NCBI GenBank assembly: GCA_017409905.1 | Contig: JAFQRV010000048.1 | Span: 1-49,127 of the forward strand | Origin: Bacilli bacterium | Lineage (GTDB): Bacteria; Bacillota_I; Bacilli_A; ML615J-28; CAG-313 | DNA: 49,127 nucleotides | Direction: 5' to 3' | Shown: piece after piece, positions 1 through 49,127 of the stretch | Position numbering within the stretch: the first letter of the stretch is position 1 | How the letters are laid out: the number at the start of each line of letters is the position of its first letter | Notes under the pieces: model-generated | What the model saw: the letters and a program-made list of their open reading frames with translations, nothing else | The model's database searches: none | What the model was told of the DNA's origin: nothing | Translations under genes and position numbers: made by a program

Positions 1-2
1 TA

Positions 3-140
3 CCAATAGATGAAATTGAAAAACTTTCAAAAACAAATCAAATAGCAGAAGAATACAAAAATTCATTTATTGACGTTGATGATGATGGAAAACCTAAAAA
101 TAATTTTACAGAAAAGGCATCATATACTACAAACGATTAA
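3..140 (+). CDS. C-terminal tail of an unidentified protein (5' end outside window)
   Basis: An open frame entering from the left edge gives 45 residues and stops at TAA 138-140. The tail is acidic and polar (a DVDDDGKPK stretch) with no membrane segment or recognisable motif, so the product cannot be named. It runs in the same direction as the KdpD/KdpE genes that follow. The 130 bases between it and the KdpD fragment hold no other gene. That it is a real gene end is likely from its uninterrupted codon pattern, but a chance open frame is possible. Confidence 0.4.
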   Translation, partial: PIDEIEKLSKTNQIAEEYKNSFIDVDDDGKPKNNFTEKASYTTND

Positions 141-273
141 AAGTAATATTATGAAATTTTAAAAAAGCTCCTAAAAATCAAAAAAACATACACATTATTT
201 CTAACAAAACCAATCTAATAAAAAAAACAATCAATCAAATAATAAAATATTAGATGAAGATATTAAAATTCAG

Positions 274-843
274 ATGTATTCAGAAATTTATGAAGATTCT
301 TTATGGCTAATTAATTTAGTAGAAAATCTTTTATCAATCACTAAATTAGAAGAAGGAAAAATTAAATTAAATTATACTACTGAACTTATCGAGGATATAA
401 TTGATGAAGCATTAAAACATATTAATAAAAATAAAATTAAACATCACATAAAGGTAGAACCATTTAATGAATTACTTTTAGTAAATGTTGATGTTAGATT
501 AATTATTCAAGTTTTTATTAATTTAATAGATAATGCTATTAAATATACACCAGAAGGATCAACAATAAACATTAATGTTTCAAAAGATGAATCAAAAGTA
601 ATAGTCAAAGTAAGTGATAATGGTCCAGGTATTAAAGAAAAAGATAAAGATAGAATTTTTGAAATGTTTTATATTGGAGATAACATTATTGCTGATGGAA
701 GAAAGAGTTTAGGGCTAGGTTTATCATTATGTAAATCCATTATTAATGCACACGGATGTGAAATTAAAGTATCAGATAATACACCAACAGGCACAGTTTT
801 TACATTTGACTTACCAATTAAGGAGGTAACAATACATGAATAA
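274..843 (+). pseudogene. kdpD: KdpD-type sensor histidine kinase, C-terminal fragment
   Basis: The 189 residues match only the end of the KdpD sensor kinase. The N-terminus is the second half of the dimerisation helix pair (IYEDSLWLINLVENLLS), followed by the ATPase domain: N box DNAIKYTP, G1 box DNGPGI, F box RIFEMFY and G2 box GLGLSLCKSI. Full KdpD proteins are about 500-900 residues and carry KdpD/USP domains, membrane helices and a phospho-accepting His in the DLRTPL motif; all are absent. The frame stays open upstream to about 205 (giving NNKILDEDIKIQ, normal KdpD sequence) but then meets a stop, and no Shine-Dalgarno precedes ATG 274. It is therefore probably a decayed or truncated gene. 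It could still bind ATP, but cannot autophosphorylate without its His. It overlaps kdpE by 8 bases. Confidence 0.75.
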
Positions 844-1534
844 TAATCCACTAATATTAATTGTTGAGGACGATAATCATATTAAAAATCTTATTTCAAC
901 AACTTTAAAAGTTAATAAATATAATTATTTAGTTGCTACTTCAGGTAATGAAGCAATTATGCTTGCTGTTTCACATAAACCGGATATTATTCTTTTAGAT
1001 TTGGGACTTCCTGATATGGATGGTGTTGAAATAATTAAAAATGTAAGAGAATGGTCAAATATACCAATTATTGTTATAAGTGCAAGAAGCGAAGATACAG
1101 ATAAAATTGATGCTTTGGATTTTGGAGCTGATGATTATATAACTAAACCATTTTCAGTGGAAGAATTACTTGCTAGAATTCGTGTTGCTACACGAAGATT
1201 AAATAGTATGAATGAAAGACAAGCTGAATCAATTTTTAAAAATGGAGATTTAACTATTGATTATAGTGCAGGCTGTGTTTATTTATATGATAAAGAACTT
1301 CACCTTACTCCAATTGAATATAAATTATTGTGTTTACTCTCTAAAAATGTAGGAAAAGTATTAACTCATACATATATTACAATGGAAATATGGGGCACTA
1401 CTTGGGAAAGTGATGTTGCTTCTTTACGTGTTTTTATGACAACATTAAGAAAGAAAATTGAACAAGATTCTGTTGAATCTAAATATATTCAAACACATAT
1501 TGGTGTTGGATATCGAATGTTAAGAATTGAATAA
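836..1534 (+). CDS. kdpE: KdpE-like OmpR-family response regulator
   Basis: This 232-residue protein has a receiver domain (acidic pocket E11-D12-D13, phospho-acceptor D55 in LLDLGLPD, conserved Lys in DYITKPF) and a C-terminal OmpR/PhoB winged helix (LTPIEYKLLCLLSKNVGKVLTH, then the R-V-x-x-LRKKIE recognition region and GVGYRM). The family controls potassium-uptake operons (kdpFABC) or stress and virulence genes. The start is set by AAGGAGG at 821-827 within the preceding reading frame. The gene is intact while its kinase partner is headless, and no kdpFABC genes are in the window, so it may now be phosphorylated by another kinase or act without phosphorylation. Confidence 0.85.
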   Translation: MNNNPLILIVEDDNHIKNLISTTLKVNKYNYLVATSGNEAIMLAVSHKPDIILLDLGLPDMDGVEIIKNVREWSNIPIIVISARSEDTDKIDALDFGADDYITKPFSVEELLARIRVATRRLNSMNERQAESIFKNGDLTIDYSAGCVYLYDKELHLTPIEYKLLCLLSKNVGKVLTHTYITMEIWGTTWESDVASLRVFMTTLRKKIEQDSVESKYIQTHIGVGYRMLRIE

Positions 1535-1543
1535 TACTATCAA

Positions 1544-1577
1544 AATACCACTTCAAGTATTAAGTGGTATTTTTTTT
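1544..1577 (+). terminator. Rho-independent terminator after kdpE
   Basis: A 10-bp perfect stem (1544-1553 with 1562-1571, AATACCACTT/AAGTGGTATT) with an 8-nt loop is followed directly by a run of T. It closes the kdpD'-kdpE unit. Confidence 0.85.
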
Positions 1578-1766
1578 GATGTGATGATTTTCCAATATTG
1601 TAACTTGATAAAAATAGTTTGTCATTTTAAATATTTGTTGGAAATTACATTTAAAAGTCCTATCAAAGCAAGTGATGTATTTAAGATTTGCTTTATAATT
1701 TGATGATAAGTTATAAATATGGAATGTAAAATTTTTTGAGTGTAATTTCGTATATAATTATCAATA

Positions 1767-1819
1767 ATGTGTCACAAATTAAAAAATATTTCAAATTTGT
1801 GACACATATTTTTTGTTTT
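1767..1819 (+). terminator. Strong hairpin with T-tract in the 1535-1876 intergenic region
   Basis: A 14-bp perfect stem (1767-1780 with 1794-1807, ATGTGTCACAAATT) encloses a 13-nt loop and is followed by T-rich sequence. No gene ends nearby, since kdpE already has its own terminator, so it may be the terminator of a lost gene, an insulator for the next promoter, or an operator-like dyad. The rest of 1578-1766 shows no gene or clear signal. Confidence 0.6.
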
Positions 1820-1824
1820 TTGTA

Positions 1825-1853
1825 TTGACAATGTAGTGACGCTGTGGTATAAT
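1825..1853 (+). promoter_or_regulatory. Consensus sigma-A promoter for the RelB-like/RhuM pair
   Basis: TTGACA (1825-1830), a 17-base spacer and TATAAT (1848-1853) preceded by TG at 1845-1846 form a perfect extended -10 promoter. Transcription would start near 1860, leaving a short leader with a GGAGG site before ATG 1877. Such a strong promoter is typical of mobile toxin-antitoxin-like cassettes. Confidence 0.85.
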
Positions 1854-1876
1854 GAAAGTGTTATGGAGGTATTGTT

Positions 1877-2509
1877 ATGAGCTATATACAAATTAGAGTT
1901 GATGACGAATTAAAAGAAGAAGCTGTAAAATTATTTAATGAACTAGGTTTAGATTTATCTACAGCAATTCGTCTTTTTTTAAAGAAAAGTATTGATGACA
2001 AAAAAATGCCTTTTAAATTAAAAGGCAAGGGACGTGACGATTCCAAAGATGTTAAATATAGATTAAGAGCAGATGTAATGGTACCGCCTAATACTAATCC
2101 ATTTGAAGTAATGGATGAATTTAACAGGGTATGCGAAGAAAATGAATGGTACTGTCTTGGCGGTGGTGTTCAATATCCTAATAAAATATTAACACTTTCA
2201 AAGCAAGATGAAGGAATTTATTATCATGGATCTCCATATAAAATAGACACATTAAAAGAAGGATTTGATTTTACACCATTTAAAGAACTTGCAATTTCAT
2301 TTGGAAGTAAGCCATCACATATATCTATTAATGAAGGAAAAGTTAGCCATGATGGCATTAAATATCCTGTATATTTATATCAAATTGATGAAGACATTAA
2401 ACTTGAAGAAGATTTTATTAATCATCCTAATTCGGCATTTGATAAAGGGATGGAATTCCGTACTAAGCGTGATTTAAAATTAAAGTTAATAGATGTCATT
2501 AATGAGTAG
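1877..2509 (+). CDS. RelB/DinJ-like ribbon-helix-helix protein fused to a C-terminal domain of unknown function
   Basis: The first ~50 residues (IQIRVDDELKEEAVKLFNEL, then GLDLSTAIRLFLKK) are a RelB/DinJ antitoxin ribbon-helix-helix, which normally dimerises, binds the operon's operator and neutralises a toxin. Unlike the ~90-residue family members, this protein has 210 residues. A middle segment (about 60-105) contains RLRADVMVPP and a WYCLGGG motif; the C-terminal ~100 residues begin with YYHGSPYKI, reminiscent of the first motif of ADP-ribosyltransferase-fold proteins, though this is a weak resemblance. A toxin-antitoxin fusion, or an antitoxin carrying a ligand or enzyme domain, is inferred. 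The stop is 9 bases before the RhuM ATG, so the two are co-transcribed. Confidence 0.6.
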   Translation: MSYIQIRVDDELKEEAVKLFNELGLDLSTAIRLFLKKSIDDKKMPFKLKGKGRDDSKDVKYRLRADVMVPPNTNPFEVMDEFNRVCEENEWYCLGGGVQYPNKILTLSKQDEGIYYHGSPYKIDTLKEGFDFTPFKELAISFGSKPSHISINEGKVSHDGIKYPVYLYQIDEDIKLEEDFINHPNSAFDKGMEFRTKRDLKLKLIDVINE

Positions 2510-2518
2510 GTGAATTTT

Positions 2519-3517
2519 ATGGAAAAACAATATGGTCAAATCATTATATATAAGACACCTGATGGTAATACAAAATTAGAAGTCAAATTTTATGAAGATA
2601 CTGTTTGGTTATCACAAGAACAACTTGTAGAACTTTACGGGTCTAGCAAATCTAATATTAGTGAACATATAAAACACATATTTGAAGAAGGTGAATTAGA
2701 TGAAAATTCAACTGTTCGGAATTTCCGAACAGTTGCTAGTAACGGAAAAACATATAATATAAAATATTATAATCTTGAAATGATTATAGCTATTGGTTAT
2801 AGAGTAAGAAGTAATATTGGAACAAATTTTAGAAAATGGGCAACAAAAACGTTAAATGAGTATATAGTTAAAGGTTTTGCGATAAACGATGATTTATTAA
2901 AACGTGCAGGTGGCGGAAGATACTTTAAAGAACTACTTGCAAGAATTAGAGATATTAGATCTAGCGAAAGAGTATTTTGGAGACAAGTTCTTGATATATT
3001 TGCAACATCAATTGATTATGATCCTAAACTTGAAGTATCACAAAAGTTCTTTAAAACAGTTCAAAACAAAATGCACTGGGCAACACATGGTCACACTGCT
3101 GCAGAAATAATAGTAGAAAGAGCAAATGCTGAAAAAGACTTTATGGGTTTAACTACATTTGATGGTGATTATCCAACAAAAGAAGATGCTGAAATAGCTA
3201 AAAACTATTTATCAAAAGATGAACTAGATACATTAAATAGAATTGTTTCTCTTTATTTAGATTTTGCTGAACTTATGGCAAAAGAGGAAAAGCCAATGAC
3301 AATGAATGATTGGCTTGAACAACTTGACTATTTTCTTAAAATGAGTAGAAAAGATATATTAACAGGAAGTGGAACAGTATCACATATAGAAGCACTAGAA
3401 CATGCTAGAAATGAATACAATAAGTTTAGTAAAAGAATACTAACAAATCAAACTGAAAATGAAAAATTATATTTTGCTAAATTACAACAGTTACTGTTAA
3501 TAGATAAAAAAGATTAA
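2519..3517 (+). CDS. RhuM family protein (virulence RhuM / Bro-like DNA-binding)
   Basis: This 332-residue protein has the RhuM family layout. The N-terminal domain (VWLSQEQLVELYGSSKSNISEHIKHIF) looks like a helix-turn-helix. A variable linker (STVRNFRTVA) is followed by the hallmark GKTYNIKYYNLEMIIAIGYRV and FRKWATKTLNEYIVKGF. The RhuM-specific C-terminal region (RYFKELLARIRDIRSSERVF, KMHWATHGHTAAEI) completes it. RhuM was first noted on Salmonella pathogenicity island 3; its biochemical role is unknown. ATG 2519 is preferred over GTG 2510 because TAGGTGA lies 8-9 bases upstream of it. A 27-base palindrome sits within the variable linker. It is the only complete, classical RhuM in the window; relatives cluster at 46.6-49.1 kb. 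Confidence 0.85.
   Translation: MEKQYGQIIIYKTPDGNTKLEVKFYEDTVWLSQEQLVELYGSSKSNISEHIKHIFEEGELDENSTVRNFRTVASNGKTYNIKYYNLEMIIAIGYRVRSNIGTNFRKWATKTLNEYIVKGFAINDDLLKRAGGGRYFKELLARIRDIRSSERVFWRQVLDIFATSIDYDPKLEVSQKFFKTVQNKMHWATHGHTAAEIIVERANAEKDFMGLTTFDGDYPTKEDAEIAKNYLSKDELDTLNRIVSLYLDFAELMAKEEKPMTMNDWLEQLDYFLKMSRKDILTGSGTVSHIEALEHARNEYNKFSKRILTNQTENEKLYFAKLQQLLLIDKKD
2709..2735. repeat. Perfect 27-base palindrome inside the RhuM gene
   Basis: Two 13-base arms, CAACTGTTCGGAA (2709-2721) and TTCCGAACAGTTG (2723-2735), flank a single T at 2722. It encodes the variable TVRNFRTV linker and is GC-richer than its surroundings. The centre is 56 nt after the first base of the conserved His codon (2666) and 43 nt before the Tyr codon preceding YNLE (2765). 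The downstream paralogs have different palindromes at the same place. Confidence 0.95.
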
Positions 3518-3695
3518 TTTGCTGATTTTTAATACTAATGTATGTAATATTACAATTTTCTATGCAATGTAAAACATTCCCGTTTCAACAATTAAAATTC
3601 TCGGTTTTCAAATATAAACCGGGATTTATTTGTTATTTCATTAAAAACGACGTGTATACAGTCAAGTACGCCCCTAGTCCACCGATAGTATATAT

Positions 3696-3730
3696 GCCAC
3701 TTTATCTAAAAGATGAAGTGGCTTTTTTAT
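3696..3730 (+). terminator. Terminator after the RhuM gene
   Basis: A 12-bp stem with one T-G wobble (GCCACTTTATCT 3696-3707 with AGATGAAGTGGC 3711-3722) and a 3-nt loop is followed by a T-rich run. It probably ends the RelB-like/RhuM transcript. The bases 3518-3695 hold no gene, only a small CGGTTT/AAACCG dyad (3602-3621) and an unusually GC-rich patch at about 3648-3688. Confidence 0.8.
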
Positions 3731-3754
3731 TTTGTAGTAAAATTTTTTATTGTG

Positions 3755-3763
3755 TGGTATAAT
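3755..3763 (+). promoter_or_regulatory. Extended -10 promoter element for the 3802 gene
   Basis: TGGTATAAT (TG at 3755-3756, TATAAT 3758-3763) lies about 40 bases upstream of ATG 3802. No good -35 is seen at 17 bp (TTGTAG at 3732 is 20 bp away), which fits an extended -10 promoter. Confidence 0.6.
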
Positions 3764-3801
3764 TTAAATAGAAAAAGATATTTAATAGATAAAGGAAGTA
3801 A

Positions 3802-4482
3802 ATGAAAATAATGGATGGTAAATTATTTATTAGTGCTATTGTTAAGTATTTATTAGGTGTTATAATTATTGGTTTATTAGTTTTTATTCCGGCTGGAACT
3901 ATTAACTATTTTAATGGTTGGCTATTCATGGGTGTTTTATTTATTCCAATGTTGCTTGCTGGAATTGTGATGATGATTAAAAATCCAGAGCTTTTAAAAT
4001 CAAGATTGGACGCAAAGGAAAAACAAAAAGAACAAGGCCTTGTAATTAAACTAAGTGGTTTAATGTTTATTATAGGTTTTATAGTTGCCGGATTAGACTA
4101 TAGATATAACTGGTTACAATTACCAAGAGTAGGGGTTTATATTGCGGTTGGATTGTTTTTGTTTGGTTATATAATGTGGGGAGTAGTTTTAAAACAAAAT
4201 ACTTATTTATCAAGAACAATTAAGGTTACAGAAAATCAAAAAGTAATTGATAGTGGTTTATATGGAATTGTTCGTCACCCGATGTATACTGCCACTATAA
4301 TTTTATTTTTATCAATGCCTTTAGTATTAGGGTCGATTATTTCATTCTTTGTTTTTTTAATGTATCCGGTTTTAATTGTAATTCGCATAATTTATGAAGA
4401 AAAGTTTTTAGAAAAAGAACTTGATGGATATATTGAATATAAGAAAAAAGTAAAATATCGTTTGATACCATTTATTTGGTAA
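3802..4482 (+). CDS. Isoprenylcysteine carboxyl methyltransferase (ICMT)/phospholipid methyltransferase-like membrane protein
   Basis: This 226-residue protein has about five to six hydrophobic helices and the C-terminal family signature GLYGIVRHPMYT, followed by a membrane segment and the EEKFLEKELDGYIEYKKKVKYRLIPFIW tail motif (E-x-x-x-L-x-x-E...Y-x-x-Y). Family members bind S-adenosylmethionine through this C-terminal part and methylate prenyl-cysteine or lipid head groups; bacterial substrates are mostly unknown. Residues 60-85 form a charged cytoplasmic loop. A second ATG at 3811 is possible, but AAGGAAG at 3791-3797 fits 3802. The DUF4097 gene follows after 26 bases, so the two probably form an operon. 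Confidence 0.8.
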   Translation: MKIMDGKLFISAIVKYLLGVIIIGLLVFIPAGTINYFNGWLFMGVLFIPMLLAGIVMMIKNPELLKSRLDAKEKQKEQGLVIKLSGLMFIIGFIVAGLDYRYNWLQLPRVGVYIAVGLFLFGYIMWGVVLKQNTYLSRTIKVTENQKVIDSGLYGIVRHPMYTATIILFLSMPLVLGSIISFFVFLMYPVLIVIRIIYEEKFLEKELDGYIEYKKKVKYRLIPFIW

Positions 4483-4508
4483 ATAAGTAAACATGAGGAG
4501 ATAAAAAA

Positions 4509-5390
4509 ATGAAAAAATTATTATGGATAATATTAGGCCCATTGGTTGGAATGCTTATATTGGTTATGGTGGTTAGTTTAGTTAAAGCAATTCAACTTAA
4601 TTCATCACTTGAAGAAAAGGAATATATTATTAGTGAATCATTTAATAATATTGATATTGATGTTGAAACAGATGTAGTTAATATTTTTGTATCAGATGAT
4701 AATGTTGATAAAGTAATTGCTGTAGAAAATAAAGGGATTGTTGTTGAAACAAAAGTTGTTAATAATACTTTATTAATTGAAAGAGTTGATAAGAGAAACT
4801 TCTTAGATCGATTCTTTAATTTTGGTAAATTTAAAATTGATCTATATTTATCAAAAGAAGTAATTGATTCTTTAGATATTGAAGCAAGTACTGGAAACAT
4901 CAATATTGGTAAAGGTTTAACATTTGGTAGTGTTGATATTGAACTAAGTACTGGTGATATTAATTTTTCATCTAATGTGACTAATCATTTTGGCATCGAA
5001 ATATCTACAGGTAATGTTAATATTAAAGATTTTAAGACTTTAGGAAATGTAGAAATTGAATCAAGTACAGGAAATATTAATATAGAAAATGGTAATTGTG
5101 AATCTTTAGAAATTGAAATATCAACTGGAAAAACTAAATTAACTCATGTTATTGTGGCTAAAGATTTAAATGTTGAGGGTTCTACTGGGGATGTAATATT
5201 TGATGGTTTTGATGCTGAAAATATTAATATTAATTTAAGTACAGGTGATGTAAAAGGAACAATTATTACAAGTAAATTCTTTATTACAAATACAGATACT
5301 GGAAAAATAAATGTTCCCGAAACAAGAGATGGAGGGACTTGTAGAATTAATACTGATACTGGAGATATTGAGATTACTTATTATAAATAA
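4509..5390 (+). CDS. DUF4097-family beta-strand repeat envelope protein
   Basis: An N-terminal membrane anchor (about residues 4-26) is followed by a beta-solenoid of repeats built on the motif (I/V)E-x-STG(N/D)(I/V)-x-(I/F), seen at least seven times between residues 120 and 280 (IEASTGNINI, IELSTGDINF, IEISTGNVNI, IESSTGNINI and others). DUF4097 proteins are often encoded beside PspC or DUF1700 genes and are linked to envelope stress; their function is not established. A GAGGAG site at 4495-4500 supports the start. Here the partner is the methyltransferase-like gene. A terminator follows at once. Confidence 0.85.
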   Translation: MKKLLWIILGPLVGMLILVMVVSLVKAIQLNSSLEEKEYIISESFNNIDIDVETDVVNIFVSDDNVDKVIAVENKGIVVETKVVNNTLLIERVDKRNFLDRFFNFGKFKIDLYLSKEVIDSLDIEASTGNINIGKGLTFGSVDIELSTGDINFSSNVTNHFGIEISTGNVNIKDFKTLGNVEIESSTGNINIENGNCESLEIEISTGKTKLTHVIVAKDLNVEGSTGDVIFDGFDAENININLSTGDVKGTIITSKFFITNTDTGKINVPETRDGGTCRINTDTGDIEITYYK

Positions 5391-5398
5391 GAAACAAA

Positions 5399-5433
5399 AA
5401 CAACCTACAAACAGTAGGTTGTTTTATTATTTT
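5399..5433 (+). terminator. Terminator after DUF4097 gene
   Basis: A 10-bp perfect stem AACAACCTAC/GTAGGTTGTT (5399-5408 with 5414-5423), 5-nt loop, then TTATTATTTT. Confidence 0.85.
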
Positions 5434-5522
5434 AATAAATAAATATTTCCTATTATAGTTAATAAATAGAAGAAAATAAATTAATATTAAAAAAATCAAA
5501 TTTCGATAAAATTGATATTTCT

Positions 5523-5551
5523 TTGACAAAAAAAGTCTTAATTGGTATAAT
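5523..5551 (+). promoter_or_regulatory. Consensus promoter of the TIR/RyR operon
   Basis: TTGACA (5523-5528), 17-base spacer and TATAAT (5546-5551) with TG at 5543-5544. It lies about 30 bases upstream of ATG 5585 and just after the preceding terminator, so the five-gene operon appears to be transcribed constitutively as one unit. No operator dyad is evident. Confidence 0.85.
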
Positions 5552-5584
5552 AAGTTAAAGAAAAGTAGAAAGAGGAGTCTAAAT

Positions 5585-7711
5585 ATGTATACATATGTGC
5601 CTTTAATAATCTTAATTATTGAAATAATTATGTTATTATTTTTCGTTATTTTTTCAATTAAAAAGAATATTATTATCTCTAAAGATACAGTATGGTATAT
5701 TTTCCCTTCATGTATCTTATTATTTATTTTGTATGTTATTGGACTCCATTATACTAGTGAACTAAATGGAGTAAAAGTAACAATATTTGATTATTTTGTT
5801 ATTTGTGAACACGTAATTAGTTCTTCTTTTTTTGAAATAAATCAAGATATGGTTGCAGATTTAGTAGAATATAGTAATATTTATTCAATTGCTTTCTTTG
5901 GAGCTGTATTTCTACTAGTATCTTCATTATATATTACAATATTAAGTTCTTTAATCGTTAGAGTAATTAACAAAATAAGAGTTTCGATTGCTATTAAAAA
6001 AGATTGTGATATTTTAATCGGTGAAAATAAATTTAATGAAATATATTATCAACAATATAAGAAATGTTTAGTTTTGACTGAAAGTTATAAAAAAGAAAAG
6101 TTCTTTGAATACTATTTTAATGGTATACCAGTAATTAATATGTCTTTTACTAAAGATAATTTAGTTAAATTACTAAAGAAATGTTTTAAGAAGAACAATA
6201 TAGTTAATTTTATTTCTTTTAATGATAGCAATGCTAATCTTAAATATATTGATGAATTTAAAGAATTTTTAAACCTTGAAATTAATAAAGTTAAGGTAGT
6301 ATCTAAAAAACAATTTTTCTTAAAAGTAGAATTGGACTTTCATAATCAATTAACTATTCAAAATAGAATATTAGAAGAACAAGATTTTTCTGCTTTTATT
6401 ACATGCTTTAATCGTTATGAATATTTGGCTTTAGAGTTTATTGAAAAAAATCCAATTACAAAGAATATGCCTAGTTGTTTCTTTGATTATGATACTGCCA
6501 GTTTAAAGAATGATACTAAGATTAATGTTTATTATTTAGGTTATGGAAAAGTATCTAGAGCACTTCATCGTGCACAATTAATGAATGATCAATTGCCAAC
6601 AATTATTAATGGTAATGTTAAACCATATTCAATTAATTATTATGCATTTGATAATAGTAATAGTTCTATTGAAAATAAAAATACTATTTTTTATTCAGAA
6701 AGATATGATGAGCATATCAATGAATTTGATGGTGTTGAATATTTTGATAAAGTAAACAAGATGGAAACTATTAAATATTTTAAATACGATGTTAATTCTA
6801 ATGAGTTATTTGGTGAAATCGTAAAAACAATGTTTACTGATGAATTAGAAAAAACCTATAATAGAATTATAGTATCTTTCGGAGAAGATATTGATAATCT
6901 AGATTATGCGTTAAAATTAAAAGGTTTATTTGAAGAACGTAAATATGAAAATTATGAGATTTTTGTTAGAATTAAAAATGATCCAAAACTTGCGATGGAA
7001 CTATTGAATAGTAGTCACATTACAGTTTTTGGTAATATTAAAAGTGTATTTAACCATCAAGTAATTGTCAATGAAGAATTAATGGAACTTGCTAAAGATT
7101 TAAATAGTAAGTATAATGGTAAACATTTATATGAAACATCTTGGTATGAATTATCAGCGATTAAGCAATTCTCTAATATTTATTCAAGTTTAAATATTCG
7201 TTTAAAACTAAACTTACTAGGATTTGATTATGTTAAAGAAAATACAGTTGTTGATAATACTGAAGTAAATAAGGAATTAAAAAAAGTAATTAAAACTGAT
7301 TTAGATAATTACAATGAATACTTATTTTTCGAGAAAAAAGAAAAAACACCAGTTAATGTAATTTCTTATCAAGAACATATGAGATGGAATGCTTTTTATA
7401 TTTCATATGGATATGTTCCAATGAAAAAGAAAGATATTTATTTGATTGATGAAACTGATGCTCGTTTCTATAAAGATAATGATATCTTAAGAGAACATGC
7501 GTGTATTACTACTTATGAGGGTTTAAATGATTATCATCATCATTTAGCTGCTTTATTAAGTGAAAGAAATAATAAGTCAATAAGTGAAAATTTAGAAATA
7601 GTTCATACATATCGATATGATTATATGTTAATTGAAGACATTTTAAAGTTATTTGTAAATACTAAATATCGTTTAATAAATAAGAAACAAGGAGGAGTCA
7701 ACAATGAATAA
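5585..7711 (+). CDS. Membrane protein with Rossmann (TrkA-N-like) and RyR-like domains
   Basis: The 708 residues begin with three hydrophobic helices (about 3-25, 38-58, 98-125), then a long cytoplasmic part. A nucleotide-binding Rossmann motif, YYLGYGKVSRAL, lies near residue 315. Around 595-655 the sequence EHMRWNAFYISYGY ... REHACITTYEGL has the conserved pattern of RyR domains (E-H-x-x-W...G-Y...H-x-x-L/I...Y-x-x-L), named after ryanodine receptors. In bacteria these occur with TrkA-N, SLOG and TIR domains in predicted nucleotide-signal conflict systems (known from comparative genomics). It would sense a nucleotide or adduct at the membrane; that role is inferred. It overlaps the TIR gene by 8 bases and opens the operon. 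Confidence 0.65.
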   Translation: MYTYVPLIILIIEIIMLLFFVIFSIKKNIIISKDTVWYIFPSCILLFILYVIGLHYTSELNGVKVTIFDYFVICEHVISSSFFEINQDMVADLVEYSNIYSIAFFGAVFLLVSSLYITILSSLIVRVINKIRVSIAIKKDCDILIGENKFNEIYYQQYKKCLVLTESYKKEKFFEYYFNGIPVINMSFTKDNLVKLLKKCFKKNNIVNFISFNDSNANLKYIDEFKEFLNLEINKVKVVSKKQFFLKVELDFHNQLTIQNRILEEQDFSAFITCFNRYEYLALEFIEKNPITKNMPSCFFDYDTASLKNDTKINVYYLGYGKVSRALHRAQLMNDQLPTIINGNVKPYSINYYAFDNSNSSIENKNTIFYSERYDEHINEFDGVEYFDKVNKMETIKYFKYDVNSNELFGEIVKTMFTDELEKTYNRIIVSFGEDIDNLDYALKLKGLFEERKYENYEIFVRIKNDPKLAMELLNSSHITVFGNIKSVFNHQVIVNEELMELAKDLNSKYNGKHLYETSWYELSAIKQFSNIYSSLNIRLKLNLLGFDYVKENTVVDNTEVNKELKKVIKTDLDNYNEYLFFEKKEKTPVNVISYQEHMRWNAFYISYGYVPMKKKDIYLIDETDARFYKDNDILREHACITTYEGLNDYHHHLAALLSERNNKSISENLEIVHTYRYDYMLIEDILKLFVNTKYRLINKKQGGVNNE

Positions 7712-8741
7712 ACCAATGACATACATTGATAGAATTAATAAAATTAATCCTAGATATTGTTTTATTAGTTATGCTCATAAAGACTCTGAAAGAGTTTATG
7801 CTATTTTGGATAAACTATTTAATAATGGTGTAAACTATTGGTATGACAAAGAATTAAATCCTGGAGATAAATGGGATGATAAAGTTGAAGAACATATTGT
7901 TAATGAAAATTGTCAAGGTGCTTTCTTATTTTTAAGTGAATCTTCATTAAATAGCGAAGCTGTAGCAAAAGAATTAGAGATTGTAACTAATATTCGAGAA
8001 ACTAATCCAGGATTTTTTGTGATTCCGGTTTTAATTGATTTTGCTGATTTAGATGAAATAATTATTTATTTGACAGTTAATAAGAAAAAAGAAGTAAGAA
8101 ACTACATTTTTCAGCTAACTGATGATGATGCTATTCTTTACATTAAAGATGAAAACTTTGAAAATGAATTACCAAGGGTAATGAAAAAATTAAATGCTTC
8201 AAAAGTTACTGAAAATACAGATGTAATTGTAACTGAAGAAAAGATTCAATACTTAGATGAAATATTCATTGAAAAAGGAGTTATCTATTTAAAAAAAGGT
8301 GAATATTACATTTCCAGTGAAGATAGAAAAGACGAGATTGTTTGGAAATTAGTAGCACAAGAAGCTGGAAAAATGTATTTTGTTAGTAAGTATGCAATTG
8401 ATTTTATTGCATATTCTGATTTAGATTTTAAACTAAAAGAAATTAAAAAACTAGTAATGGATACAGAGTACATTGATGATTGTTTATTTTTGTCAATGGA
8501 TTTGATTAATAAATATAATAGTTCAATTGGCAGAACTTATCCAACTGATTATGCTGATATTAAAAGAGAACAACAAATGCGTTTATATTGGGCTAGTGAA
8601 AATGAGGGATTTGTTTTGTATAATTCTGAAAATAAACAAGTTAGTATGTTTAATAATTTAGAAACACTACCAATAAATGCAGGAATACGTTTAGTACTAG
8701 TTGTAGATGATTCCAAAATTAAAGATGATAGAATTAAATAA
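7704..8741 (+). CDS. TIR-domain protein, putative NAD+-consuming effector or signal producer
   Basis: Residues 17-125 are a TIR domain: the first strand CFISYAHKDS, the box YDKELNPGDKW (47-57) and LSESSLNSEAVAKELE with the candidate catalytic Glu at E90. Bacterial TIR domains cleave NAD+ for abortive infection or produce cyclic ADP-ribose signals. The second half (about 185-340, e.g. KKGEYYISSEDRKDEIVWKLV) resembles DUF6273-type extracellular or sensor domains, without a certain assignment. Start at GGAGGAG-preceded ATG 7704 inside the previous gene's end, so translation is coupled. No signal peptide: it acts in the cytosol. Confidence 0.8.
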   Translation: MNKPMTYIDRINKINPRYCFISYAHKDSERVYAILDKLFNNGVNYWYDKELNPGDKWDDKVEEHIVNENCQGAFLFLSESSLNSEAVAKELEIVTNIRETNPGFFVIPVLIDFADLDEIIIYLTVNKKKEVRNYIFQLTDDDAILYIKDENFENELPRVMKKLNASKVTENTDVIVTEEKIQYLDEIFIEKGVIYLKKGEYYISSEDRKDEIVWKLVAQEAGKMYFVSKYAIDFIAYSDLDFKLKEIKKLVMDTEYIDDCLFLSMDLINKYNSSIGRTYPTDYADIKREQQMRLYWASENEGFVLYNSENKQVSMFNNLETLPINAGIRLVLVVDDSKIKDDRIK

Positions 8742-8761
8742 TATTGAAAGGTAAAAATATT

Positions 8762-10834
8762 ATGAATGACAATAAATATTTAGAAAATGAAGAAATAGTA
8801 TTAGAAAATGAAGGTATATTTAATATATATCCAAAAAAGAATGAATTATCAGAAAAAATACTTAATAGTTTTATTGAAAAAGCTAAAACTTTAGGTGGAT
8901 TTTTAATTGACGATGAACCTGGTGATTCTAAGTTAAAGAGTGGTATTATATCAGACTGTATGACACTGTCTACATTCTTGGAATTATATTCTTTGGAAGC
9001 TAATATTGCTCCTCATATGAAAAGAATTTTTAAATTGGTTGAAAATATCGTTAATTCAATATATCGTAATGTTGATAATGAAGAAGCTAAACCATATTAT
9101 GATGCAACACCTTATGTTTTCAATGCTCCTGAAAAAGGAATCGAAATAGATTCTTATATTGAAACTATGGCTAAAGTATTAATTACTTTTACAGACTTTA
9201 GAGAATTTATTATTGATAATAAACTAAATGGTAAAAAAATTAAATACGAATTAGTAGTTAATGGATTACAAGTTACATCTGCAGATAAACTATTAGAAAT
9301 TGTTGAAAAAGTAATCATTGATAGTATGAACACATTAACTGATGCTTGTTTAGATAATAATGATCCATTCCCTTACACAATTGATGGAGAAGTAATTAAA
9401 CGTAATAAATTATCCGAAGAAGTTAGATATCGTGGTTGGACATTTAAAAATGTAAAAACAGAAGAAGAAAAAGATTATTCTCCTTCAATCTATTATACAT
9501 ACCATGCTAGTAATGCTTATCTTGCATTCTTCCAAACTTTTGAAAAATATTTCTATGATGAATTTGGTGATATAGAAGAAAGAGATTTTTCTATCAATGA
9601 ATTTAATAAAGTAGAAGTAGAAAAAAATCGAATGAATACTGAATTCTTTAATCAAAACTTAAAAACAATAAGTGATTTTAGATATTGTGTAGTATCAACT
9701 GGTCGTTATTTTGAATATATGATTTCTAAAAATAATGCTGATATCGCATTTGATTTCTTAAATAAAGACTTAACACCAGTATCATTAGATATTGTTATGA
9801 ATTCACAAGATAACAACTATGTAATGAATACTTTACTAGTACTTTCAACATTAATCAATGCTGGTACAGATGATGACTATTGGTTTAAAAATAAGAAAGA
9901 TTATTTCTATGACCAAATAAACTATGCCCTTAATAATATTAAGAAGATTTACAATTATTTTAAGAGAATGAATCGTGAAGAATTTATTGATTCATATAGT
10001 TTAGTACTTGATGAAAAATTCCCTGTATCTTGCAATACGGTTGTAAAAGAATTAAGAAGAAGATGTAAGAATATTGAATTATATAGTTTAGTTCCATTAT
10101 ACTGTAATACATATTCAGTAATATCTAAATATTTAGTAAGATTCCCTCAAAAAGAAATGAATGATATTTATTATAATATGATTATGGCAAACAAGATTGC
10201 TGAAGAAGAAGTATGGCTTTGGAGTAATACTTGTTATAATGTAAATAACAATTTATATTATATTTTTGCGTTAGAAAATTTCTATAAATATCATGCTGAA
10301 TATGAAGCTCCGCTAATTGAAGCTGATATTACAAAAACTAAATATGAAAAATTAAAAGCTAACTTTGAAAGAGAAAAACAAAAAGAAATCGCTTTAATTT
10401 TAAAAGAACATAGTAAAGAATTAGCTCAAAAAGAACGTGAAATTGAAAGAGTTAAAGAATTATTAGAAAATAAAAAATCTAAACTAGATGAAGAAGTATT
10501 AAATTTATTAAATAGTAATATTGATAAAGTTATGACTAATTATTTAGAAGATTTAGTATATCAATCAAAAATGCATGCTTTAATATCATGGAAGATTGCT
10601 AATGGTGATTACACTGGTATTGAAGAATATGAAGATAGAGAAACTAGAGAAAAATTATTATCTAGTAATACTAAAGCCCAATTATTATATGAAATGGCTT
10701 ATTCTATTAAGAATTTAGAAGAAATCGAAAGAATTAACAGTAATGAAGGTGCCGGTAAAACTCCTGAACAATTATATAAGACTGTTGATGAAAAAATTAA
10801 GAGCAAGATTAAAGAAATAACTAGAGCGAGGTAG
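8762..10834 (+). CDS. Large coiled-coil protein of unknown function in the TIR/RyR operon
   Basis: The 690-residue product is not recognised. It is acidic, soluble and largely helical, with a clear coiled coil at about 530-580 (repeated E/K/L heptads, e.g. KEREIERVKELLENKKSKLD) and a final helical bundle. There is no membrane segment or obvious catalytic motif. ATG 8762 is chosen over TTG 8744 because the AAAGG site at 8747-8751 is spaced correctly for it. It sits between the TIR and ATPase genes with short gaps (20 and 7 bases), so a scaffold or adaptor role is inferred. Similar helical proteins separate effectors from ATPases in other multigene conflict systems. Confidence 0.55.
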   Translation: MNDNKYLENEEIVLENEGIFNIYPKKNELSEKILNSFIEKAKTLGGFLIDDEPGDSKLKSGIISDCMTLSTFLELYSLEANIAPHMKRIFKLVENIVNSIYRNVDNEEAKPYYDATPYVFNAPEKGIEIDSYIETMAKVLITFTDFREFIIDNKLNGKKIKYELVVNGLQVTSADKLLEIVEKVIIDSMNTLTDACLDNNDPFPYTIDGEVIKRNKLSEEVRYRGWTFKNVKTEEEKDYSPSIYYTYHASNAYLAFFQTFEKYFYDEFGDIEERDFSINEFNKVEVEKNRMNTEFFNQNLKTISDFRYCVVSTGRYFEYMISKNNADIAFDFLNKDLTPVSLDIVMNSQDNNYVMNTLLVLSTLINAGTDDDYWFKNKKDYFYDQINYALNNIKKIYNYFKRMNREEFIDSYSLVLDEKFPVSCNTVVKELRRRCKNIELYSLVPLYCNTYSVISKYLVRFPQKEMNDIYYNMIMANKIAEEEVWLWSNTCYNVNNNLYYIFALENFYKYHAEYEAPLIEADITKTKYEKLKANFEREKQKEIALILKEHSKELAQKEREIERVKELLENKKSKLDEEVLNLLNSNIDKVMTNYLEDLVYQSKMHALISWKIANGDYTGIEEYEDRETREKLLSSNTKAQLLYEMAYSIKNLEEIERINSNEGAGKTPEQLYKTVDEKIKSKIKEITRAR

Positions 10835-10841
10835 TTAGATT

Positions 10842-11729
10842 ATGAAAAATATATCATTTTTCTCATATAAGGGTGGTTCTGGTAGAACTTCATTACTATT
10901 TAATGTTCTACCTATTTTAGCAAAAGAATTAGGAGCAACTCCTGACGAACCTATTATTGTATTAGATATGGATATAGATAGTAAAGGTTTATCATATCTT
11001 ATCGATGAAAAATCAAAAGTTAATACTATTGAAGTTTTAAAAAATGGTGATGATTTATATGGTGATGATGATGAAGATTTACCAATCAGTCAACATCCAT
11101 TCTTTAAAAAATTAGTTCCAATTGGGGAAGATGTTGGTTTACCAGCTTCTCAAGATGAAGCTATCTTGTTTGTATCAGCTCATGCTACTTCAGAAGAAAG
11201 TAAGTTCCTAAATGGAAAAAATAATTTTGATATTGCTTGTGCTTCATTAAAAAATCTTGAAAAATTGTGTGGCGATTATAATTGTAAAGCCATTATAATG
11301 GATACTCCAAGTGGAGGACAATTAGCTGGTGATGCTGCTTTAAGTATTTCTAATGTTATTATTACTGTAATGAGAATTACTAGCCAATTCCAAAAAGGAA
11401 CTATGGAATTTTTGACTGATCTAAATCAAAGATTTAGAAATAAAAAATTCATACTAGTTCCAAATGCAATTCCAAATGCTGATGGATTACAATTTAATGT
11501 AAGAGCTATCTTAGATTCTATTGGAAATCGTGCTAGAAATATTATTACTGATAGAAATGAATTGAATTTAAATATGATTGCTAATGGCGCTTTAGGTATT
11601 AATGAGGTTAGATTATTTAAATTTATGGAAACAAATTTAAGTAAAATTAAAGAACGTGAGTTACAAGAAGATGAACAAAGAGCTTTAGATGCATATTATA
11701 AATTGGTTGGTGAAATAAAAAATGTATAA
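10842..11729 (+). CDS. KGGVGR-variant ParA/MinD-like ATPase
   Basis: A 295-residue SIMIBI-class P-loop protein. The deviant Walker A at residues 9-17 reads YKGGSGRTS: the signature Lys (K10) is kept, but the P-loop Lys of KGGxGKT is replaced by Arg (R15). Walker A' is LDMDIDSKG (41-49) and Walker B IIMDTPSGG (151-159). Proteins with this substitution form a recognised ParA-like subgroup (KGGVGR-motif variant) often encoded near TIR and other effector genes. It may switch on nucleotide binding with slow or no hydrolysis. An acidic insert (DDLYGDDDEDL, near 70-80) is unusual. Its end overlaps the next gene by 8 bases. Confidence 0.8.
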   Translation: MKNISFFSYKGGSGRTSLLFNVLPILAKELGATPDEPIIVLDMDIDSKGLSYLIDEKSKVNTIEVLKNGDDLYGDDDEDLPISQHPFFKKLVPIGEDVGLPASQDEAILFVSAHATSEESKFLNGKNNFDIACASLKNLEKLCGDYNCKAIIMDTPSGGQLAGDAALSISNVIITVMRITSQFQKGTMEFLTDLNQRFRNKKFILVPNAIPNADGLQFNVRAILDSIGNRARNIITDRNELNLNMIANGALGINEVRLFKFMETNLSKIKERELQEDEQRALDAYYKLVGEIKNV

Positions 11730-14610
11730 TGAAAATGATAGAGTGAAGGTTATTAATGATTTAATTCCAGATGAGAATCTTAGAAAAATCATTTTTAATC
11801 ATAGTGATAGAACCTCTACTTTTTTAGATGATGATAAATTATGCATTGATTACTTTTCAAATACTTTAGTATTTATTTTCTTCTTTATATACAAAGCATT
11901 CTTGAATTGGAAAAAGAAAAATAAAGAGAATATCTCAGAATATTCTAATTCAATGGTTCGTATATATAATATTTTAAATAGTTGTTATAGTGAAAAGAAA
12001 GTAACATATGATTTTATCGAAGATTTAATCGTTAATTTACAAATAGATTTGTCAGTTAAAGCAGGAGGGTTTTTACAAACTCTAGGATTGGAACGTTTAT
12101 TCTCATTTGAAACAAATCTTTTGAATAAAAGCATTTATATGCTAAAACAAAAACGTATTTCATCAAGATATGTATCTGATTTTAAATTTGAAGAAATGTG
12201 TAATTTCTTTGCGATGTTACCTTTGTTCCACTATATTAAAGTTGATTTAAAAAATATTGATAATTTTACTAGTAAAAAAGCATTCCAAAAAGTTGTAGTT
12301 TCTTTTAAATTTTTACAATTAGAACCTATTGAATTAGAAGAAACATTAATAGTTGGAAGAAGAAATTGTGCTTTCCTTGAAGAATTAGTTTTTAATGATA
12401 AAAAAGAATTTGGAAAAGAACAAGCTAAAGAACAAAGTATTACCGCAAATTATCTTTATTTTGAATCTGATAATATGTTTACAATAAACTATGTTAATAA
12501 TGATGAATTACCCTTCGATGAAAAAAGTAGTGTGATTCGTTATGAGACTGCTGTTGAAGACTTATTAATTAAACATGATATTTATAATTTTAGAAATCTA
12601 GATAAGAAATCATATTTCTTCCAAGACTATATTTTCTTTAATAATCAATATATTAAAAGTATAGCTTTAGTAATATCAGATACAATAACTGCTAAAACTA
12701 AAGAAATGATTGTTAAGAAATATAAAAGTAAGTACGAAGATATCTTTAAGAAACTTACTTTCCATTCAATGAATGGAGAATATTATATTCGTTGGGATGA
12801 GGTAATTATTTTCTTATTATTAGAAGAGGGTATATATCCTGTATTAAAAACAGTTTTAGATAGTGTTGAATATGAAGACATTATAAGAAACTTTAAACTA
12901 AGATTTGGAGAAAATGTTTCAGCTATTATAAATAGAGATGAAGCTATAAGTAATCCAACAATTAATTTACATTATAAAAATGTAGAAACAAAAAAGAAAA
13001 TTAAAGCTAGAGCAATTATTTCTTTAGCTACAAAGTTATTATCAATTAATGAAGTGAATGTTGTACATGATTATTCAGCTGCTTCAATTCGAGATATGAT
13101 AGAAGACTTTAAAATTATTTATCAAACAAAGAGTAGAAGTGATTTTGAAAAGATTTACTATTTTGTGAATAGAGTAACAAATATTACATTATTTATTGAA
13201 TCATTCTATAAAGGTTTATTAGAATATGTAGTAGAAAAAGCTCATGTTGAATTACCACTTGGCAATCGCTGGTTTTATAATCATGAAGAATATGTTAATG
13301 CAAAAAAACGTTATTTAAATAAGTTTGTTAAAGCATCAACAGAAGAAAAACATAATGCTCAATCTATTATTAAAAGTCATTTAAAAATCAAAAATGATCA
13401 TAAAGAATATTTTGGAAAAGTTCGTGAAAATATTTTAGCTGTGTTTAATATTTTATTAGAACTAAATGCTTTGGTTAGTAAACGTAATAGTCGTGAAAAC
13501 GAACAATTGTTTGAAGCAACAGGTAGAAGACAATTATTTAAAGAAAAAGAAATTCTTAAATGTCTTGATACTTTGATTGCAGCAATCGATGAAAGTATTA
13601 ATTTAGATGTTAATTCTTCAGATGAAATGGTTAAGAAGATTTATATGGCATCTATTGTTTATTTAGAATATTTAAGAGATGGATCTTTTGATAATACTGA
13701 TAATATTGAAGAGTCAATTTATCCAATAGTATCTTCATATTCAAACAGTGTTATTTCTAAAGATGGTTATCGTTATTCATATATATACGTTAATCAAGGT
13801 AGAACTGGTGAACCTGTTAGAATTAAAGTTATTTCTGATGATGAGTTCAAGTTTGATGAATTTTATTATTGTATTCCAAATATTAATAGAATTGCTAATA
13901 TTAGGGTAAAAAACGCTGAAGAAGAAAGAATATGGGTTAATCCAATAGTTATTCCATATCATTTATATCCATATAACGTTACTACATCATTTGTTAAATT
14001 AGAAGATGAAAAAGATTTCGATGCAGTATCTGAATTATTATACAATACAGATCAAAAGATTTATAAAAACTTATTTGGTTCATTAGAAAACGCTAAAAAA
14101 GTTTTAGCTAAATTATATAACAAGAAAAAGATTTTAGGAAAGAAAACTATTTTCCATAAAGATTTTATTTATCTTTTAAAAACTAACAATGATGCTCATA
14201 AAGTATTGGCTATTGCCACATGTTATAATGAAATGCCTGAATGGAGATCTATTTATATTTTAGAAGCTTTTGAAGAAGCAGGGGTTGAAGTTCCAGAAAA
14301 TATTGAAGATGCTTTTGCTTATTTTAAAGACACTTTTGAAGAATATAATGGTGAAGGCAAAAATATCATTTGTGATATATGTGTAAAAGAAGGATATAGA
14401 AATAATGGATTAGGTAAGATGATGCTTACTAATTTAATTAAAAAGGCTACTAAAGAAAGTAGAGACTTAGTTATTACTGTATATGAAGATAATAATGTTG
14501 CATTTAATTTATATAATTCGTTAGGATTCATTCCATACACATATAGTTATGATAATCGTGGAACTGGAGACAATAAAGAAAAATATTATAAGCTTATTAA
14601 GTTTATTTAG
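11722..14610 (+). CDS. Large operon-terminal protein with C-terminal GNAT acetyltransferase domain
   Basis: The 962 residues comprise a long unrecognised helical region (1 to ~700), a probable beta-rich segment (about 700-790) and a C-terminal GNAT domain (about 800-962). The GNAT acetyl-CoA motif A is VKEGYRNNGLGKMML (R893-N-N-G-L-G898), followed by the family motif B region NNVAFNLYNSLGF. GNATs transfer acetyl groups to proteins, tRNA or small molecules, and some are toxins; the substrate here is unknown. Start ATG 11722 lies inside the ATPase gene, so expression is tightly coupled. It is the last gene before a strong terminator. Confidence 0.7.
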   Translation: MYNENDRVKVINDLIPDENLRKIIFNHSDRTSTFLDDDKLCIDYFSNTLVFIFFFIYKAFLNWKKKNKENISEYSNSMVRIYNILNSCYSEKKVTYDFIEDLIVNLQIDLSVKAGGFLQTLGLERLFSFETNLLNKSIYMLKQKRISSRYVSDFKFEEMCNFFAMLPLFHYIKVDLKNIDNFTSKKAFQKVVVSFKFLQLEPIELEETLIVGRRNCAFLEELVFNDKKEFGKEQAKEQSITANYLYFESDNMFTINYVNNDELPFDEKSSVIRYETAVEDLLIKHDIYNFRNLDKKSYFFQDYIFFNNQYIKSIALVISDTITAKTKEMIVKKYKSKYEDIFKKLTFHSMNGEYYIRWDEVIIFLLLEEGIYPVLKTVLDSVEYEDIIRNFKLRFGENVSAIINRDEAISNPTINLHYKNVETKKKIKARAIISLATKLLSINEVNVVHDYSAASIRDMIEDFKIIYQTKSRSDFEKIYYFVNRVTNITLFIESFYKGLLEYVVEKAHVELPLGNRWFYNHEEYVNAKKRYLNKFVKASTEEKHNAQSIIKSHLKIKNDHKEYFGKVRENILAVFNILLELNALVSKRNSRENEQLFEATGRRQLFKEKEILKCLDTLIAAIDESINLDVNSSDEMVKKIYMASIVYLEYLRDGSFDNTDNIEESIYPIVSSYSNSVISKDGYRYSYIYVNQGRTGEPVRIKVISDDEFKFDEFYYCIPNINRIANIRVKNAEEERIWVNPIVIPYHLYPYNVTTSFVKLEDEKDFDAVSELLYNTDQKIYKNLFGSLENAKKVLAKLYNKKKILGKKTIFHKDFIYLLKTNNDAHKVLAIATCYNEMPEWRSIYILEAFEEAGVEVPENIEDAFAYFKDTFEEYNGEGKNIICDICVKEGYRNNGLGKMMLTNLIKKATKESRDLVITVYEDNNVAFNLYNSLGFIPYTYSYDNRGTGDNKEKYYKLIKFI

Positions 14611-14640
14611 AAAAATCCCTATTTATAGGGATTTTTTATT
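14611..14640 (+). terminator. Terminator of the TIR/RyR operon
   Basis: An 11-bp perfect stem (14611-14621 with 14626-14636, AAAAATCCCTA/TAGGGATTTTT), 4-nt loop, ending in a T run. The stem starts directly after the TAG stop. Confidence 0.9.
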
Positions 14641-14659
14641 ATTTAAAAAAGCAAGATAT

Positions 14660-14689
14660 TTGAAAAATATTTCTGTAAAATGGTATAAT
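14660..14689 (+). promoter_or_regulatory. Promoter for the flavodiiron protein gene
   Basis: TTGAAA (14660-14665), 18-base spacer and TATAAT (14684-14689) with TG at 14681-14682, about 30 bases before ATG 14721. No dedicated operator is apparent. Confidence 0.75.
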
Positions 14690-14720
14690 ATAATAGAATA
14701 AATAGCAAGGAGAAAATAAA

Positions 14721-16511
14721 ATGAAAGTAACAAATGATATTATTTATGTTGGTGTAAATGACCATGAAGTTGATTTATTTGAAGGTCAATATGTAGTACC
14801 TAATGGCATGTCATATAATTCATATGTAATCTTAGATGAAAAGATTGCGGTTATGGATACTGTTGATGCAAGATTTACGCATGAATGGTTAGATAATATT
14901 CAAAATGTATTAGGTAATAGATTGCCGGATTATTTAATTGTTCAACATATGGAACCGGATCATTCAGCTAATATTATGAACTTTATTAAAACATATCCTA
15001 ATGTAAAAGTTGTAGCTTCATCAAAAGCTTTTGTAATGATGAAGAATTTCTTTGGCGTTGATTTTAGTGATCGTCAAATCGTTGTTGGAGAAATGGATAC
15101 CCTAAGTTTAGGTAAACATAATTTAGTATTTGTTACTGCACCAATGGTTCACTGGCCAGAAGTTATTGTGACATATGATGCAACAGATAAAGTATTATTC
15201 TCAGCTGATGGTTTTGGGAAGTTTGGCGCATTAGATATCGAAGAAGATTGGGCGTGTGAGGCTAGAAGATATTATATTGGAATTGTTGGTAAATATGGTG
15301 CGCAAGTACAAGCTTTATTAAAGAAAGCGGCTACTTTAGATATTCAAATTATTTGTCCATTACATGGCCCTGTATTAACAGAAAATTTAGGTTATTATTT
15401 AAATTTATACAATATTTGGTCAAGTTACCAAGTAGAAGATGAAGGTATTGTGATTGCTTATACATCTGTTTATGGTAATACAAAAAAAGCAGTTATGATG
15501 CTAGCGGATAAACTAAAAGCAATGGGTTGTCCAAAAGTTGTGGTAAATGATCTTGCAAGATGTGATATGGCAGAAGCCGTTGAAGATGCTTTTAGATATA
15601 GTAAATTAGTACTAGCTACTACTACTTATAATGCGGATGTTTTCCCATTTATGAAAGAATTTATTCATCATTTAACAGAACGTAATTATAGCAATAGAAC
15701 TGTTGCCTTTATAGAAAATGGTAGTTGGGCACCAATGGCTGCTAAAGTAATGAGAGGAATGCTTGAAAATTCTAAAAATTTAACATTTGCTGAAAATACA
15801 GTAAAAATTATGTCTAGTCTAAATGAAGAAAGTACAAAACAATTAGAAAATTTAGCTACAGAGTTGTGTCAAGAATATCTTGCAATTTCAGATGAAACTG
15901 CAAATAAAAATGATTTAACTGCTTTATTTAATATTGGCTATGGATTATATGTGGTAACATCTAATGATGGTAAAAAAGACAATGGTTTAATTGTTAATAC
16001 AGTTACTCAAGTTACAAATAATCCTAATAGAATTGCGGTTACAATTAATAAAGAAAACTATTCACACCATGTAATTAATCAAACAGGTATTATGAATATT
16101 AATTGTTTATCAGTTGATGCACCATTTAGTGTGTTCGAAAAGTTTGGCTTTGTCAGTGGTAGAAATACTGATAAGTTTGCGGGTGATAGTGTTGTAAGAT
16201 CTGATAACGGATTAGTGTTCTTATCTAAATATGTTAATTCATTTATGTCTTTAAAAGTTGAACAATATGTTGATTTAGGTACTCATGGTATGTTTATTTG
16301 TAGTATTACAGAATCAAGAGTATTAAATAATATGGAAACAATGACATATAGTTATTATCATCAAAATGTTAAACCTAAACCACAAACTGAAGGTAAAAAA
16401 GGTTATGTATGTAAGATTTGTGGCTGGGTATATGAAGGGGAAGAATTACCAGAAGATATTATTTGTCCATTATGTAAACATGGATACAATGATTTTGAAG
16501 AAATTAAATAG
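14721..16511 (+). CDS. Flavodiiron protein with flavodoxin, flavin-reductase and rubredoxin domains
   Basis: FDPs reduce O2 to water and/or NO to N2O, protecting anaerobes. Residues 1-250 are the metallo-beta-lactamase-like diiron domain with ligands H76-x-E78-x-D80-H81, later His in VHWPE, Asp in FSADGFG and His in CPLHGP. A flavodoxin domain follows (IAYTSVYGNTKKA, near 255). From about 400 to 530 comes a flavin-reductase-like FMN-binding domain (NGLIVNTVTQVT). The C-terminus is a rubredoxin (YVCKICGWVYEG ... CPLCKHG). The 596-residue fusion packs the whole electron-transfer chain from NAD(P)H to the diiron site into one chain. AAGGAG precedes ATG 14721. A separate rubredoxin follows 12 bases later. 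Confidence 0.9.
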   Translation: MKVTNDIIYVGVNDHEVDLFEGQYVVPNGMSYNSYVILDEKIAVMDTVDARFTHEWLDNIQNVLGNRLPDYLIVQHMEPDHSANIMNFIKTYPNVKVVASSKAFVMMKNFFGVDFSDRQIVVGEMDTLSLGKHNLVFVTAPMVHWPEVIVTYDATDKVLFSADGFGKFGALDIEEDWACEARRYYIGIVGKYGAQVQALLKKAATLDIQIICPLHGPVLTENLGYYLNLYNIWSSYQVEDEGIVIAYTSVYGNTKKAVMMLADKLKAMGCPKVVVNDLARCDMAEAVEDAFRYSKLVLATTTYNADVFPFMKEFIHHLTERNYSNRTVAFIENGSWAPMAAKVMRGMLENSKNLTFAENTVKIMSSLNEESTKQLENLATELCQEYLAISDETANKNDLTALFNIGYGLYVVTSNDGKKDNGLIVNTVTQVTNNPNRIAVTINKENYSHHVINQTGIMNINCLSVDAPFSVFEKFGFVSGRNTDKFAGDSVVRSDNGLVFLSKYVNSFMSLKVEQYVDLGTHGMFICSITESRVLNNMETMTYSYYHQNVKPKPQTEGKKGYVCKICGWVYEGEELPEDIICPLCKHGYNDFEEIK

Positions 16512-16523
16512 GAGGAAGAAGAT

Positions 16524-16682
16524 ATGAAAAAACATGTATGTCTTGCATGTGGCTGGACTTATGATGAAGAACTAGGCGCTCCTGAATTAGGAATTGCACC
16601 TGGAACTAAATTTGAAGATTTACCAGAAGATTTCGAATGCCCATTATGTGGTGTTGGAAAAGACATGTTTGAAGAAGAATAA
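16524..16682 (+). CDS. Rubredoxin
   Basis: A 52-residue rubredoxin with its two iron-binding knuckles, C-L-A-C-G near residue 6 and C-P-L-C-G near residue 38, which bind one Fe with four Cys. The core W-T-Y-D-E and G-T-x-F-E-D-L-P-E-D are typical. It carries single electrons in the cytosol, most likely to the flavodiiron protein directly upstream. GGAGGAAG at 16511-16518 gives a strong start. It is short but unambiguous. Confidence 0.93.
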
Positions 16683-16686
16683 AAAT

Positions 16687-16720
16687 AAATATCCATTCTT
16701 TTAGAATGGATATTTTTTTA
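16687..16720 (+). terminator. Terminator after rubredoxin
   Basis: A 12-bp perfect stem AAATATCCATTC/GAATGGATATTT (16687-16698 with 16704-16715), 5-nt loop, then a T run. Confidence 0.9.
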
Positions 16721-16735
16721 TTAAGTTTAATATTA

Positions 16736-16764
16736 TTGGAAAAAAAGAAAAATTATGCTATACT
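16736..16764 (+). promoter_or_regulatory. Promoter for gdhA
   Basis: TTGGAA (16736-16741), 17-base spacer, TATACT (16759-16764) with TG at 16756-16757. It places the transcription start near 16771 and rules out translation from the in-frame ATG at 16706. Confidence 0.7.
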
Positions 16765-16789
16765 ATTAGTAAATAATGAGGTTATAAAT

Positions 16790-18133
16790 ATGAAAAATAG
16801 TTATTGTCTAAAAGTTTATGAAGAAGTCGTAAAAAGAAACAGTGGAGAAAAAGAATTTTTACAAGCTGTTTATGAAGTATTAGAATCTTTAGAATGTTAT
16901 ATTGAAGAACATCCAGAATTAGAAAAACATGGGGTATTAGAAAGATTTGTTGAGCCAGAACGTTTAATAACATTTAGAGTACCTTGGGTAGATGATGAGG
17001 GTAATGTTAGAGTTAATAGAGGTTATCGAGTTCAATTTTCTTCATCAATTGGTCCATATAAAGGGGGACTTAGATTTCATCTTAGTGTAAATAGTAGTAT
17101 TATTAAATTTTTAGGTTTTGAACAAACTTTAAAAAACGCTTTAACTGGTTTACCAATGGGTGGAGGAAAAGGTGGAAGTGACTTTGATCCAAAAGGTAAA
17201 AGTGATAATGAAATTATGCGTTTTTGTCAAAGTTACATGAATGAATTATATCGCTATATTGGGGAAAACACAGATGTTCCAGCAGGAGATATCGGCGTTG
17301 GTAAAAAAGAAATTGGATATTTATTTGGTCAATATAAAAAAATTACTAATAAGTTTGTTGGTGTTCTAACAGGAAAAGACTTATCATTTGGGGGAATTAT
17401 TGGTAGAACTGAGGCAACTGGTAATGGCTTATGTTATTTTGTAAATAAAATGTTAAAAGAGATGGCTAATACTAGTTTTCTTGGTAAAAGAGTAATTATA
17501 TCTGGATCTGGTAATGTCGCATTATATACTTTAAAGAAAGTTACAGAACTTGGTGGAGTGGTAATTGCGATGAGTGATTCTAATGGTTATATTGTTGATG
17601 AAAAAGGAATTGACTTTGAAACATTAAAAGAATTAAAAGAAGTAAGAAAAGAAAGAATTAGTAAATATACAGAAATTATACCTACTTCTAAATATTTTGA
17701 TACTTCATCTAAAATGTGGACAATACCTTGTGATATTGCTTTAGCTTGCGCAACGCAAAATGAAATTGATTTAGAAAGTGCAAAAGTATTAGTTAAAAAT
17801 GGTGTTAAAGCAATTGGTGAAGGAGCTAATATGCCATGTACAATGGATGCAACAAATTACTTTATTGAAAATAAAATCCTTTATGCTCCAGCAAAAGCTG
17901 CTAATGCAGGAGGAGTAATGGTATCAGGATTTGAAATGAGCCAAAATTCAATGAGAATATCTTGGACAATAGATGAAGTAGATAGTAAATTAAAACAACA
18001 AATGGAAACAATTTTTGAAAGTGTTTATGAATGTGCTAAAAAATATGGTAATGAATATAATTTATTACTAGGAGCTAATATTACTGGTTTTGAAAAGGTA
18101 TCAAAAGCGATGATTTTCCAAGGTGTTTGTTAA
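16790..18133 (+). CDS. gdhA: NADP-type glutamate dehydrogenase (hexameric)
   Basis: A 447-residue GdhA that makes glutamate from 2-oxoglutarate and ammonia. Conserved segments are RVPWVDDEGNVRVNRGYRVQ, GPYKGGLRFH, LTGLPMGGGKGGSDFDP (substrate and catalytic Lys region), DVPAGDIGVG and the Rossmann motif GSGNVA. The usual HPSVN is HLSVN here (Pro to Leu), a small deviation. ATG 16790 follows GAGG at 16778-16781; the in-frame ATG at 16706 lies in the previous terminator and upstream of the promoter, so it is not used. The gene is a single transcription unit. Confidence 0.93.
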   Translation: MKNSYCLKVYEEVVKRNSGEKEFLQAVYEVLESLECYIEEHPELEKHGVLERFVEPERLITFRVPWVDDEGNVRVNRGYRVQFSSSIGPYKGGLRFHLSVNSSIIKFLGFEQTLKNALTGLPMGGGKGGSDFDPKGKSDNEIMRFCQSYMNELYRYIGENTDVPAGDIGVGKKEIGYLFGQYKKITNKFVGVLTGKDLSFGGIIGRTEATGNGLCYFVNKMLKEMANTSFLGKRVIISGSGNVALYTLKKVTELGGVVIAMSDSNGYIVDEKGIDFETLKELKEVRKERISKYTEIIPTSKYFDTSSKMWTIPCDIALACATQNEIDLESAKVLVKNGVKAIGEGANMPCTMDATNYFIENKILYAPAKAANAGGVMVSGFEMSQNSMRISWTIDEVDSKLKQQMETIFESVYECAKKYGNEYNLLLGANITGFEKVSKAMIFQGVC

Positions 18134-18136
18134 ATT

Positions 18137-18165
18137 AAAAAGTATCTTTTGATACTTTTTTTATT
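18137..18165 (+). terminator. Terminator after gdhA
   Basis: A 10-bp stem AAAAAGTATC/GATACTTTTT (18137-18146 with 18151-18160), TTTT loop and T run. Its right arm overlaps the -35 of the next promoter. Confidence 0.85.
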
Positions 18166-18177
18166 TTATGGTATAAT
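18149..18177 (+). promoter_or_regulatory. Promoter for the amidase lipoprotein gene, -35 inside the gdhA terminator
   Basis: TTGATA (18149-18154), 17-base spacer, TATAAT (18172-18177) with TG at 18169-18170. Transcription would start only about 8 bases before ATG 18193, so the leader is very short. Confidence 0.7.
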
Positions 18178-18192
18178 TTATGTGGTGAGAAT

Positions 18193-21100
18193 ATGAAAAA
18201 ACTTAAATTAATGATATTAACTTTTTTGCTATTAATAGCAGGCTGTGAAATAGTACCACAGGAAAACAAAAAAATAGTTGATATAGTAAAAGAGTCATAT
18301 AAAGCAATGCTTGGAGAAACAATAAAATTAGATATTAGAACTTCTGGTAATTACAAATTAGTATATGAAATTGAAGATGAAAATATCTGTTCTATTAATA
18401 AAAATCAAATTACTACAAAAAATATTGGAGAAACTTCTGTTAAGGTATATATCGAAGAAGATCCAACGATATATGATACAACTAAAATTGTTGTTTTGCC
18501 TAAAGAAGTCTTAGTTAATATCGAAGAAGAAGAAATTAATTTAGAAGTAAATAAACAATATACTTTAAATATTACTTCGACTAGTAATGAACTTGAATAC
18601 TTTTCAAGTGATGAGAAAGTTGTGAAAGTATCTAATGGTATTATAGAAGGACTTGATGAAGGAAGTGCTATGATTAGCGTCTTTTCTAAAGAAAATCCTC
18701 TTATTTTTGATACAGTAAAAGTTGAGGTTTATAAAAATAGAAGTTTAGATATTGATCTTATATATAACGAAGAAATAGATAAAAATACATATACGACTAT
18801 TGAATATATTTTAGATTCAGAAGATGCCATAGTAGAGTTTATTCCAATTACTTCTAATATTGAATTAATCAATAACAAGGTTAAAGGAATAGAAGCTGGC
18901 ATTGGTCAAATTAAAGTCAAAGTAATTGATCCAACCATTGAAAATAATTATAAAGAAAATATCATTCAAATAATCGTTAGTGAAACTGATTTTTTGATAA
19001 ATTATGAATTGAATGGGATTATAATTAATGAAAAATTAATAGAAACTTACAATAAATTAGTTGGATTAAAATTAACAGAAGTTACAAGTCCTGATTATGA
19101 TTTTTTAGGTTGGTATTTAAATGGTGAATTAATTGATGAAATCAAGATAGGGACAACTGGTGATCTTAATTTAGTTGGTAAATTTGAATTGAAAAAAATT
19201 GGACCATTTAATATAGTATATGATTTAAATGGTGGTTTATTTGAATGTACTTATGAAACTTTTGAAGATCTTGGAAGTACTTTATTAAAAGACTATAATA
19301 CAATCAATAATAGTAATGTTTCAAAAACAAATTTTATGAAAGATTCTGTTGAGGGTATTAAAGTCATGTTATCAGACTCTAATATGATTAATAAATGGAA
19401 ATGGTTACTTGAATATATGTTAAGTGATTTAACAAATTATAATCAAAATAATTTAACTGTATCATATGTAAAAGATAGTTTAGAATTATTACCTTTAATT
19501 ATTGAGGGTAATACTACTACTATTAAAGATAAAGACAAAGGTCCTAACTTAAGAACGATGATTAGAAGTTATTTTAGTAGTATTATGAATTTAAGTAAAG
19601 GAAGTACTCATAACCCAACATTTGCGTTATATACACCTGATTTTAGTAATGAAAATCATCAATATGAATTGTTATTATCTCAAATAATATTAAGTGATAC
19701 TGTATCAAAAGTTGAAGATTTGAAAATACCAACTAGACAATATTATAATTTTGTGGGATGGTATGATATAAACAATGAGTTGGTTTCAAAATTAGATAAG
19801 GATATGAAGATTTTTGCAAAATGGGAGGAGATAAATCCTGTGGAAAGTATTATAATAACAAACAAAGTAGATAAGATTTTTAAAAATACGACATATCAAC
19901 TTACTTGGAATATTTCACCAAGTGATGCTGCTAACAAAGAAGTGGAATTTATTAGTAGTAATAAAGATATTGCTTCTATTGATGAATTTGGTTTAATTAA
20001 GACAATTAGTAATGGTGAAGTAACCATTACAATTAAATCTAAATCATCATCTAATAAAATAGATTCATTTACATTTAAGGTTTGTAATGAAGAATATTTT
20101 AATGTTAGTTATCATACAAATTCTTATGTTGGTATTGGTGATACTATTATAATAGATGCAGCATATGTTGATGAGTTAAATAATCACTATAAAGTAGCAT
20201 TTACTCCAATAAATGATTTTATAAGTGTTGATAATAATGGTGTTGTAAGAGGATTAAAAGAAGGTATTGGAATTGTTCGTATTAGTTATGGTGATTTATA
20301 TAAAGATATTCCAGTAACTGTTCTAGCAAATAATCTAAGTGATGCATTAGCGTTAATTATTAATGGCCATGAAAGTAACGTATATGTAGAATATGAACTT
20401 GGTATTGGTGCTGGAGGACCGGCTTATTATACTGATATTATCGGTAGTGTTAGTAAATTATTATATAATGAAGAATTAGAAATTAACTTACAATATAACG
20501 AAGCAACAAATAATAAATATAAAGATGAATTAAAAAATCGTTTATTAGAAAGTGTTGAATTTATTACAGTTCATTATACAGGTAGCATGGGAAAGAATGA
20601 TACCGCAAAAGCAATAGCTGCATATTTCGCATTGCCACTTACACAAAATAAAACATCAATACATTACTCTACAGGTAATGATGGAATATATCGTGGTATG
20701 GATGAAATTTATCGTGCAGCTCATGCGGGAGATGATGGATCACTAGAAACTGTAGAAAAGTTTGAATGGTTAGATACTGGTCTTGATGTTTTAGAAAATG
20801 ATCCTAAATTCCCAGTTGTATCCATAACAAAAAATTCAACATTCTCAATAAATGGTAGAGATACCAATATTTCAGTGCCTATTGAAACTAAGTTTGGTAG
20901 AGGCTATGTAACTGATGACAAATGGCTAAATGAAATGGATTTAGCTGTTAATATAAAAGATGGTAAATATCAACTTGGTACTTCTTGGTGGTGTTATACA
21001 CAAGTTTGGGAGGGACGTATTTGTTCAAATGGTGGTAATAGAAATTCAATTGGTATTGAATCATGTGTAAATGAAGGAAGTGACCTTTGGTATACATGGC

Positions 21101-21444
21101 AAAAAACTGCAATGTTAGTTGCGGATATTATGTATCGATATGACTTAGATATTACAAGAGTTAAAGGGCATCATTTCTTTTCTGCAAAAAATTGTCCACA
21201 ACCAATGTTAGAAAATGAATTAAGACTTTGGGATGAATTTATTCTATTAGTAGAAGCAGAATATGAAAAAAGAAGTAACTATAATAACTATAGCATTACT
21301 TTCAATAGTAATTCTGAATATGTTAATAATCATGGAAGAATTATTGAACAACCGAAAAATGATGAAGTTATTGAATATAGTGTTACTATCAACAATGAAA
21401 CAATTAAATTATTTAGTATTATAGAAGGAAGTAATAATAAATAA
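18193..21444 (+). CDS. Cell-wall amidase lipoprotein with Big2 and InlB-type repeats
   Basis: The 1083-residue protein has a lipoprotein signal (basic MKKLKLM, hydrophobic core, lipobox LIAGC with Cys18). Next come bacterial Ig-like Big2 repeats (for example about 35-180 and 560-640), two InlB B-repeat-like modules (FLGWYLNGELI near 305, FVGWYDINNELV near 520), more Big-like sequence, and from about 785 an Amidase_2 (N-acetylmuramoyl-L-alanine amidase) domain. Zinc ligands are recognisable in VHYTGS (His ~795) and GHHFFSAKNCP (His ~993, Cys ~1000). It probably cuts the bond between stem peptide and MurNAc at the outer membrane face. A downstream ABC transporter starts 14 bases later. Confidence 0.85.
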   Translation: MKKLKLMILTFLLLIAGCEIVPQENKKIVDIVKESYKAMLGETIKLDIRTSGNYKLVYEIEDENICSINKNQITTKNIGETSVKVYIEEDPTIYDTTKIVVLPKEVLVNIEEEEINLEVNKQYTLNITSTSNELEYFSSDEKVVKVSNGIIEGLDEGSAMISVFSKENPLIFDTVKVEVYKNRSLDIDLIYNEEIDKNTYTTIEYILDSEDAIVEFIPITSNIELINNKVKGIEAGIGQIKVKVIDPTIENNYKENIIQIIVSETDFLINYELNGIIINEKLIETYNKLVGLKLTEVTSPDYDFLGWYLNGELIDEIKIGTTGDLNLVGKFELKKIGPFNIVYDLNGGLFECTYETFEDLGSTLLKDYNTINNSNVSKTNFMKDSVEGIKVMLSDSNMINKWKWLLEYMLSDLTNYNQNNLTVSYVKDSLELLPLIIEGNTTTIKDKDKGPNLRTMIRSYFSSIMNLSKGSTHNPTFALYTPDFSNENHQYELLLSQIILSDTVSKVEDLKIPTRQYYNFVGWYDINNELVSKLDKDMKIFAKWEEINPVESIIITNKVDKIFKNTTYQLTWNISPSDAANKEVEFISSNKDIASIDEFGLIKTISNGEVTITIKSKSSSNKIDSFTFKVCNEEYFNVSYHTNSYVGIGDTIIIDAAYVDELNNHYKVAFTPINDFISVDNNGVVRGLKEGIGIVRISYGDLYKDIPVTVLANNLSDALALIINGHESNVYVEYELGIGAGGPAYYTDIIGSVSKLLYNEELEINLQYNEATNNKYKDELKNRLLESVEFITVHYTGSMGKNDTAKAIAAYFALPLTQNKTSIHYSTGNDGIYRGMDEIYRAAHAGDDGSLETVEKFEWLDTGLDVLENDPKFPVVSITKNSTFSINGRDTNISVPIETKFGRGYVTDDKWLNEMDLAVNIKDGKYQLGTSWWCYTQVWEGRICSNGGNRNSIGIESCVNEGSDLWYTWQKTAMLVADIMYRYDLDITRVKGHHFFSAKNCPQPMLENELRLWDEFILLVEAEYEKRSNYNNYSITFNSNSEYVNNHGRIIEQPKNDEVIEYSVTINNETIKLFSIIEGSNNK

Positions 21445-21458
21445 AGAAAGGATAAATT

Positions 21459-22340
21459 ATGATTGAAATTAAGAATTTATCTAAATCATTTGATAATTAT
21501 CAAGTATTAAAAGATTTAAATATATCTATCGAAGAAGGTAGAATATTTGGTCTTGTTGGTATTAATGGAGCAGGTAAAAGTACTTTACTTCGATTAATAT
21601 CTGGTATATATAATAAAGACAGTGGAAGTATTTTAATAGATGGTGAAGAAGTTTTTGAAAATGAAATTGTAAAAAAGAAAATCTTCTTTTTACCTGATGA
21701 ACCATTTTATAGTAGTCATGTGACCCCATATAATTTATGTGATTTATATCAAGCTTTTTATGATTTTGATAAAGAAGAATATATAGGTTATTTAAATGAT
21801 TATAAGTTACCAATTAAAAAACCAATGTCTAAGTTTTCAAAAGGGATGAAAAGACAAGTATTTATCAGTCTTGCGTTAACTATTAAACCAAAATATTTAT
21901 TACTTGATGAGGCTTTTGATGGATTAGATCCCCTTGCAAGACTAAAGTTTAAAAAAGCTATTTTAAAACTAGTAGAGAAAAATAAAACAACAGTTATAAT
22001 ATCTAGTCATTCTCTAAGAGAATTAGAAGATATTAGTGATTGTTATGGTTTATTAGATAAAGGGATGATTACATCTACTGGTAATATTGATAATAGAATA
22101 GAAAGTTACCATAAATATCAAATGGCTTTTGAAAAAGAAATAAAAGAAGAAGATTTTGAAATAGCATTTATTAAATATGAACAAATAGGTAGAATTGTAA
22201 AAGTAGTAGTTAAAGAAGAATTAAATGAATTTAGTGAGTTAGTAAAAAAATATAATCCTCTAATTATTGATGAAATCAGCATTGATTTTGAAGATTTATT
22301 CATTTTAGAAGTAGAAAATAGAGGTTACTTAAATGATTAA
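21459..22340 (+). CDS. ABC transporter ATP-binding protein
   Basis: A 293-residue ATPase with Walker A GINGAGKST (34-42), signature FSKGMKRQ (normally LSGGQ-like; the SKGM form is common in ABC-2 exporters), Walker B YLLLDEAFDGLD and the switch His in ISSHS. The ~80-residue tail after the ATPase core is typical of drug, bacitracin or Na+ export ATPases. It overlaps the permease gene by 8 bases and surely pairs with it. GAAAGGA upstream of ATG 21459. The exported compound cannot be predicted. Confidence 0.93.
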   Translation: MIEIKNLSKSFDNYQVLKDLNISIEEGRIFGLVGINGAGKSTLLRLISGIYNKDSGSILIDGEEVFENEIVKKKIFFLPDEPFYSSHVTPYNLCDLYQAFYDFDKEEYIGYLNDYKLPIKKPMSKFSKGMKRQVFISLALTIKPKYLLLDEAFDGLDPLARLKFKKAILKLVEKNKTTVIISSHSLRELEDISDCYGLLDKGMITSTGNIDNRIESYHKYQMAFEKEIKEEDFEIAFIKYEQIGRIVKVVVKEELNEFSELVKKYNPLIIDEISIDFEDLFILEVENRGYLND

Positions 22341-23337
22341 ATTATTAAAACATTATATTAATAAAAGAACAATAACTACGATTATTACAAGTATTATTCT
22401 CATGATAATGGTTTATATTAATGAAGTTGATGCAGAATATATTGGTAAAATGTATCAAGGAGATAATATGCCATATCTTGATACCCCTATTAATTTACCT
22501 TTTGGAAATATCATTGCTTATGCAATAATTTTAACAATAATTTTTACTGTTTTTGAATTTTCTTTTAGAATGAAAAAAGTAACAGTTGATCAAATGTATA
22601 GCTTACCGATTAAAAGAAGTAAACTATATTTAACTAAATATATAATTGGTATATTTGAGATCATTATTCCGCTTACACTAAGTTATATTGTAATGGTTTT
22701 AATGATTGTTACAAAAGAGCATATGTTTAATTTGGTATATGCTATACCACATTATTTTGGAGTAATATTTTTCACAATCATTTTATATACAACTTTAGTA
22801 TTTATTTTTACTAGATGTAATAATACAGTTGATGGTTTAATTAATATTTTATTGTATACATTCTTTACTACGATTATTATGGTTGGTTTAGAATTAAAAA
22901 ATGGTATTAATTATACTATTTTGTCACCAATAATTTTATTTAATAATGTTATGGAATTTAAAACCTATGGTTTTACCGAATTTATTAATCAAAAAGATAT
23001 TACTGAATTAATTATTTCTAGTATCTATAATATTGTATTATGCATTATAATGGTTATTCTTTTCTTTGTCTTTATTAAAAAAGAAAAAGCTGAAGCATCA
23101 GAAACGAAGTCTAATGGAGTATTTGCTTATAACTTAATGATTCCCCTATATACAACTTTTTTAATAGCTAAATTAATAGATAATTCTATTCCTACTGCTA
23201 TCATTATTATTATAGCTTCTTATATAGGTTATGTAATTAAGAATCGTAGTTTTAAACTTACTAAGAAAGATTTAATTCTTTTCGGAGGGTCAATTTTTTT
23301 AGGTTTTATTTTAAGACTTATTTTAAATATTATTTAA
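22333..23337 (+). CDS. ABC-2-type transporter permease
   Basis: A 334-residue integral membrane protein with about eight hydrophobic segments and little else conserved, as usual for ABC-2 permeases. Its start overlaps the ATPase gene end (ATG 22333 within the last codons), which assigns the pair. It would form the membrane channel of an exporter. A hairpin terminator follows. Confidence 0.8.
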   Translation: MIKLLKHYINKRTITTIITSIILMIMVYINEVDAEYIGKMYQGDNMPYLDTPINLPFGNIIAYAIILTIIFTVFEFSFRMKKVTVDQMYSLPIKRSKLYLTKYIIGIFEIIIPLTLSYIVMVLMIVTKEHMFNLVYAIPHYFGVIFFTIILYTTLVFIFTRCNNTVDGLINILLYTFFTTIIMVGLELKNGINYTILSPIILFNNVMEFKTYGFTEFINQKDITELIISSIYNIVLCIIMVILFFVFIKKEKAEASETKSNGVFAYNLMIPLYTTFLIAKLIDNSIPTAIIIIIASYIGYVIKNRSFKLTKKDLILFGGSIFLGFILRLILNII

Positions 23338-23342
23338 ATATT

Positions 23343-23372
23343 AGGTGAACTTTTGTAGTTCACCTTTTGTTT
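23343..23372 (+). terminator. Terminator after ABC permease
   Basis: An 8-bp stem AGGTGAAC/GTTCACCT (23343-23350 with 23358-23365), 7-nt loop, then TTTTGTTTT. Confidence 0.8.
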
Positions 23373-23393
23373 TATAAATAAAAAGTGAAAAAG

Positions 23394-23422
23394 TTTAAAT
23401 TTTTAATTAAATATGATATACT
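23394..23422 (+). promoter_or_regulatory. Probable promoter for the acyltransferase gene
   Basis: TATACT (23417-23422) with TG at 23414-23415 and a poor -35 TTTAAA (23394-23399) at 17 bp. ATG 23442 is 20 bases downstream. Confidence 0.5.
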
Positions 23423-23441
23423 AATACAAAAGGGAATTTAT

Positions 23442-24326
23442 ATGAAGAAAAGAAATAGTTTAATAGAATTATATCGTTTTTTATTAGCACTCGTAGTAGT
23501 AAAAAGTCATGGAATGTTTCCGTATACTGGACCTTATATTGGACCTGGAAGAATTGCTGTTGAGTTTTTCTTTGTTTTATCTGGTTATTTGTTTTTAAAA
23601 TCACTTGATAAGTATATTGATTTACCAGTAAAAGAAGGCTTATTTAAATTTGTCTTTAGTAAAATAAAAACATTGTTTATTCCATTAGTAATAGCTTTAC
23701 CATTTAATATCTTTTATAAGATACTCGTAAAAGATTATAGTATTGGTATATGGGGTTATTTATGGTATGTTCATGATATGTTAGTAATCTTTATTGGTTA
23801 TTATTTTATTAGAAAGTTTGTGAAAAATAAAAAAGCTTTTTGGATAATTACCGCTTCAATCTTTTTAGTAGCAGCTATTTTACATGTTACTCCATTCTTT
23901 TATTCTTGGGGTTATATAAGAGCTGCTATGAGTATATCTTTAGGAATGATGGTATCAAAGATACCACCACTAAAATTAAATAGACCAAACTTATTATGGA
24001 TAGCATTAGTTCCTATTCAAATAATCATAATCTTAATTTTTGTTTTTGGAAATAATTTATTAATTGAAGAAATACTTGATTTAGTATTATATCCTCTATT
24101 AATTTATTTAACTTTCCAATTGAAAATTGATAATAAGTTATTTAATTATTTAGGATCTTTATCATTCGGATTGTATGCATTCCAATGTGTAGTAAGACCA
24201 TTTGAAGTATTAGGTTTAAATAATGTTTGGATTATGTTTGGTATTATAGTATTATTAAGTGTATTAGAAGATGGATTTAAAAGAATTTATCGACATTATA
24301 AAAAGAAAAAATTAGTAACTGTTTAA
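23442..24326 (+). CDS. Acyltransferase 3 (OatA/NolL-like) membrane protein
   Basis: A 294-residue multi-pass protein beginning with the family motif RNSLIELYRFLLAL and VKSHG (the catalytic-type His), then GRIAVEFFFVLSGYLFLKS. About ten hydrophobic helices follow. Acyltransferase-3 proteins O-acetylate or O-acylate peptidoglycan, polysaccharides or small molecules; the target here is unknown. The frame is open further upstream to 23385, but AGGGAA at 23431-23436 and the promoter position select ATG 23442. The PLC-like gene starts 11 bases after the stop, suggesting co-transcription. Confidence 0.85.
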   Translation: MKKRNSLIELYRFLLALVVVKSHGMFPYTGPYIGPGRIAVEFFFVLSGYLFLKSLDKYIDLPVKEGLFKFVFSKIKTLFIPLVIALPFNIFYKILVKDYSIGIWGYLWYVHDMLVIFIGYYFIRKFVKNKKAFWIITASIFLVAAILHVTPFFYSWGYIRAAMSISLGMMVSKIPPLKLNRPNLLWIALVPIQIIIILIFVFGNNLLIEEILDLVLYPLLIYLTFQLKIDNKLFNYLGSLSFGLYAFQCVVRPFEVLGLNNVWIMFGIIVLLSVLEDGFKRIYRHYKKKKLVTV

Positions 24327-24337
24327 AAGGTGATAGG

Positions 24338-25327
24338 ATGAAAAAAACAATAAAAATAGTATTGATATCTTTAGGTTCATTAATTGCATTATTATTAGCC
24401 TTCTTGTTATTTTTAATCATTAATGGTAGTTGTAATATAAAATATCAAGATGAAACTGAGAAATTTCCTAATTGGATGAATGAAATTAAAGATGAAACAT
24501 ATCTTCATAATATAGCAATTCCAGGAAGTCATGATGCTGGAACTAGTGGGATGAATTGGCTAGGTGAAACCCAACAATATAGTATAAAAGAACAGTTAGA
24601 ATTAGGAGTAAGATATTTTGATTTAAGAGTAAATGATAATAATGGTAAATTAGTAATTTATCACAGTATTATTAATGGTCAAGAATTTATTCCAATTTTA
24701 GAAGATATTAAAGAATTTATTAAAAATCATCCAAGTGAAGTATTATTATTAGATTTCCAACATTTTAAAAATGGTTCAGAAGATGAAGTATATGAATTAG
24801 TTACTACTTATTTATATAATGATAATTTATTAGTTGTAAATGAAAAAAATATTAGTGATTTAGAATTTATTACAACATTAAGATTAAAAGAAGCTAGAGG
24901 TAAGTGTATTGTATTTTGGGGAGATAGAAGTAATGATTTAAGTAACTATGTTTTTTTAAGAAACAATGATACAGGTACAAATAAAGAAATGGCTTTAGAT
25001 TCTTATTATTTTGATACTTATCATAAAAAAGATGTTGATGTTTTAATTAAACAATTTCCAAAATATTTTGAAAAAATTTCTGATAAAGTGGATAATGAAT
25101 TAAGAGGAATCTTTGTTTTACAAGCACAACTTACAGATGGAGCTTTAATCTTTGGACCTTGGAGTAAAGAAAAGGTTAATTGTGATGATATTAGTGAATA
25201 CATAAAAGAATTAGTAGAAAGCAAATATTTAGATTCTGTTAATGTAATTATGAGAGATTTCATTACTGGTAAAAAAGCCGGCGAAATTATTCGTTTAAAT
25301 TATTATAAAGGTATTTCTAAGGAGTAA
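24338..25327 (+). CDS. Phosphatidylinositol-specific phospholipase C X-domain protein
   Basis: A 329-residue protein with an N-terminal membrane helix (about 5-28) and an extracellular PI-PLC X-domain. Catalytic-type His occur in IPGSHDAGTSG and LVIYHS, with RYFDLRV between them and FIKNHPSEVLLLDFQHF after. These enzymes cleave glycerophosphoinositol lipids or GPI anchors. As in other Bacillota, the protein might process host lipids or its own envelope; the substrate is an inference. GGTGATAGG precedes the start. It follows the acyltransferase closely and is followed by a C_GCAxxG_C_C gene 2 bases later. Confidence 0.8.
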   Translation: MKKTIKIVLISLGSLIALLLAFLLFLIINGSCNIKYQDETEKFPNWMNEIKDETYLHNIAIPGSHDAGTSGMNWLGETQQYSIKEQLELGVRYFDLRVNDNNGKLVIYHSIINGQEFIPILEDIKEFIKNHPSEVLLLDFQHFKNGSEDEVYELVTTYLYNDNLLVVNEKNISDLEFITTLRLKEARGKCIVFWGDRSNDLSNYVFLRNNDTGTNKEMALDSYYFDTYHKKDVDVLIKQFPKYFEKISDKVDNELRGIFVLQAQLTDGALIFGPWSKEKVNCDDISEYIKELVESKYLDSVNVIMRDFITGKKAGEIIRLNYYKGISKE

Positions 25328-25329
25328 TT

Positions 25330-25788
25330 ATGAAAAGAAGTGAAATTGCAATGAAATACTTTAACGAAGGTTATGCATGTTCTCAAGCGATAGTGATGGC
25401 TTTCCAAGATGTTGTAGGAATTGATAAAGATACTTTAATGAAAATATCACTACCTTTAGGTGGAGGTATAAGTCGATTAAGAAGAACATGTGGAGCAGTT
25501 CTTGGAATGAGTTTAATTGTTGGTTTATTGTTTGGAAGCAAAACAGTAGATCATGAGAATAAATTAAAAGTATATGAAATAAATCGAAAACTAATCGAAA
25601 AGTTTGAAGAAAAACGAGGAACTTCTAATTGTTTGAAATTACTTGAAAAAGCCGGATTAGAAGTGGAAGTAAAAGGCGAAGCTGAAAAAAGAACTAGTGA
25701 GTATTATAGTAAAAGACCGTGTGGTTATATAGTATATGATGCGGCATTAGTTTTAGAAGAATATTTAGAGGAAGTAGGAGTTATATAA
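25330..25788 (+). CDS. C_GCAxxG_C_C family redox-type protein
   Basis: This 152-residue protein shows the family pattern: YACSQAIVMAF, GGGISRLRRTCGAVLGM (C-G-A-x-x-G), TSNCLKLL and a final RPCGYIVYDA. Four conserved Cys suggest a metal or redox-linked role, but no function is established; members are often found near redox genes. AAGGAG overlaps the preceding stop codon. Confidence 0.88.
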   Translation: MKRSEIAMKYFNEGYACSQAIVMAFQDVVGIDKDTLMKISLPLGGGISRLRRTCGAVLGMSLIVGLLFGSKTVDHENKLKVYEINRKLIEKFEEKRGTSNCLKLLEKAGLEVEVKGEAEKRTSEYYSKRPCGYIVYDAALVLEEYLEEVGVI

Positions 25789-25789
25789 T

Positions 25790-26074
25790 ATGGCAGAAGT
25801 ATTAGAGATGATAATGGTTTTAAGTTTTGGTTTATCTTGGCCTTTATCAATTATTAAAACATTAAGAATTAAAACTGCTAAAGGTAAAAGTCCATTCTTT
25901 ATTGGCTTAATTGTTTTTGGCTATATTTGTGGTGTAACATCAAAAATTGTATCTGGAAATATTACTTATGTATTTTTCTTTTACTGTTTAAATTTATTGA
26001 TGACCTCATTTGATTTATGTCTACATTTTTATTATCGACATAAAGATGCATTAAAAGAAAAGGAGATGGAATAA
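25790..26074 (+). CDS. Small PQ-loop / SemiSWEET-like membrane protein
   Basis: A 94-residue protein with three hydrophobic helices. The first contains a PQ-loop-like stretch (SWPLSIIKTLRIKTAKGKSPFF), then GYICGVTSKIVSG and a third helix ending in a charged tail. SemiSWEETs are sugar carriers made of three helices that dimerise; the sequence fits the SWP..I-K-..-K-S variant seen in Bacillota. The substrate is not predictable. Its stop overlaps the start of the next gene by one base. Confidence 0.7.
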   Translation: MAEVLEMIMVLSFGLSWPLSIIKTLRIKTAKGKSPFFIGLIVFGYICGVTSKIVSGNITYVFFFYCLNLLMTSFDLCLHFYYRHKDALKEKEME

Positions 26075-26367
26075 TGATTAAACATATCGTTTGTTTTAAA
26101 ATTAAAGAAGAATGTAAAGATCGCATCATGGATGCAAAATACACATTACTTTCAATGAAAGAAAATGTTCCACTAGTAAAAGGCATTCAAGTTGGGGTTG
26201 ATTTCCTACATAGTGAGAGAAGCTATGATATTATTTTAGAAGTATTACTAGATTCTGTTGAAGATTTAGAAAAATACCAAAATGATGAATATCATTGTAG
26301 AGTAGTAAAAACCCTAATGCATGAAATTAGAGAAGCTAGTGTTGCAATTGACTATGAAATAGAATAA
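26074..26367 (+). CDS. Dabb (stress-responsive alpha/beta-barrel) family protein
   Basis: A 97-residue Dabb protein: MIKHIVCFKI at the start, then LSMKENVPLVKGIQVGVDF, YDIILEVLLDSVEDLEKYQNDEYH and a final strand. The ferredoxin-like dimeric barrel has unknown ligand in most bacteria. It is translationally coupled to the PQ-loop gene (TAATG). AAAAGGAGATGG upstream gives a strong ribosome site. It is the end of the 23.4-26.4 kb operon. Confidence 0.9.
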   Translation: MIKHIVCFKIKEECKDRIMDAKYTLLSMKENVPLVKGIQVGVDFLHSERSYDIILEVLLDSVEDLEKYQNDEYHCRVVKTLMHEIREASVAIDYEIE

Positions 26368-26396
26368 AAACTGTTCAAAAAGAACAGTTTTTTATT
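26367..26396 (+). terminator. Terminator after Dabb gene
   Basis: A 10-bp perfect stem AAAACTGTTC/GAACAGTTTT (26367-26376 with 26382-26391), 5-nt loop, T run. A TGTTATATT extended -10-like element (26458-26466) before the next gene could be its promoter, but no good -35 is seen. Confidence 0.85.
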
Positions 26397-26486
26397 ATCT
26401 TATAATATTAAAAAGTTAAATTAAAACTATATTTCAACATATTTCATATTTTAAATTTGTTATATTAACAAAAAAGAGGTATGAAT

Positions 26487-28400
26487 ATGAAGAATGGATT
26501 TAAGATATTAATTATTATTTTATTATTAAATATTGTTTTTAATAATTATACTATTGTATATGGTAATACAAATAATGTTTATGTGATATATAGTGATTTA
26601 GAGTTAAAAAAGAATGATGAGTTAAGAATAGTTATTAATGTAGAAGATGCTAATTATTATAATAGTTGTATTATTAATATCGATATAAAAGATGACTTTA
26701 GTTTAGTAAATAGTGTTCCATGTGAATTATTATTAAATAGTTATTTTGATGAAGAAGAAATATATGTTAATGAATTAACAAATAATAATATTCGTTTTGT
26801 CGCTTTTAAAAATAAAAGTAATACAACAACTACTTTCAATAATTTAGTACAAATTACTTTAAAAGCCAATAGCAATATAAAAGATGTTATAAGTTATTTT
26901 GATAGTATTAATATTACTTTACAAGATAAAAGTAATAATACGATTGTTCCTACTATTAATTATAGTGAAGGTATGAAAGTAGAGTGGGATAAAGAATCAT
27001 ATATTGTAGAATTAAATGAAAAACTACCTGATTTTTTAAGTGATATAGTTATCTATAATAGAGAAGAAGATGAGTATACGATTAAATTAATAGTTGATGA
27101 TATTAACACGTCTGTTGTTTCCAATAAGATAGTAAGTGTTTATATTTATGATTATGTTAATTCTTCACAACTTTATATTAGTAAAACAATTAGTATTGTT
27201 GATAATATAAGACCTATTATTAAAGGTAATAGTGTAATTGAAATTAATGATGTTGATTTGACAAAAGATAGTATTTTTAATTATACAACAAGTGATAATT
27301 ATGATGACGTTTTAACTAGTTATATTACTTATTATAATCAAGAACAAAAAGAAGTAAAAGATTTAGATGCTTTTGTGAAATATTTAAGTTCTAATACAAT
27401 TGGATATTTAAAGATTATAGTAGAAGATAGTAGTAAAAATAAAAGTGAAGAATTAGTTCAAACTATTAAAATAATAGATACTACAAGTCCAGTTGTAAGT
27501 TATAATAAAGAGATTGAAATAGAAGATAGACTATTAGATAGTTTTAATATTTTAGATTATATTAAAGCGGTTGATCAGTATGATACTAATCCTTTAATAG
27601 TTTTTAATGAAGATATAAATTTGGTTGAATATTTAAAAGAACATATTAGTATTGAATTAACATTCAATTCAAAAGATTGTTTTAATAATAAAACAGATGA
27701 CTATATAATAAGTATTAGTATAATTGATACAGTTATACCAACTATTGATAAATTAAATGATTTAAGCTTAAAAGACGTTCATTTTGGAAGTTTTGAAGAG
27801 TATCTAAGTAAATGTTTTAAAGTAGTTGATAACTATCCAAATTATGTAATTAATTATAAATATATGAGTACTCAAGAAGTTAATTTTGAGGATTTTAAAA
27901 AGTATTTGTTTAGTAATAATACAGGTAATATTATTATAAATGTAGAAGATTCTAGTAATAATATATCTAATGATATAGAAATAGTAGTAAAAGTAGAAGA
28001 TACTACTCCACCAGTAGTATCTATTAATAATATTGAAGAAGGAAAAAAGTATTTGACTATTAGTTCTGTTGATTACGTAATAAAAGATAATTTTACAAGT
28101 AGTATAGATACTAAAATATATTTAGATGGAAATGAATATAAAGGTAATACTATTAATCAATTGGGAGTACATACTATTAGAATAGTATGTACCGATGAAT
28201 CTAATAATACTACTAATTTTGAAGTTAATTTTGAAATAATTAAAAATAATTTAATTGGTTGTGGTACAGATTTAGATTGTTATAGTGATAATTATATGGA
28301 TGTTATTTATATTGCGTTAATACTCTTTTTTAGTACTGTATTTATAGTGATAGTTAGAGTTGCAGTTAAAAGAAGTAAAACAAGAAATTTAAAGCATTAA
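26487..28400 (+). CDS. Membrane-anchored surface protein with Ig/DUF5011-like repeats
   Basis: A 637-residue protein with a signal peptide (MKNGFKILIIILLLNIVF) and a C-terminal membrane helix followed by basic residues (RVAVKRSKTRN), so most of it lies outside the cell. Residues ~25-150 look like a cohesin-type beta domain. Then come about four tandem Ig/cadherin-like units of the DUF5011 type, each with a (V/I)-x-D-T-(T/V)-x-P-x-(V/I) junction (e.g. IKIIDTTSPVVSY, VKVEDTTPPVVSI). The role is likely structural or adhesive. ATG 26487 is chosen because AAAGAGGT (26473-26480) is 6 bases upstream; ATG 26481 would have no spacing. The stop overlaps the convergent sigma-factor gene by 2 bases with no terminator between. 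Confidence 0.8.
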   Translation: MKNGFKILIIILLLNIVFNNYTIVYGNTNNVYVIYSDLELKKNDELRIVINVEDANYYNSCIINIDIKDDFSLVNSVPCELLLNSYFDEEEIYVNELTNNNIRFVAFKNKSNTTTTFNNLVQITLKANSNIKDVISYFDSINITLQDKSNNTIVPTINYSEGMKVEWDKESYIVELNEKLPDFLSDIVIYNREEDEYTIKLIVDDINTSVVSNKIVSVYIYDYVNSSQLYISKTISIVDNIRPIIKGNSVIEINDVDLTKDSIFNYTTSDNYDDVLTSYITYYNQEQKEVKDLDAFVKYLSSNTIGYLKIIVEDSSKNKSEELVQTIKIIDTTSPVVSYNKEIEIEDRLLDSFNILDYIKAVDQYDTNPLIVFNEDINLVEYLKEHISIELTFNSKDCFNNKTDDYIISISIIDTVIPTIDKLNDLSLKDVHFGSFEEYLSKCFKVVDNYPNYVINYKYMSTQEVNFEDFKKYLFSNNTGNIIINVEDSSNNISNDIEIVVKVEDTTPPVVSINNIEEGKKYLTISSVDYVIKDNFTSSIDTKIYLDGNEYKGNTINQLGVHTIRIVCTDESNNTTNFEVNFEIIKNNLIGCGTDLDCYSDNYMDVIYIALILFFSTVFIVIVRVAVKRSKTRNLKH

Positions 28401-29074
28401 AGATTATTTTTTAAGAATAAATAAATCTTGGTTAAAGCTCTCTTTTCAATTCTAGATACGTAGCTTCTGCTTATTTTTAAGCTAGAAGCTATTTCTTTTT
28501 GGGTTTCAACTGGATAATCATTTAGACCATATCTTCGAGATATAATATCTAATTCTCTTTCATCTAAAGTCTTAATAGCTTCTTTTAATTTATTTAAATA
28601 TTCATCATTAACAAGTGTAGATATAATAGATGGACTAGGATCTTCAATAATATCATATAATTTAATTTCGTTACCTTCTTTATCCTCACCAATTGAAACA
28701 TTCAAAGAAGTAACATCTTTATTTTTCTTATTGCTTCTTAAATACATTAGTATTTCATTTTCGATACAACGTGATGCATAAGTTGCCAGTTTTGTGCCAC
28801 TTTCTAATTTATATGAATCCACTGCTTTAATTAGACCAAAAGAACCGATTGATAATAAATCTTCTTTATCAATTCTAGTATTTTCATATTTTTTAATAAT
28901 ATGAGCAACTAATCTTAAATTGTGTTCAATAAGCAAGTTTCTAGCATCAATATCTCCAAGACTTGCTTTTTTTAATAATTCTAATTCTTCTTCGCTACTT
29001 AAAACTCTAGGAAAACTTTCCGAATTAATAGACCCCATAAAAGGGATAATTAAAAAAGATAATAAGTTTAACAT
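28397..29074 (-). CDS. sigK: Sigma-70 family factor resembling sporulation SigK
   Basis: A 225-residue sigma factor. The hydrophobic N-terminus (MLNLLSFLIIPFMGSINSESFPRVLSSEEE) matches the shape of pro-SigK, whose leader is removed by SpoIVFB. Region 2 is DIDARNLLIEHNLRLVAHIIKKYENT, LLSIGSFGLIKAVDSY and TYASRCIENEILMYLRS. Region 4 is a helix-turn-helix: QKEIASSLKISRSYVSRIEKRALTKI. SigK directs late mother-cell transcription in spore formers; in a reduced genome it could serve another developmental or stress role. AAGGAGT (plus-strand 29082-29088) sits 7 bases before the start. It is divergent from yqeG. Confidence 0.8.
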   Translation of the reverse strand: MLNLLSFLIIPFMGSINSESFPRVLSSEEELELLKKASLGDIDARNLLIEHNLRLVAHIIKKYENTRIDKEDLLSIGSFGLIKAVDSYKLESGTKLATYASRCIENEILMYLRSNKKNKDVTSLNVSIGEDKEGNEIKLYDIIEDPSPSIISTLVNDEYLNKLKEAIKTLDERELDIISRRYGLNDYPVETQKEIASSLKISRSYVSRIEKRALTKIYLFLKNNL

Positions 29075-29094
29075 TTAAAAACTCCTTGTATTGT

Positions 29095-29123
29095 TAGACA
29101 AAATCATCAAAATTTAGTATAAT
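29095..29123 (+). promoter_or_regulatory. Promoter for the yqeG operon
   Basis: TATAAT (29118-29123) with a weak -35 TTAGAC (29095-29100) at 17 bp, in the 67-base gap between the divergent sigma-factor gene and yqeG. Confidence 0.5.
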
Positions 29124-29141
29124 ATAAAATAGGTGATGTTT

Positions 29142-29669
29142 ATGAAGTATACTCCAAGAGAAGTTGTTAAATCAATTGATGATATTGACTTTGTTAAATT
29201 ATATGATGAAGGGTATCGAATTATTATTAGTGATTTAGATAATACTTTGGCTCCATATACAATGGAATATCCAACAAAAGATTTAATCAATCGAATAGAA
29301 GAAATTAAAAATATTGGTTTTGAGATTTATTTAGTATCTAATAATAAGAAGAAAAGATTAGAAATATTTAGTAAAGCATTTAATATTAATGGTTATTTAG
29401 AAAAAGCTCATAAACCAAAAATTAATAAATTAACTAAATATTTAAAAGAATTAAATATTAATACTAATTTAGTAATTGGTCTTGGAGATCAATTAGTTAC
29501 AGATATTTTAGCTTTTAATAGATTAAATTCATATTCTATTCTTGTTAAGACAATCGATACGAAAACCCAAAAATGGTATACTAAAATAAACAGAATAAGA
29601 GAAAAAAGCATAATTAGACAAATTAAAAAAGAAAATATAGAAATAGGAAGAAAGATTGAAGAACTATGA
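29142..29669 (+). CDS. yqeG: YqeG family HAD-IIIA phosphatase
   Basis: A 175-residue HAD-superfamily phosphatase with motif I IISDLDNTLAPY (two catalytic Asp), motif II LVSNNKK, motif III Lys in KAHKPKINK and motif IV GLGDQLVTDI. YqeG proteins are phosphatidylglycerophosphate- or protein-phosphatase-like and sit in the conserved yqeG-yqeH-yqeK-rsfS operon linked to ribosome and membrane biogenesis. ATG 29142 follows AGGTGA at 29131-29136. The stop overlaps yqeH by 4 bases. Confidence 0.9.
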   Translation: MKYTPREVVKSIDDIDFVKLYDEGYRIIISDLDNTLAPYTMEYPTKDLINRIEEIKNIGFEIYLVSNNKKKRLEIFSKAFNINGYLEKAHKPKINKLTKYLKELNINTNLVIGLGDQLVTDILAFNRLNSYSILVKTIDTKTQKWYTKINRIREKSIIRQIKKENIEIGRKIEEL

Positions 29670-30823
29670 GTAGATGTATAGGTTGTGGAGCAATTCTCCA
29701 AACAACAAATGAATTATTACCAGGTTATATTCCCCCTTCATCTGATGCAGAAAGTAAAGCATATTGTAAAAGATGCTTTATGATTAGACATCATAATTTA
29801 GATTATAGTTTAGATAATTTAAATTTAATGAGTAATCCAGAATTAGTTAAACAAAAACATCATGAATATATGACTTTGCTTCAAAACATTAAAAATGAAA
29901 ACTGTTTAGTTTTATTAATGATAGATGCTTTAGATATTTATACTGGTATAATTCCGGATATTAAAAAAATCGTTGGAAATAATCCTGTTTGGATTCTAGC
30001 CAATAAATCTGATTTATTTCCAAAAGATTTAAAATTAAATAAGATTAAAGAAAAGATTGAAAAAATATCAAAAGATAATGGTCTTGATACTAAAAATGTG
30101 TTCTTTATTTCTTGTTATAAAGAACATAATGTTGATGTTATTATGGAAAGAATGTTCGCAAATCTAAATAAAAAACATTACCCATCAAATAATATTTATA
30201 TTATTGGTTCAACCTCTGTTGGCAAATCAACATTCATTAATTTAGTCTTAAAAAAATATGCCAAAACTGTTGATTTAATTACTACTTCAATGGAAGCAAA
30301 TACTACAACAAACCTAATTAAAATAGGTGTAGGAAAGAACCATCAAGGTAAAGAGTGTTACTTAATTGATACACCAGGATACTTAAATGAAAGAAGTATT
30401 CTATCATGTGCACCACTTGAAACTTTAAAAATATTAGTTCCAAAAAACTTTATAAGAGTTAAAACTTATCAATTAAAAGAAGAACAAACTATTTACTTAG
30501 GGGGTCTTGTTCGAATGGACTTTAAGTGTGAAAAATTAAGTGCTTCTTTTTATGTAAGTGATAAATTATACATTCATCGAACTAAAACAATGAATGCAGA
30601 AAAAGCATATGAAAACTTAAAATTTAAAGAAATTGTTCCACCATTTAATGAAGAAGAACTAAAAATGTATGGAAAAAATCATTTAGTAAAAGTTAAAGTG
30701 GAAAACAGTATTAACATCTGGTTATCAGGTATTGGTATTGTGCATATTAAAGGAAGTGGAGAAATTACTATAACTCATCTTGAAATGGTTATGGTAACAC
30801 TTGATTATGATGAATTATCATAA
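29666..30823 (+). CDS. yqeH: Ribosome-biogenesis GTPase YqeH
   Basis: A 385-residue circularly permuted GTPase. It begins with a zinc-binding knuckle pair (CIGCGA and YCKRCFMIRHH), then G4 ILANKSD and G5 ISCYKEH, followed by G1 GSTSVGKSTF, G2 in TSMEANTTT and G3 LIDTPGY. YqeH supports 30S subunit assembly and is widely essential in Bacillota. It overlaps yqeG and yqeK, as in other genomes. A C-terminal RNA/protein-binding domain (about 230-385) is present. Confidence 0.93.
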   Translation: MSRCIGCGAILQTTNELLPGYIPPSSDAESKAYCKRCFMIRHHNLDYSLDNLNLMSNPELVKQKHHEYMTLLQNIKNENCLVLLMIDALDIYTGIIPDIKKIVGNNPVWILANKSDLFPKDLKLNKIKEKIEKISKDNGLDTKNVFFISCYKEHNVDVIMERMFANLNKKHYPSNNIYIIGSTSVGKSTFINLVLKKYAKTVDLITTSMEANTTTNLIKIGVGKNHQGKECYLIDTPGYLNERSILSCAPLETLKILVPKNFIRVKTYQLKEEQTIYLGGLVRMDFKCEKLSASFYVSDKLYIHRTKTMNAEKAYENLKFKEIVPPFNEEELKMYGKNHLVKVKVENSINIWLSGIGIVHIKGSGEITITHLEMVMVTLDYDELS

Positions 30824-31406
30824 TTTAGAACAAATGATGATTAAACGCTTTAGTAATAATCCCAAAGATCAAATGCGTTTAAATCATAGCTTATATGTTG
30901 TAAAAATGGCATTAAAGTTAAATAAACATCATAACTTAGGTCTTGACGAAGAATTAGTTAAAGTAACAGCACTTCTTCATGATTATGCGAAAGTCTTTGA
31001 TATTGATACTCAATTTAAACTAATTGAAAAATATTTCACAAAAGAACAAATTGATTATTATAAAGAATATCCTAGTTTAGTTCATGCTTTTCTTGGAGCT
31101 TATTTAGTAAAAGATGAATTAAATATCCAAGATGAAGAAATCTTTGAAGCCATCTATTATCATACAACAGGAAAAAAAGGAATGAGTTTATTAACAAAAT
31201 TAATCTATGCAAGCGATGCAATAGAAGAGTCTAGAAATTATCCTGATGTTGATATGTTAAGAGAAGAGGTCTTTAAAGATTTTGAATATGGTATTTATTT
31301 ATTAATAAAACACACAATTCTTCATTTAAAAGATATTAATAAACCAATAGAACAAAATACATTTGATGCATATTTAGAATATAAGGAGGTATTTAATGAA
31401 GTTTAA
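30807..31406 (+). CDS. yqeK: YqeK-like HD-domain hydrolase (Ap4A hydrolase family)
   Basis: A protein of about 199 residues with the HD motif ALLHDYAK and a further metal-ligand YHTTGKKGMS segment and YASDAIE. YqeK proteins hydrolyse symmetric diadenosine tetraphosphate to two ADP, limiting this stress alarmone. The start is uncertain: ATG 30807 or 30810, both overlapping the yqeH end with only a weak ribosome site (GGTAAC). nadD, which usually lies directly upstream of yqeK, is absent here. Confidence 0.85.
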   Translation: MMNYHNLEQMMIKRFSNNPKDQMRLNHSLYVVKMALKLNKHHNLGLDEELVKVTALLHDYAKVFDIDTQFKLIEKYFTKEQIDYYKEYPSLVHAFLGAYLVKDELNIQDEEIFEAIYYHTTGKKGMSLLTKLIYASDAIEESRNYPDVDMLREEVFKDFEYGIYLLIKHTILHLKDINKPIEQNTFDAYLEYKEVFNEV

Positions 31407-31743
31407 AAACAAAGAACTTGAAATTGTTTTAAAAGCAATAGATAAAGCTGTTTTAAAAGATATAATAGTTTATAATATTCAAGAAGTAACTCCATTTTTT
31501 GACTACTCTATTATTACAACCGCAACTTCATCTAGACAAGGTCATGCGGCCGTAGAATATTTAAGAGATGCCGCGGAAGAAAATAACATATTAGTTAAAG
31601 GTTATGCGGATTCAAGTGATTCTAGTTGGTTTTTAGTTGACTTAAATAATATTATTGTTCATGTGTTTGTGAATGAAGAAAGACAAAGATTTAATTTAGA
31701 CGGATTATATTACAATTTAGATAAAGAAATATTAGAGGATTAA
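31396..31743 (+). CDS. rsfS: Ribosomal silencing factor RsfS
   Basis: A 115-residue RsfS (Iojap family) with the pattern KAIDKAVLKDIIVYNIQEVTPFFDYSIITTA, then EYLRDAAEE and SSWFLVDLNNIIVHVFVNEERQRFNLDGLY. RsfS binds ribosomal protein L14 on the 50S subunit and blocks 30S joining in starvation. A perfect AAGGAGG inside the yqeK end drives it. It closes the conserved operon before the DUF1295 gene. Confidence 0.95.
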   Translation: MKFKNKELEIVLKAIDKAVLKDIIVYNIQEVTPFFDYSIITTATSSRQGHAAVEYLRDAAEENNILVKGYADSSDSSWFLVDLNNIIVHVFVNEERQRFNLDGLYYNLDKEILED

Positions 31744-31745
31744 TT

Positions 31746-32630
31746 ATGAAAAAACAAATTAAAGATCGCATAATTGGCTATATTTTACTTACGGTAATGT
31801 ATATAGTAGCATTTTTTACAGGTCAATTAATATACGATATGTTTGAAATACACCTATTGTTAAAGGTTTTATTAATGACAGTTTCTGCAACCCTAGTCAT
31901 CTTCTTATTTTCTTGTATGCTTCAAAACTCTTCAGTTTATGATCCATACTGGAGTGTATTTCCTATAATAACTGCAGTAATGCTATTTGATATGGGAAAA
32001 GTTACACATCCACTTTCAATCTTAATGTTAGTATTAATTATTCTTTGGGGTATAAGATTAACGCTTAATTGGGCATATACTTTCAAAGGATTAGATTATG
32101 AGGATTGGCGATATACAAAATTTAGAAACGAACATCCTAAACTTTGGCCGTTATTAAATTTATTGGGGATTCATATGTTTCCAACACTAGTTACATATCT
32201 TTTAATGTTAGCACCGATTTGTTTTTTTGATACAGTAAATAATGGTACAATTACTAATCAGTTTAATTTATCAAGTATTTTATCCATTATTATAATGCTT
32301 GCAGCATTAATAATTGAATTATTAGCTGATCTTCAATCACATATTCATAGAAAAAAATACCCAAAAACTTTAATAAATACAGGTCTTTGGAAAGTATCAA
32401 GACATCCAAATTACTTTGGTGAAATCATCTTTTGGTTTGGAGCATATCTATTATTAATCTCTATAAATAGTAACATGTGGATTCTATTCTTAGGCCCATT
32501 AGTAAATTTATTAATGTTTGTATTTGTGAGTATTCCAATGATGGAAAAACGTTTAATGAACAAATATCCAGAATATCAAACATACCAAAAAACAGTAAAT
32601 GTTTTAATCCCATTAAAGAAAAAGCAATAG
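31746..32630 (+). CDS. DUF1295 steroid-5-alpha-reductase-like membrane protein
   Basis: A 294-residue protein with about seven hydrophobic helices. The C-terminal signature (GLWKVSRHPNYFGEIIFWFG ... PMMEKRLMNKYPEY) is that of the DUF1295/steroid-reductase-like family, related to ICMT. The N-terminal part has SVYDPYWSVFP. Function in bacteria is unknown; NAD(P)H-dependent reduction of a lipid is plausible. It starts 2 bases after rsfS, so it belongs to the same transcript, and its TAG lies in a terminator stem. Confidence 0.85.
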   Translation: MKKQIKDRIIGYILLTVMYIVAFFTGQLIYDMFEIHLLLKVLLMTVSATLVIFLFSCMLQNSSVYDPYWSVFPIITAVMLFDMGKVTHPLSILMLVLIILWGIRLTLNWAYTFKGLDYEDWRYTKFRNEHPKLWPLLNLLGIHMFPTLVTYLLMLAPICFFDTVNNGTITNQFNLSSILSIIIMLAALIIELLADLQSHIHRKKYPKTLINTGLWKVSRHPNYFGEIIFWFGAYLLLISINSNMWILFLGPLVNLLMFVFVSIPMMEKRLMNKYPEYQTYQKTVNVLIPLKKKQ

Positions 32631-32658
32631 TATTTCCCATACTGTTGCTTTTTGATTT
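32619..32658 (+). terminator. Terminator of the yqeG-DUF1295 operon
   Basis: A 15-bp stem with one T-G wobble (32619-32633 with 32639-32653), 5-nt loop, T-rich end. The DUF1295 stop codon is inside the left arm. Confidence 0.9.
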
Positions 32659-32665
32659 TTTCCGC

Positions 32666-32681
32666 TTTTTTTTTTTTTTTT
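32666..32681. repeat. 16-base T homopolymer
   Basis: An uninterrupted run of 16 T right after the operon terminator. Homopolymers of this length slip during replication and may vary in length between cells; it is outside any gene and about 180 bases upstream of the -10 of the SipW operon, so an effect on that promoter is speculative. Confidence 0.9.
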
Positions 32682-32735
32682 CTGGAAAATTCCTTTTGAT
32701 GAAAACACTTTCATTGGTTTTTTGAGCGATATTTC

Positions 32736-32764
32736 TTTACCCTTTGAAATAAAAATAGTATAAT
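32736..32764 (+). promoter_or_regulatory. Possible upstream promoter of the SipW operon
   Basis: TATAAT (32759-32764) with a weak TTTACC -35 (32736-32741) at 17 bp. It lies in the same AAAAATAGTATAAT sequence that recurs 98 bases downstream, suggesting two tandem promoters or a duplicated control region. Confidence 0.4.
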
Positions 32765-32799
32765 GGCTATTGTAGTTTGCTGAAATTTAGGTGAAATTC

Positions 32800-32862
32800 T
32801 TTAGTTAAATTTTACCAAATTTTTAGAAAACATTGACTAAATTTAACTAAAAATAGTATAAT
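32800..32862 (+). promoter_or_regulatory. Main promoter of the SipW operon overlapped by a 13-bp inverted repeat
   Basis: TTGACT (32833-32838), 18-base spacer and TATAAT (32857-32862) form a good promoter. A perfect 13-bp inverted repeat (TTTAGTTAAATTT 32800-32812 and AAATTTAACTAAA 32839-32851, 26 bases apart) has its right arm inside the spacer. This placement suits a repressor binding site or a DNA loop. The regulator is unknown. Confidence 0.65.
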
Positions 32863-33023
32863 ATTCATATAAAAAAAGTAATTTTTTCTTCTTATTGGCT
32901 TGGCATTTAGTACATTACTTGCAAAAGTGAAGAAAAAATAGTAAAATAAGAACATAAATAGATTAAAATGGGGTACTAGATACTCCTAATATCTCGTTTA
33001 TATTCTTAGGAGGCATAGAATAT
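32863..33023 (+). promoter_or_regulatory. Long structured leader of the SipW operon with sequestered ribosome site
   Basis: The leader of about 150 bases contains a long-range stem (ATTTTTTCTTC 32881-32891 with GAAGAAAAAAT 32929-32939) and, near the start codon, a stem pairing CTCCTAA (32983-32989) with TTAGGAG (33006-33012), which includes the Shine-Dalgarno AGGAGG. Folding would hide the ribosome site for the signal-peptidase gene at 33024, so translation may be switched by an RNA, protein or ligand. No known riboswitch class is recognised. Confidence 0.5.
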
Positions 33024-33710
33024 ATGGAAAATCAAAAGAAATTAACGACTCTTAATATTGTAGGTATTATACTAATCGTTATATTCCTACCAATCATAAT
33101 GATTAATCTTACAATTGTAGTTAAAGGGTTAACTAAACCAGAAGAAGTACCAATGGTATTTAATACTGCACCATTAATTGTTATATCAGACTCAATGACA
33201 ATTGATAAAAAAGCAGGCACTGGTGCTTTTAATAAAGGTGATTTAATTTTTGTTAAAAAAGTAGATCCTAAAACTTTAGAAGTAGGAGATATTATTACAT
33301 ACATTTCCAACGATAAAGAAGGAAGTATTATAACTCACAGAATCGTAAGTATTTATGAAGACGGTTCATTTGAAACAAAAGGGGACTATTCTCCAGGGTA
33401 CGATAGAGACCCAGTCAAATATGAACAGGTTGTAGGTAAATACACAGGTAGAGTAGCAGGTGCAGGGGACATGGCAATGTTCTTCCAAACACCAACTGGT
33501 GTTATCGTATTAATCGGTGTACCACTTGTTGCGATATTAGTGGTTGACTTCTTCCAAAAGCGTAAGGAAAACGATCAAGTAAGTTCAGAAAAAGCCGAAC
33601 TTGAAGCTGAACTTGCAAGACTAAGAGCTGAAAAACAACAACAAGAAGAGCAACAATCTTCTGAAACTTTAGAAGTTACAGAATCTGTAACTGATCAACC
33701 TGAAGAGTAA
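33024..33710 (+). CDS. sipW: SipW-type (ER/archaeal-type) signal peptidase I
   Basis: A 228-residue membrane peptidase. A helix at about 10-34 is followed by the catalytic Ser in VISDSM (S57), the box NKGDLIFVKKV, and a catalytic His in IITHRIV (H105); a Ser-His pair rather than the bacterial Ser-Lys marks the SipW/ER class. GDYSPGYDRDPV and a second helix (about 152-174) follow, then a Glu/Gln-rich coiled-coil tail to the end. SipW processes TasA-like fibre subunits in Bacillus. The next genes encode such substrates, and a second SipW-like gene occurs at 36952. Confidence 0.9.
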   Translation: MENQKKLTTLNIVGIILIVIFLPIIMINLTIVVKGLTKPEEVPMVFNTAPLIVISDSMTIDKKAGTGAFNKGDLIFVKKVDPKTLEVGDIITYISNDKEGSIITHRIVSIYEDGSFETKGDYSPGYDRDPVKYEQVVGKYTGRVAGAGDMAMFFQTPTGVIVLIGVPLVAILVVDFFQKRKENDQVSSEKAELEAELARLRAEKQQQEEQQSSETLEVTESVTDQPEE

Positions 33711-33826
33711 TTCTTCAGCTAACTAATTTTGGTATAAAGCTAGTCACAAGCTCTATACACATAAAGTTTATAACTTTTTTATAAAAAACTTATAAAAAAA
33801 ATATTTAGAAAGGATAGACGAAAAAA
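33711..33826 (+). other. Intergenic spacer between sipW and TasA-like gene
   Basis: The spacer has a TTTTGGTATAAAG stretch (33728-33738) that could be an extended -10 of an internal promoter, and a small AAAGTT/AACTTT hairpin (33763-33777) followed by T, which may attenuate read-through. AGAAAGGA supplies the ribosome site for 33827. Both signals are weak. Confidence 0.35.
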
Positions 33827-34423
33827 ATGAGAAAAAATAGATTATTTATTTTAGGTATCTTTACTGTTATGGTAGCTTTAGTTTCTTTATCATTAGTATC
33901 TGGTACTTGGGCTAAATATACTTCAACTGCTGAAGGAACTGATACTGCAAAAGTTGCTAAATGGGATGTTAAATTTGAAGGTAGTACAGCTACAAGCGCT
34001 GCTGCTATTGAAGTAGATTTATTCGATACAATTACAAATGTAGATGGTTCTGCAGAAGTAAATGTTAAAGCTGAGGGTAATTTAATTGCCCCTGGTACTG
34101 CTGGTAAATTTGAATTTAATATGAAAAATGAATCAGAAGTTACTGCTGCTTACTATGTTGATTATACATACACTGGTAATTTACCATTAGAATTCTCTTT
34201 AACTGGTGCGGATGATAGTTGGACAAAGGATATTAACACATTAGATATTGCTGAAGGATCTAAAGTAACTATGGCAATGGAATCTGCTGAAGTTAAAATT
34301 ACAGTTTATTGGAGATGGGTATTCGAAGTAGACGCTGCCGGAAATGCAACTGATACTGGTTTAGGTCTTGCCCCTGAAACAGGTAAAGTAGACGCTAAAT
34401 TCACATTTGTACAAGTTGACTAA
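33827..34423 (+). CDS. SipW-dependent TasA/CalY-like surface protein
   Basis: A 198-residue exported protein. The N-terminus (MRKNRLFILG ... LSLVSGTWAKYTSTAEGTDTAKVAKWDV) is the typical SipW-dependent signal: a hydrophobic helix, then A-x-Y-x-S and the AKWD motif of TasA/CalY (camelysin) proteins. The remainder is a beta domain with EVTAAYYVDYTYTGNLPLEFS and a late WRWVFEV. TasA forms amyloid-like biofilm fibres in Bacillus. Here it is most likely the main fibre subunit, cut by the neighbouring SipW. It is the smallest, simplest substrate in this operon. Confidence 0.82.
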   Translation: MRKNRLFILGIFTVMVALVSLSLVSGTWAKYTSTAEGTDTAKVAKWDVKFEGSTATSAAAIEVDLFDTITNVDGSAEVNVKAEGNLIAPGTAGKFEFNMKNESEVTAAYYVDYTYTGNLPLEFSLTGADDSWTKDINTLDIAEGSKVTMAMESAEVKITVYWRWVFEVDAAGNATDTGLGLAPETGKVDAKFTFVQVD

Positions 34424-34473
34424 TTTTTAGACAACAGAATTTAAAAAACAAAAAAATAATATAGCTATATAAT

Positions 34474-34507
34474 AAACCACCAAATTGTGTGGCCAATTTG
34501 GTGGTTT
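34474..34507. other. Strong hairpin between TasA-like and membrane-anchored genes, no T-tract
   Basis: A 14-bp perfect stem (AAACCACCAAATTG 34474-34487 with 34494-34507) and 6-nt loop. Neither side has the T run of a terminator. It may stabilise the 3' end of the TasA-like message after processing, giving more of that subunit, or act as a partial terminator. Confidence 0.7.
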
Positions 34508-34593
34508 GATAGCATATATCTTATTATTTATCAAAGAATATAAGTGATTGTATTTTTTGATAAGTAATAAAATATATAGAAGGAGGGGCATAG

Positions 34594-35418
34594 ATGGCTA
34601 GAAAAAGTAAGAAAATGCTAAGTTATTATGCTTGGTATCGTAAGATTAGAACGCCTAAGTTTAAATCTGTCGCAAGATTTAAAGGTAATAAAATCTTAAC
34701 AAGTGATCCTGTATTTATCTCTAAAGTGCAAGAAGCATCTACTATGAAGCTTGAATATGCACCTATTCTTGGACATATTGGATTACAATACAATATTATT
34801 AATGAAACTAATAATGTTGTTGTGGGTAAGGTTGATAGAGCGTTAAACGTTTATACAGCTGATGAAAAATATGTTGGAACTATTTATAATCAATTAAAGA
34901 TTATTACAAGAGTTATTATTTATGCATTACTAATTGCTTTAGTATTAGCTTTAGGTTTAGGTAATTTACATAGTACAGGTTATTTAGTAAAACCAGAAAA
35001 TGTTATTATTAGTGAGCATGATGGTGGTGTAGTAGTAGATAAATGGAATATTTTATTAGATGCATATAGCAGAAAATTAATTGTTCCAGAATATGAGTCT
35101 GCATATCATTTCTATGTTACTAACGATAATTATGCAGATTGTTATATTGCATTTGATTTTGATGAAGAAAATGAATGGAATTTAAATATTGAATATCGTT
35201 TATATTATGATGGAGAGTATCTAGTTGGTGGTAATGATTCATGGGTTAACTATGATGTATTAAAAGCTAGTGAAATACTTGTTAAAGCAAAAGAAAAAGA
35301 AAAGTTTAGATTGGATTGGCGTTGGGCTGATACAGATAAAAAACAAACTGAATTAGGTATTGAAGGGGCAGCTACTTATACAGTAGTTGTTAAGATAACA
35401 ACACAGTTTGTTAAATAG
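34594..35418 (+). CDS. Membrane-anchored protein with TasA-like extracellular domain
   Basis: This 274-residue protein is not named by a known family. Residues 1-105 are a basic, probably cytoplasmic domain, a membrane helix spans about 108-126, and the outer domain (about 140-274) has a TasA-like plan: FYVTNDNYADCYIAFDF, NIEYRLYYDG, FRLDWRWADTD, LGIEGAATYTVVVKITTQF. These strands parallel those of the neighbouring SipW substrates, but the signal-peptide motif AKYxS is missing and the helix is internal. A membrane base or anchor for the fibre is inferred. GGAGGGG precedes ATG 34594. Confidence 0.6.
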   Translation: MARKSKKMLSYYAWYRKIRTPKFKSVARFKGNKILTSDPVFISKVQEASTMKLEYAPILGHIGLQYNIINETNNVVVGKVDRALNVYTADEKYVGTIYNQLKIITRVIIYALLIALVLALGLGNLHSTGYLVKPENVIISEHDGGVVVDKWNILLDAYSRKLIVPEYESAYHFYVTNDNYADCYIAFDFDEENEWNLNIEYRLYYDGEYLVGGNDSWVNYDVLKASEILVKAKEKEKFRLDWRWADTDKKQTELGIEGAATYTVVVKITTQFVK

Positions 35419-35440
35419 TTTTTAGAAAGGAGTCACTAAT

Positions 35441-36946
35441 ATGATAAAGTTCTTAAAAGATAAGTGGATATTTTTAGTATTTGTTTTAGTAGTGTTTGGT
35501 ATTTTGTCAATTAGTGGCAATTTCAAACAGTCAACATCTTCCGCAAAATATCGTTCTGAGGTATCAGGAACAGATTCGGGAAGAATTGCTAAATGGGATA
35601 TTAAAACAATATCTAAAAAAGATGGAGCTGAAATTAGTTTAGATACAGGATTTGGTACTACACTATCTACTGGTAGTACTGGCAACTGGTTTATTGAAAT
35701 TTCAAATAGTTCAGAAGTTAATGCAGCTTTAAGTAATGATACAACATTTAGATTTAGAATTGATCATACTACATTTGATGGAACTGAAGAAACAATTAAT
35801 TGGAATTTCTTAAAAGATAGCGAGTTAGAAGTAATTACTAATCCAGTTACTATAAAAATTACTATTTATAAATCTACAATTGATTCTTTAAATATTGCAT
35901 ATCAAACGACTACTATTGTTGATGATAATCCTGTAGTTACTACAATTACAAAAGCTCAATATGATGCTAAATCAGATGAAGAGAAAAAAGCTTATGCAGA
36001 AGTAGTTACTAATTCAGGGTATGAAGTATTTACAACAACTGCACAAAGTTTTAATTTAGATTCTGAAGAAGTTCATGGTAATTTGGTTTATTACTATTAT
36101 AAAGATATAAAGGTAAGTGAAATTGCTGGATTAACAGATGCTATTAAAAAACTTACTATGAATGATACAAATTCAAATATTACAATTGGTATTAATTGGG
36201 CCACTGGTCAAGATAAAGGTGGAGGAACAGGAGTTTCTGACACAAAGGTTTATAAAACTTTTGAGATATTCGATGCGAATGATCTACCTAATGATTTTAC
36301 TGCTAAGTATGAAGAAATAGGAAGAAAAACTTATGGAAAATGTCTTGGACACGAAGGGGAACATACACATATAGAATGTCCACAATGTGGATTATGTGTA
36401 GATGCAAATTGTAATGGACAAGATTCAGAAAAATGTTTAGGACATGAAGAACATGTACACACTATATGTGCTGAATGTGGATTGTGTATGGATAAAAATT
36501 GTGATGGACCTGATGAAGCAAAAACATATGTATTTGCTTATAGAGATTGCTATTTCTTTGATTATCAAATATTCACTTCAAGCTTTGGTGGAAATGGGGA
36601 ACCATACTTTAAGTTTATAGGTGACTACCAAGGTTCAGAATTAATTAAGTATTATAGTGAGATTATTGAAACTGAAGATGAAAATACAATTAAAGCTTAT
36701 TTAAGTTTTACTGATACTGATGCTAATGGAACAATATCAGAAACTGAAATCATGAATCAAATTACAGCTGCTGTTACTGATGCTCCTAATTATAAAAGAT
36801 TACAACAAATATTAGATTTTTGTAGATATAATGTTCATGGAGAATTTATTCATGATAATGATTTATATCAAGAATCATTATCATACTTACAATATGGTTT
36901 AACATGTTCAGTTCAAATGACAATAAAGGTTGAACAATTAGATTAG
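35441..36946 (+). CDS. SipW-dependent surface protein with duplicated Cys/His module
   Basis: A 501-residue exported protein with a SipW-type leader (MIKFLKDKWIFLVFVLVVFG ... SSAKYRSEVSGTDSGRIAKWDI). A TasA-like beta region follows. At about 300-360 two tandem units of the pattern C-L-G-H-E-x(3-5)-H-(T/V)-H-x(2)-C-x(2)-CGLC-x-D-x-NC-x-G form a likely metal-binding or disulphide-linked module, seen in surface proteins of anaerobic Bacillota. The C-terminal part (370-501) includes DTDANGTISETEI, an EF-hand-like loop. AAAGGAG precedes the start. It may decorate the fibre. Confidence 0.65.
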   Translation: MIKFLKDKWIFLVFVLVVFGILSISGNFKQSTSSAKYRSEVSGTDSGRIAKWDIKTISKKDGAEISLDTGFGTTLSTGSTGNWFIEISNSSEVNAALSNDTTFRFRIDHTTFDGTEETINWNFLKDSELEVITNPVTIKITIYKSTIDSLNIAYQTTTIVDDNPVVTTITKAQYDAKSDEEKKAYAEVVTNSGYEVFTTTAQSFNLDSEEVHGNLVYYYYKDIKVSEIAGLTDAIKKLTMNDTNSNITIGINWATGQDKGGGTGVSDTKVYKTFEIFDANDLPNDFTAKYEEIGRKTYGKCLGHEGEHTHIECPQCGLCVDANCNGQDSEKCLGHEEHVHTICAECGLCMDKNCDGPDEAKTYVFAYRDCYFFDYQIFTSSFGGNGEPYFKFIGDYQGSELIKYYSEIIETEDENTIKAYLSFTDTDANGTISETEIMNQITAAVTDAPNYKRLQQILDFCRYNVHGEFIHDNDLYQESLSYLQYGLTCSVQMTIKVEQLD

Positions 36947-36951
36947 TAAAT

Positions 36952-37500
36952 ATGGCTAAGAAAATATTAAAAATTAGTGAATATATCCTTTTTGGTATTA
37001 TGATTGTTTTGATTATAATATTTGGGTATTATATAGTGCAAAGATTAATACATAAAGATGAACCAGCAAAGATGTTTGGATATTATTTGTATGAAGTTTC
37101 ATCTTGGAGTATGTATGATGAAGAAAGTGAAGATTCTTTATCAAAAGGTGATTTAATTTTTGTTAAAAAAAGAGTTGAAAATGATTATGAAGTAGGTATG
37201 GTAGTAACTTATGAAACAGATACCAATAAACCTACTACTCATAAAATAATCGAAATAAATGGTGAAATGATTACTACTCAAGGTATTAATAAAGAAGGTA
37301 ATACGAGTGCTGATACACCATTTCATGTGGATAATATAATAGGAGAAGTAAAAGGGGTTTGGAGAAATTATTCTAAATTCATGGAATTTATATTATCACC
37401 ATTAGGTGTTGTTATAATACTTGGTGGAGGGTTTTTAGTAATAGAGGGTTTATCTTTATTACATAAAAAAGTATACAAAGAAGAAGAAAAAGAAAATTAA
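36952..37500 (+). CDS. Second SipW-type signal peptidase
   Basis: A 182-residue membrane protease. It has an N-terminal helix (about 8-30), catalytic Ser in VSSWSM (S53), KGDLIFVKKRV (the same box as the first SipW), catalytic His in TTHKIIEI (H97) and a C-terminal helix (150-170). It lacks the Gln-rich tail of the 33024 enzyme. No Shine-Dalgarno precedes ATG 36952, only 5 bases after the previous stop, so it is probably translated by coupling. A second dedicated peptidase suggests it serves different substrates, perhaps those encoded downstream. Confidence 0.85.
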   Translation: MAKKILKISEYILFGIMIVLIIIFGYYIVQRLIHKDEPAKMFGYYLYEVSSWSMYDEESEDSLSKGDLIFVKKRVENDYEVGMVVTYETDTNKPTTHKIIEINGEMITTQGINKEGNTSADTPFHVDNIIGEVKGVWRNYSKFMEFILSPLGVVIILGGGFLVIEGLSLLHKKVYKEEEKEN

Positions 37501-37519
37501 TTGAAAGGAGAGATGATGT

Positions 37520-38167
37520 ATGAAGAATAAGAAAAGAATTATTCTAATTGTCTTTTACATAGCTTTAGTAGGTCTTGTATATTTTACATCATCTACTCTA
37601 TCAAAATATGTTTCTACAAATAAAACTGAAGCTGACTTTACATTAGGTGAAAAGTTATACTTCGAATATATAAGAGGAGATTTATATCGTGGTGACCAAT
37701 TAATTATTGGTGTTCCTATTGATGTTCCAATTATGAAAGATGGTGTTCAGGTAGGATCTAAAAATGTAATTGAAACTATGAACGTTGCTCCTGGAGATGA
37801 ACTAAGATATACATTTACTGTAAGTAATAAAAATGAAACAGGAACTGAGTATAACAGTGTTGAAGCAGAGTATCACGTATCAGCTACAGCAATTCTACAA
37901 ATGCCTACTAAACAATCAAGTTATTCATTTAACTGTATAATAAAATATGCAGAAATTGGTACAGATGGTAAACCACTTACATATACTGATTTACCTCAAG
38001 ATAGAAATTTGGACTTACCTAAGTATTTAGGTACTCCTGCTACTGAATCTAAATATGCGTTTGAAGTACAAGTCATTTTAGATGGACAAGTTGAAGCTAC
38101 ATCTAAGGAAGATTATATTGGTGCAACATTGACAATATATCTATTCATAGATGCTGCGAATAAGTAG
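37520..38167 (+). CDS. SipW-dependent surface protein (215 aa)
   Basis: A short exported protein with leader MKNKKRIILIVFYIALVGLVYF, then SSTLSKYVSTNK, the SipW-type cleavage context. The remaining ~180 residues are a beta-sandwich-like domain containing NVAPGDELRYTFTVSN, which is typical of the TasA-like fold. There is no Cys cluster and no membrane segment at the end. GAAAGGAG precedes ATG 37520. Its function as a minor fibre component is inferred from the operon. Confidence 0.65.
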   Translation: MKNKKRIILIVFYIALVGLVYFTSSTLSKYVSTNKTEADFTLGEKLYFEYIRGDLYRGDQLIIGVPIDVPIMKDGVQVGSKNVIETMNVAPGDELRYTFTVSNKNETGTEYNSVEAEYHVSATAILQMPTKQSSYSFNCIIKYAEIGTDGKPLTYTDLPQDRNLDLPKYLGTPATESKYAFEVQVILDGQVEATSKEDYIGATLTIYLFIDAANK

Positions 38168-38175
38168 GAGGGTTT

Positions 38176-39408
38176 ATGCAAGCTAGAAAAAGATTTTTTA
38201 GATTGTTATCAGTATTAATAATATTAGTTGCTGTTTTAACAGTTATGGTTTGTTCATTATTAGTCACTGATACAAAGACAAGATATATTAAAAGAGAACA
38301 TGATGAAATAATAGCTCATTATACAGACTTATATTGTGATAATACAGGTGATGGGGCTGTAGTAGCTTTAGAAAATGGCGTTGGTTATGTTAATTTTGAA
38401 ATTATGAATTATATTGGCGAAGATGTAACTAAACGTGATATTACATACAATATTCAAACAATAGATACATTTTATAATGAGAATGGTTATGAAATTGAAA
38501 GTTCTGCTTTAGCAAGTGCTCCTGCATTATATGTTAAAGATGTTTGGGGTAAACCTCAATTAATTGAAAAAGATTCTTATAAATATGATGTTTCAATTAT
38601 AAAAAATGATGGTGAAAAAATTGAAGGTGCAAATGTAGAGTATCCTTACTTATTCTCTTATGAAGAAAGAAAGGAAAGTGCTGTAGGTAAAGTACATAAT
38701 GTTACAGTTAAACTAACTCGGACTGACTCAAGTGAAATGAAAGTTGGTTCTACGGAAAAAGTTTCATTAGTTATTCAACTAGAAAAACCATATAAAGAAG
38801 TTTATATTATTGATATAGTTGTTTCAAATAGATATATTGTATTTTCAACTAAGAATGTTGAAGAATTTGAAATAGATATGGTTGATGTTCATGTTCAAAC
38901 ATATGATATATTCAAATATGATAGTTTAGGAAATGTAAATAATGGCTTAACGACTAATACTAAATATTCATCTAGACCATTTAAAGTTGTGTTTGAATGG
39001 AAAGATATGATAGTAAATGAAAATGATTTTAATTTTATTCATAATAGTCAAAATGGTGTAATGTCTGGAGTATTCGATTCAACTACTGATGGAACAGATA
39101 TTTCAAAACCATTTGTTGAATCCATTAATCAATCAAAAAATTATGGTTCACTTACAATGTATGTACCACAATCAGCAAGTTTTAGTTTTAGTTGTTTACC
39201 AACAAGTGAAAATGCATGTATGATTGCTAAAGTGTATGTTTATAATGATGCTTTAGCAACTGGAACAACATCACCTATTGGTTATGTTGCTTATGATAAA
39301 AATAATTGGGGTGGATATTCAGAATTGGATATTACTCAAGCTACTCTTCCATCAAATGCAACTGATGGTTTAACAGTAGTTTATAAATATGAAGAAGAAC
39401 AAGAATAA
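38176..39408 (+). CDS. Exported surface protein of the SipW operon (410 aa)
   Basis: The protein has an N-terminal membrane/signal segment (MQARKRFFRLLSVLIILVAV) followed by a TDTKTRYIKREHDEI stretch resembling the post-cleavage region of SipW substrates. The mature part is beta-rich, with no recognised domain. Two Cys occur at its SFSCLPTSENACMI segment (about 335-350). GGAGGG precedes ATG 38176. Position between a small subunit and the giant adhesin suggests a linker or assembly role. Confidence 0.55.
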   Translation: MQARKRFFRLLSVLIILVAVLTVMVCSLLVTDTKTRYIKREHDEIIAHYTDLYCDNTGDGAVVALENGVGYVNFEIMNYIGEDVTKRDITYNIQTIDTFYNENGYEIESSALASAPALYVKDVWGKPQLIEKDSYKYDVSIIKNDGEKIEGANVEYPYLFSYEERKESAVGKVHNVTVKLTRTDSSEMKVGSTEKVSLVIQLEKPYKEVYIIDIVVSNRYIVFSTKNVEEFEIDMVDVHVQTYDIFKYDSLGNVNNGLTTNTKYSSRPFKVVFEWKDMIVNENDFNFIHNSQNGVMSGVFDSTTDGTDISKPFVESINQSKNYGSLTMYVPQSASFSFSCLPTSENACMIAKVYVYNDALATGTTSPIGYVAYDKNNWGGYSELDITQATLPSNATDGLTVVYKYEEEQE

Positions 39409-39428
39409 TTAGAAAGGAGATAAAGACC

Positions 39429-42400
39429 ATGAAGAATGGCTCTAAGAAATTTTATATATTAGGTTCAATAGTAACTATGATATTAATCGTCTGCGTAGCA
39501 GTTCTGATTGGTATTTTATCAATAAAACCTAATAAGACAGAAGCTGCTACTGCTACTCATTATGAAATAGTAGTTGATAAGTATTCAACTGTTAGCGTAT
39601 ATGTAACAGGTTCTGGTGTTTCACTTTATAAGCAAGATTTACCTGGAGATGAACCAGGAAGTGATAATTTCAGATCAGATGTTATTCATGATATTTATTT
39701 AGTAGAAAAAAATACTGAAGTAACAATCATTGCGGTTAATGAATTGAAGATATTTACTAAATGGATTGCAACTGATTTAGAAGGCAATGATTATACTGAC
39801 GTAAATGGAAAAACCAGTTCACATTTAACATTTACTCCTACTCAAGATATAAGAATAGATACTGAAAGAAGAGATGCTACTTCAAAAGATACTGGCAAAT
39901 ATATGGGTAATCGTTTCTTAATTGAAGGTGCTAAAGATTTATTCTTAATTCAAAAAGCATTTGAAAAAGGAAATGGTGTTACTGCCGCTGATTTTAATGC
40001 AAACATTTATACTGCAGTTGCTGCTAATGATAGTAGTGTTACTTTAAAGCAATTCTATGAAGATATGTTTGCAGGTGATACAGATTGGAAAGCTCTTGCA
40101 AATGATACAGCAAAAATTAATGCAATTAATAACACATTCTTTGCAAGATTACAAACTGGTTATTATTTGGTTTCTCAAAACTTTGCTTATTTAGATAAAG
40201 ATGGAAATATGCCGTTTATTGGTATTGGTAAGTATATAGATGCAACTCACGATTACTCATTCAAAGGTGTAATGTGTGGTTTAAATGAAAACAATATTTC
40301 TACAATTTCTCTTACTATTCAAGGCCAACAAAATGCTGGAAATTTATACTATGGATTGTTCGGCTATCTAGGAAATAATGCCGTGGTAAGAAACCTTGAA
40401 GTTGAAACATCTATAGGTATTACTAAGAATGAATCTGCAACTTCAAATGTTTATGCTGGTGGTTTAGCTGGTTATTCTACTGGTGCATTTATATATAATG
40501 TTAATGCTCTTGCTAGACAATCTATTGAAATTAAATCTACAACTGCATGCGGAATTTATGCTGGTTCATTATTTGGTTATATGGAAGGCGGAGTTGAAGA
40601 ATACGCTAATGTAGTTGCAAATGGTCAAGATGCTGCATGGATTATTAAATCTGAGAGTCAAACTAATATTCATACAGGTTTACTTGCAGGTCTTGCACGT
40701 AATACTTATGTAAATGATATGCTAGCTCAAGTTTCAGGTTATGCTGCAACTGTTAATAGTTCAGCAGATAATTCAAATATTTACATGGCAAATTTATTTG
40801 GTAAATATGAAGCAACAACAAATTCTTCAGCTAAAAAATTATATATTAAAAATATTCGTATCTCTGGTACAGGAGCAGAAAATATCGCTGCAACAATAAA
40901 TAATGGTAATGCATATGTTTCAGGTTTAATTGGACATATAAATTCTGCAACAAGTATTACACAAAAAATTCTTATTGGAAAAATCAATTTCCAAATTACA
41001 AATAAAGATGTTACTTCTAATATTACAGCAACTTCTGCAGACAGTAGTAGTTCAGCTAATTTATATACAGCTGGTTTATTCGCAAGAGTTGAAACAGCTT
41101 ACTTAGAAGGAACTAATGAATTCAAACAAAATATTACAGAACAAAAAGTAGATAATGAAAAAATCTACTATAGATATGATTTTATATTTAATGCAAATTT
41201 ATATATTGAATCTAAGAATAATGGTACTTGTACTGGTGAAAAGGGTAAAGCTATAAGTGGTGGTTTGGTAGGTTTAGGCTTATTTGAAATTAGAGGTACA
41301 TCTGGTGATTATTCAGACATTTTAATTTCTCCTGAAGACTATAAACTAACAATTAAAGCTACTCAATCTTCAACAACTAGTGGTGGTGGAGATATTTCAA
41401 ATCAATGTATAGTTGGTTTAATAGTTTCTTCTTATGAGAATACTGATGATAGCTATACTTTTAATTATATGAATGTTTATAGTAATACTACTTCAATTAT
41501 TGCAACTAGAGAACTAAGTTCTGATGCTATCGGTGATGTAACTGGTGGAGGATTTATTGGTTATTCACAAAATGTAAATTATGAATATATTAATTTATAT
41601 TTAAATGATTCAGAATTACGAGTTGAAGGTTTATCATATGATAAACAATTAAATGCGGAAGGTAATAATGTACATGCTGGTGGATTTATTGGCAGATTTG
41701 AAGGTCCTTCAACATCAACAAAATCGACTATTAATAATATTCAACTTGCGGGATTCGATTATAATAAAGAATATAAAGAAGATGGAATTACTTCCGCAAC
41801 ATTAAAAGATAAGGTTTGTGGAACAACATTAAAGATTACATCTATTCAAAATACAATTCCAGGTAGAGTGCAAAGCTGGTTTACTAGTAATGGTGACTAT
41901 AAAGGTGAAAACTATACTGGCGGATTAATAGGTTTGATAAGATATGGAAGTGTAAGTTTTTCAACTTATTATGGTTCTGAAAGTGATGAAGATTATATTC
42001 AAATGCAATGTCATCAATCCCCTGATTCAGCATTCTGCGGTGGATTGATAGGTTTTATTAAAGAACAAGATGGTAGTGTTGATATTAGTGTTGAACATTG
42101 TAAAGTTTTGAATGGAAATATATATGGCGCAGCAACTGTTATTGAAGAATATGATAATCCCGATATATATATTGGTGGTTTAATAGGGGCTATATATTGC
42201 AATGTTGCTATAACAAATAGTATTGAAAATTGTTCTGTAGAAAATAGTAGAGTGTATGGAAATGCAAATGAAAATATAGATTTATTTACCGGTGGAATAT
42301 TAGGGGTTATGACATGGAATGGTACACTAAATATTACAAATACTTATGTTTATAATTCTGATATTCAATCTATACATAAATCTAACGCATCAATAAACTG

Positions 42401-45400
42401 GGATCATCTAAGTTCATATGCTGCTGGGTTGGTGGCTAGATCGCATTATGCAAGGGGTATTTTTGGTGTAAGTTCATCTTCTACTCTTAATGTTAGCAAT
42501 TCTGGTGTTTTTGATACTAACGTTATTGCTAGAAGTGAAAATGGTTCTGCAGTTTGTGGTGGTGTTGTATCTTATACTTATGCTGGTACAATTGAAGATA
42601 ATTATTCAAATGCTAAATTGATTGCAGAAGGAAAAACTGGATCAACAAAATATGGTATAGGCGCTAAGGATGGAAACAATAATCCTACCAATTCATTCTA
42701 TGTTTTACAAAATGCAACTGGTGCCACTAAAGGTACTGCTTTAGATTTTGCTAATCAAAATTTAAATAATAGTACAGCATTTGATTTATTTAGTAATTTA
42801 GGTACAAATTATAAAACAAGTTCTAAGTATTATGTAGTTTTACAAGATGACAGTATATTTGCTGTCAATACTGGTATGACAATTAATTATGATGGAGACA
42901 CTAAAACTTCTAATAATGCAGATGTTTATGTAAATATAAGAGAGGGTGGTAATACAACTCCACCTACTTCATATACATCAATTGATGATTTACATGGAGC
43001 TGGTTGGTTTAAATTAGGTACTGTATTAGTATATAATGGTGGAGCACAAGATGCAGGAGATATTACTGCTCCTAGCATTACATATCCAAGTGGAAGTGCT
43101 GAATATAAATATCAAGATTCTATATTTAAAAACTTAAATTATCCATATGATGATGTTGAAGATATTGGTTATACAGAAAGTGATATAGATACAAATATTG
43201 GAACAATTAGTTTTAAAGATAAATATACAATTAAAGTAAGAGATAATATTCCACAAATTAAAATAGCATTTAAGATTGATTCTGGTGAATCTGCGCTAAC
43301 TCCAATCTTCTATGATGCAAGTGGTAATGTTATTGATATTACTAGTGAAGAAGGTACATATACATTCACAAATACTGCATCTGGTAGTAATACGGTTTAT
43401 GAATTTGTATTTACACCAAATACAGAAATTACAAATGATACAATTATTAATATTGGATTTAAGATTGGTAGTACTAATTATTTGTCATCTGGTTTCCAAT
43501 TAGATATTAAAGCTAATAAAAGAGTTATTGAGTATTTAACTTATGCTGATTATACTCCACCTATTAACTATAAAGAAGTTGAAAATTTAGGTTCTTCAAG
43601 CAATCCTTATCTAATTAAGCAAAGTGATTCTAATCAAGATAGTGTTACTAAATTAATACCAGTATTTACTAGAATTAATGATTTGCCAATTGGAACTGAT
43701 TCTAATGGTGATCCAATTTATCCGGAATATAATAGTGAACTTAACGTTGACTATGTAAATTATACAATATCTTCTGGTTTAGGTACTATGAAGACTAACG
43801 GTGAATTCGTTGCTGCTACCGGAACAGCATCAGGAACTATTACCGCAACTCTTAAGAATGGTACTGGAACTTCTGGTGATTCTAAACTTGTAAATGTTTC
43901 TTTAGTTTCAACTGTTGATGTTACATACTCTGCAATCGGTGCTGAAGTTTCTGGTTTAACATATGCAACATCAAACAAAAATTATATTTTAGATATAAAT
44001 TGTATGGAACACTATGGTGGTATTCCTACTAAATTTAATATTACAATAGGTAGCACTTCTATTAATTTATTAGATGCTGCTCAACTTACTAATCATTTAT
44101 GGATTACAAATGATAAAGGTGAAAAAGCATGGGATTTAGATAGTTCAAGTTATCGACTAGTAATTCCTAATACATCAATTAATGGAGATATTGATATTGA
44201 GATTGAAATGAATGTTGTTTATAGTATTACATTTGATTTACAATGTGAAGCATTTAATCCAAATTATACTGGAGAACAAACACTAACATTTAAAGTATTA
44301 GGTGGAGATACATTCTCAAATTATTTTACATCTCGCACTGAAGAAATTAATGATTTCTTACAAGAAGCAACTAGTGTTATTGATGGTTATTTATGTACTG
44401 GTTTCTTCTTAGTTAATGAAGCAAGTTCAGTTGTTTCTTATGGTGTATCATTTGATGAATTGAAAGATACTTCAATTCCAATTAATACATCTTATACATT
44501 CTATGCTAGATGGAACTTCTTAATTGAACTTGTTGAAGCTCCTGGTACAAGCATAATGTCTAGATTTAAAGATACATTTATGATCGAAATTAAAGATGAT
44601 GAATATAGTAATATGGTTAATAGAACAATTGCTGTTCCTATTAATGCTAATAAAGGCTATGTATTCTCAGTTGAAAAAGAAGATGGTTTCGTCGGGGAAG
44701 CTGATGTTAAAGCTTATGTTATATCTAACAGAGGAACTTCAACACAAACTATCAATGAAATTACAATTGAAAAATATCATGAAGATATGTATTTATACTT
44801 TATAGCTCCTGAAAAGATTACTGGTTACTTAGTAATTGTTACATCAGTTAGTAATTCAGAAGTTATAGTTGGTGAAAATACTGCTCAAGTTACTGATGAA
44901 ATATTACCTGAAGATGGTATTTATACATTTAAGTATGTAGTTAACCATAAGAATTCAGTAGATGATGAAGGTAATCCTTCTAAATCATATATTTATGATA
45001 GTGGCATTAGCGATAATCCAGAAAGAAATTTAGATTTAGACAAAGATTTATATATTCAATTCTTTGATCAAGTGTTTGATAAAGAAAGCAATAAATTAAA
45101 ATTAGTTCCTAAATTATTAGAAAAGGGAACAATAATAGAAGTTTATTATAATTTATTTATTAATGATAGTTCAACTCCTACATCTTCATCTGTTGGAACA
45201 TATGTAGTAGGTGAAGGTGGCGCAAGCAATATGTTATTAAGTGCATTCAAGAAACTTAATAATGAAGAAGACTTTATTGATACTCCAAAATTTAGAGATT
45301 TCCTTGCTGGAAAAGAAGCAGTATCTGAAGTTTATTACTTTGTTGTTACTCCACCAAATGGATATGACAAATCTAGTAATAAAGATGGATATGGTAATAT

Positions 45401-46472
45401 CGATAACGATGTAGTATTTGTTGGATATTATGATCCAGGTAAAGATGATGAGTTGAAAAACGAAAATTATAAAGAATATGATTTCTATGTTCAAGGTAAG
45501 AGAACAGGTAAGTCATTTGCGAATAAACCTATTCAAGATCAACAAGGAAGTTTTGATGAGTTTAAGAATGAAACTTCATTACAACGAAAGATCTTCGCTC
45601 TTACTCCAAGTAGAGATACAAGTTTAACTGTTGATGGCAATACATATAAATTTAAAGATAATACATTATTCAATTATTTAGATATTTTTATGACTAATAG
45701 TGCAATATCTAATGGTGTTATTCGTTTAGAAGATAATGAAGATAATAATACTATTATAAGCTCTGGTTTAGTTGAATATGGTATTAATAAATTAAGTTTA
45801 GAATTAGGTTATTCAACAGGTAACGTTGACATCTATGGAAGTTATTTTGATACTACTACAAATACATATAAAGAAGAATTGGTTTCAACAATTAATGTAG
45901 ATAAGATTGACTATAATAAATATGAAGTAGAATTTAGTAATGATGAAAGAATTTATTATTACTTTAGAATAGATAATGTATCTTTAAGTGAAATAAGATT
46001 AAAAGAAATTATTCTTACAGATCAATATTATTTAAGAGAATATGATATTTCTGCTTCTACATATAAATCTTTAGGTGTAGTTGATGGCTTATACAAATAT
46101 GTAGTTATTGATTCAATTGTTGGTGACGCTAGACATGAAGGTCTACATTTCATGTTGGCATTATATTTAAAGAATTCAAGTGGTATTGTTGTTGATATTA
46201 TAGAAACAACTCCAGTAGTTTTAAATGTAAGCTATATTGATGCTGAAGGTAATACAGCAACTGGTACTATTACAAGTGTAATTACTGCTTCAAAAGGCAA
46301 GATGGCAATTTATTATGATTTAAGTGCCTTCTTAATTGAAAAAAATATTACGGAATTTACTTTCACAATAAGTGAACTTCCTGATGGCTATCAAGTACAC
46401 TGTGTTCAATTAATTGAATCAAGTATTATTGAAAAACCTGCAATGGGTGAAGTAAGAGTAAGTATTAAATAG
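39429..46472 (+). CDS. Giant GLUG-repeat surface adhesin (2347 aa)
   Basis: An exported 2347-residue protein with an N-terminal signal helix (GSIVTMILIVCVAVLIGIL) followed by NKTEAATATHYE, a possible SipW-like site. Residues ~330-1120 are rich in the GLUG beta-helix motif (G-G-L-(A/I/V)-G-x-(S/I/M), e.g. GGLAGYSTG, GGLIGLIRYG, GGLIGAIYC). The middle has Ig-like beta domains. Near 1590-1700 there is an InlB-type segment (GYLCTGFFLVN ... SYTFYARWN). The last 600 residues are unassigned beta sequence. It has neither LPxTG nor a C-terminal membrane helix, so retention may depend on the other operon products. Adhesion or biofilm function is inferred. Confidence 0.75.
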   Translation: MKNGSKKFYILGSIVTMILIVCVAVLIGILSIKPNKTEAATATHYEIVVDKYSTVSVYVTGSGVSLYKQDLPGDEPGSDNFRSDVIHDIYLVEKNTEVTIIAVNELKIFTKWIATDLEGNDYTDVNGKTSSHLTFTPTQDIRIDTERRDATSKDTGKYMGNRFLIEGAKDLFLIQKAFEKGNGVTAADFNANIYTAVAANDSSVTLKQFYEDMFAGDTDWKALANDTAKINAINNTFFARLQTGYYLVSQNFAYLDKDGNMPFIGIGKYIDATHDYSFKGVMCGLNENNISTISLTIQGQQNAGNLYYGLFGYLGNNAVVRNLEVETSIGITKNESATSNVYAGGLAGYSTGAFIYNVNALARQSIEIKSTTACGIYAGSLFGYMEGGVEEYANVVANGQDAAWIIKSESQTNIHTGLLAGLARNTYVNDMLAQVSGYAATVNSSADNSNIYMANLFGKYEATTNSSAKKLYIKNIRISGTGAENIAATINNGNAYVSGLIGHINSATSITQKILIGKINFQITNKDVTSNITATSADSSSSANLYTAGLFARVETAYLEGTNEFKQNITEQKVDNEKIYYRYDFIFNANLYIESKNNGTCTGEKGKAISGGLVGLGLFEIRGTSGDYSDILISPEDYKLTIKATQSSTTSGGGDISNQCIVGLIVSSYENTDDSYTFNYMNVYSNTTSIIATRELSSDAIGDVTGGGFIGYSQNVNYEYINLYLNDSELRVEGLSYDKQLNAEGNNVHAGGFIGRFEGPSTSTKSTINNIQLAGFDYNKEYKEDGITSATLKDKVCGTTLKITSIQNTIPGRVQSWFTSNGDYKGENYTGGLIGLIRYGSVSFSTYYGSESDEDYIQMQCHQSPDSAFCGGLIGFIKEQDGSVDISVEHCKVLNGNIYGAATVIEEYDNPDIYIGGLIGAIYCNVAITNSIENCSVENSRVYGNANENIDLFTGGILGVMTWNGTLNITNTYVYNSDIQSIHKSNASINWDHLSSYAAGLVARSHYARGIFGVSSSSTLNVSNSGVFDTNVIARSENGSAVCGGVVSYTYAGTIEDNYSNAKLIAEGKTGSTKYGIGAKDGNNNPTNSFYVLQNATGATKGTALDFANQNLNNSTAFDLFSNLGTNYKTSSKYYVVLQDDSIFAVNTGMTINYDGDTKTSNNADVYVNIREGGNTTPPTSYTSIDDLHGAGWFKLGTVLVYNGGAQDAGDITAPSITYPSGSAEYKYQDSIFKNLNYPYDDVEDIGYTESDIDTNIGTISFKDKYTIKVRDNIPQIKIAFKIDSGESALTPIFYDASGNVIDITSEEGTYTFTNTASGSNTVYEFVFTPNTEITNDTIINIGFKIGSTNYLSSGFQLDIKANKRVIEYLTYADYTPPINYKEVENLGSSSNPYLIKQSDSNQDSVTKLIPVFTRINDLPIGTDSNGDPIYPEYNSELNVDYVNYTISSGLGTMKTNGEFVAATGTASGTITATLKNGTGTSGDSKLVNVSLVSTVDVTYSAIGAEVSGLTYATSNKNYILDINCMEHYGGIPTKFNITIGSTSINLLDAAQLTNHLWITNDKGEKAWDLDSSSYRLVIPNTSINGDIDIEIEMNVVYSITFDLQCEAFNPNYTGEQTLTFKVLGGDTFSNYFTSRTEEINDFLQEATSVIDGYLCTGFFLVNEASSVVSYGVSFDELKDTSIPINTSYTFYARWNFLIELVEAPGTSIMSRFKDTFMIEIKDDEYSNMVNRTIAVPINANKGYVFSVEKEDGFVGEADVKAYVISNRGTSTQTINEITIEKYHEDMYLYFIAPEKITGYLVIVTSVSNSEVIVGENTAQVTDEILPEDGIYTFKYVVNHKNSVDDEGNPSKSYIYDSGISDNPERNLDLDKDLYIQFFDQVFDKESNKLKLVPKLLEKGTIIEVYYNLFINDSSTPTSSSVGTYVVGEGGASNMLLSAFKKLNNEEDFIDTPKFRDFLAGKEAVSEVYYFVVTPPNGYDKSSNKDGYGNIDNDVVFVGYYDPGKDDELKNENYKEYDFYVQGKRTGKSFANKPIQDQQGSFDEFKNETSLQRKIFALTPSRDTSLTVDGNTYKFKDNTLFNYLDIFMTNSAISNGVIRLEDNEDNNTIISSGLVEYGINKLSLELGYSTGNVDIYGSYFDTTTNTYKEELVSTINVDKIDYNKYEVEFSNDERIYYYFRIDNVSLSEIRLKEIILTDQYYLREYDISASTYKSLGVVDGLYKYVVIDSIVGDARHEGLHFMLALYLKNSSGIVVDIIETTPVVLNVSYIDAEGNTATGTITSVITASKGKMAIYYDLSAFLIEKNITEFTFTISELPDGYQVHCVQLIESSIIEKPAMGEVRVSIK

Positions 46473-46473
46473 T

Positions 46474-46505
46474 AAAGAGATGATTTAAAATCATCTCTTT
46501 TTTTA
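46474..46505 (+). terminator. Terminator of the SipW/adhesin operon
   Basis: A 13-bp perfect dyad AAAGAGATGATTT/AAATCATCTCTTT (46474-46486 with 46488-46500), followed by a T run. The 86 bases to the next gene hold a TATATT-like -10 and no good -35. Confidence 0.9.
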
Positions 46506-46782
46506 TATAAAAATTTTTAAAAGAAAAAAGTAAAATACTTATTTTTTAGTATTATATTAATAGAGGAATATATATTAATGAAAGGACAAATATGAATAAA
46601 GAATCAAAATATGATATTGTAAAATTTATTGATGGAGAATTTGAATTAGAAGTAAATGTAAGCCCAAAAGAAGAAACCATATGGATGACTGCAAGTCAAA
46701 TGGCTTTATTATTTGGACGTATGAAAAAACAATAAGAAAACACATAAATAACATTTTTGTAGATAAAGAATTGGAATATTTT

Positions 46783-46809
46783 AACAACACGCAAAAAATG
46801 CGTGTTGTT
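46783..46809. repeat. 27-base palindrome in the frameshifted RhuM gene
   Basis: Arms AACAACACGCA (46783-46793) and TGCGTGTTGTT (46799-46809) with an A5 loop. Centre (46796) is 55 nt after the His codon of KHINNIF (46741). It encodes NNTQKMRVV in the continuing frame. Confidence 0.95.
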
Positions 46810-46907
46810 GGTGTTAAACTACTTCATGAGTTATATCCAGGAGTACTAGAGAAAAGATATGGTGTATCAGAAGAATATATTGATGACTATGAATGTGATG
46901 AAAAAAG

Positions 46908-46930
46908 CAATGTGCAAAAAATGCACATTG
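46908..46930. repeat. 23-base palindrome in a RhuM linker remnant
   Basis: Arms CAATGTGCA (46908-46916) and TGCACATTG (46922-46930) with an A5 loop. It encodes SNVQKMHIG, the same layout (x-Q-K-M-x) as the palindrome at 46783. Confidence 0.9.
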
Positions 46931-47100
46931 GAAATTCGACAAGCTAGAAGAATTATGAGTTAGATGTAAAAATATATTATGTAATTATCTAAGTTAGCTT
47001 AGTTGCATATTTTGCATTTGAACTAATTTTTAAAAAATAACTATTTTAAAAATGTGAAAAGTATAAAGTATATAAAATTTATTATGAGGGGTGATAAGTA

Positions 47101-47403
47101 ATGAGTGAAACAAAATATGAAGTTGTTAAATTTATAGATGATAACATAGAATTAGATGTTAATATTGATCCATACAGTGAAACTATATGGCTGACACAAT
47201 CACAAATGGCTATTTTGTTTGGTGTAGATATTAGTAGAATTAGTCGGCACATAAAAAAGGCATTAAATGAAGAAGAAATTAATTCACAAAGGAATTTGCG
47301 TAAAACGCAAATTGCAAACTCAGATAAGTTAGTATATTTATATGATTTAGATGTTATTATTTCTGTAGGATATAGAGTTAAATCAATTTGCTTTATTATT
47401 TAA
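47101..47403 (+). pseudogene. Truncated RhuM-like gene
   Basis: A 100-residue frame with the RhuM N-terminus (YEVVKFIDDNIELDVNI, ETIWLTQSQMAILFGVDISRISRHIK), the variable linker NSQRNLRKTQIANSDK and the core YLYDLDVIISVGYRVKS. It then ends abruptly in ICFII and a stop. Just there another paralog's sequence (QFALLFNVQ) begins in a different frame, so the gene was cut by a deletion or recombination between copies. GAGGGGTGATAA provides a strong ribosome site, so the fragment may still be translated as a stand-alone DNA-binding domain. Confidence 0.75.
47293..47313. repeat. 21-base palindrome in the truncated RhuM gene
   Basis: Arms AATTTGCGT (47293-47301) and ACGCAAATT (47305-47313), loop AAA. 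Centre 47303 is 55 nt after the His codon (47248). It encodes NLRKTQI. Confidence 0.95.
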
Positions 47404-47679
47404 TGTGCAAATACCTGCGGTTAATAAACACATAAAAAATATTATTTTATCAAATGAGTTAGAAGAAGCATCAACAATTTCCAAAATGGAAACAGTTCGA
47501 AATGAGGGAAATAGAATAGTTAAAAGAATACTAAAAAAGTACATGATAGATATATCATTATAGATAGAGATAAACTATATCATTTAGAACATTCAATAAA
47601 AGATTTAGGAAAAAAGATAAGTACAATTAGTGAATCAGATAAAGAACTAATTAAAGAATTATTAACCCACTTAAACTAA
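47384..47679 (+). pseudogene. Chimeric RhuM remnant: N-terminal piece joined to a 3' end of another paralog
   Basis: The first part (47384-47533) reads QFALLFNVQIPAVNKHIKNIILSNELEEASTISKMETVRNEGNRIVKR, a RhuM N-terminal domain and linker without start codon. At about 47534-47539 it meets, out of frame, a sequence nearly identical to the 3' end of the complete gene at 47829: HDRYIIIDRDKLYHLEHS... ending in LLTHLN and TAA at 47677-47679. The internal 600 bases of the gene are missing. It is a deletion hybrid between paralogs and makes no full protein. Confidence 0.8.
47478..47492. repeat. Short palindrome in the chimeric RhuM remnant
   Basis: TTTCCA (47478-47483), AAA, TGGAAA (47487-47492). 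Weak alone (6-bp arms), but its centre (47485) is 56 nt after the His codon (47429), exactly as in the copies at 2709 and 48013. It encodes SKME. Confidence 0.6.
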
Positions 47680-47764
47680 AGGAGATATATGAATAAAACA
47701 AGTAATTATGATATTGTAAAATTTATTGATGGAGAATTTGAATTAGAAGTAAATGTAAGCCCAG
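47539..47764 (+). repeat. Direct repeat shared by two RhuM units (partner 48558-48783)
   Basis: About 226 bases recur with an offset of 1019 bases. Each copy holds the 3' end of a RhuM/PLD-like gene (HDRYIIID to LLTHLN), its stop, the CTAAAGGAGATATATG ribosome site and the start of the next gene (MNKTSNYDIVKFIDGEFELEV). A handful of mismatches are visible. This is the footprint of duplication or recombination in the cluster, and the shared 5' portion also occurs at 46592. Confidence 0.85.
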
Positions 47765-47832
47765 AAGAAGAAACCATTTGGTTAACTTTAGATCAAATTG
47801 CAAAATTATTTAATAGAGGTGATAAATTATGA
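47689..47832 (+). pseudogene. N-terminal stub of a RhuM-like gene
   Basis: A 47-residue frame, beginning MNKTSNYDIVKF and running through ETIWLTLDQIAKLFNR to GDKL, with AAAGGAGAT ribosome site. It stops where the helix-turn-helix should continue, at TGA 47830-47832, which overlaps the next start (ATGA). It appears to be a leftover of recombination, although translation coupling to the complete gene at 47829 could make it act as a leader peptide. Confidence 0.7.
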
Positions 47833-48698
47833 ATAAATATGAAATTGTCAAATTTGTCGATGAGGAAGTTAAATTAGACGTCAATATTTCTCCATTAGAA
47901 AAAACGATATGGATTAGCATAGAACAAATGTCTGTATTGTTTGAAAGAGATAGATCAGTAATTAGCAAGCATATTAAAAATATTTTTCTTGAAGGAGAAC
48001 TATTGGAAGATTCAGTTTGTGCATTTTTTGCACATACTGCAAACGATGGTAAAGTATATAATGTTAAATATTATAATTTAGATGTAGTAATTTCTGTTGG
48101 TTATAGGGTTAAATCAAAAAGAGGAGTCCTTTTTAGACAATGGGCTAGTAATATAATACAAGACTATTTAATAAAAGGCTATGCTATCAATGAAGAAAGA
48201 TCACTTGTTACTAATGAAAATTATGTAAGACTTATAAATAAAGTAGAGTCACTTGATGAAAGAGTAAGTAATATTGAAAACAATTATAAACCATTAGAAT
48301 TTAAAAACTCTCAACTATTTTTTGATGGACAACTATATGATGCATATACTTTAATACAATCATTATTTGAATCAGCTAATAATGAAATCATTATTATTGA
48401 TAATTATGTAGATAGAACAATACTTGATAGATTAGTTGTCAAGAAACATAATGTTCAAGTTATAATTTATACAAGTATTAATACTAGATTACTGGGTAGA
48501 GATATAAACACATTTAATAGTCAATATGGAGGATTAGATGTAAGATATACTACTAATGTACATGATAGATATATCATTATAGATAGAGATAAACTATATC
48601 ACTTAGGTCATTCTATTAAAGATATTGGGAAAAAGATAAGTACAATTAGTGAATCAGATAAAGAACTAATTAAAGAATTATTAACACACTTAAACTAA
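47829..48698 (+). CDS. RhuM-like N-terminal protein with PLD-like C-terminal domain
   Basis: A complete 289-residue paralog. The N-terminal domain (TIWISIEQMSVLFERDRSVISKHIKNIF), variable linker EDSVCAFFAHTANDGK, core YNVKYYNLDVVISVGYRVKS and FRQWASNIIQDYLIKGYAINE match RhuM/ORF6N-type proteins. Unlike the RhuM at 2519, the C-terminus (about 155-289) has IIIIDNYVD and HDRYIIID (H245-x-R-x4-D) plus LYHLGHSIKDIGKK, the pattern of a PLD-like phosphodiesterase or nuclease fold with Arg replacing the usual Lys. A DNA-binding plus nuclease-like fusion is inferred. It overlaps the upstream stub by four bases and is followed 9 bases later by another copy. Confidence 0.75.
   Translation: MNKYEIVKFVDEEVKLDVNISPLEKTIWISIEQMSVLFERDRSVISKHIKNIFLEGELLEDSVCAFFAHTANDGKVYNVKYYNLDVVISVGYRVKSKRGVLFRQWASNIIQDYLIKGYAINEERSLVTNENYVRLINKVESLDERVSNIENNYKPLEFKNSQLFFDGQLYDAYTLIQSLFESANNEIIIIDNYVDRTILDRLVVKKHNVQVIIYTSINTRLLGRDINTFNSQYGGLDVRYTTNVHDRYIIIDRDKLYHLGHSIKDIGKKISTISESDKELIKELLTHLN
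48013..48039. repeat. 27-base near-perfect palindrome in the complete RhuM/PLD-like gene
   Basis: CAGT-T-TGTGCA (48013-48023), T5 loop, TGCACA-T-ACTG (48029-48039): 11-base arms with one T-T mismatch. Centre 48026 is 56 nt after the His codon (47970) and 43 nt before the Tyr codon preceding YNLD (48069), identical to the copy at 2709. It encodes SVCAFFAHTA. Confidence 0.9.
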
Positions 48699-48707
48699 AG
48701 GAGATAT

Positions 48708-49127
48708 ATGAATAAAACAAGTAATTATGATATTGTAAAATTTATTGATGGAGAATTTGAATTAGAAGTAAGTGTTAGTCCAGAAGGTAATACTGTATGG
48801 TTAACGCAAAGACAAATGGCATCTTTGTTAATGGTGTCTGTAGACAATATAAGTTTACATATAAAAAATATTTTAAAAGAAAAAGAGTTAGATAATTCAG
48901 TTATCGAGGAATCCTCGATAACTTCTATTGATGGAAAAAAATATAAAACAAAATTATATAATTTAGATATGATAATATCTGTTGGCTATCGAGTTAAATC
49001 AAAAAGAGGAATAATGTTTAGACAATGGGCTAATAAAATATTAAAAGAATATTTATTAAAAGGTTATGTAATAAATGAAAATAGAGTAATTGTTTCTAAT
49101 GATAACTATATTGAACTAAAGAATCAA
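48708..49127 (+). CDS. RhuM-like protein, N-terminal part (3' end outside window)
   Basis: 140 in-frame codons run to the window edge. They have the RhuM N-terminal domain (NTVWLTQRQMASLLMVSVDNISLHIKNIL), linker DNSVIEESSITSIDGK, core YNLDMIISVGYRVKSKRGIMFRQWANKILKEYLLKGYVINE and the beginning of the next region. AAAGGAGAT gives the start. The C-terminal type (RhuM or PLD-like) cannot be seen. The first 25 residues are almost identical to the stub at 47689, evidence of recent duplication. It holds a 25-base palindrome. Confidence 0.85.
   Translation, partial: MNKTSNYDIVKFIDGEFELEVSVSPEGNTVWLTQRQMASLLMVSVDNISLHIKNILKEKELDNSVIEESSITSIDGKKYKTKLYNLDMIISVGYRVKSKRGIMFRQWANKILKEYLLKGYVINENRVIVSNDNYIELKNQ
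48899..48923. repeat. Perfect 25-base palindrome in the right-edge RhuM gene
   Basis: Arms AGTTATCGAGGA (48899-48910) and TCCTCGATAACT (48912-48923) around a single A (48911). The centre lies 53 nt after the His codon (48858) and 43 nt before the Leu codon preceding YNLD (48954). It encodes VIEESSIT. Confidence 0.95.

Follow-up and report, generated by a model that had tools for sequence, protein, structure and literature searches.

In TasA fibres, every subunit donates an N-terminal strand that completes the one after it, and TapA is thought to supply the first strand (PMC9674648, PMC10151520). A SipW-dependent subunit polymerises outside the cell in Clostridium perfringens, where SDS-resistant ladders or filaments of BsaA have been seen (PMC7395162). 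An aromatic residue at position P2' has been described as the feature through which TasA is processed poorly by ordinary LepB, and has been tied to cleavage by SipW (PMC10269814). Our search of the open-access literature retrieved no report of a fibre operon with paired SipW genes. The window analysed here (the whole stretch of 49,127 nucleotides) corresponds to contig C48 in a MAG of 1.37 Mb and about 71% completeness. It holds eight co-directional genes on the + strand at 33024-46472, SIP1, TAS1, ANC, TAS2, SIP2, TAS3, TAS4, and ADH (Table 1). We lean towards reading them as genes for a surface fibre of the TasA-like, donor-strand kind, arranged in two modules that each have a peptidase.

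All eight open reading frames listed in an earlier note on this DNA were confirmed in position, and all lie on the + strand. Ribosome-binding-type sites (AGGAG/GGAGG-type or AAGGA) are clear upstream of seven of them; SIP2, which starts five bases past the TAS2 stop, has no obvious AGGAG/GGAGG/AAGGA site. Promoter-type matches were no commoner than chance across the region, the best one being that upstream of SIP1, and a comparable TTGACA..TATAAT stretch is present in a related locus (L034). The flanking genes have other functions (RsfS and a DUF1295 protein upstream, RhuM-like genes downstream). None of the eight proteins has an LPXTG ending, and no sortase match was found among them. There was also no sign of a mobile origin for the operon, since a phage collection held no relative of SIP2 and a plasmid collection yielded nothing closer than distant, chiefly archaeal signal peptidases. 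Elsewhere in the window, several RhuM-like proteins, part of them truncated, are encoded downstream of the operon (46681-49127) and near the left end (2510-3517). A five-gene cluster at 5585-14610, whose domains were read by eye, includes a TIR/SEFIR-like protein at 7704, an ATPase resembling MinD/ParA and bearing a KGGSGR motif at 10842, and, in the product of 11722, an acetyltransferase-like domain at the C-terminus; it may be a conflict or signalling system.

Table 1. Genes and candidate signals of the operon, in window coordinates (arrow, presumed leader cut).
Feature	Position	Strand	Description	Basis or location
Promoter match	32833..32862	+	Sigma-70-like, TTGACT-18-TATAAT, 11/12	Upstream of SIP1
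SIP1	33024..33710	+	SipW/archaeal-type signal peptidase I, charged C-terminal tail	TIGR02228, SEC11 homology
Upstream hairpin	33732..33758	+	Apical loop AGUCACA	Upstream of TAS1
TAS1	33827..34423	+	Putative major fibre subunit, 198 aa, leader SGTWA↓KY	Conserved family, AlphaFold2, TasA fibre match
Downstream hairpin	34473..34508	+	Strong; apical loop UGUGGC complements upstream loop; no + strand U-tract	Downstream of TAS1
A+T-rich hairpin	34519..34570	+	Long; like ones at the same place in L034, L035, L036, L073	Before ANC
ANC	34594..35418	+	Cytosolic N-domain, one transmembrane helix, TAS1-like beta domain, no cleavable leader; putative base/initiator	
TAS2	35441..36946	+	SipW-leader protein (SSA↓KY), 501 aa, putative minor subunit	hhalign, orthologs
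SIP2	36952..37500	+	Second SipW/archaeal-type signal peptidase, GIN for GD(N) motif	TIGR02228, tree, motif
TAS3	37520..38167	+	SipW-leader protein (TLS↓KY), 215 aa	Leader alignment, four orthologs
TAS4	38176..39408	+	Probable SipW-leader protein (TKT↓RY), 410 aa, putative adaptor to adhesin	RYIK.E.DE motif
ADH	39429..46472	+	2347-aa surface protein, repeated GG(L/I)xG stretches, A-x-A-like leader end, no LPXTG	
Terminator-like hairpin	46474..46500	+	Hairpin with T-tract	Operon end after ADH

The operon is conserved beyond chance, with its gene order kept across genera. The full eight-gene order is also found in a genome of the same genus (G001) and in one of another genus (G003). In a third genus (G009) the genes from TAS2 to ADH are kept, on a contig that starts just upstream of TAS2. 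Because the TAS4 profile matches just these four of 15 family genomes, the operon can be regarded as accessory. These operon-bearing relatives are uncultured Bacilli, two of which (G001 and G009) come from sheep colon and goat caecum. The TAS1-family profile reaches further, with relatives in 33 of the 395 genomes sampled from the class. The pairing of peptidases is more general: at least two TIGR02228 genes lie within 10 kb in 20 of the 43 genomes of the order, so paired SipW-type peptidases are normal here, unlike in Bacillus, and the rarity that the earlier note had implied for two peptidases in one operon was not borne out. A second type of multi-SipW array was also observed (L042, L043, L045, L076, L077, L080, L084, L088), with AWF-type leader proteins, two or three peptidases, a giant protein, and recurrent proteins of about 515 and 620-820 aa that have no SipW leaders.

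Both peptidases scored above the TIGR02228 cut-off of 51.85 bits (SIP1, 78.4 bits, E 5e-22; SIP2, 55.3 bits, E 6.5e-15), and neither reached the 190-bit cut-off of the Bacillus SipW equivalog NF046067 (71.4 and 45.7 bits, respectively). Since a joint SIP1+SIP2 profile matches human SEC11C/SEC11A, the two are assigned to the Ser-His type, as had been proposed. The catalytic Ser and His (the latter replacing Lys) belong to S-x-SM and TH motifs that are kept in all seven orthologs and align with SEC11A/C. While the SIP1 orthologs are 80% and 51% identical, identity between SIP1 and SIP2 is 23-26%. The GD motif is kept in SIP1 and most relatives; all SIP2 orthologs have GI, with a nearby Asp retained. 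The MAG has a third TIGR02228 gene (G000:C33:46288; L038 9238-9846) beside other large secreted proteins, which could be a separate system or contamination.

Of the four proteins for which leaders of the SipW type had been suspected, TAS1, TAS2, and TAS3 have them and TAS4, for which the earlier note had been less sure, probably does. In each, an N-terminal hydrophobic helix ends in [AST]-[KR]-Y, unchanged in every ortholog. By analogy with TasA (PMC10269814), cleavage at the corresponding point would give TAS1-4 an aromatic P2'; the residues concerned are WA↓KY in TAS1, and every leader protein and ortholog has KY or RY there.

No Pfam or PDB sequence profile ties TAS1 to TasA. The TasA/camelysin model PF12389 gave no Pfam match for TAS1, TAS2, or ANC and an E of 0.13, below the cut-off, for TAS3, and a PDB search with sequence profiles of TAS1, TAS3, TAS4, ANC, and ADH gave no credible match. 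The fold of TAS1 was predicted with AlphaFold2 from 33 homologs (mean pLDDT 78), and the result was used in place of an earlier, poor model from 7 sequences (pLDDT 58). When the 33-homolog model was searched with Foldseek, the cryo-EM TasA fibre 8aur ranked first of 350,542 PDB chains (probability 0.99), a match that is statistically weak (E 4.3e-3, TM 0.40/0.35); donor-strand pilins (PapG pilin domain, FimA/FimG) came next below it. The 7-sequence model likewise had 8aur as its top match. These predicted structures lend moderate support to TAS1 as a TasA-like subunit by fold.

The product of the third gene, ANC, had been described as a TasA-like membrane-anchored protein, and its TAS1-like domain, transmembrane helix, and cytosolic N-domain bear this out. 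Its outer domain matches the TAS family with an hhalign probability of 99 (E 4e-18). Because this subunit-like domain cannot leave the membrane, ANC is best read as a base or initiator, and because it lacks an [AST]-[KR]-Y-type site, it is probably not a SipW substrate. ANC may play the part of TapA; in a comparison by profile names, no Pfam/NCBIfam match names any operon gene TapA. Genes of the ANC type lie directly 3' of a TAS gene in ten loci (families f1, f7, f11, f21), and the anchors differ among relatives, with two helices in L036 and L073 and a proline-rich stalk in L093.

The N-terminal part of TAS2, which has orthologs in L034, L035, and L037, matches the TAS family with an hhalign score of 96.7. 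For TAS3 the leader region does so at 94.6, and the match of TAS4, in which RYIK.E.DE is invariant in four orthologs, is weak (hhalign 42). Likeness to TAS1 in the last two proteins is confined to the leader or its vicinity. At 36337-36520, TAS2 of the window also has two tandem Cys/His-rich units (CLGHE..H.H..C..CGLC.D.NC.G) that are absent from the L034, L035, and L037 orthologs; the segment has the look of a metal-binding ribbon that was inserted into a secreted protein.

The dissimilarity of TAS2, TAS3, and TAS4, each of which is single, and the weakness of the TasA fold match would also suit non-polymerising surface or matrix proteins, in which a membrane-tethered complex of ANC and TAS proteins presents ADH and no fibre forms. 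We consider this unlikely, however, given that the fold of TAS1 is closest to the TasA fibre and donor-strand pilins and that separate RNA elements at TAS1, described below, point to high output of TAS1 alone.

The last gene of the operon encodes the giant protein ADH, which has four orthologs that are 37-57% identical to the window protein and resembles the giants of other multi-SipW arrays (hhalign 96.4). It had been called a 2347-residue GLUG adhesin. The size and the giant gene were confirmed, but the GLUG part was not: at an E limit of 1 the window protein had no match to the Pfam model PF07581, and one ortholog gave an E of 0.012. Because no GLUG model matches the window protein, "GLUG adhesin" is to be taken as a resemblance and not as an assignment. 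The leader of ADH ends in an ordinary A-x-A-like sequence, and the protein is therefore probably not a SipW substrate.

In a peptidase tree of 80 sequences, the members encoded immediately upstream of a TAS gene group with one another, with 5 label changes compared to 13.1 for shuffled labels. TAS-adjacent peptidases form a 16-row group (support 81/94) and SIP2 falls in another group (91/91), although group supports are not all high and the second peptidase of L093 falls among the "first" ones. Outside the four operons, the nearest kin of SIP2 are the short third peptidases of the L042, L045, L077, L080, and L088 arrays, where the genes after the peptidase encode one or two leader proteins and a giant protein. 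From the tree, this layout, and the likeness of ADH to the other giants, we divide the operon into two modules, SIP1-TAS1-ANC and SIP2-TAS3-TAS4-ADH, with TAS2 between them. The arrangement supports, short of proof, the suggestion of the earlier note that there may be two substrate classes, with SIP1 and SIP2 perhaps each serving its own neighbours. Likewise supported is the order that had been read from the genes, which opens with a likely major subunit, continues with a membrane-anchored TasA-like protein, and closes with a giant surface protein.

Alternatively, SIP1 and SIP2 could be redundant, SIP2 being a helper that raises processing capacity while both enzymes cut every leader of the operon. 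The same [AST]-[KR]-Y end in all four leaders, with no visible difference in cleavage site, would fit such a scheme, as would the presence of one peptidase alone near several related loci (L044, L046, L095, L147). We nevertheless judge redundancy improbable because the two proteins are so dissimilar, fall in separate tree groups, keep fixed positions across families, and differ in the conserved GD (SIP1) or GI (SIP2) motif. The low identity, separate groups, and motif difference exclude a recent duplication.

The TAS1 cistron lies between hairpins with complementary apical loops. Such loops (GYCACA/UGUGGC) flank TAS1 in seven loci, which belong to families f1, f2, and f18 (that of the window, L034, L035, L036, L039, L073, and L139), and in the TAS1-type loci examined they are either both present or both absent. 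In an eighth locus (G002) the upstream hairpin is present and the downstream side is masked by Ns; a 24,217-aa open reading frame that carries a TAS1 leader in the same genome (C9:15990-88000, L135-L138) was rejected as an artefact of a run of 72,000 Ns inside a TAS1-like gene. Stem sequences vary between loci yet still pair, a C/U change in the upstream loop preserves pairing, and in L073 the outer loop pair is altered on both sides (GCCACU/AGUGGC). The loop match was equalled by at most 3 of 300 dinucleotide shuffles in six of the seven loci. For L039, 33 of 300 shuffles were as good, and the global minimum-energy fold lacks the downstream loop while the local hairpin is present. GTGGC tops its own permutations for stem-loop matches in 834 kb, and the six stem-loops having 10 or more pairs, 4 or more of them G-C, all lie just after TAS1. 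These statistics serve as a guide only, because the motif was identified post hoc and the loci share ancestry. No Rfam family scored above its gathering threshold over 32500-35000. The hairpin in the TAS1-ANC gap was rejected as a terminator for want of a + strand U-tract.

The complementary loops suggest that the flanking hairpins may form a kissing loop that protects or boosts the TAS1 message. Such a loop would shield the TAS1 cistron from nucleases or fix a processing site, leaving the shaft subunit in excess. The motifs do make a short inverted repeat around one gene, but that the inverted TGTGGC/GYCACA pair should instead be DNA sites for a regulator or recombinase is quite unlikely, since both lie in hairpin loops whose stems differ between loci yet pair, the outer loop pair of L073 changes on both sides, six bases is short for a recombination site, and TAS1 is inverted in no locus.

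In the fibre model that we favour, SIP1 would remove the leader of TAS1, whose new N-terminus would serve as the donor strand, and TAS1 would be the abundant fibre subunit. ANC would stay in the membrane, where it would start the fibre or hold its base. SIP2 would mature TAS3 and TAS4, and perhaps TAS2, as minor or adaptor subunits that attach the giant ADH to the fibre. The hairpins flanking the TAS1 cistron would bind each other through their loops in the mRNA, protecting or isolating the cistron, with the result that TAS1 is made in excess over the remaining operon proteins. The more specific proposal, in which the two SipW-type peptidases mature separate subunit classes (shaft and adhesin adaptor) and stoichiometry is set by a kissing loop closing the shaft mRNA, is offered tentatively, as a possibility that we hold with some doubt.

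Among described systems, the C. perfringens sipW-bsaABCRSD operon shares with the present one a sipW gene in first position, the major fibre protein in second position, and an RNA structure before further secreted proteins (PMC7395162). It differs in having one SipW and its own two-component system within the operon, and neither a membrane-anchored copy of the subunit nor a 2300-aa adhesin has been reported for it (PMC7395162). The gap after bsaA holds a read-through terminator (PMC7395162), whereas the hairpin found here has no + strand U-tract. The Bacillus subtilis tapA-sipW-tasA operon shares a SipW-type peptidase, the TasA-like subunit fold predicted for TAS1, and an accessory protein, which there is believed to initiate the fibre or anchor it (PMC9674648, PMC10151520). 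It has one peptidase, and its TapA is processed by SipW and secreted; ANC, by contrast, retains its membrane helix and is related to TAS1. In the sipW-tasA/calY region of Bacillus cereus, several TasA-like proteins are likewise served by SipW, together with the assembly factor CapP, but there is one SipW and a giant adhesin gene is undescribed in the cluster (PMC4292775, PMC13082335). The camelysin Pfam model, in contrast to B. cereus, is not matched by the operon proteins here. Archaeal bundling pili, likened here by description, are also TasA-related donor-strand fibres, of archaeal origin (cited in PMC9674648).

Set against these systems, the new points are the module structure, the membrane-held relative of TAS1, and the paired hairpins. 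A subunit relative that is bound to the membrane offers one answer to the question of how Gram-positive fibres made without sortase stay on the cell, and paired hairpins would be a simple RNA route by which one operon yields many shaft subunits but few adhesins. Where the Bacillus systems cited have one SipW per TasA operon, these gut Bacilli lineages have two or three, and because these peptidases occupy fixed positions, the substrate specificity of SipW-type enzymes is directly testable here.
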